31,759 nucleotides of DNA. Origin: a virus. The notes under the pieces are model-generated. The model made no database searches, had not been told where the DNA came from, and saw nothing but the letters and a program-made list of their open reading frames with translations. Shown one piece after another: positions 1 through 31,759 of this stretch (position 1 is its first letter; the number at the start of each line of letters is the position of its first letter). A program made the translations under genes and the position numbers. The stretch lies in IMG/VR virus record IMGVR_UViG_3300029182_000058, positions 1 to 31,759 of that record; one strand, written 5' to 3'.

Positions 1-339
1 GTGAAGGGTATGAGCTTTGGGAAGATGAACACCCGAATCGACGTCATCGATACGATTCCCATCAAGGACGATGAAGGATTCTCTTCAAAGGGAGAAGAGA
101 TCATCGCCAGTGTTCGTGCATACAGAGATGAAAGACACGGTTCAAGAAAGTGGGCGAATATGGCCGCCTACACCAAGGCTAATGCTACCTTTCAGTTTAG
201 AAGGATTCCTGATGCGGTGATTGAACCGGGCATGCTGATTCGCTGTGATACCGGTGAGTACCGAATCTTAAGCGTTGAGGTTATTATGGGATTTTATTTG
301 GAAGTAGCAGCAGAAAAGATTGAAGCCACGAAGGACTAG
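1..339 (+). CDS. Phage head-tail adaptor (head closure) protein
   Basis: This 112-residue protein resembles the small head-tail joining proteins of siphoviruses (SPP1 gp16 / Phage_H_T_join type), which sit below the portal and close the filled head. The sequence shows the usual short beta-rich make-up, with an N-terminal stretch rich in D, I and T, a central basic patch (RDERHGSRKW) and a C-terminal segment of the type seen in this family (GEYRILSVE). It begins with GTG at the very edge of the window, so an upstream start cannot be excluded; an ATG four codons in is an alternative. The next gene starts 11 bases after its stop, and the gene order that follows (gp10-like, tail terminator, major tail protein) is the standard siphovirus order and supports the call. 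The family is assigned from similarity by eye and position. Confidence 0.7.
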   Translation: MKGMSFGKMNTRIDVIDTIPIKDDEGFSSKGEEIIASVRAYRDERHGSRKWANMAAYTKANATFQFRRIPDAVIEPGMLIRCDTGEYRILSVEVIMGFYLEVAAEKIEATKD

Positions 340-350
340 GGGGTGATTTC

Positions 351-782
351 ATGGCACGAGCAACCTACAAGCTGCCTGAAGACTTTTTGTTAAAGGTATC
401 TACACTGGCTGAAAAAACTGATGAAATCATCCCGAAGGTCCTAAAAGAAGGTGGCGAAGTGGTGAAAGCCAAAGTGAAGTCAAACCTTCAGGCGGTTATT
501 GGAAATGATACAAAGCTGCCTTCAAGATCAACTGGTGAGCTGATCGATGCCCTTGGGGTTTCTCCGGCCGGAATCAATCGCAATGGGGACTACGATGTGA
601 AGGTGGGATTTGATGAGCCTAGGAGTGATGGTGAGTCAAACGCCAAGCTTGCAAACATTCTAGAGTATGGAAAATCCGGTCAGCCGGCCAAGCCATTCTT
701 GAAGCCGGCAAAAACAGCCAGCCGGAATGCCTGTATTGAGACAATGAAAAGAAAGCTGGATGAAGAGATCAGTAAAATCTAA
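351..782 (+). CDS. HK97 gp10-like head-tail/tail completion protein
   Basis: This 143-residue protein matches the general form of the HK97 gp10-like family: an N-terminal helical part with repeated lysines (residues about 25-50), a middle region, and near the C-terminus the typical E-Y-G motif followed by a proline-rich P-A-K-P-F-L-K-P stretch (about residues 105-120). Members act at the head-tail connector during joining or tail completion. It starts at ATG after a GGGGGTGATTTC ribosome site and lies 11 bases after the adaptor gene, so the two are probably translated from one message. There are no membrane segments and no signal peptide. The family call is fairly secure from the E-Y-G...P-F-L-P signature; the exact step in assembly is inferred from position. 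Confidence 0.75.
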   Translation: MARATYKLPEDFLLKVSTLAEKTDEIIPKVLKEGGEVVKAKVKSNLQAVIGNDTKLPSRSTGELIDALGVSPAGINRNGDYDVKVGFDEPRSDGESNAKLANILEYGKSGQPAKPFLKPAKTASRNACIETMKRKLDEEISKI

Positions 783-803
783 AAGATAAGGAGGGCGAGC
801 GAA

Positions 804-1151
804 ATGTATAACAGTATTTTGAAGGATATAGGCGAGGTCCTTGAGCCTTTGGGGATTCCCATTGAAACAGGTGTATTCAGTAAAAAAGCGCCGGATGAAT
901 ATCTGGTCCTTATCCCTATGAGTGATATCTTCGATCATTATGCTGACGATCTGCCAGGAGCAGAACTACAGGAAGTTCGCCTCTCCTTATTTACTAAGGG
1001 CAACTACCAGGCGAGAAAGAATGAAGTGGTAAAAGCACTACTAGGAGCAGGCTTTATTATAACGGACAGAAGGTATCTCGGATACGAAGAAGATACCGGT
1101 TTTCACCACTTCGCCATCGATGTGGCGAGAGAATATGAAGTGAAATTTTAG
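804..1151 (+). CDS. Probable tail terminator / minor tail protein
   Basis: This 115-residue soluble protein starts with ATG behind AAGGAGGGCGAGCGAA. No strong motif is visible; the sequence is mixed alpha/beta, with an N-terminal helix-like M-Y-N-S-I-L-K-D-I-G-E and a C-terminus ending in H-F-A-I-D-V-A-R-E-Y-E. In siphoviruses the gene between the gp10-like protein and the major tail protein normally encodes the tail terminator, a ring that stops tail-tube growth and docks to the head connector. The length fits that role. The role is therefore inferred from synteny and size, not from a recognised domain. Confidence 0.55.
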   Translation: MYNSILKDIGEVLEPLGIPIETGVFSKKAPDEYLVLIPMSDIFDHYADDLPGAELQEVRLSLFTKGNYQARKNEVVKALLGAGFIITDRRYLGYEEDTGFHHFAIDVAREYEVKF

Positions 1152-1188
1152 CTGAAACAGATTCAGCGATTTTGAAGGAGGAATAGAC

Positions 1189-2070
1189 ATGGCAACAATC
1201 GGATTGGATAGTCTATATTATGCCAAGATAACAGAAGACCAAAATGGCATCGAAACCTATGGCACACCAAAGGTCCTGGCAAAAGCCATGACAGCGGAGC
1301 TAAGTGTGGAGCTGATTGAAGCGATTCTTTATGCAGATGACAGTGCTTCAGAAGTGGTCAAAGAATTTAAAAGTGGAGCATTGACACTTGGAATCGATGA
1401 TATCGGATCCTTGGTGGCACAGGATTTGACTGGGTGTAAAATCGACAGCAACAATGTCGTTGTTTCAAGAAGTGAAGATGGAGGAAGTCCGGTAGCAGTC
1501 GGGTTTCGTGCCAAGAAAGCCAACGGAAAGTATCGATACTTTTGGCTTTATAGAGTTATTTTCTCAGTTCCTGCCACAACCCTTGCAACTAAGGGTGACT
1601 CCATTACTTTTAGCAGTCCCACCATAGAAGGTACTGTATTCAGACGTAATAAGCTGGATGGTGAAAACAAGCATCCTTGGAAAGCAGAAGCCACTGAGGG
1701 AGATACAGGCGTATCAGCTTCAACAATTTCAAGCTGGTTCACATCTGTTTATGAACCGGACTTCACAGCGGTGACACCGACCATTACCATCACAACACAA
1801 CCTGCAGGACTAACGGACGTGACAGCAGGTAGCGTTACAGGAAGCCTTTCTGTCGTGGCTGAGTCCAACACCAGCGATCCAGTAACCTATCAGTGGTACG
1901 AGAACACCATCGATAGTACAACAGGAGGCACAGCTATTAACGGTGAAACCTCTGCCAGCTATGATATTCCTACGGATCTCTTGGCGGATACCTATTACTA
2001 TTACTGTGTTCTCAGCCTTGTTGGTGCCAGTGATGTAACGACCACAGTGGCTACTGTTGTTGTTTATTAA
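1189..2070 (+). CDS. Major tail protein with C-terminal Ig-like domain
   Basis: This 293-residue protein fits the major tail (tube) protein: it follows the terminator gene and precedes the chaperone and tape measure, and its first ~190 residues resemble the phi13-type major tail protein of Firmicutes phages (start MATIGLDSLYYAKI, then a beta-rich core with S-P-T-I-E-G-T-V-F). Residues about 197-293 form a separate T/S/V-rich beta domain with the Q-W-Y-E-N motif and Y-Y-Y-Y-C of an Ig-like/bacterial surface fold, as often decorates tail tubes and may weakly bind cell surfaces. It starts at ATG after AAGGAGGAATAGAC. The C-terminal stop sits 14 bases ahead of the chaperone start. Hexameric rings of such proteins make the tail tube; the Ig-like part is dispensable in several relatives. 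Confidence 0.8.
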   Translation: MATIGLDSLYYAKITEDQNGIETYGTPKVLAKAMTAELSVELIEAILYADDSASEVVKEFKSGALTLGIDDIGSLVAQDLTGCKIDSNNVVVSRSEDGGSPVAVGFRAKKANGKYRYFWLYRVIFSVPATTLATKGDSITFSSPTIEGTVFRRNKLDGENKHPWKAEATEGDTGVSASTISSWFTSVYEPDFTAVTPTITITTQPAGLTDVTAGSVTGSLSVVAESNTSDPVTYQWYENTIDSTTGGTAINGETSASYDIPTDLLADTYYYYCVLSLVGASDVTTTVATVVVY

Positions 2071-2084
2071 TGGGAGGGTTGATC

Positions 2085-2495
2085 ATGGCAGATGAAAATG
2101 TAAAACTTACTGAAGCGGCTGAAGATAGAAGCGCCACGATAGAAATCGGTGGCACGGAATTTAAACTGGTACTGACCACGAAAGCGACGAAAGAAATTGC
2201 TGGACGATATGGAGGTCTTGAGAACCTGGGCGAGAAGCTCATGAAAACAGAGAACTTTGAAATGGCCATTGATGAGATCGTGTGGCTGATTACGCTTCTG
2301 GCTAATCAGTCCATCTTGATTCACAACATCAGAAATAAGGACCAGAAAAAAGATCTTCTCACCGAAGAGGAAGTGGAGCTTCTCACCACACCTTTTGACC
2401 TAGCTGAGTACAAGAATGCAATTATGGCTTGCATGATGAAAGGCACCAAAAGGAATGTAGTGAGTGAACCCTCAAAAAACGAGGTAGTCGGGTAA
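2085..2495 (+). CDS. Tail assembly chaperone, short (gpG-like) form
   Basis: This is the unshifted product of the chaperone gene, 136 residues. The ATG at 2085 is chosen because GGGAGG lies 7 bases before it; an upstream ATG at 2070 in the same frame lacks such a site. The N-terminal half (I-E-I-G-G-T-E-F-K-L, then an acidic helical region) is typical of tail assembly chaperones placed between the major tail protein and the tape measure. Such chaperones coat the tape measure and recruit tube subunits. The last codons contain the slippery heptamer described separately, after which this form ends in V-V-G. Position, length and the frameshift signal together make the call strong. Confidence 0.85.
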   Translation: MADENVKLTEAAEDRSATIEIGGTEFKLVLTTKATKEIAGRYGGLENLGEKLMKTENFEMAIDEIVWLITLLANQSILIHNIRNKDQKKDLLTEEEVELLTTPFDLAEYKNAIMACMMKGTKRNVVSEPSKNEVVG

Positions 2496-2683
2496 GTGAT
2501 GAGGAGTTATTTACCCGACTGATCTATTACGGCACAGTCCACCTTAACAATAAAGAAGTCGAGGTTTGGCTGATGCCTATAGGATACCTTATGGATCTTT
2601 GGGAATGTCACAAACAGTTTATTGGCATTGCAAAACCCATACTAAACCTATCAATCGATGATGTGATTCCTGCATGGCTTTAG
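2085..2683 (+). CDS. Tail assembly chaperone, long (gpGT-like) frameshift form
   Basis: Reading moves to the -1 frame after the AAC codon that ends at 2480. The -1 frame is open from the CGA codon at 2480 to the TAG at 2681-2683, adding 67 residues (R-G-S-R-V-S-D-E-E-L-F-T-R-L-I-Y-Y-G ... ending I-P-A-W-L), for about 199 residues in all. The extension is hydrophobic and aromatic with W-E-C-H-K-Q-F, as in the T part of gpGT proteins, which contacts the tube protein. The extension has no good start codon or ribosome site of its own, so frameshifting is the only likely way to make it. The 67-codon open extension, the heptamer and the stem-loop are all seen directly; the function is by family knowledge. 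Confidence 0.85.
2474..2520 (+). promoter_or_regulatory. -1 programmed ribosomal frameshift signal
   Basis: The heptamer AAAAAAC (2474-2480) is in the correct phase (A AAA AAC) in the chaperone frame. Five bases later begins a perfect 10-bp stem: AGTCGGGTAA (2486-2495) pairs with TTACCCGACT (2511-2520) across a 15-nt loop. The short form's stop codon (TAA, 2493-2495) lies inside the stem's left arm. This is the classical slippery site plus stimulator arrangement. Confidence 0.9.
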
Positions 2684-2697
2684 TCGTCTCTTTTGCG

Positions 2698-2717
2698 CGT
2701 ATATTAAGGTATATACG
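2698..2717. repeat. Inverted repeat after chaperone gene
   Basis: CGTATAT (2698-2704) and ATATACG (2711-2717) form a perfect 7-bp inverted repeat with a 6-nt loop, 14 bases after the chaperone extension stop. There is no T-run, so it is not a terminator; it may be an RNA processing or protein-binding site. The 173-bp stretch around it (2684-2856) holds no credible gene. Confidence 0.5.
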
Positions 2718-2805
2718 AATCGAAATGATAAACCAATCTTACACTTAGAGGTTTAATGTAACGATGGGACTGTTATATTAAAAATATAAAAAGTTAGATT
2801 ACGCT

Positions 2806-2830
2806 GACACCGAAATATGGTGTCTTTTTT
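2806..2830 (+). terminator. Rho-independent terminator inside the tail operon
   Basis: GACACC (2806-2811) pairs with GGTGTC (2819-2824) over a 7-nt loop and is followed by six T. It lies between the chaperone and the tape-measure gene, 26 bases before the tape-measure start, an unusual place in a late operon. Confidence 0.75.
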
Positions 2831-2856
2831 CATGCCTATTGAGGAGGTGAGGCACT

Positions 2857-5139
2857 ATGGCAGATAATTTTGGACTGAAGATTGGAGTCGAAGGGGAAAA
2901 GGAATTTAAGGACGCACTTCGAGAAATAAATAGAGATTTCAAAGTGCTAGGCTCAGAGATGAAGTTGGTCACATCCCAGTTTGATAAACAGGACAAGTCT
3001 CTGCAGGCAGTGACTGCAAGGAATGATGTCCTGAATAAAGAGATCGATGCTCAAAAGAATAAAATCAACGCCCTGGAATCTGCCCTAAAGAATGCCGCCG
3101 AATCTTTCGGTGAGAATGATAAGCGAACCAAGGCATGGCAGATACAGCTGAACAATGCAAATGCAGACCTGAACAAAATGGAAAAAGAGCTGGAAAACTC
3201 ATCGGTTGAAGCCGAAAACCTAGCTGATTCTCTGGATGAATCGGGTAAGTCTGTAGATGATGCAGGAGGTAGATTCGATAAGTTTGGAGGTATTCTAAAA
3301 GGTATTGGTGTAGCAATGGGGTCAGTAGCTGTAGCGGCTGGAGCTGCAGCAATCAAGATCGGAAAAGAAGTTGTTCAGCAGTTTGGAGAACTGGAACAGA
3401 ACCTGGGTGGATCAGAGGCAGTTTTCGGAGAATATGCAGCTTCTATTCAGAAAACAGGAGAAGAAGCTTACAAGAATCTTGGCGTATCCCAGAGTGATTA
3501 TCTGGCCACAGCCAATAAGATGGGTGCTCTATTTCAGGGATCCGGACTTGAACAGCAGAAAAGTCTGGAACTGACTGAGAAGGCTATGCAGCGAGCTGCT
3601 GATATGGCTTCCGTTATGGGAATCGACATGCAGATGGCACTAGACTCCGTCGCAGGAGCTGCCAAGGGCAACTTCACCATGATGGACAACTTGGGTGTTG
3701 CGATGAATGCCACCAATGTGGAAGCCTATGCTCTTGCTAAGGGATTGGATTTTACCTGGGCTTCAGCTACACAAGCTGAGAAAGCTGAAGTCGCCATGCA
3801 GATGTTCTTTGAAAATACAGAACAGTATGCCGGTAACTTCGCAAGAGAATCCACTCAAACGGTGACCGGGTCACTAGGTCTGCTTCAGGCAGCAATGGGA
3901 TCTTTCACAGCTGGCCTTGGAAATGCAGATGCGGATACGAAGAATCTCACACAGAATCTGGTAGATGCATTCCAGTCTGTTGTAGAGAATATCGTACCGA
4001 TTTTAGAAAATGTTGTTGCTGCATTGCCGACAGCCATGGATGGTATTTTACTAGCTGTTGGTGATTTATTACCCCTACTATTAAGTACGGTTACAGACTT
4101 ATTCACTCAGATTCTTGAGACCTTATTGAGTCTTCTTCCAGAGCTGATTCCAGCGGCGGTAGATGCGGTCATGACGATAATCGGAGCTTTAGTAGACAGT
4201 CTTCCACTACTTATTGATGCAGCACTGCTTCTTATAACCGCCCTGGTAGAAGGATTAGGACTGGCACTTCCTGAACTGATTCCTTCAATGGTGGAAGCTG
4301 TAATTCTCATAGCAACTACTTTGATTGAAAATATAGATCTGATCTTAGATGCCGCATTTACATTAATTACCGGACTGGCACAAGGACTACTGAATGCATT
4401 ACCAGCTTTAATTGAAGCACTACCACAGATAATAGCTAGCATCGTGACTTTTCTCATTGAAAACTATCCGAAACTTCTTGAGATGGGCATCAACCTGATC
4501 GTGCAACTGGGAGCTGGATTAATTCAGGCCATACCACTACTCATAAGCAAAATACCTGCCATCATCTCGGCAATCGTTGGAGGGTTTGGAGAGGGTATAC
4601 CCTCCATAACAGATATAGGAAAAGATATCATCAAGGGTCTTTGGTCTGGAATTTCTTCCATGGTGGGCTGGATAAGAGAAAAAGTTGGTGGCGCTATGAG
4701 TGGAATTGTCGGAGGCGTGAAGAATCTGCTTGGAATCCATTCGCCTTCGACAGTCTTTGCCGGAATCGGATCGAACATGGGTCAGGGAATCGGAGTTGGG
4801 TTCAGTAATGCCATGAAAAACATTGCAGCAGAAATGAAAAATTCCATCCCGACGGATTTTGATGGACTTCAGGTTGATGTCAGTGCTGTGGGGAATATTA
4901 TCCCGGATACCTCTTCCCTTGCCGTAGCAGGAACAATGCCCTATGAAGGCTTGGAAGCTCTGTTTAAAGGCATGCTTGAGAAGATGGGATTCGGTGTGAT
5001 GACAGGAGGAGAAGGTGAAAGCGAAGTTCTTGGTGGTGTGACAAATCAGTATAATATCACGATCAATAATCCGAGCTCGGAACCTTCCTCTGATAGTATT
5101 CGATCAACACTACTCAAGCATTCATATGGACTGGTATAG
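2857..5139 (+). CDS. Tail tape measure protein
   Basis: This 760-residue protein sets tail length and, in many phages, leaves the tail with the DNA. It starts at ATG behind GAGGAGGTGAGGC. The first ~135 residues are charged and heptad-like (coiled coil, typical K-E-L-E-N-S repeats), followed by a glycine/alanine-rich hydrophobic segment (about residues 148-170). Residues about 395-600 are a long run of hydrophobic helices with repeated L-P-x-L-I/L-P pattern, and residues ~600-660 carry a G-G-V-K-N-L-L-G-I-H-S-P-S-x-V-F stretch seen in many Firmicutes tape measures. The last ~100 residues hold an I-T-I-N-N-P segment. Its size is modest; at roughly 1.5 angstrom per residue, a tail somewhat over 100 nm would be expected. 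Position after the chaperone supports the call. Confidence 0.93.
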   Translation: MADNFGLKIGVEGEKEFKDALREINRDFKVLGSEMKLVTSQFDKQDKSLQAVTARNDVLNKEIDAQKNKINALESALKNAAESFGENDKRTKAWQIQLNNANADLNKMEKELENSSVEAENLADSLDESGKSVDDAGGRFDKFGGILKGIGVAMGSVAVAAGAAAIKIGKEVVQQFGELEQNLGGSEAVFGEYAASIQKTGEEAYKNLGVSQSDYLATANKMGALFQGSGLEQQKSLELTEKAMQRAADMASVMGIDMQMALDSVAGAAKGNFTMMDNLGVAMNATNVEAYALAKGLDFTWASATQAEKAEVAMQMFFENTEQYAGNFARESTQTVTGSLGLLQAAMGSFTAGLGNADADTKNLTQNLVDAFQSVVENIVPILENVVAALPTAMDGILLAVGDLLPLLLSTVTDLFTQILETLLSLLPELIPAAVDAVMTIIGALVDSLPLLIDAALLLITALVEGLGLALPELIPSMVEAVILIATTLIENIDLILDAAFTLITGLAQGLLNALPALIEALPQIIASIVTFLIENYPKLLEMGINLIVQLGAGLIQAIPLLISKIPAIISAIVGGFGEGIPSITDIGKDIIKGLWSGISSMVGWIREKVGGAMSGIVGGVKNLLGIHSPSTVFAGIGSNMGQGIGVGFSNAMKNIAAEMKNSIPTDFDGLQVDVSAVGNIIPDTSSLAVAGTMPYEGLEALFKGMLEKMGFGVMTGGEGESEVLGGVTNQYNITINNPSSEPSSDSIRSTLLKHSYGLV

Positions 5140-5150
5140 GAGGTGAACCT

Positions 5151-5927
5151 TTGGACAGAGAATTATGGCTATTTAATGGGATGACTCTATCGAAACATAA
5201 TAAATGGGATGTTGAAGAGGTCATCGAAGGGATAGGGATCCCAAAAGTACGAGGAAGTAACCTCCAGGTCCCATTTCAGCATGGAAGCAGATGGGTCAAG
5301 AAAAGATATGATCGGCGCAGGATGGTCTTTTCCATGTGGATCAAAGGAAAAGACAGGTCAGAGTTAGATCAGAATATTGATGCGTTTATTCGAGGAATTT
5401 CAAAGCCTGGAATCCATACTTTAAGAAGGATTGGTAAAAATGGAGAAGTCAGAGAAGCACAAGGTGAACTAAGTTCAGATATCAACCTTGTCCGAAAGGC
5501 TCCGGGATACGCCAAGTTTGCTCTGGAAATTGAGCTGCCGGATCCTTTTTTCTATGGCACCGATGAAGTTATCGTTGATGAAGTCATAAATTCTAAAACT
5601 TATAACTGGACCCATGAATATGTGGGTACGGCTCCACTCATCGCAATGGAAATCGAGCTCGTTGGGCCAATGACTAATCCAATGCTTCAAAATACGAACA
5701 ACGGGATATGGGTGCAGTATTTAGGTGTCATTAATACCGGGGAGATCGTTGTGCTAAACACCAGAGATTTCTCCTGCATTAAAGAAGGAGAAAATGTTAT
5801 CACCACTGTGAAGCATGGCGGAGATGCATACTGGATGATATTTGAAAGTGGAACAAATAACATGAAGCTCACTACAGAAACAACCGGTGGTACCGTGGAG
5901 TTCAGGTATCATCCAAGCTATTTTTAA
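5151..5927 (+). CDS. Distal tail protein (Dit / Sipho_tail family)
   Basis: The 258-residue product matches the distal tail (Dit) family that forms the ring at the tail tip joining tube, tape measure and tip proteins. It has the N-terminal domain rich in R-V-K-K-R-Y-D-R-R and M-V-F-S-M-W-I-K-G (residues ~45-70), typical of this family, followed by the L-E-I-E-L-P-D-P-F-F-Y-G linker motif (~125-136) and a C-terminal galectin-like beta domain. The start is TTG at 5151, preferred because AGGAGGTGAACC precedes it with correct spacing. It lies 11 bases after the tape measure stop, the usual Dit position. Confidence 0.88.
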   Translation: MDRELWLFNGMTLSKHNKWDVEEVIEGIGIPKVRGSNLQVPFQHGSRWVKKRYDRRRMVFSMWIKGKDRSELDQNIDAFIRGISKPGIHTLRRIGKNGEVREAQGELSSDINLVRKAPGYAKFALEIELPDPFFYGTDEVIVDEVINSKTYNWTHEYVGTAPLIAMEIELVGPMTNPMLQNTNNGIWVQYLGVINTGEIVVLNTRDFSCIKEGENVITTVKHGGDAYWMIFESGTNNMKLTTETTGGTVEFRYHPSYF

Positions 5928-5937
5928 GGAGGACTGT

Positions 5938-6228
5938 ATGAATATTGAGGATCGCAAAGATAGAAAAGAGCTGAAATTTATCAAGATAGTTGATGGCGTG
6001 AAGCTTATGCAGGAACTGTATGAGACCATTCCAGAACTAGAACCAGTCGTAGAAGAAGGTGAACTCATGATCAATCTACGTCTTTTCACAAGTGGTCATG
6101 AAATTACTCTTTGGGTTCCGAAGGAGGCAGATGAGCATCTCATCCGGAATATTGTAATGGAGCATAAGTATCAGAATGAGTTTGAAAGTGAGGTGAGCAA
6201 GAATGCCCTACCAGGAACTGAATCATAG
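5938..6228 (+). CDS. Small hypothetical tail-module protein
   Basis: This 96-residue acidic, soluble protein begins with ATG at 5938, which has AAGGAGGACTGT ahead of it; a longer frame opening at 5887 overlaps the distal tail gene and has no ribosome site. The sequence (K-F-I-K-I-V-D-G-V-K-L-M-Q-E-L-Y, several glutamates, then T-L-W-V-P-K-E-A-D) is not a family I recognise. It overlaps the next gene by 26 bases, so the two are probably co-translated. Its place between Dit and tip proteins suggests an assembly or structural role, but no function is visible. Confidence 0.7.
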   Translation: MNIEDRKDRKELKFIKIVDGVKLMQELYETIPELEPVVEEGELMINLRLFTSGHEITLWVPKEADEHLIRNIVMEHKYQNEFESEVSKNALPGTES

Positions 6229-7069
6229 ACGAATCCCATATGATATTGACGGAACAGTTGTGGGCTACAACATCGGTCAAGATTATGCCAAAGGCATAAC
6301 GGATTGGCTTTCAGAAAGTCAGCTTTCAGCGATAAACGATGAAGGAACCAGTACGCTATGGAAGTCCAATGAAGGTTCATATGGTGGTTCTGTACAAAGA
6401 TGCATGTGGTTTTTCTTTCCTGAAGCTAGAGAAATTGAAGCGAGCAACTGGCTTGGATCATGGGTTAGAAGTCTTTTAAGATTTGAAATGCAAGGCAGCA
6501 ATGATACAACCAACGGTATGGACGGAACATGGGAAACTGCAGTATTTCCTTCTGGAACACCTATGGGTTCTCACACGGTTTCTTCATGGTGGAGGCTCTA
6601 TGTCAAACCTGTTTCCTTTTCAACCACCTACAAAACCATACGCATCAAATTTGAATTATATTCATCCTATGATGGAGACTCCTATTTTAGAAAAGCTCAT
6701 TTCTATGGAAGAAAAGCATATGGACAAACCCCTGATGACATTCTCATCTGTAATATTGACGGCAATGAGAAAACAGCACTGTTGGATTGGGGAGACAGAC
6801 CTGAAGGCACTACAATGATTAAGTCTTTCAAGTTGAAAAACGCCAGTTCAAACAGAATCGCTTCAGGTGTAAACATCCAGCTCAATCATGGTGACTATGG
6901 GCTTTCTTTTTCTGAAGACGGTCCTTGGACAGCAACGCTTGATATTGCATCGATTGCTCCAGATAACTTAAGCGCAACAATCTACATCAGAAATCTTTTA
7001 GGTGCACCTCCTCTCATACTGGGACCAAAGGCGGGAAGATGCATCATCACCGTCGGAAGCTGGACATAG
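6203..7069 (+). CDS. Probable tail-tip/baseplate structural protein
   Basis: This 288-residue protein starts at ATG behind GTGAGGTGAGCAAGA and overlaps the previous gene's end by 26 bases. It is rich in W, Y, S and G, with a beta-rich pattern and motifs such as S-S-W-W-R-L-Y-V-K-P and L-L-D-W-G-D-R-P-E, then a C-terminal Ig-like section (I-K-S-F-K-L-K-N-A-S-S). I do not recognise a named family; the make-up and position between distal tail protein and tail-tip protein fit a structural baseplate or receptor-contact component. There are no membrane segments. Its stop is 9 bases before the AGGAGG that serves the next gene's start. Confidence 0.6.
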   Translation: MPYQELNHRRIPYDIDGTVVGYNIGQDYAKGITDWLSESQLSAINDEGTSTLWKSNEGSYGGSVQRCMWFFFPEAREIEASNWLGSWVRSLLRFEMQGSNDTTNGMDGTWETAVFPSGTPMGSHTVSSWWRLYVKPVSFSTTYKTIRIKFELYSSYDGDSYFRKAHFYGRKAYGQTPDDILICNIDGNEKTALLDWGDRPEGTTMIKSFKLKNASSNRIASGVNIQLNHGDYGLSFSEDGPWTATLDIASIAPDNLSATIYIRNLLGAPPLILGPKAGRCIITVGSWT

Positions 7070-7081
7070 GAGGTGAAATGG

Positions 7082-9649
7082 ATGGGTATGCCAATACTGA
7101 CGCTTGTTAGTCCAGAAGATGGTTTGAACTTTATTGATCGAATGCTGTTTTTTGACATAAACTACAGCGACCCAATCGATACATCTGCTGCAGATCGTGT
7201 TCTGTTAGAAGCGGATAAAGTTGCATCTTTTGATGGCTTGGATCGTAAGAGTATTGAATATGTCGATGTCGCAAGTGATTCCACAGTAAGATATTCAGTA
7301 ATCCTGGAACCTGGCTTGTGGTATTGGAGAGTAACCGCTGAGAACAGTTCCGGATTGTCCGTTTCAGAAGTCAGGACTCTTACTGTTTCGAAGACCATGA
7401 AAAGAGCACTCTACCAGTATGAAAATGTGGGCAAGGCGGCAATGCCCTGGTCCAATAAAAGAACCTTATACCAATATGAAAACATCGGCAAATCGCCTAT
7501 TGATTGGACTGATAAGAGAACCTTATATCAGTATGAGAATATTGCAAAGTTTGGACCCCTTTGGAGTAACCAGAGAAGCTACTATCAATATGAAAACATC
7601 ACTGATGAACCACCGTTTCCATACATTTCAAGAATTTCTTCAACTCGTGGGCCTTCCGGATCCGTTCTTACACTTTATGGTAACGGGTTTGGATATTCAT
7701 TTGAATCGGATGTCTCAAATCCCGATCGGTTCCTGAGAAGCTATGAGGGTTCTGTATATATCAATGATCTCATGTGCAGCATCCTTTCCTGGTCCTGGAA
7801 TGAGATCGTAATGCAGCTTCCAGCAGAAGCGGAAAGTGGTCCCATAAAAGTCGTATTGTCACAGCCGACAGTCAGAGAGAGCAATGTGAAGGGATTTGAA
7901 GTGTATGCCGGAATTCCTACAGACGATATCGGCATTGAGCTGTTCATCTGTGCGAGAGAAAATCCGAACACGGTGCTCTGCCAGCTGGACGGAGCATTCA
8001 ATAAGGCTCTTCAGATGGTCCAGAACAATGCCGGATCCGGCAGTTTTTCCATAAGCAGGTATGACAGGTTTGGCGGAAACAAGGAATATATCAGAGATCA
8101 GAATTTCGTGCTGGTAAAACTGGATGGAAATCCGATCTTTAAATGGATCATTGAAGCAAAGAAGCCGAATTATGTGGACACTTCAGAGCATCAGATAATT
8201 GAAGTGAATGGACGAGGCATTTTGTCGATGCTGGGTTGGGCTGTCGTTTATCCGGAAAATCTTGCAGAACCGGTTCTGGATCGAAAATTCATAGGAACAG
8301 CGAGTACTGTTCTGAGAAAACTGATTCAGGAAGCACAGGCAAGAGGCGGATTGAAAGGGTTATCCATAGGATGGGAGAATGACAAGGACAGTTTAGGGAA
8401 CACCTTCACAGAAAGCATCAATCTATCCTTCAGGGTAGGGACTCCTCTAACAGAAGTTCTTACAAAGTTTACTGATGGCCTGGGTTATTTCGATATCGAA
8501 ATGACTCCAGATCTGAGACTGAAAATCTACAAGAATAAGGGTGAAGATCTTCATGAAGAGATCATCTACCGACCAGGACAGGCGATCCTTAGTCATCAGA
8601 ACCAGAGCGATGGAACAAATCTCGTCAATGAAGTACTCATCGAAGGAAGCGAGAAATCCATTGCCGTTGCATCTCATAGTTTGAGTCAGGCAAACTATGG
8701 CCGTAGAGAAGGATATCTCTCAGCCAGCAATCTCCTTGGAGGTCTCTCAGAGTATGGACAGGCATATCTCAGCCGAGCTGCTTTCCCTACCTGGGGCATT
8801 CAGGGAACGGTGACTACTATTACGGATACAGAAGGTAGAAAGATCAAACCGTTCGAGTCCTACCTGATCGGAGACTGGATTGGATGGCATATCCCGCCAG
8901 AAGGATCCGATGAAATTGGATTTGAAGGGATACTACGAGTAAAGGGTGTTACAGTAAGCGAGGACAATGATACAGGAAATCTGAAATACACACTGGATCT
9001 TCATAATGCGATGCTCGAGCACGAAATCAAACTGACTCAGAAGGTTGAAAGGATCTCTCAGTACAGTGGTGGAAGTGACGTCTTATCTGTTGCTCCATCC
9101 AGTAGTAGTGGATATTCCCCAAATGAGATCAATGCACTCCTTTTGAATAAGGCCAACACCATCCATCAGCATCACTTTACAGATTTAGTTGATACACCTG
9201 AGAATTTAGAACCGGGAAAGATTGTCATCGTGAATGAAGAGGGTAATCAGCTGATTCTTGATGAGAGAGACAAGCCTGAAGTGTTTTTTCAATCTGAGCT
9301 GAAAGCTATAACTGGGAGCAATTTCAAAGCTGAGATCGATGATATAACATTTGTAGGAAATGGCATAACTTTTGATCCGAATACCCGATCACTCATTATT
9401 GGTGAATCAGGTAAGTATTGCATTAGAGCCAGCCAGGTTGCATCTGTTTCCGGTGAAGCCAGTCTGTTGATCAGGAAAAACGGCTCGGGACTTAAAAGAG
9501 CAGCATCGGTTAATGGAGTCAGACTGAATCATACCGTTTCAGTTATTGAATCGTGCACTGCCGGTGATGAGTTTGATTTTTATTGGAATGGCACTGTAAC
9601 AGAAGCATTTGCGGGAATGGATTCTTCCGTTTCCATATTTCGAATTTGA
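7082..9649 (+). CDS. Large tail-tip protein: IPT/TIG, Gp37-like and C1q-like parts
   Basis: This 855-residue protein probably forms the tail tip that contacts the host wall. The ATG at 7082 is preferred: AGGAGG ends 9-10 bases before it, whereas the upstream GTG at 7073 overlaps the ribosome site. Domains in order: a fibronectin-like start (~10-105); four tandem copies of a 19-residue L-Y-Q-Y-E-N repeat (~107-175); an IPT/TIG-like beta domain beginning P-F-P-Y-I-S-R-I-S-S; a region resembling the siphovirus ReqiPepy6 Gp37-like tip protein (~285-650, with D-R-F-G-G-N-K-E-Y-I and V-N-G-R-G-I-L-S-M); a short collagen-free linker; and a C1q/TNF-like beta domain in the last ~125 residues (G-I-T-F-D-P-N-T, F-D-F-Y-W-N-G). 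The C1q-like end is probably the receptor-binding part. Confidence 0.8.
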   Translation: MGMPILTLVSPEDGLNFIDRMLFFDINYSDPIDTSAADRVLLEADKVASFDGLDRKSIEYVDVASDSTVRYSVILEPGLWYWRVTAENSSGLSVSEVRTLTVSKTMKRALYQYENVGKAAMPWSNKRTLYQYENIGKSPIDWTDKRTLYQYENIAKFGPLWSNQRSYYQYENITDEPPFPYISRISSTRGPSGSVLTLYGNGFGYSFESDVSNPDRFLRSYEGSVYINDLMCSILSWSWNEIVMQLPAEAESGPIKVVLSQPTVRESNVKGFEVYAGIPTDDIGIELFICARENPNTVLCQLDGAFNKALQMVQNNAGSGSFSISRYDRFGGNKEYIRDQNFVLVKLDGNPIFKWIIEAKKPNYVDTSEHQIIEVNGRGILSMLGWAVVYPENLAEPVLDRKFIGTASTVLRKLIQEAQARGGLKGLSIGWENDKDSLGNTFTESINLSFRVGTPLTEVLTKFTDGLGYFDIEMTPDLRLKIYKNKGEDLHEEIIYRPGQAILSHQNQSDGTNLVNEVLIEGSEKSIAVASHSLSQANYGRREGYLSASNLLGGLSEYGQAYLSRAAFPTWGIQGTVTTITDTEGRKIKPFESYLIGDWIGWHIPPEGSDEIGFEGILRVKGVTVSEDNDTGNLKYTLDLHNAMLEHEIKLTQKVERISQYSGGSDVLSVAPSSSSGYSPNEINALLLNKANTIHQHHFTDLVDTPENLEPGKIVIVNEEGNQLILDERDKPEVFFQSELKAITGSNFKAEIDDITFVGNGITFDPNTRSLIIGESGKYCIRASQVASVSGEASLLIRKNGSGLKRAASVNGVRLNHTVSVIESCTAGDEFDFYWNGTVTEAFAGMDSSVSIFRI
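7400..7609 (+). repeat. 57-bp in-frame tandem repeats (four copies)
   Basis: Three full 57-bp units start at 7400, 7457 and 7514, with a fourth partial at 7571. Each encodes K-R-x-L-Y-Q-Y-E-N-I-x-K plus a short variable stretch ending in W and S/T-N/D. The Y-Q-Y-E-N core is kept in all four while the following six to eight residues vary. Confidence 0.9.
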
Positions 9650-9658
9650 ACATCATAG

Positions 9659-9694
9659 GCACAACCAGAATTTTAACAACTGGATGTGCTTTTT
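9659..9694 (+). terminator. Terminator after tail-tip gene
   Basis: GCACAACCAG (9659-9668) pairs with CTGGATGTGC (9680-9689), with one A-A mismatch, and is followed by five T. It ends the structural operon just before the holin ribosome site. Confidence 0.75.
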
Positions 9695-9718
9695 GATTTC
9701 AGGAAAGTGAGGATAATT

Positions 9719-10135
9719 ATGAAAGACATTTGGAATGTGATTCAATATGCATTTGCTGGCCTTGGTGGTTGGTTTGGCTGGTTTCTTGGAGGTTACGATG
9801 GATTTTTGTATGCCCTGATCGCCTTTGTCGTCATTGACTATCTGCTTGGTGTCATGTGCGCCATAATTGAGAAGCATTTATCCAGTGATGTGGGTGCTCG
9901 GGGCATCTTTAAAAAAGTGGTGATTTTCTCTTTGGTAGGGGTGGCACACATCATTGATCAGAACATTATAGGAGATGGCAGTGCCATTAGAACTGCAGTG
10001 ATTTTCTTTTATCTGTCCAATGAAGGAATCAGCATCATTGAAAATGCTACAAGACTGGGACTACCTATTCCAGAAAAGCTGCGGGATATTCTGGAGCAGC
10101 TAAAAGACGGAGGAGACAAAGATGGGACTAAGTAA
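9719..10135 (+). CDS. Holin, Phage_holin_4_1 type (cassette 1)
   Basis: This 138-residue membrane protein is a holin of the toxin-secretion/phage-lysis family (TcdE-like). The ATG at 9719 is chosen because GAAAGTGAGG precedes it; the longer frame from 9686 runs through the terminator. Three hydrophobic stretches are visible: about residues 9-28, 29-50 (F-L-Y-A-L-I-A-F-V-V-I-D-Y-L-L-G-V) and 64-80, with a further amphipathic region at ~88-106 and a charged C-terminus ending K-D-G-G-D-K-D-G-T-K. Holins make the membrane lesion that lets the endolysin reach the wall. It overlaps the amidase start by 14 bases. A close second copy lies at 21429, with about 13 differences by eye, most of them in the first 22 residues. 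Confidence 0.9.
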   Translation: MKDIWNVIQYAFAGLGGWFGWFLGGYDGFLYALIAFVVIDYLLGVMCAIIEKHLSSDVGARGIFKKVVIFSLVGVAHIIDQNIIGDGSAIRTAVIFFYLSNEGISIIENATRLGLPIPEKLRDILEQLKDGGDKDGTK

Positions 10136-11111
10136 TTTAAAATCGAAGTTCATGACCAGAAATGATTGCTATACAGCAAGAAGAAAGATCACACCCAAAG
10201 GCATCATGGTCCATTCCACTGCCACACCTGGTGTGATGGCCGCTGACTGGTTCAGTCGTTGGAATAAATCCTACAAGGCTGGCGAGATCAATCGCCAGGT
10301 CTGTGTCCATGCCTTCATAGACGATAAAGAAGTCTGGCAGTACCTGCCTTGGAATCATAGAGGATGGCATGCTGGAGGAGATGCCAATAATACTCACATC
10401 GGTTTTGAGATTTGCGAGCCAGGTGGTTTTTCTTATTCTGGGGGTTCTACCATGGTTGACTACGATGTGAAGAAAAATGAAGCTTACTTTAGAGCAGCCT
10501 GGAAGAATGCTGTGGAGCTATGTGTGTATCTTTGTAAAATCTATAACCTGACGGAAAAAGATATTCTCAGTCATGCAGAAGGAAACAAGAAAGGGATCGC
10601 ATCAAATCACTCCGATGTGGGCCACTGGTTTCCAAAACATGGGGAGAATATGGATAGCTTTCGAGCTGCAGTAAAGAAAGTACTTGATATGAAGGATTCA
10701 CCAAATGTAAAAGAAGATTTTAATGCCGGGGATATTGTGGAGATCAAGGCTCCTGCAACTCGATACTATCCTGGTGGACCAATAATCCCTACATGGGTCA
10801 AGGGGACCTATCACTTAATCACTCAAACTGAGTTTAATGGAAAATCTGTGGTTAAAGGTGGGAAAGCCTGTGTCCTTCTTGGGAAGAAGATCAGTAAAGA
10901 AAACGGGGATGATTCTCCCGGGATAATGACTTGGGTGGACAAAGACTTCTTATCTATCATAAGCAAAGGTGCAGAAGCAGAACCTGAGCCAAAGGGAGAT
11001 CAGAAGTATTACAAGGTTCAGGTTGGTGCCTTTAGCAAGAAAGAGAATGCAGAAGCGCTGATGGCAAGATTAAAGCAGGCAGGATTTGATGCCTACATGA
11101 AATATGATTAA
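10122..11111 (+). CDS. Endolysin: N-acetylmuramoyl-L-alanine amidase with SPOR domain
   Basis: This 329-residue lysis enzyme cleaves the bond between muramic acid and the peptide stem. The N-terminal ~175 residues are an Amidase_2/PGRP-type zinc domain: I-M-V-H-S-T-A-T (H31), then S-H-A-E-G (H150) and S-N-H-S-D-V-G-H-W (D164, H167), among which the zinc ligands must lie. Residues ~195-290 are a beta-rich, SH3-like cell-wall part, and the last ~35 residues (Y-Y-K-V-Q-V-G-A-F-S-K-K-E-N-A-E-A-L) are a SPOR-type peptidoglycan-binding domain. There is no signal peptide, as expected for a holin-dependent endolysin. The ATG at 10122 lies in the holin's last codons behind GGAGGAGACAAAG, so the two are coupled. 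Confidence 0.93.
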   Translation: MGLSNLKSKFMTRNDCYTARRKITPKGIMVHSTATPGVMAADWFSRWNKSYKAGEINRQVCVHAFIDDKEVWQYLPWNHRGWHAGGDANNTHIGFEICEPGGFSYSGGSTMVDYDVKKNEAYFRAAWKNAVELCVYLCKIYNLTEKDILSHAEGNKKGIASNHSDVGHWFPKHGENMDSFRAAVKKVLDMKDSPNVKEDFNAGDIVEIKAPATRYYPGGPIIPTWVKGTYHLITQTEFNGKSVVKGGKACVLLGKKISKENGDDSPGIMTWVDKDFLSIISKGAEAEPEPKGDQKYYKVQVGAFSKKENAEALMARLKQAGFDAYMKYD

Positions 11112-11130
11112 GAGAAAAATTGAATGTGCA

Positions 11131-11167
11131 GAGTCGATGTTATCACCTTAGCATCGGCTCTTTTTTT
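11131..11167 (+). terminator. Terminator after amidase (cassette 1)
   Basis: GAGTCGATG (11131-11139) pairs with CATCGGCTC (11152-11160) with one G-T pair, followed by seven T. A homologous hairpin follows the second amidase. Confidence 0.88.
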
Positions 11168-11171
11168 ATCC

Positions 11172-11220
11172 CTATATATAGTAGAAAAGACTTGATAAAT
11201 AGTCTCTTCTGAGTGATATA
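11172..11220 (+). promoter_or_regulatory. Conserved leader/promoter of recombinase operon (cassette 1)
   Basis: The palindrome CTATATATAG (11172-11181) is followed by TTGATA (11192-11197), a 17-bp spacer and GATATA (11215-11220), a plausible -35/-10 pair. The same block recurs at 22871 with most bases kept although it is non-coding, which points to function. Promoter activity is inferred; a recombinase binding site is the alternative. Confidence 0.6.
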
Positions 11221-11237
11221 TGTAATACGCGAAAGAG

Positions 11238-11278
11238 CTGAAACCCTTATTTACATGTGTTTCAGGGGATTTATTTTT
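11238..11278 (+). promoter_or_regulatory. Leader hairpin, possible attenuator (cassette 1)
   Basis: CTGAAAC (11238-11244) pairs with GTTTCAG (11259-11265) and is followed by a T-rich run, between the putative promoter and recombinase A. Cassette 2 has a similar hairpin with different bases in the same place, so the fold is kept rather than the sequence. It could terminate early transcripts. Confidence 0.5.
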
Positions 11279-11346
11279 AACTTGGTGTTTGGATGATAAC
11301 TAGAAATCTTTTGCATGAGAGACTTATTAAAGAAAGGAGGAAAAAC

Positions 11347-12984
11347 ATGGAGACCAATATTTCAAGAAAAATGCACTCTACTGGGGATGACTGCTTTAGA
11401 TTCAGTTCACATAGCAGTAGACCCGTTGAATACAGTGTTGGGAACTTAGCCATTGATGGCCATAAATTAAGAGTTGCCTCATATTGTAGAGTAAGTTCAG
11501 AAGAAGAACTTCAAGTAAATTCACTGGATAATCAGATCGTGCATTACACCAACTACATCAGGTCTAATCCAGAGTGGCAATTTGCCGGTATCTTTTCAGA
11601 CCTAGGAAAATCAGGAACTAGACTAGAGAAGAGAGATGGTTTTAATAAAATGATCCGCTATGCTAAAGCAGGAAAGATGGACTTAATTTTGTGTAAATCC
11701 ATATCAAGATTCGCAAGAAATGTTATGGATACACTGCAGGTAGTGAGGGAACTAAGAGAGAAGAAAATCTTTGTACTTTTTGAAAAAGAGAATCTCTATA
11801 CTGGAGATATGCAGAGTGAATTTATTCTCACCATGCTTGCTGCTACAGCTCAGGAAGAGAGCAGGAGCACTTCTGAAAACATCAGCTGGGCGACTTCAAA
11901 ACGCTTTGAACAGGGAGAAGCAAAATTCTCTAGGATTCTTGGATATAAGAAAGTCAAGGGAGTCCCTTGGGTCATAGACCGGAAAGAAGCTTATATTGTT
12001 CAAGAAGCCTTTGAGGAATGTCTGAATGGGAAAAGCCCTACAGAAATCGCCAGAAAGTTTATTCGCAAAGGTTACCTGAAGGCAAATGGTAGAGAAGATT
12101 GGACGAATGTATCGGTTAAAGGCTTATTAAGCAATGAGCGATATGTTGGAGATGCTCTATGCCAGAAGACTTACACAGAAGATTATTTATCTCATAAAGT
12201 CATGCTCAATGAAGGTCAGAAAACGAAATACTACATCAAGGATCATCACGAGGGGATTGTTGACAGAGATACTTTTGAAAAAGTTCAGAAACTTATAAAA
12301 CCTAGGACAAAAGGGGTGAAGAGAGGTCCTGTGAAGCGTTATGATTTCACAGGAAGAATCAGCTGTGGTGAGTGCGGCGGAAACTTTCATCGCTATCAGC
12401 TTAGAGGAAAAGTCACATGGAGATGCAGCAACCACTTAAAGAGCGCAAGACTCTGCAGTGTAGTTGGAATCCGAGAAGAAACTATAATGAATGCATTAAA
12501 GAAAGCCTTTATTGAGAAACATCATATTGATTCCAAAGCACCTGGTAAAAGACAACTCGTAAAACTTGAGAAAAATCTCCAGAACACTGAAGTGCTTAGG
12601 GATGGAGAACAAAATAGATTGAGACTAGAACTTGAAAAGGCGCTCTTTGCTGAAAGCATGGCAGTCCTAGAAAATACGGATGAGACAGAGCTTGTAAAAC
12701 ACAGACAAAGTGTGGAAAGCGCCATAGCAGAAAGAGAACCTTGGTGGGCGATGGTAGACGCAGATGATTTCTATAGAAAGGATGCGATTTCTGAACTGGA
12801 AAGAATGAAGCAATCATCAAGTCCAATAAAGGATCTCTATAAAAAACTAGAAAATCCGAAATTCTTAAGAGCCTGGATGACACGTGTAGAAGCGGAGTCA
12901 TCTTTTTTATTGAAAGTAACTTGGTTCACCGGAGAGGAAACCAAAATAAATATTAATGAAGGAGGAGATGAGGCATGGCAGTAG
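11347..12984 (+). CDS. Large serine recombinase A (cassette 1)
   Basis: This 545-residue enzyme belongs to the large serine recombinases, which cut and rejoin DNA at specific sites through a 5'-phosphoserine link. The ATG at 11347 follows AAAGGAGGAAAAAC; an in-frame ATG at 11293 lacks a site. The resolvase domain (~41-190) carries the catalytic serine in Y-C-R-V-S (S50), the arginine motif K-S-I-S-R-F-A-R-N and A-Q-E-E-S-R-S-T-S-E-N. The Recombinase domain follows (~205-320), then a zinc ribbon with C340-x2-C343 and C360-x9-C370, a coiled coil (~395-470) and a short beta end. It overlaps recombinase B by 10 bases, so the two are probably made together, as CcrA/CcrB are in SCC elements. Its counterpart is at 23051. 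Confidence 0.95.
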   Translation: METNISRKMHSTGDDCFRFSSHSSRPVEYSVGNLAIDGHKLRVASYCRVSSEEELQVNSLDNQIVHYTNYIRSNPEWQFAGIFSDLGKSGTRLEKRDGFNKMIRYAKAGKMDLILCKSISRFARNVMDTLQVVRELREKKIFVLFEKENLYTGDMQSEFILTMLAATAQEESRSTSENISWATSKRFEQGEAKFSRILGYKKVKGVPWVIDRKEAYIVQEAFEECLNGKSPTEIARKFIRKGYLKANGREDWTNVSVKGLLSNERYVGDALCQKTYTEDYLSHKVMLNEGQKTKYYIKDHHEGIVDRDTFEKVQKLIKPRTKGVKRGPVKRYDFTGRISCGECGGNFHRYQLRGKVTWRCSNHLKSARLCSVVGIREETIMNALKKAFIEKHHIDSKAPGKRQLVKLEKNLQNTEVLRDGEQNRLRLELEKALFAESMAVLENTDETELVKHRQSVESAIAEREPWWAMVDADDFYRKDAISELERMKQSSSPIKDLYKKLENPKFLRAWMTRVEAESSFLLKVTWFTGEETKININEGGDEAWQ

Positions 12985-14660
12985 GACCCGGACAAAGGAT
13001 ATCATCGTCCCGAGTAAGCATCATTCCTGCAAAGATCAGGACACCACGAAATGAGGAGCATTTTGATGGCCAAAAGAAGAAGATAGGCGTTTATGTGAGA
13101 GTATCCACAGACTCAGCCATGCAGGCGACCAGCTATGACATTCAGGTTTCATATTTTAAGGAATATGTTGAGAAAAATCCAAACTGGGAACTTGTAGATA
13201 TCTTTGCAGATGAAGGTCTATCGGGAACCTCAACAAAGAACAGGACAGAGTTCAACAGAATGATAGAGTCTTGTAAGAAGAAGGAGATAGACTACATCAT
13301 CACGAAGTCCATCAGCAGATTTGCAAGAAATACTCTGGACTGTCTTCATTACATCAGAATGCTGAAAAGTCTAGGCATAGGAATATTTTTTCAGAAAGAA
13401 AACTTGGACACCTTAGATAGTAAAAGTGAATTGTTCCTCACAATTTTATCATCCATGGCTCAGGAAGAGTCCCGGTCCATATCTGAAAACACCAAATGGG
13501 GAGTCCAGAAAAGGTTCCAGCAGGGGAAGCCTCATATCCCAACTACCTACTTTCTTGGGTATACAGAGGATGAGGAAGGCAACCTGATCATTGATGAGGA
13601 ACAGGCCAAAATAGTAAGAAGAATATACCGTGAGCTTCTTGCAGGAAAGGGCACTCCCACCATTGCAAAAGAGCTCATGCGAGATCAGATCAGGACCGCC
13701 AGAAACAAGAAAACCTGGACTAGTGATGCGGTCTACAAGATTCTTCGTAACGAAAAGTACAAAGGTGATTGTCTAGCACAGAAGACTGTAACTGTTGACT
13801 TTCTGACTCACGAGCGGGTGAGAAACAAGGACCATCAGCCTCAATACTACATTCGAAATAATCATCCGGCTATCATAAGTGAAGAAGACTGGGAAAAGGT
13901 CCAGGAGGAGTTGACTAGAAGAAATAACATGCTGCGGGATCCAGACAATAAATATCGAATGGTATATAGTGGAATAGCTCCTTTTTCAAACAAGCTATTC
14001 TGTGGTGAATGTGGAAGGCCAGTAACCAGAAGAAGGTTAACCACTTATTATGGGGCAGAGAGAATTGAGACAAAGTTTACTGCATGGCAATGTAGAGTAT
14101 CTTCCAAAAGAGATCCTGAGTTTACAGACTGCAATTGCAGTTACATTTGGGAAGAGGAGCTGGAGAAAGCTTTTATGAAGCTGCTTTATGACTTGAAAAA
14201 CAACCAAGAGGACTTAATGGAGAAAATAAATCTGGCGATCATGGATGTATCCTTGACAGAGGAGGAAGAACGAAGACTGCATGAGCTGGGGAATCAAATC
14301 GATAGAATAACGGATAAGATAACTGAAATGGCATCAAGGTCCTCGGGGTCAAATGAAACCATATATGAAGCCACAATGAGGCATCTAATCTATGAGCAGG
14401 AAATCCTGCAAATGGAATACGACGGTCTTCATGAGAATAAAAAAGAGAGTGAGTACCTTAAAGAAAGTAGGAAGACCCTCATAGAAGAGCTGGAGAAAAT
14501 AGAAAGTCCAAATGAGCCTTTTGACGCAGAGCTTTTCAAACAGACTGTTGAGAAAGGCATTGTGTTTCACAAGTGGCAAGTAGAGCTTCAGCTAAAGTGT
14601 GGAGCTTCCTACAAGGTGAATGTAAAGAGAAGGCCACTGAGAAGTAAGAAGAAAAAATAG
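12975..14660 (+). CDS. Large serine recombinase B (cassette 1)
   Basis: This 561-residue protein is the second large serine recombinase. It starts at ATG behind GAAGGAGGAGATGAGGC, inside the end of recombinase A. The resolvase domain has V-R-V-S-T (catalytic S44), D-E-G-L-S-G-T, K-S-I-S-R-F-A-R-N and A-Q-E-E-S-R-S-I-S-E-N, all intact. It is followed by the Recombinase domain with H-I-P-T-T-Y-F-L-G-Y at its front. The zinc ribbon has C343-x2-C346, then C373, C386 and C388, a longer and slightly different spacing from recombinase A. A coiled coil (~410-510) and a basic tail (R-R-P-L-R-S-K-K-K-K) end the protein. Recombinase A and B are distant relatives, not duplicates; B matches B' at 24657. 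Confidence 0.95.
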   Translation: MAVGPGQRISSSRVSIIPAKIRTPRNEEHFDGQKKKIGVYVRVSTDSAMQATSYDIQVSYFKEYVEKNPNWELVDIFADEGLSGTSTKNRTEFNRMIESCKKKEIDYIITKSISRFARNTLDCLHYIRMLKSLGIGIFFQKENLDTLDSKSELFLTILSSMAQEESRSISENTKWGVQKRFQQGKPHIPTTYFLGYTEDEEGNLIIDEEQAKIVRRIYRELLAGKGTPTIAKELMRDQIRTARNKKTWTSDAVYKILRNEKYKGDCLAQKTVTVDFLTHERVRNKDHQPQYYIRNNHPAIISEEDWEKVQEELTRRNNMLRDPDNKYRMVYSGIAPFSNKLFCGECGRPVTRRRLTTYYGAERIETKFTAWQCRVSSKRDPEFTDCNCSYIWEEELEKAFMKLLYDLKNNQEDLMEKINLAIMDVSLTEEEERRLHELGNQIDRITDKITEMASRSSGSNETIYEATMRHLIYEQEILQMEYDGLHENKKESEYLKESRKTLIEELEKIESPNEPFDAELFKQTVEKGIVFHKWQVELQLKCGASYKVNVKRRPLRSKKKK

Positions 14661-14741
14661 ATCTTAAAGTTAAATTTCCCTTGGATAAACGCCAAAAAAC
14701 GAATAGTAACATAAATAAAATAAGAACTTCTTCCATTCCAC

Positions 14742-14761
14742 AGATAGTACTTGCATTATCT
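14742..14761. promoter_or_regulatory. Conserved dyad between recombinases B and C-D (cassette 1)
   Basis: AGATAGTACTTGCATTATCT lies in the 173-bp gap (14661-14833) between B and the fused gene. Its arms AGATA/TATCT show dyad symmetry around a centre that shares the GTACTTGCA core with the matching gap in cassette 2 (26424-26443); AACATACC further on is also shared. It may be an operator with a promoter for the fused gene, or a recombination site. Nothing else is recognisable in the gap. Confidence 0.5.
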
Positions 14762-14833
14762 CTGGACTAGAGCGATTAATAACATACCTGCTGCCTTAAG
14801 CGGGAATGTACGCAAATGGAAGGAGTTTTTATA

Positions 14834-17800
14834 TTGGAAAGAAAAAAGGTTGAGCTTCATTGGCAACCACCTCAAAAGTTAGCCCTAGGTGAAAATGACG
14901 AGAAGCGTAGGGTTGCTGCATACTGCCGTATCAGTAGAATTGAAGACGATACAAAGCTTAGTTCTCTTGAGAACCAGATGGATTACTATTCAAAGTTAAT
15001 AGTGGCGAATCCAGATCATAAGCTTATAGGGATTTACTATGATAGCGGAATATCAGGATTAACCATTGATAAGCGACCAGGGTTTAAAAGGCTTATAAGA
15101 CATTGCCAAGAAGGGAAAATTGACCTTGTCATCACAAAAAGCATTTCCAGGTTTTCTAGAAACGCCAAGGATCTTTTAGAGACTGTGGAATTGCTGAAAG
15201 AGCATAATGTGACAGTCTTCTTTGAGAAAGAGAAGATCGACTCTTCCAAAACAAGACACAAGTTTTTCCTAACAGCTTTAGCGGCAGTCTACCAGCAAGA
15301 ATCCCTGACCATATCAGAGCATGTAAAATGGGGGTTTGAAAAAAAGAATAGAATGGGTGAGCCAGTTATGTTAAATCAATTTGGCTACCGAGTTGTTGAA
15401 AGAAATGGGGTAAAGACCTTCAGGATTGTTGAGGAAGAAGCACAAGTTATAAGGACTATTTTTGAAGAATTTCTATTAGGAAAAACACCTCACCAAATTG
15501 GGCTGATGCTTACAGAAGAAGGTATAAAGAGCCCAGGAGGGAAAGAGCTGTGGGCTAGTGCTAGTGTGAAAAACGTACTCACAAATTCAAACTATACAGG
15601 GGACAGGCTCACGAATAAAGAAACGAGTATTTTCCTGGAGAAAAAATCAATGATTAACGATGGTCATGAAAATCGCTATCTGATAAAGAATACACACCCA
15701 GCGATTATAGATGAAGTTACCTTCAATAAGGTTCAGGAGATTTTTGGAAGTAGGCCTAAGAGGGAAAAAAGTGCGAATGTGAAATATCCACTTTCGCAAA
15801 GAATTACTTGTGGCTGCTGCGGGTGGTATTTTCATCGCTCCAAACGAAAAACAAACTCTATATGGAAGTGTGGCTTAAACTCTAAAAATAAGAACAACTG
15901 CAGTTTAGGTGTGCCTTTTAGTGAATCAACATTATTAGAAATGATGATAAGAGCGATGAAGGTCCGATATGATTTTGAAAAGCCAGGTGCCCTAAAACAC
16001 ATGAAAGATAACCTCGAGAGAGTTAATCAAAATGACAGGTTTGAACTTCATAGGATGAGTCATTTAATGAGCTTGATTCTAGCTAAAGAAGAGCTGGCGG
16101 AATCTGACCATAGAACGTACGAATATAAAATGGAAAGAGTCAAGGAACTTGAGAATACAATTGTTGCCTTTGAGGACTTGGCTACAAAAATTGAAGAAGA
16201 TCGGATATACCGGGTGTCAGCATTAGAAAGACTTAAAGGAGTGGAGAATGTAGAAAATTTTATGGACATGGCAGATATACCCTTATTGAGAGCATGGGTC
16301 ATGGAGCTATCTATCTTAACGGAACAAGACTTTCAAATTGTATGGATGGACAACGATGTAACAGAAATAGGTGAGTTTAAAAGAAGCTATGATAAAAATG
16401 CTATGGAACCTAGCAATAACAAAAAACAAAAGGCGGGAATCGAAGTAGAACATGAGGGTGCATCGAAGTTCACCATTCCAAAGAAAGATGAGTCTATAGC
16501 TAAAACAGTACAATCAAAAGAAGGGAGTGAGGAACAGGTGGAAGTGCTGGAGCTTAGAAACAAACCGCCAAATGAATTAATAAACAAAATCAAAAAGAAG
16601 CTTAAGGACGAATCACAAGGCATCATTAAAATTGAACCGAAAAAGAAAATGAGAAAAATAAGAGTCGGCGTTTATGCCAGGGTAAGTACCAGAGAACCAG
16701 ATCAACTTGGTTCACTTGAAGCCCAAGTGGCATACTACACATTCGCTCTTCTTAAGGATTCTAATAACCAGTTAGTGAGAATATATGCAGATGAAGGTGT
16801 ATCTGGGACCAATGCTGAAAAGCGCGCTGGATTTCAGAAAATGATAAGAGACTGCGAAAACGGGAAGGTTGACCGTATTATCACAAAGTCTATTTCCAGA
16901 TTTGCAAGGAACACTGTAGATGCCCTTGATTATGTAAGAAAGCTTAAAGAACATAATGTATCCATCTACTTCGAGAAAGAGGGGATCGATACTGCCAGCG
17001 AAGATGGAGAAATCCTCTTGACCGTCTACAGCGCACTTGCGCAGGAAGAAAGTAGAAGCCTAGGGGAAAGTATCTCTTGGGGAAAGAAGGCCTATGCCAA
17101 ACGAGGTATGGTGGGGCATAGCATGAGGACCTACGGGTATGATTTCAACAAAGACAGGACCTGGTACATTGTTGAGGATGAGTCGAAAGTTGTACAGTCT
17201 ATCTTTGAAAGGTGCATAGATGGCTTAAGTGCAGTGCAGATTTGTAAAGACTTAACTATAGAAGGTATTCCTACCATGAAAAAGAAAGCCTCTTGGAATC
17301 CCAAAACAGTGTCTACAATCTTAAATAATATCAACTATACCGGAGATTTACTCTACCAGAAAAGATACACGCAAGATACCTTTACGAGCAGATCTAAATT
17401 GAACTTTGGACAAACATCTCAGGTACTGATAGAAGAGCATCATCCTGCGATTATTGATAAGACTACCTGGGATAAGGCCCAGTGGGCATTAGATAAGAGG
17501 AGACCTAAGAAAAGTGCTAAGGCTAAGGTTTACCATGAGCAACTAGAATTCTTTTCCAGATTTATCTGCTCAGAATGTGGTAATTTTTACTTTCATGTTA
17601 CCAGAAAAACTGAGGCTGGCATCAAACATAGATGGAGATGCAAAGTGGCATTGAGAAAAGATGCTTTGATTACCTGTGATTCACCATATATTGAAGAAGA
17701 AGAAATTAAAGCACTATTCATGCAAATGCTAGCTGGCATAAAGAAGGATAAAATTTTCATATCTCAACTGAACAAGCAGATAGAGGATAAAAAACTGACT

Positions 17801-18166
17801 GAGAATGAGAAGATACTTTTAAAATATTATGAAGAAGAAAACCAGAAAGTATATTTAGAACTGTACAAAGTAGTAGAAGATGGAACAAAGAGTGGTGAAG
17901 ATACAACTGAAATCAAAAGATATACGGACTCTATTATGGAAACCCAAGACATGATCAATGAGCTGAATGATAAAGAAGATGCTCATCGATTCTTATTAAA
18001 AGAAAAGACTTGGCTTTTCAAAGAACTGGAGAATATCGGAAATGAAGAGGGAGCGCTTTATAGGGATGACATCTTTAAGAGAATTATCAAGAATGGTGTC
18101 ATCCATCCTGACAACAGCATAACCTTCCATCTGATTTTTGGTGTTTCAAGACACATAAATAGGTAA
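14834..18166 (+). CDS. Double-length serine recombinase, C and D fused (cassette 1)
   Basis: This 1110-residue protein is two complete large serine recombinases in one chain. The TTG at 14834 is chosen because AAGGAG-TTTTTATA precedes it exactly as in cassette 2; an ATG at 14816 lies upstream of that ribosome site. The C half (1-~545) has Y-C-R-I-S (S34), K-S-I-S-R-F-S-R-N, a Recombinase domain and a zinc ribbon C326-x2-C329...C346-x9-C356. A charged linker (~545-610) follows. The D half has Y-A-R-V-S-T (S618), D-E-G-V-S-G-T, R-F-A-R-N, A-Q-E-E-S-R-S and a zinc ribbon from C912-x2-C915. Both catalytic serines are kept. In the C half, the usual E-S-R has become Q-Q-E-S-L. GTG at 16538 could start D alone as a 542-residue enzyme. 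Confidence 0.93.
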   Translation: MERKKVELHWQPPQKLALGENDEKRRVAAYCRISRIEDDTKLSSLENQMDYYSKLIVANPDHKLIGIYYDSGISGLTIDKRPGFKRLIRHCQEGKIDLVITKSISRFSRNAKDLLETVELLKEHNVTVFFEKEKIDSSKTRHKFFLTALAAVYQQESLTISEHVKWGFEKKNRMGEPVMLNQFGYRVVERNGVKTFRIVEEEAQVIRTIFEEFLLGKTPHQIGLMLTEEGIKSPGGKELWASASVKNVLTNSNYTGDRLTNKETSIFLEKKSMINDGHENRYLIKNTHPAIIDEVTFNKVQEIFGSRPKREKSANVKYPLSQRITCGCCGWYFHRSKRKTNSIWKCGLNSKNKNNCSLGVPFSESTLLEMMIRAMKVRYDFEKPGALKHMKDNLERVNQNDRFELHRMSHLMSLILAKEELAESDHRTYEYKMERVKELENTIVAFEDLATKIEEDRIYRVSALERLKGVENVENFMDMADIPLLRAWVMELSILTEQDFQIVWMDNDVTEIGEFKRSYDKNAMEPSNNKKQKAGIEVEHEGASKFTIPKKDESIAKTVQSKEGSEEQVEVLELRNKPPNELINKIKKKLKDESQGIIKIEPKKKMRKIRVGVYARVSTREPDQLGSLEAQVAYYTFALLKDSNNQLVRIYADEGVSGTNAEKRAGFQKMIRDCENGKVDRIITKSISRFARNTVDALDYVRKLKEHNVSIYFEKEGIDTASEDGEILLTVYSALAQEESRSLGESISWGKKAYAKRGMVGHSMRTYGYDFNKDRTWYIVEDESKVVQSIFERCIDGLSAVQICKDLTIEGIPTMKKKASWNPKTVSTILNNINYTGDLLYQKRYTQDTFTSRSKLNFGQTSQVLIEEHHPAIIDKTTWDKAQWALDKRRPKKSAKAKVYHEQLEFFSRFICSECGNFYFHVTRKTEAGIKHRWRCKVALRKDALITCDSPYIEEEEIKALFMQMLAGIKKDKIFISQLNKQIEDKKLTENEKILLKYYEEENQKVYLELYKVVEDGTKSGEDTTEIKRYTDSIMETQDMINELNDKEDAHRFLLKEKTWLFKELENIGNEEGALYRDDIFKRIIKNGVIHPDNSITFHLIFGVSRHINR
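16521..16540 (+). promoter_or_regulatory. Internal ribosome site and GTG start for the D half (cassette 1)
   Basis: Inside the linker, GGGAGTGAGG (16523-16532) lies 5 bases before an in-frame GTG (16538-16540). The GTGAGG core is the same kind of site used by the holin and abiEi genes here. It would give a 542-residue D recombinase. It may be a relic of two genes or a working second start. Confidence 0.5.
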
Positions 18167-18176
18167 GAGATGATTG

Positions 18177-18230
18177 AAACCCGCTGAGTAGCCTGATTGT
18201 ATTGATCAAGCCTCTTGGTGGGTTTATTTT
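18177..18230 (+). terminator. Terminator after fused recombinase (cassette 1)
   Basis: AAACCCGCTGAG (18177-18188) pairs with CTCTTGGTGGGTTT (to 18225) around an inner hairpin, followed by a T-rich run. The same AAACCC...GGGTTT style of terminator appears after abiEii and beside the Abi_2 gene. Confidence 0.75.
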
Positions 18231-18232
18231 GT

Positions 18233-18285
18233 TTGCAACAAACGGAGCGAAAATGAAATCCTATCTAAATGTTAGCTCGTTGCAA
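18233..18285. repeat. Inverted repeat before the abiE leader
   Basis: TTGCAAC (18233-18239) and GTTGCAA (18279-18285) are perfect inverted arms; a further GAGC/GCTC pair lies just inside. It directly abuts the first copy of the direct repeat at 18287. Confidence 0.55.
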
Positions 18286-18286
18286 G

Positions 18287-18348
18287 TTTTTATAAATGGA
18301 ACGATTTTCTTTACTTCTGAAGAATAACGTGCTAAAATTAAAAAAAGA
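18287..18348 (+). repeat. Repeat motif copy 1 (before abiE)
   Basis: A 61-62-bp AT-rich motif starting TTTTTATAAATGGAACG and ending CTAAAATTAAAAAAAG. It contains a dyad, TTCTTTACTTCTGAAGAA, and matches the copy 93 bp downstream at about 48 of 61 bases. It lies upstream of the TATAAT box for abiE. Confidence 0.85.
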
Positions 18349-18372
18349 TGAATAACAACTAAGCAGAACGGG

Positions 18373-18378
18373 TATAAT
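18373..18378 (+). promoter_or_regulatory. Probable -10 box for abiE
   Basis: A perfect TATAAT lies between the two repeat copies, about 75 bases before the abiEi start. The -35 (TGAATA, 18-bp spacer) is weak, as expected for a promoter that is controlled. Transcription would start at the beginning of the second repeat. Confidence 0.55.
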
Positions 18379-18379
18379 A

Positions 18380-18441
18380 TTTTTATAAACGGAACGTTAT
18401 TCTTTAAATACGAAGAAAATAATGGCAAAATTAAAAAAAGT
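18380..18441 (+). repeat. Repeat motif copy 2 (abiEi leader)
   Basis: The second copy of the 61-bp motif, with TTCTTTAAATACGAAGAA as its dyad and AAAATTAAAAAAAG at its end. It ends at the abiEi ribosome site. The third copy, at 30429, matches this one at about 38 of 47 bases over its core and lies after the other fused recombinase gene. Confidence 0.85.
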
Positions 18442-18453
18442 GAGGTGAGATAA

Positions 18454-19221
18454 GTGGATATGTTGACTGAACTGGCGAAGTATCCGGTTTTTACAATCGA
18501 AGATGTGAAAAAGTTTGTAGGTAATGAGAAGACAGCGTATACTCAGCTAGATCGTTTGATGAAAAAAGGCCGGGTTAGGAAAGTCAGAAAGAATATCTAT
18601 TCTGTGGTAAATCCTGCAACAGGGCAGCTTGTAGCAACTCGCTATCAAATCGCTTGCGCCATAACGGACACTGCATATATCTCTCATCACAGTGCTTTTG
18701 AATATTATGGGCTGGCAAATCAGGTGTTCTATGAAGTGTATGTTTCATCTGAAACAAAGTTCAATCATTTTGAATATGATCATGTAACTTATAAATATGT
18801 TGCATCTAGGATGAGTGAGGGTGTTTTTGAAGCAAAGAACACCACCGGGGTCAGAATAACTGATATGGAACGAACAGTTGTTGACAACATAAGGGATTTC
18901 AATAAAATAGGTGGCTTTGAAGAATTGTTGAACTGCCTGGAAGGAATCCAATACTTGGATGAAAAGAAACTGAAGCGATATCTTGATATATACAATATCC
19001 AGGGCCTATATCAACGGGTAGGATATCTCCTTGACCATTATCGAAAAGAGATGCAGGTATCGAAGGAATTCATAGAATATTGCAAAGGTAAAATAGGAAA
19101 AAGCAGACGGTACCTTGTGAGTGAAGTAAAGGACGACAGTTTCTATAACAGTGAATGGGAACTGATGGTACCGGAAGGGCTATTTGAATTAACGGATCAA
19201 GGAGGTGATATGCTTGTCTAA
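18454..19221 (+). CDS. abiEi: AbiEi-family antitoxin/transcription regulator
   Basis: This 255-residue protein matches the AbiEi family, the antitoxin and autorepressor of the AbiE type IV toxin-antitoxin pair, which gives abortive infection against phages. The N-terminal ~60 residues form a winged-helix (Y-T-Q-L-D-R-L-M-K-K-G-R-V-R-K-V-R-K-N-I-Y-S-V), followed by the family's C-terminal part with Y-I-S-H-H-S-A-F-E-Y-Y-G-L and R-I-T-D-M-E-R-T-V-V-D. It starts at GTG after AAAAGTGAGGTGAGATAA; ATG at 18460 is possible. The stop overlaps the start of abiEii by 8 bases, so both come from one message. In known systems AbiEi binds repeats at its own promoter, and here two repeats flank a TATAAT box. 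Confidence 0.92.
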   Translation: MDMLTELAKYPVFTIEDVKKFVGNEKTAYTQLDRLMKKGRVRKVRKNIYSVVNPATGQLVATRYQIACAITDTAYISHHSAFEYYGLANQVFYEVYVSSETKFNHFEYDHVTYKYVASRMSEGVFEAKNTTGVRITDMERTVVDNIRDFNKIGGFEELLNCLEGIQYLDEKKLKRYLDIYNIQGLYQRVGYLLDHYRKEMQVSKEFIEYCKGKIGKSRRYLVSEVKDDSFYNSEWELMVPEGLFELTDQGGDMLV

Positions 19222-20164
19222 TTACGACATTATATATTTAGGGAAAAAAGCTGAAGAACTAGGATTTGTGAGGGATACATTAGAAAAGGTAACCAGGCTA
19301 GCGGATATTTTGGAGTATTTGAATACAAATCCAATTCTTAAAGATAGTCTTGCGCTGAAAGGTGGCACAGCAATTAATCTTACGATTTTCAACTTGCCAC
19401 GTCTTTCTGTAGATATAGATCTGGATTATTTAATCACCAACAGTAGAGAAGAAATGCTTGAAAGCAGAGAAGTCATTAATAATACAATTGACCGCTATAT
19501 GGTATCCCAGGGTTACTCAAAAAATCCTAAGACGAAGAATCCTCATAGCTTGGATTCATGGGTCTATGACTACATGGGAGCCAGCGGGAATAAAGATAAT
19601 ATCAAGATTGAAGTCAATTACTCATTACGGTCTCACGTTCTTGAAGCAGAAGAAAGACCGATCATAACAGAGCATTTTTCAAGTGAGTATAAGGTGAAGT
19701 CTCTAGCTCCACTTGAGATATACGGAAGTAAGATGAATGCGCTTTTAAGCAGAGCTGCAGCCAGGGATTTATATGATACTAGAAATATGATTCACTATGG
19801 TCTCTTTGATGAATCGGAAGAAGAGATGCTCAAGAAGTGTGTTGTATTTTATGCAGCCATATCAGCGAGGGATAAGAACAGTATAAACAAGACTTTTGAT
19901 ACTAAGGCGATTGATTCAATTACAATGAGGAAGATCAAGACAGATCTCAATCCTGTCATTAAGACAAAAGATGATTTTGAGTTGGAGCCAGCAAAGAAAC
20001 TTGTTAAAGAGTACATTACAGATTTGATGGTTATTACAAAGGAAGAAAAGGAATTCTTGGATAGGTTTGAAAATGGAGAATACATTCCTGAGCTGCTCTT
20101 TGAAGATGAGAAGATTATTGAAAGAATTAGAAATCATCCAATGGCGTTATGGAAAACTAGATAG
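19214..20164 (+). CDS. abiEii: AbiEii nucleotidyltransferase toxin
   Basis: This 316-residue protein is the toxin of the AbiE pair, a DNA polymerase beta-like nucleotidyltransferase thought to act on tRNA or other RNA and stop growth when phage infects. The nucleotidyltransferase core is clear: L-K-G-G-T-A-I-N-L (motif G-G-T/S-A), then V-D-I-D-L-D-Y with the two metal-binding aspartates (~residues 50-85), and later I-K-I-E-V-N-Y with the third acidic position. The family's helical C-terminal part follows (R-D-L-Y-D-T-R-N-M). The TTG at 19214 is preferred because AAGGAGGTG ends 6 bases before it; a GTG at 19205 lies inside that site. A strong terminator follows. Confidence 0.92.
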   Translation: MSNYDIIYLGKKAEELGFVRDTLEKVTRLADILEYLNTNPILKDSLALKGGTAINLTIFNLPRLSVDIDLDYLITNSREEMLESREVINNTIDRYMVSQGYSKNPKTKNPHSLDSWVYDYMGASGNKDNIKIEVNYSLRSHVLEAEERPIITEHFSSEYKVKSLAPLEIYGSKMNALLSRAAARDLYDTRNMIHYGLFDESEEEMLKKCVVFYAAISARDKNSINKTFDTKAIDSITMRKIKTDLNPVIKTKDDFELEPAKKLVKEYITDLMVITKEEKEFLDRFENGEYIPELLFEDEKIIERIRNHPMALWKTR

Positions 20165-20176
20165 TAGAAATGAAGA

Positions 20177-20248
20177 AACCCACCTAGAGAGAATCTAGCT
20201 TCGGAACTTTACCGAGGTTAGAGGGCATCTGAGTGGGTTGTTTTATTT
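20177..20248 (+). terminator. Terminator after abiEii
   Basis: AACCCAC (20177-20183) pairs with GTGGGTT (20233-20239), enclosing a branched inner structure with CTTCGG/CCGAGG, then a T-rich run. Confidence 0.75.
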
Positions 20249-20314
20249 TATATATTAATAGAAGAAACTCGGTTCAGTATAAACATTAGTAGGTCATATT
20301 AAGAGACAATTTCT

Positions 20315-20347
20315 AGCTCATCACAATGTGGTGGGCTTTATTTTTTT
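20315..20347 (+). terminator. Second terminator before the junction
   Basis: AGCTCATCAC (20315-20324) pairs with GTGGTGGGCT (20328-20337) over a 3-nt loop with two G-T pairs, followed by a long T-run. It has no gene of its own in view and may be left from DNA lost at this junction. Confidence 0.75.
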
Positions 20348-20437
20348 GCCCATTTTTAAGGTGACTGCACTATATTTGCGAGATATTATGTACTAATTTC
20401 TGCAGAATTAGCCTATTTTAGCGCAAATATGGGCAAA
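20345..20437. repeat. Dyad-rich junction, candidate recombination site
   Basis: Nested inverted repeats: ATATTTGCG (20372-20380) and CGCAAATAT (20422-20430) flank a near-palindrome CTAATTTCTGCAGAATTAG (20393-20411); outside them TTTGCCCA (20345-20352) matches TGGGCAAA (20430-20437). The truncated fibre gene begins just past it. The 20165-20440 gap holds this and two terminators but no gene. Confidence 0.55.
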
Positions 20438-21359
20438 TATTGGCCCTGAGTTATCCTTCTCGTATCATGGCGTTTATTATGCTAAGACACCCTATATGTC
20501 TTACTGGAACAAGACTACCAAGCAATGGACGGTTGTCAGCGTTCCTTGGTGGAGCTATGGTCAGCCGGAGATTCTCTATGCAGCGAATGGTGTGTTTATT
20601 GCAAAAATCGTGGGCCTTGCCAATGTTATCGCTTCCTTTGATGGCATCACATGGCATAATGCTGGATATTGTCCTGGAGCCTATAATGCCATGACTTGTG
20701 GCGCTTATGATATGGCCAGAGGGTCCGGAATCGTCAGTTGGTGGTACTACAAATCACCGGTCTATTACAGCTTTGACTCATTAGAGGAAAGAACCGCATG
20801 GACCTTGGTTGGATCTGATGGAACTTCAGTCCCCATCTTTAAATACTTGACCACCCATAAGGGAAACTTTGTTGGCGTGGTTGGAGGCGACAAATCTATA
20901 GCGATAGCTAGTTCAGCAAGTCCCGGTCTTTGGAACACGACTATACCTGAGGATGTGAATGACACCCGATATATGTTTATCAGGTCAGTGAATGATGTGC
21001 TCTTCGTGATGAAGTTCAACTACACCAATGTGGGCGGCGATTACACCTACTATGTGAAGCTCTGCGTGATGAGTGACGATGCCACCCAGATTACTGAGAC
21101 GAATCTTTCCTGGGTAGGGGATCTGGCCAACAACAACATCCCAAATCCAAGGAACATCATCTGGATGGAGGACTGGGGCAAGTTTGCGCTTCTTAAAGAG
21201 AGTATGCTCTGCGTCTCCAATGATGGACTGTATTGGGAGGGAGTAGAACAGCCGGGATTTACAACAAGCCAGTATGATACCTTTGATGGTGCTATTTACA
21301 TTCCCGGTGATGGGTTCTATGCCAAGGCCAGTGGCTATGTGTATTACGCACCGTATTAA
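20412..21359 (+). pseudogene. 5'-truncated tail-fibre/receptor-binding gene
   Basis: The frame is open from 20412 (after a TAG at 20409) to the TAA ending at 21359. No start codon with a ribosome site exists; the first ATG, at 20496, has none. From about 20442 the reading is G-P-E-L-S-F-S-Y-H-G-V-Y-Y-A-K-T-P-Y, clearly the inside of a larger beta-rich protein. It contains several Y-S-F-D/S-N-D-G-x-x-W patches like those in propeller-type or BNR-like tail-fibre ends (S-F-D-G-I-T-W, C-V-S-N-D-G-L-Y-W). It lies directly before a holin, the place of the last tail gene, but shows no likeness to the C1q-like end of the tail-tip gene at 7082. It is probably the surviving 3' end of another prophage's fibre gene. 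Confidence 0.75.
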
Positions 21360-21369
21360 TGAAAACTAT

Positions 21370-21394
21370 GACGTCCTTCACCGGGCGTCTTTTT
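21370..21394 (+). terminator. Terminator after fibre fragment
   Basis: GACGTCC (21370-21376) pairs with GGGCGTC (21383-21389), with one G-T pair, then TTTTT. It corresponds in position, not sequence, to the terminator at 9659. Confidence 0.8.
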
Positions 21395-21428
21395 ATATAC
21401 ACAAATTTACGAAAGTGAGGGAAAAACA

Positions 21429-21845
21429 ATGAGAGACATTTGGAACATTGTTCAGATGATATTTGCGGCTGTGGGTGGATGGTTGGGCTACTTTTTGGGA
21501 GGTTACGATGGGTTTTTGTATGCTTTGATTGCCTTTGTGGTAATCGACTATTTACTTGGAGTCATGTGTGCCATTTTGGAGAAACACCTGTCCAGCGATG
21601 TAGGTGCTCAGGGTATCTTCAAGAAAGTGGTAATTTTTTCTCTAGTAGGGGTGGCCCACATCATTGATCAGAACATTATAGGAGATGGCAGCGCCATAAG
21701 GACTGCAGTGATTTTCTTTTATCTGTCCAATGAAGGAATCAGCATCATTGAAAATGCCACAAGACTGGGATTACCAATTCCAGAGAAGTTCAAAGACATC
21801 CTGGAGCAGCTAAAAGATGGAGGTGATAAGGATGGCACTAAGTAA
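21429..21845 (+). CDS. Holin, Phage_holin_4_1 type (cassette 2)
   Basis: This 138-residue holin is the counterpart of the one at 9719 and the same length. It starts at ATG after GAAAGTGAGGGAAAAAC. The membrane segments (~9-28, 29-50, 64-80) and the charged end are conserved; differences are concentrated in residues 2-21. The DNA is more mixed: the 5' two thirds differ at many third positions, whereas the stretch from about 21655 to 21760 is almost identical to cassette 1. It overlaps amidase' by 14 bases, as in cassette 1. Whether two holin-amidase pairs are both used is unknown; this one has no obvious promoter nearby. Confidence 0.9.
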   Translation: MRDIWNIVQMIFAAVGGWLGYFLGGYDGFLYALIAFVVIDYLLGVMCAILEKHLSSDVGAQGIFKKVVIFSLVGVAHIIDQNIIGDGSAIRTAVIFFYLSNEGISIIENATRLGLPIPEKFKDILEQLKDGGDKDGTK

Positions 21846-22812
21846 TTTGAAGACAAAGTACATGACCAGAAATGATTGCTATACAGCCGGGAGAAAGATC
21901 ACACCTAAAGGCATCATGGTTCATTCCACTGCTACCCCAGGAGTGATGGCCGCAGATTGGTTTAGTCGGTGGAATAAATCTTATAAGGCTGGTGAAATCA
22001 ATCGTCAGGTCTGCGTCCATGCCTTCTTGGACAATAAAGAAATCTGGCAATACCTACCTTGGAATCACAGAGGCTGGCATGCAGGCGGCAAAGCAAATGA
22101 TACCCACATCGGTTTTGAGATATGTGAGCCGGGTGGGTTTTCTTATTCTAAGAATCAGATGGTAGGCTATGATGTGAAGAAAAATGAAGCCTACTTTAGA
22201 GCGGCTTGGGAAAATGCAGTGAAGCTTTGTGTTTATCTCTGCAGAGAGTATGGTCTGACTGAGAAAGACATTATCAGTCATGCGGAAGGAAATAATAAGG
22301 GAATCGCATCAAACCATTCTGATGTGGGCCACTGGTTTCCAAAGCATGGAGAGAATATGGATACCTTTAGAGCTGCAGTAAAGAAGGCACTGGAGAATGT
22401 AGGTGAGGCCAAAGAAGGCTTTGAAGCAGGTGATATTGTTGAAATCAAAGCGACTGCCAGAACCTATTATCCCGGCGGTCCTATCATTCCAAACTGGGTG
22501 AAATGGAACTATCACTTAATCACCCAGGATGTGTTTAATGGAAAACCTGTGATCAAAGGCGGCAAGGAATGTGTTCTTCTTGGAAAAACTATTCTGAAAA
22601 GCACCATGGGTGAGAAGGCCGGTATTATGACGTGGGTTGATAAAGACAATCTTGAAATGGTCAGTGCTGGTGTGGAGGTCGAACCGGAGAATGAATCTGG
22701 TAATAAATACTACCGGGTACAGGTGGGAGCTTTCAATGACAAGAAGAATGCAGAGGCCCTCATGGCCCGTCTAAAGAAGGCAGGATTTGATGCCTACATG
22801 AAATATGATTAG
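21832..22812 (+). CDS. Endolysin amidase with SPOR domain (cassette 2)
   Basis: This 326-residue enzyme is the counterpart of the amidase at 10122. The ATG at 21832 (M-A-L-S-N-L-K) is preferred over an in-frame ATG at 21817, because GGAGGTGATAAGG lies just ahead and the first copy starts at the same place. The Amidase_2 domain keeps I-M-V-H-S-T-A-T, I-S-H-A-E-G and S-N-H-S-D-V-G-H-W. The middle beta domain is more diverged, and the C-terminal SPOR-like segment (Y-Y-R-V-Q-V-G-A-F) is kept, with the last dozen residues identical. All catalytic-domain residues seen in copy 1 are present, so it is likely active. Confidence 0.92.
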   Translation: MALSNLKTKYMTRNDCYTAGRKITPKGIMVHSTATPGVMAADWFSRWNKSYKAGEINRQVCVHAFLDNKEIWQYLPWNHRGWHAGGKANDTHIGFEICEPGGFSYSKNQMVGYDVKKNEAYFRAAWENAVKLCVYLCREYGLTEKDIISHAEGNNKGIASNHSDVGHWFPKHGENMDTFRAAVKKALENVGEAKEGFEAGDIVEIKATARTYYPGGPIIPNWVKWNYHLITQDVFNGKPVIKGGKECVLLGKTILKSTMGEKAGIMTWVDKDNLEMVSAGVEVEPENESGNKYYRVQVGAFNDKKNAEALMARLKKAGFDAYMKYD

Positions 22813-22830
22813 GGAAAAATCGCAAAATTG

Positions 22831-22867
22831 TAGCCGGTGTTATCTCTATAGCATCGGCTTATTTTTA
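22831..22867 (+). terminator. Terminator after amidase (cassette 2)
   Basis: AGCCGGTGT (22832-22840) pairs with GCATCGGCT (22851-22859), with G-T pairs, and is followed by TATTTTTAT. It is homologous to the one at 11131. Confidence 0.8.
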
Positions 22868-22870
22868 TCT

Positions 22871-22919
22871 CTATATATAGTAGAAATGACTTGATAAATA
22901 CTCGTTTTAGAGTGATATA
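22871..22919 (+). promoter_or_regulatory. Conserved leader/promoter of recombinase operon (cassette 2)
   Basis: CTATATATAG (22871-22880), then TTGATA (22891-22896), 17-bp spacer and GATATA (22914-22919), the same spacing as at 11172. AGTGATATAT and ACGCG are also kept. Sequence retention in non-coding DNA between otherwise diverged cassettes suggests a promoter or protein-binding site. Confidence 0.6.
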
Positions 22920-22936
22920 TAGTACACGCGGATAGC

Positions 22937-23026
22937 CTTGAAACCGTTGTAATGAGATGGTTTTAAGCATTATTATTTTTTACCCTTTGCATGAAAATAT
23001 TCATGCCGCGTGATGCGAGATAAGGG
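22937..23026 (+). promoter_or_regulatory. Leader hairpins, possible attenuator (cassette 2)
   Basis: CTTGAAACC (22937-22945) pairs with GGTTTTAAG (22959-22967), then a T-rich run. A second hairpin, GCATGAA/TTCATGC (22989-23006, loop AATA), lies inside an outer CCCTT/AAGGG pair (22983-23026). The first occupies the same place as the hairpin at 11238. Confidence 0.5.
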
Positions 23027-23050
23027 ATAAAAAGAAAGGAGGAAAAGACG

Positions 23051-24670
23051 ATGAATCAAGCAAGAGTTCAGGTAGTACCGGTTCAGCAACCTAGCGTTTC
23101 CGTGATAAATAATGTTGATTTACACACAAGCATGGGACAGGTAAAACCACATAAACCTAGAGTGGCATCATACTGCAGAGTGAGTTCTGAAGAAGAACTT
23201 CAGCTAGGCTCCCTTGAAAACCAAATCATTCATTACACCAATTACATTAGATCAAAACCTGAGTGGCTTTATGCAGGAGTCTATTCAGATAAAGGTAAGT
23301 CAGGAACGGATATGTCCAAGCGAACAGGCTTTAATCGGATGATTAGAAAGGCTATGAATGGAGAAATTGATATTATCATTTGTAAGTCTATTTCTAGATT
23401 TGCCCGTAATGTTGTGGATACGCTGGATATTGTGAGACAGCTTACTGAAAAGGGCGTCCAGGTCATCTTCGAAAAAGAGAGACTGAACACCAAAGACATA
23501 ACCAGTTCACTACTAATAAAGATTTTGGCCACATTTGCAGAAGAAGAGAGCCGGAGTACTTCAGAAAATATTGAATGGGCTTTGAGAAAACGGTTTGAAA
23601 GAGGTGAGGTGGTTGCGGCTCAACTCTTTGGTTATAAGACGAAGAAAAACAAGGAGTGGGAGATTGTTGAAAAAGAAGCGGCCATAGTAAGAGAAGCCTA
23701 TGCAATGTTTCTTTCTGGCTATAATCTGACAGATATTGCTCAGCATTTCATTCGTAGAGGATACAAGAAGCGCTCCGGAGAGATTGATTGGACATCTTCT
23801 AATATAAGCAGCTTTCTTACAAACGAAAGATATTGTGGAGATGCTCTTAGCAGAAAAACATGTACTTTGGATTTTAGATCTCATAAGACAGTAGTCAATA
23901 GGGGACATAAGCCTCAGTATTATGTTGAGGACCATCATGAAGGGATTGTGCTAAAAGAAGATTTTCAAAAGGTCCAGGAGATTATGAATGAGAACAAAAC
24001 CACCCAATCAAATAAAGGAAGATACAAACGCTCTGCTATTACCAGCAGAATTGTCTGCGCCAGCTGTGGAAAGAACTATCATCGCTTCGGTCAGAAGGGG
24101 AAAATAACCAGATGGCGATGTTCGTCAAATGCAAAGAGCGGACTTTTATGCAAGGCTCAACCTATTGAGGAGACTAAGATAGAAGATCTTCTCATAGAAG
24201 GCTTTGAAAAACGTTATGGCATGGATCAGAGAACAAATGATGGCTTGCTGATTAAACAGCTTATAAAAGAGTTATCAAGTGCAGAAACCGTAAGAGAAAG
24301 AGAGCAAAATCTGTTGAGGGTGGAGCTTGAAAAGTGCCTGATTGCTGAAAACAATGCTATCTTAAAAAATCTAGATGTAGAAGACATCAAGGCTAAAAGA
24401 AAAGAAGTCGAAGAAACAATCGCTGAAAAAACAAAGTTATGGGAGGCTTTTGACAAAGACCATGTCTTTAGAGAAGCATCCTTGAATAAGCTTAAAACCC
24501 TAAAGGGTTCAGATAAAGCCATTTATAAAATACTAGATATCTCTTTTATAAGAGCGTGGGTGATTCACATTACAGTGGAGTCACCTTTTTTATTTACCAT
24601 TAAGTGGATTGATGGAGAAGAAACCGTTGTCGGTCAATTTAGAGGAGGAATGTACTATGACTCAAAATAG
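23051..24670 (+). CDS. Large serine recombinase A' (cassette 2)
   Basis: This 539-residue enzyme is the counterpart of recombinase A, with about the same length and roughly half to two thirds of residues alike in the resolvase domain by eye. It starts at ATG after AAAGGAGGAAAAGACG. The resolvase domain has Y-C-R-V-S (S45), K-S-I-S-R-F-A-R-N and A-E-E-E-S-R-S-T-S-E-N; the zinc ribbon is C336-x2-C339 and C357-x9-C367, the same spacing as in A. A coiled coil (~395-470) precedes the short C-terminal beta part. It overlaps B' by 14 bases. No damage is visible, so it is probably functional, but the divergence suggests a different target sequence from A. Confidence 0.95.
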   Translation: MNQARVQVVPVQQPSVSVINNVDLHTSMGQVKPHKPRVASYCRVSSEEELQLGSLENQIIHYTNYIRSKPEWLYAGVYSDKGKSGTDMSKRTGFNRMIRKAMNGEIDIIICKSISRFARNVVDTLDIVRQLTEKGVQVIFEKERLNTKDITSSLLIKILATFAEEESRSTSENIEWALRKRFERGEVVAAQLFGYKTKKNKEWEIVEKEAAIVREAYAMFLSGYNLTDIAQHFIRRGYKKRSGEIDWTSSNISSFLTNERYCGDALSRKTCTLDFRSHKTVVNRGHKPQYYVEDHHEGIVLKEDFQKVQEIMNENKTTQSNKGRYKRSAITSRIVCASCGKNYHRFGQKGKITRWRCSSNAKSGLLCKAQPIEETKIEDLLIEGFEKRYGMDQRTNDGLLIKQLIKELSSAETVREREQNLLRVELEKCLIAENNAILKNLDVEDIKAKRKEVEETIAEKTKLWEAFDKDHVFREASLNKLKTLKGSDKAIYKILDISFIRAWVIHITVESPFLFTIKWIDGEETVVGQFRGGMYYDSK

Positions 24671-26354
24671 AAACTCTTCAGCGATGAATCCTCGGGTTCG
24701 GGTAATCCCTGCGAATATGAACATGCAAAGAAGAGGGGAAGGAGAAGAAGAACCAAAGGTTAAAGTTGCCGCCTACGCAAGGGTATCCACCCTTGAAGAA
24801 GAACAGCAGTCAAGTTATCAGCTGCAGGTTTCCTACTTTGAAGAATACATTGAAAGAAAACCGGACTGGGAACTTTATAAAGTGTACAGTGACGAGGGTG
24901 TAACAGGGACGAATACAAAGTACCGAACCGGCTTTAACCAGATGATTAAGGATGCCAAAGAAGGGAAATTTGACTACATCATTACCAAATCCATCAGCCG
25001 ATTTGCACGAAATACTTTAGACTGTCTGACCTATGTGAGGATGCTTAAAAACCTAGACAAACCTGTGGGAATTATATTCGATAAAGAGGGAATTAACACA
25101 TTGGATTCCCAATCAGAAACGATTCTGGTTGTCATCGCAAGCGTTATGGAGGAAGAAAGTAGAACCATAAGCGCCAATGTAAGCTGGGGTGTTCAGAAGA
25201 GATTTTCAAGAGGAATACCACACATACCAACAACCTACTTTTTAGGCTATGATGAGGACGAAGATGGCAACCTAATCATTAATGAAGAAGAAGCCAAGAT
25301 TGTAAGAAGAATATATCGAGAGTTTCTAAGCGGGAAAGGAACACCACTTATTGCCAAAGGGCTAACCAAGGATAAAGTAAAAACCGCTAGGGGAAACACC
25401 AAATGGACCAGTGATTCGGTTCTCAAGCTGATAAAAAATGAAAAATTCTGTGGCCATGCACTGTGCCAGAAGTCAGTTACTCTAGACCCTTTAACCCATA
25501 AGCGGGTGAGAAATAAAAACCACAAACCACAGTATTTCATACGAAACAATCACCCACCGATTATTTCAGAGGAAGATTGGAACGCGGCTCAGAAGGAGCT
25601 AGAACGCAGAAGTAGAATGCGCCATGATCCAGATGGGAAGTACCGAAGATGCTACAGCAACACAGCTCCTTTTTCTAACATGCTATTTTGTGGGGAGTGT
25701 GGGGTTCCGGTGCACAGAAGACGCCTTACCTCAAAGAAGAATGGCCAATCTTATAAATTCACGGTGTGGCAGTGTAGGGTATCAGCGATGAAAATGGAAG
25801 CGGATTATGAATGCCATACAAAGTATATATGGGAAGAAGTCATTGAAAGAGCTTACAATGAAATGCTTCTGAAAATGACAAAAGAAATCGACCAGATTCG
25901 AATGGAAGGTGAAGCGGCCATAAAAGAGGTCAGCCTATCTGAAGAAGAAAATGCACGATTAGAAGAAGTGGAAGAAATCATTGACAGAATCAGCGATCAA
26001 ATTACTGAAATGTCTATGAGAGAAAGCATCACCAACGATCCCATCTATGACGCCACCCTTAGAAATCTTATTTACGAGTCTCAAATTTACCAACAAGAAC
26101 ATGAAAACCTCCTGAAGAACAAAGAGGAAAGCATCTTTATGAAGAAGAACCTGGATATTCTTATTGAGTATCTACAGGGGCTGCAAGACTTCGAAACCTT
26201 CGATGCGAAAATGTTTAGAGAGACTGTTGAACGGGGTCTCATCTATGATGATTACCAAATAGAGTTTATCTTTAAATGTGGGGTCAAGCGAAAGGCCCTC
26301 GGCTGGAGGAGAGGAAAGGACCCGGTGGAACCGCTGAACTTAGATACTCTTTAA
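24657..26354 (+). CDS. Large serine recombinase B' (cassette 2)
   Basis: This 565-residue enzyme is the counterpart of recombinase B. The ATG at 24657 is chosen over an in-frame ATG at 24609 because AGAGGAGGAATGTACT precedes it and the overlap with A' then matches cassette 1. It has A-R-V-S-T (S44), D-E-G-V-T-G-T, K-S-I-S-R-F-A-R-N, and the same H-I-P-T-T-Y-F-L-G-Y entry to the Recombinase domain as B. In the E-x-S-R region it reads M-E-E-E-S-R-T-I-S. The zinc ribbon begins C345-x2-C348 and includes W-Q-C-R-V and E-C-H, with the long spacing typical of B. A coiled coil (~415-520) follows. Confidence 0.95.
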   Translation: MTQNRNSSAMNPRVRVIPANMNMQRRGEGEEEPKVKVAAYARVSTLEEEQQSSYQLQVSYFEEYIERKPDWELYKVYSDEGVTGTNTKYRTGFNQMIKDAKEGKFDYIITKSISRFARNTLDCLTYVRMLKNLDKPVGIIFDKEGINTLDSQSETILVVIASVMEEESRTISANVSWGVQKRFSRGIPHIPTTYFLGYDEDEDGNLIINEEEAKIVRRIYREFLSGKGTPLIAKGLTKDKVKTARGNTKWTSDSVLKLIKNEKFCGHALCQKSVTLDPLTHKRVRNKNHKPQYFIRNNHPPIISEEDWNAAQKELERRSRMRHDPDGKYRRCYSNTAPFSNMLFCGECGVPVHRRRLTSKKNGQSYKFTVWQCRVSAMKMEADYECHTKYIWEEVIERAYNEMLLKMTKEIDQIRMEGEAAIKEVSLSEEENARLEEVEEIIDRISDQITEMSMRESITNDPIYDATLRNLIYESQIYQQEHENLLKNKEESIFMKKNLDILIEYLQGLQDFETFDAKMFRETVERGLIYDDYQIEFIFKCGVKRKALGWRRGKDPVEPLNLDTL

Positions 26355-26423
26355 AAAATAGATTCCGAAGCCGTAATAAAAACTGAATACCTAGTGTACT
26401 TAAAATACTCCTTTGACCATTAG

Positions 26424-26443
26424 AGATTGTACTTGCAATATGT
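26424..26443. promoter_or_regulatory. Conserved dyad between recombinases B' and C'-D' (cassette 2)
   Basis: AGATTGTACTTGCAATATGT shares the GTACTTGCA core with 14742 and again is flanked by dyad arms (ATTG/CAAT), although the arm bases differ. TTGACC (26412-26417), a 17-bp spacer and CAATAT (26435-26440) would make a promoter here, placing the dyad across the -10. The rest of the 147-bp gap (26355-26501) shows nothing else. Confidence 0.5.
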
Positions 26444-26501
26444 TTCATACAGAGGGAACATACCAACAAGCGTAATCTTTATGAGGAAAGGAGTTTTTTA
26501 A

Positions 26502-29500
26502 ATGGACCAAAGAGATAAGGCCATGTGGGTACACACACTGTGGGATCCGCTGGACGAGATGCATCAAAGTCCACTAAACAGCAAGAAAGAAGGTATCAGA
26601 GTTGCAGCTTACTGCAGAATCAGTAAGGGGAACACCAATTATAGATCCCTTGAAAATCAAGTGAGCTATTACAGCAACTACATCTACAATAAACCAAATT
26701 GGAAATTTGTCGGAGTGTATATCGATAATCAAATATCCGGTGGAACCATCGAACACCGAAATGGATTCAAGCGAATGCTTCGTCATGCCAGGGAAGGAAA
26801 GATCGATCTAATTCTTACAAAAAGCATATCCAGATTTTCAAGAAACACAAAGGAAATCTTAGAAGTGCTTCAACAGTTAAAAGAAAGTGGCACAACTGTA
26901 TATTTTGAACGTGAAGGCGTGGAGGTTTCTAAGGGTCTGAGTTCACTGGTCTTAGAGACTCATGCAGCCATGGCCCAAGATTTCATCGAAGGGGTTTCAA
27001 ACCTTGTGAAGTTTTCTTATCAGAAACGCCTGAATGAAGGACGACCTTACTTTCATGAGATGTACGGCTATGATTTAGTTGAGCCAGGTGGCAAAGACAT
27101 GGTGAAGATTAATGAAGAGGAAGCAGAAGTAGTTAGGTGGATTTTTAATCAGTTTATTGGTGGCGCCACTTATGCTGATATCACTAGAGAACTTATACAT
27201 CGAGGAATTAAAACAAAAAAGGGAAATGATCGGTGGGCCCATACACAAATTAGAAAAATCATTAATGCGATAGCCTATACAGGAAACAAAAGGGCAAAGG
27301 CACAAACCAAGGACCTTTTTACAGGAAAGATTACTGGCAGCGGTCCATATAAGGAGCAATATTTAATTGAAAATAGTCATCCGGCGATAATATCCATGGA
27401 TGTATTTAATAGAGCTCAGGCGAGGGTTGAGAAAAACAAGAGAACTAAAAAGCAAATCAGAACGCCAATAAGTAACCCGCTGAAATATAGAGTATTTTGT
27501 GGTCGATGCGGAAAATTGGTGCGAAGAAAAAATGACTATAGATATGGATGTGCCTATACCAATGCCAGCGTGAAGCTTTGTGATTTAGAACTTATAAAAA
27601 CTTATGACCTTGTTGCTATGGGGTTAAGAGGCTTATTCGAACGCATGCTGGGGTTAACCATTATTGCAACTAAAAACAGAAAAGACATCACATATGAAAT
27701 GGTAGATCCCCTTGGCAGAAGTGAGAAGACTTTAAAAGAAGATTTTCGTCTGATGCTTAGGGATCTTGAGAGAATCCTCGTCAGGGTCAACCAGAATGAC
27801 CATTTTGAATTTCAGCGCCTAAAGTATTTTACTGACATCGAAATTGCCAAAAGGCAGAATCAGATAGAGCTGATTGAACAGCTAGAAGATGAGTATTCCT
27901 CTTTTGAAGAAAAAGTTGGTCGTATTGAAGATGATAGAGAGTATCGAAATGATGCTCTTGTTTGGTTAAAGACCATAAGGGGCATAGACCATTTTATTAA
28001 TGCTGCAACCATTGAAATGGTTAGAGCGTGGATGACAAAACTGACAATCTATTCAGGGTCAGCTTATGTTATCGAGTGGATTGATGAAAAAACAACGACG
28101 ATTGGGCAAGAAGAAATTCCTGGTATCGTAGAAGCTGCAGAAAACAAACGATTAGAAAGGGAAAGCCGACTAAAGAAACAAGAGAAACCTTTATTAAATG
28201 ATCTTATTAACTTTGAAGCTGCAGAAGATTCTTTAAAAGATAATGAAAATTCTAAAGCCCGGAGAAAGGAGGAGCTCTTAGTGGAAGCAACAGCGATTAC
28301 AGCAGACTCAAAGAGTCTGGCAAAAATAAACAACCAGAATAAACTTATGCGCGACGTGGTTGTCCTTGAGCGTGGACTAAGTATTAAAGACATAGGCGAT
28401 TTAAAGAAGAATATTCTTAAGAACAGGATGAGCCAGCTTAATCAGGAAGAAAAGAAGAAACTGAGGGTTGCAGCGTACTGCAGAGTATCAACAGAGATGG
28501 ATGAGCAAAAGCTCTCTCTGCAAACCCAGCTTGCATACTATAACTACAAAATACTTTCGAATCCTTTATGGGAGCTTGCTGGAATCTATGCAGATGAAGG
28601 GGTATCAGGAACTATAACCGAGCACAGGGATGATTTTAATCGGATGATTGAAGACGCGAAAAAAGGTAAGATCGATATGATCATTACAAAATCCATCTCT
28701 CGATTCAGTAGGAATGTGGTTGATGTTTTGGGAACATTAAAGACGCTCCATGAGTTACAACCTGCTTGTGTATGCTACTTTGAAAAAGAAAACTTGAAGA
28801 GCAATGATCCAAACTCTTCATTAATTTTATCGCTAATGGCGACCGTCGCAGAAGAAGAGATTGTTTCCTTATCCAATAGCATCACCTGGGGTGTGCAAAG
28901 TCTTGCTCAAAGAGGAACCATCAGTAGAAGGACAGATATGTATGGATACACCATTGATAAGAACAGGGAGTGGCACATTGTTGAGGAAGAGGCAGAAGCT
29001 ATTCGATTGATGTATCAATTATTCATAGAAGGTAAAAATATTTTTGAGATTGTTGAACATCTAAATGAGCTGGGGATAAAGAGTCCAAAGGGCAGTGACT
29101 ATTGGAGTTACAATACGATCCGAGAAATATTGAGAAATGAAAAGTATCACGGTGATTATGAATTTCAAAAATACTACACAAAGGTTGCCGGGAGCGTAAG
29201 AAAAGCCAATAATGGCCAGGTTCCAAAGTATTATATTGAGGAACATCATCAGGCCATCATTGATCGAGAGATATTTGAAAATGCACAAAAGGTTTTCGAA
29301 GATAGGAAGAGAGATCCCGTTATGAATGAAAAGAAAGACGGGACTGCAGGTAGAGCGGTTTACTACAAGAAGTTCACATGTGCTGAATGTGGTCATATTA
29401 TTTCTAGGTATGGAAGTTCTACCTATGATTCCAGAGAAGGAAGTACTTGGCGGTGTTACAATTCCTCAAAAACAACAGGTTCAACGTGTGATGTAAGCAC

Positions 29501-30350
29501 ATATTTCATTGAAAGATATATGGATTACTATTTTGTAGATACACTAAGGAAAATCAAAACAAGCGAAGACTTCAGGCAACAGATAAAAGCCCATTTGAGA
29601 GAACTGGATTTAACGGAAAAAGAACTGCGGCATAAAGAGGACCTTGAAATGCAAATGGAAACATTAAATCAAGAGCTTTATAAGGCGGTGGATACGGAGA
29701 TCCAAAAGAACGGTAAAAATACACAGCTGATCAACCAGATAACGGATGATATCATTCAATTGAGGGAGAAGCACTACAAGTATATCGAGCGGTTAGAACA
29801 GTTACAGGAGGATAGAGAGCGGTTGGAGAAGCTTCTGCAATACTGCGAAAAGATGAAGCCTTTCTCTTTAAAAACATTCCATAATATGAGACCGCGAATC
29901 AAGCCTGGTGATAGCGTATATTCCAAGACCAACAGCGCAAGAGATGTTTCATACATGGACTTGGAAGGAGAAGATCACTTCCCTGAAGAAGTTTTTATTG
30001 AGCATGTGTTGAGCGCAACCATTGATAAAGCCGGGGAGATCAAGTTTAAATTTGCAGAGGGTGTAGAGTTTGGTTCGGGATTAGACTATGAGAAGTACAA
30101 AGAACGGTTTGAAAAACAAAAGAAGAAAATCCAAATAGAGGAGCTTTTAATCTCCGCTGAAGTACAAGAGGTGAAAGAGTACTGTAAAGAATACAGAAAA
30201 CCAAAGGAAATTCGAGAGCATTTGGGCATTAAGAGTGAAATTTCATATCGGAAAAGAATCCAGGAACCTCTTTATAAAGCGGGGAAGTTGATGGTTAATG
30301 ACGCAAAAGTAACTCAACTAAGAATGTATAGATGGGCAGATGAGGAGTAG
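26502..30350 (+). CDS. Double-length serine recombinase C'-D' with winged-helix tail (cassette 2)
   Basis: This 1282-residue protein is the counterpart of the fused gene at 14834. It starts at ATG behind GAAAGGAGTTTTTTAA. The C' half has Y-C-R-I-S (S41), K-S-I-S-R-F-S-R-N and a zinc ribbon from C333-x2-C336; its usual E-E-S-R motif is replaced by Q-D-F-I-E-G-V-S. A charged linker (~555-650) follows, then the D' half with Y-C-R-V-S-T (S663), R-F-S-R-N, E-E-E-I-V-S-L-S in place of E-E-S-R-S, and a zinc ribbon from C960-x2-C963. Residues ~1190-1282 extend beyond the end seen in cassette 1 and look like a winged helix (E-V-K-E-Y-C, P-K-E-I-R-E-H-L-G, Y-R-K-R-I, P-L-Y-K-A-G-K-L). An internal start at 28281 would give a 689-residue D'. 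Confidence 0.92.
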   Translation: MDQRDKAMWVHTLWDPLDEMHQSPLNSKKEGIRVAAYCRISKGNTNYRSLENQVSYYSNYIYNKPNWKFVGVYIDNQISGGTIEHRNGFKRMLRHAREGKIDLILTKSISRFSRNTKEILEVLQQLKESGTTVYFEREGVEVSKGLSSLVLETHAAMAQDFIEGVSNLVKFSYQKRLNEGRPYFHEMYGYDLVEPGGKDMVKINEEEAEVVRWIFNQFIGGATYADITRELIHRGIKTKKGNDRWAHTQIRKIINAIAYTGNKRAKAQTKDLFTGKITGSGPYKEQYLIENSHPAIISMDVFNRAQARVEKNKRTKKQIRTPISNPLKYRVFCGRCGKLVRRKNDYRYGCAYTNASVKLCDLELIKTYDLVAMGLRGLFERMLGLTIIATKNRKDITYEMVDPLGRSEKTLKEDFRLMLRDLERILVRVNQNDHFEFQRLKYFTDIEIAKRQNQIELIEQLEDEYSSFEEKVGRIEDDREYRNDALVWLKTIRGIDHFINAATIEMVRAWMTKLTIYSGSAYVIEWIDEKTTTIGQEEIPGIVEAAENKRLERESRLKKQEKPLLNDLINFEAAEDSLKDNENSKARRKEELLVEATAITADSKSLAKINNQNKLMRDVVVLERGLSIKDIGDLKKNILKNRMSQLNQEEKKKLRVAAYCRVSTEMDEQKLSLQTQLAYYNYKILSNPLWELAGIYADEGVSGTITEHRDDFNRMIEDAKKGKIDMIITKSISRFSRNVVDVLGTLKTLHELQPACVCYFEKENLKSNDPNSSLILSLMATVAEEEIVSLSNSITWGVQSLAQRGTISRRTDMYGYTIDKNREWHIVEEEAEAIRLMYQLFIEGKNIFEIVEHLNELGIKSPKGSDYWSYNTIREILRNEKYHGDYEFQKYYTKVAGSVRKANNGQVPKYYIEEHHQAIIDREIFENAQKVFEDRKRDPVMNEKKDGTAGRAVYYKKFTCAECGHIISRYGSSTYDSREGSTWRCYNSSKTTGSTCDVSTYFIERYMDYYFVDTLRKIKTSEDFRQQIKAHLRELDLTEKELRHKEDLEMQMETLNQELYKAVDTEIQKNGKNTQLINQITDDIIQLREKHYKYIERLEQLQEDRERLEKLLQYCEKMKPFSLKTFHNMRPRIKPGDSVYSKTNSARDVSYMDLEGEDHFPEEVFIEHVLSATIDKAGEIKFKFAEGVEFGSGLDYEKYKERFEKQKKKIQIEELLISAEVQEVKEYCKEYRKPKEIREHLGIKSEISYRKRIQEPLYKAGKLMVNDAKVTQLRMYRWADEE
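28266..28283 (+). promoter_or_regulatory. Internal ribosome site and GTG start for the D' half (cassette 2)
   Basis: AAGGAGGAG (28267-28275) followed by an in-frame GTG (28281-28283), V594 of the fused protein. AAGGAGG is a near-perfect Shine-Dalgarno and, with cassette 1, this is the second independent fused gene with a start signal at the same structural boundary. Confidence 0.6.
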
Positions 30351-30381
30351 GTGTGTAAAGAAAACCGATGTTTTTTTAGAT

Positions 30382-30423
30382 CCTAAGTTATAACCTAAGA
30401 TGCCACCTAAGCCATCACCTAAG
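30382..30423. repeat. Four CCTAAG hexamers at exact 12-bp spacing
   Basis: CCTAAG occurs at 30382, 30394, 30406 and 30418, each separated by six variable bases. The array lies between the fused recombinase stop and the third 61-bp repeat copy; cassette 1 has no such array. Confidence 0.85.
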
Positions 30424-30428
30424 TTCGA

Positions 30429-30490
30429 TTTTTTAATAATGTCACGTTATCCTCCATATATGAAGAAAAACATGCCAAAATTAAAAACAG
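30429..30490 (+). repeat. Repeat motif copy 3 (after C'-D')
   Basis: Matches the copies at 18287 and 18380 over about 61 bp: ACGTTAT, GAAGAAAA, ATG and CAAAATTAAAAA are kept in register. Its dyad TCCTCCATATATGAAGAA has a CATATATG centre. It lies 79 bp past the recombinase stop, whereas copy 1 lies 120 bp past the other one. Confidence 0.8.
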
Positions 30491-30568
30491 CCATTTTCCA
30501 CTTCACAAACTGAATAAAGAAGATCGTTCCCCAGTGACCCATAGACCTGAGGTTTTATCAGCAATAGA

Positions 30569-30621
30569 AAAACCCACTGAGTTGGCAGATAACAGTTATC
30601 TACCACTTGGTGGTTATTTTT
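30569..30621. terminator. Bidirectional terminator between C'-D' and Abi_2
   Basis: AACCCACTGAGT (30571-30582) pairs with ACTTGGTGGTT (30605-30615); inside, AGATAAC/GTTATCT forms a perfect 7-bp hairpin. T-runs occur on both sides (GAAAAACCC on the left gives T's on the minus strand), so it can end transcripts from both converging genes. The rest of the 30351-30619 gap holds the CCTAAG array and repeat copy 3. Confidence 0.75.
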
Positions 30622-31759
30622 ATTTGGTTTTTATAAGTTCATACCAATTGAAATTCATTCCCATGTTCCGTTCGATTTCTTCAATATTTATTGTGCTCAA
30701 TTTATCTTCTAGAGATTTGAATTCAAAGCGAATTCCCTTAATAAGATCATTAAGCTGTTGCTTGTCCATAAACAGTGATAAAGAGAAAATTAGAGAATAA
30801 ATTCCGCTTCGAGCATTCAATCGTTTACTTCTTTGAGATGAATTTAATCTTCTCCTACTAGCTGGATTAACTGCATGAGGCAATTTTTGCCCGAAACTCA
30901 TGAAAGAATCATCAATAGGAACTCTAATCTTTGAAAGATAGAATCTTTCGTTATGAGCACAAGTATTTCTAAATAAACTTAGTATTTGCAAAACACGAGA
31001 GGCGTTTATAATATCTAAGTCATCAGATAAGTGGGGGAAATTATTAATTCCTAAAGATTTAATCATATGGAGCTGAACATCTTTCTTTTGCAATGTAAAT
31101 AAGTGGCTGACATTTCCAAAAGTTAAGACATTCATTAATATCCACATTGGTATATAACCATGCTGCTCTGAGTAGGATTTAATGGAATCATTTTTATTTT
31201 TTCTTTGCTGCCCGATTGTTCGGTACACGGTAGAAACATAATTATCATATGCAGAATGCCTATCTAAAGTAGAACTTTTACCATTTGGTCGAGTTCTATG
31301 TACTGTTGTGCTGACAATTCCATAACTATCAATATTATGTACACTATAAGAAGTAGACAAATCATAGTACTTTCTTCTGAGATATTCACTATCTCTATGG
31401 AGACTAGATTTTTCAATATCTGAGTTATCAGGATTCCCGTTTAAATGGTAATTGTAGAAGGATTGGACTATTTGGTTTTTAATCATTTCTTCTACCCTTA
31501 AGATTTCCTTCAAAAAAATAAGTCGAAGATTTGCATCAAAAATTAGTAAAGCTTCAAGTTCACTTAGTCGGGTGCCATTTTTATACTTTTCAGTAGTGCT
31601 GGATCCTTGGTAGAGAAAAGGATCTTTATAAGCGTTAACTAAGTTGTAATAGTTGTATTTTCTGAGAAGTTCTTTTTCTTGACTGCCATTAGGGATAGTC
31701 ATGTTACGACTTCTAAGTATTTCAATTCTATCGCTATGTACTGAAAAATATTTTTCCAA
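30620..31759 (-). CDS. Abi_2 (AbiD/AbiF-type) abortive infection protein, partial
   Basis: This minus-strand frame encodes at least 379 residues and runs off the right edge of the window, so the true start may be missing (the first codon in view is TTG). The Abi_2 family is recognisable from Y-N-Y-Y-N-L-V-N-A-Y-K-D-P-F near the N-terminus, P-M-W-I-L-M-N-V-L-T-F-G-N-V-S-H-L-F (~204-221) and the R-N-T-C-A-H motif (R264-H269 of the visible part). R-N-x-x-x-H is the HEPN ribonuclease signature, so the protein probably cuts RNA when a phage is sensed. It is the only clear minus-strand gene and faces the recombinases. It occupies the cargo place that AbiE has in cassette 1. The insert at ~110-190 is longer than in minimal family members. 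Confidence 0.85.
   Translation of the reverse strand: MEKYFSVHSDRIEILRSRNMTIPNGSQEKELLRKYNYYNLVNAYKDPFLYQGSSTTEKYKNGTRLSELEALLIFDANLRLIFLKEILRVEEMIKNQIVQSFYNYHLNGNPDNSDIEKSSLHRDSEYLRRKYYDLSTSYSVHNIDSYGIVSTTVHRTRPNGKSSTLDRHSAYDNYVSTVYRTIGQQRKNKNDSIKSYSEQHGYIPMWILMNVLTFGNVSHLFTLQKKDVQLHMIKSLGINNFPHLSDDLDIINASRVLQILSLFRNTCAHNERFYLSKIRVPIDDSFMSFGQKLPHAVNPASRRRLNSSQRSKRLNARSGIYSLIFSLSLFMDKQQLNDLIKGIRFEFKSLEDKLSTINIEEIERNMGMNFNWYELIKTK

Follow-up and report, generated by a model that had tools for sequence, protein, structure and literature searches.

The gin element of Bacillus cereus carries three serine recombinase genes, girA, girB and girC, together with a restriction-modification system, and an imperfect inverted repeat is part of its att sites (PMC5595907). 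As described there, girC lies apart from girAB and, of the three recombinases, GirC alone is needed for excision, together with GirX. For serine integrases, the integrase alone is reported to suffice for recombination between attP and attB (PMC4111918). In the SARP/AfsR boxes, winged-helix regulators of the OmpR type read short direct repeats spaced by 11 or 22 bp (PMC10936776).

Here we describe a short direct-repeat array behind a cluster of three serine recombinase genes in a virus record of 31,759 bases, the whole of which is referred to below as the window. Three adjacent serine recombinase genes lie behind an endolysin gene (a name taken from an annotated relative) twice, as triad A (11293-18166) and triad B (23051-30350); for triad A the reading was by eye, with its third gene also entering the tree described below. 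Because the Resolvase and Recombinase domains of the third recombinase of triad B each occur in two stretches, we take this protein to be a fusion of two recombinases. Each triad has a long third gene, and between the triads are AbiE genes and a second holin/endolysin-like block (the holin and tail names were assigned by eye). Parts of a second triad are present in L003, L004 and L006, and two triads in G005. Phage recombinase trios of this kind carry changing abortive-infection and toxin-antitoxin genes, and what is at stake is the mechanism by which this cargo is exchanged; a conserved strip next to the recombinase gene offers a defined, testable handle on it.

The CCTAAG array and its distribution

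A reading made from the sequence alone had picked out CCTAAG four times at exact 12-bp steps, and we confirm the four starts (30382, 30394, 30406 and 30418); Tandem Repeats Finder returns the same array as 30382-30425, with period 12 and 3.7 copies. Its reported location also proved correct: the array is 3' of the recombinase stop (30350), after a gap of 31 bp, and 6 bp before a 61-bp repeat. CCTAAG alone is not enriched in the window (9 observed vs 13.5 expected). CCTAAG-N6-CCTAAG, in turn, has three matches in the window vs none in 100 dinucleotide shuffles, and the array is the sole case in the window of a hexamer present four times at a constant spacing of 7-30 bp, an arrangement that appeared in 0 of 60 first-order Markov simulations. 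Since neither the shuffles nor the simulations gave such an array, its supposed improbability is borne out and an origin by chance was ruled out.

Two further statements of the sequence-only reading have to be given up. The copies were said to lie on nearly the same face of the helix, but by simple arithmetic 12-bp steps at 10.5 bp per turn advance by ~51 degrees each, and copies 1 and 4 are ~154 degrees apart and hence not on one face. The array was also placed beside the cargo boundary, but the cargo changes between relatives at ~30617-30644, some 200 bp away. The array folded as RNA no better than shuffles (z 0.43), the palindrome was weak as an RNA hairpin (z -1.24), and no known RNA family reached the gathering score in the window and seven loci. 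Sigma-70-like sites, the only type covered by the promoter test, numbered 0 in 30200-30900 vs 2.3 expected in shuffles.

Table 1. Features of the window discussed in the text
Feature	Position	Strand	Remarks
Further palindrome copy	18287..18347		no array
Further palindrome copy, upstream of AbiEi	18380..18440		no array
First serine recombinase	23051..24670	+	triad B; domains tested
Second serine recombinase	24609..26354	+	triad B; domains tested
Third serine recombinase, 1282 aa	26502..30350	+	Resolvase and Recombinase domains, two stretches each
C-terminal domain, predicted winged helix	30150..30347	+	candidate binder of the array, inferred
CCTAAG hexamer 1	30382..30387	+	invariant in 6/6 aligned loci
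CCTAAG hexamer 2	30394..30399	+	invariant in 6/6 aligned loci
CCTAAG hexamer 3	30406..30411	+	invariant in 6/6 aligned loci
CCTAAG hexamer 4	30418..30423	+	CCAAAG in L004; unchanged in other 5/6 loci
61-bp imperfect palindrome ("site")	30430..30490		dyad axis near 30458/30459; plus- and minus-strand profile hits
Conserved block hp1, CCCCAGTGACC..GACCTGAGG	30526..30556	+	partly self-complementary; 6/31 columns variable
Terminator-like hairpin hp2, AAACCCACTGAGT...ACTTGGTGG and T run	30569..30614	+	at cargo change point
Cargo: Abi_2-type gene	30620..31759	-	runs to window end

Relatives of the third recombinase comprised nine viral-contig loci (second half of the protein) and six genome-contig loci (whole protein). 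A search of relatives had been proposed together with the original observation, and far from being absent from all of them, the array is found at the same position in five (L003, L004, L006, L008 and L012), giving six loci with the window. In L004 the fourth copy reads CCAAAG and the other three are perfect, in L006 the steps are 11, 11 and 12 bp, and L008 has a perfect array behind a recombinase that is read as two ORFs; at least two kinds of cargo lie behind the arrays. L007, whose third recombinase is open and 77% identical, has the palindrome and lacks the array; L005 (89% identical, recombinase read as two ORFs) has neither behind the stop. No array was present in L013, L014, L015 and L017 within the stretch of up to 330 bp read behind the match, and L016 has a single CCTAAG before the palindrome. 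In a tree built from the C-terminal parts of 25 third recombinases, L005, L008 and L012 not among them, the four rows with the array form one clade (support 100/99) with L007 as its sister, and L210/L146, which have a degenerate array, branch outside L013. Among the rows tested, the array is restricted to one recombinase clade; it is not general to the recombinase family.

Wider searches gave little. Querying phage records with 30340-30640 gave a single match of 33 bp (E 0.08), which lies outside the array. The array region matched 0 of 398 genomes of G008's class, a search that had no positive control and so carries little weight, and 11 of 391 genomes of G416's class, all with short matches that mostly fall in the hairpins or the right half of the palindrome, none of them across two hexamers; the G701 match (27 bp) takes in the leader together with hexamer 1 and the linker that follows it. 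Among the six genomes behind L012-L017, CCTAAG x3 occurs in G007, the genome of L012, only. No such array was found among the open-access papers listed. L073 was considered as a relative and rejected, its MSPK repeats being at a contig end and unrelated. We also note that L013 (an Alkalibacterium contig) and PV036459, a related phage record with its taxon given as Ca. Heliusvirales, encode a third recombinase that is 54% identical; their cargo ORFs measure 362 aa, judged by eye to be methyltransferase-like, and 1209 aa, and neither has a palindrome profile hit.

Constraint on the hexamers and a possible coding origin

When the six loci are aligned, 1 of 24 hexamer columns is variable vs 11 of 24 linker columns (Fisher one-sided 9e-4), and the contrast persists with the window, L004 and L006 only (1 vs 9 of 24, p 0.005); as the sequences are related, these p-values are optimistic. 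The upstream gene has 343 fourfold columns, of which 141 are variable (33 of 64 in its last quarter), a level that the linkers approximately share and below which the hexamers fall (binomial 5e-5). When the unit is cut in each of its twelve six-phase frames, no frame has as few variable columns as CCTAAG. In all 15 pairs, which are non-independent, identity is higher over the array than at fourfold sites. The leader before the array has 19 of 31 columns variable; the array as a whole (12/48) is no more conserved than the arms of the palindrome (12/50) and less so than hp1 (6/31), and the signal of constraint thus comes from the hexamer-linker contrast, in 24 + 24 columns of six related sequences. 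Homogenisation fails to explain the identical hexamers because the linkers differ between units within one array. The near-invariance of the hexamers while the linkers drift therefore points to constraint on the DNA words themselves, and the array is best read as direct repeats that bind a protein. The array is real, small, clade-specific and constrained as DNA, and it is probably protein-binding.

Variable columns are distributed over the codon positions as 20/18/17, with no third-position bias. Single-nucleotide indels are present in L006, the window, L003 and L004, and the steps of L006 are incompatible with any single reading frame. As judged from these alignments, the array is without codon-type constraint in the six loci.

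A somewhat unlikely explanation is that the array is an inert minisatellite, left over from a four-amino-acid peptide repeat of a lost cargo gene, either PKxS or of the TPQ/TTQ type in which CAA has become TAA, and drifting without function. The period of 12 equals four codons. At least 119 IMG/VR stretches have CCTAAG x3 at 12 bp; among the 119 listed, 109 have the array within a mechanical ORF (60 aa or more), 62 read it as PKxx, and the 10 outside such ORFs include L072 and L082, both from contigs of this family. In L138/L210 and L146, a small gene block is followed by TPQ/TTQ-type 12-bp repeats (read by eye), then, ~100 bp downstream of these, by a degenerate CCTAAG array, and then by the same palindrome; in L210 and L146 the TPQ/TTQ-type repeats are not part of long ORFs, and the units of the degenerate array in L210 are of 12 and 10 bp. 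The SLFN_AlbA_2 cargo protein of L006 has a linker, TPQATPQATHQATHQA, made from 12-bp repeats; this coding repeat is at L006:2770-2840 in the ORF 1633-3039, just ahead of a Fic-like_C domain. The mean similarity of the array units to these repeat units is higher than in column-permuted controls (p 0.015), but significance is not reached when the best-matching single unit is taken (p 0.19). Neutral decay moreover predicts equal rates, but the hexamers have been kept and the linkers have not, and third codon positions show no bias. The earlier suggestion that the array is the remains of a short peptide repeat can be retained as a possible origin, given the repeats in L138/L210 and L146, although the array of the six loci lacks codon-type constraint. 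A coding origin with constraint acquired later is possible, and the array may derive from decayed 12-bp peptide-repeat DNA that was subsequently put to use.

Palindrome, hairpins and cargo

A profile of the 61-bp palindrome has hits on both strands, the best minus-strand hit being in L012 (E 3e-8); a scan of L009-L011, which were scanned only, gave none. The arms of the palindrome are conserved but its centre varies (6 of 8 columns in the six loci), so that it looks like the dyadic site of a dimeric protein. Recombining sites would not usually vary at a crossover dinucleotide that they have in common, and the variable centre therefore argues against such a shared dinucleotide here. When palindrome sites were reduced to the 24 with different cores, at least three CCTAAG are present within 110 bp upstream in six, one or two in three (L138/L210, L146 and L016) and none in 15, including L007, against a background of 0.03 per 110 bp; as 15 of 24 distinct sites lack CCTAAG in this interval, a general part for the hexamers in recombination is unlikely. 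Separately, two palindrome copies ~93 bp apart lie directly upstream of AbiEi-type ORFs in the window (18287-18440), L142, L148 and L149, and these pairs could be AbiEi operators or recombination sites.

The cargo consists of AbiEi/AbiEii behind triad A and an Abi_2 gene behind triad B; elsewhere it includes an M78 peptidase gene (L003 and L007, with similar ORFs in L008 and L012) and SLFN_AlbA_2 (L006). A possible further cargo pair, of DUF6557 and metallophosphoesterase genes, is situated between the third recombinase and the palindrome at L210:12399-13732. The window and L006 have cargo in common and are alike past 30620; L003, L008 and L012 diverge from the window after hp2. Since the divergence of cargo begins after hp2, the array is on the fixed side of the exchange. 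This bears on the original proposal of cooperative protein binding at an element end: an array that is non-random, recurs by the same palindrome and has DNA-constrained hexamers fits binding, but a place at an element end is not supported, as the cargo changes at the downstream hairpin.

When ten matches to hp2 were read, seven started ~5-15 bp after a recombinase ORF stop and the remaining three ~75 bp after it, with a palindrome in between. The hairpin AACCCACTGAGTnGnnnGAT...ATCnnnnnACTTGGTGGGTT, or a variant of it, is found in the window at 18177-18225 and 30569-30614 and in L007, L014, L015, L016 and L214-L221. It stands behind the third recombinase even in 34-42% identical relatives, at the change of cargo, and what is kept is its sequence, not pairing alone; it is a candidate terminator or a candidate recombination site of ~47 bp. 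L227 and L229 have matches to the hp1/hp2 stretch beside cargo-like ORFs (those of L227 resemble the M78 pair of L003), and within the 3 kb fetched no ORF was recognised by eye as a recombinase, as if cargo were travelling with the hairpin. No empty site or recombination product was found; tandem triads with palindromes were seen.

A putative binding array and its relation to known systems

The C-terminal domain of the third recombinase is predicted by AlphaFold to form a winged helix (mean pLDDT 74.9). VIA-align superimposes the model on the C-terminal part of a Fic protein (4rgl) with a Z of 8.9 and 2.3 A over 66 residues, and the fold matches also include many folds of the ArsR and MarR types; these matches are only moderately good, and having a fold in common does not establish function. 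Foldseek returned no match for the domain at E<=0.001, and Pfam none of relevance for the C-terminus in the window. Fic-like_C was rejected as a Pfam assignment for the window's third recombinase: the real hits are to the third recombinase of L006 (L006:57-701) and to the SLFN cargo, and the likeness is at the level of fold only. The C-terminus is a natural candidate binder of the array because the array is directly behind its gene.

We propose, with confidence that stands about midway, that the four CCTAAG form a direct-repeat array of protein-binding half-sites in the untranslated 3' flank of the three-gene serine-recombinase cluster, beside the palindrome. Consistent with this, the direct repeats follow one another at about a helical turn, in four copies with 12-bp steps (11, 11 and 12 in L006), and the repeat words are conserved above the linkers (1/24 vs 11/24). 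Several observations count against it: the sister L007 has the palindrome and an open recombinase but no array, and 15 of 24 sites are without CCTAAG; L005 lacks both array and palindrome; the array of L008 is intact though its recombinase is two ORFs; and copies 1 and 4 are off one helix face. If the proposal is correct, a DNA-binding protein would occupy the CCTAAG words side by side and might thereby anchor or regulate a complex at the neighbouring palindrome in this lineage. The likeliest binder would be the third recombinase, whose gene ends 31 bp before the array, through its predicted winged-helix C-terminus, with a partner protein as the alternative.

A stronger version, which we consider improbable, would make the array an obligatory docking arm of a serine-recombinase reaction at the palindrome, by analogy with arm-type accessory sites. 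The array does adjoin the palindrome, the two are co-conserved, and a winged helix is predicted at the recombinase C-terminus; against this, 15 of 24 palindromes, including that of the sister L007, have no nearby CCTAAG, the centre of the palindrome is variable, and neither a recombination product nor an empty site was found. Similarly speculative, and improbable in our estimation, is a model in which the winged helix of the fused recombinase would read the CCTAAG strip behind its own gene, tether the enzyme to the palindrome, and bias which tandem palindrome or defence cargo recombines in this lineage. That some loci still translate a short protein across the array (frame PKLSPKMPPKPSPK...) is a very remote possibility indeed, for although L008 is open over the 75 codons tested and L012 has a 78-aa ORF with a GTG start right behind the recombinase stop, that ORF has no Pfam match at E 0.01, and stops in the PK frame within up to 75 codons (0 in L008, 1 in L012, 4 in the window, 4 in L003, 2 in L004 and 5 in L006, hence in five of six loci), 1-nt indels and the codon-position counts (20/18/17) all argue against it.

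As a putative binding array, the CCTAAG repeats resemble the SARP/AfsR operators in consisting of short direct repeats about one helical turn apart, and they differ from the operators described in that account in their 12-bp steps (11 in one relative), in their four copies, in a location in a 3' flank without a sigma-70-like site, and in having only a candidate for a binder (PMC10936776). With coding minisatellites for PKxx or TPQx linkers they share the 12-bp period and similar words, but they are without codon-type constraint and the conserved part is the hexamer; if the strip is not read, it would be a clear case of a decayed coding repeat passing for a regulatory array. Like gin, the locus suggests a mobile element with three serine recombinase genes; unlike in gin, the three genes are adjacent, the third is a fusion of two, and the cluster is behind a phage endolysin, and the portion of the gin account available to us mentions no array (PMC5595907). 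The arm-type sites of lambda attP likewise are extra binding sites (putative ones in our case) beside a core site, but as set out in PMC4111918 they belong to tyrosine integrases. Should the recombinase prove to read the strip, docking sites like those of lambda-type integrases would exist for serine recombinases too, in a lineage-specific form.
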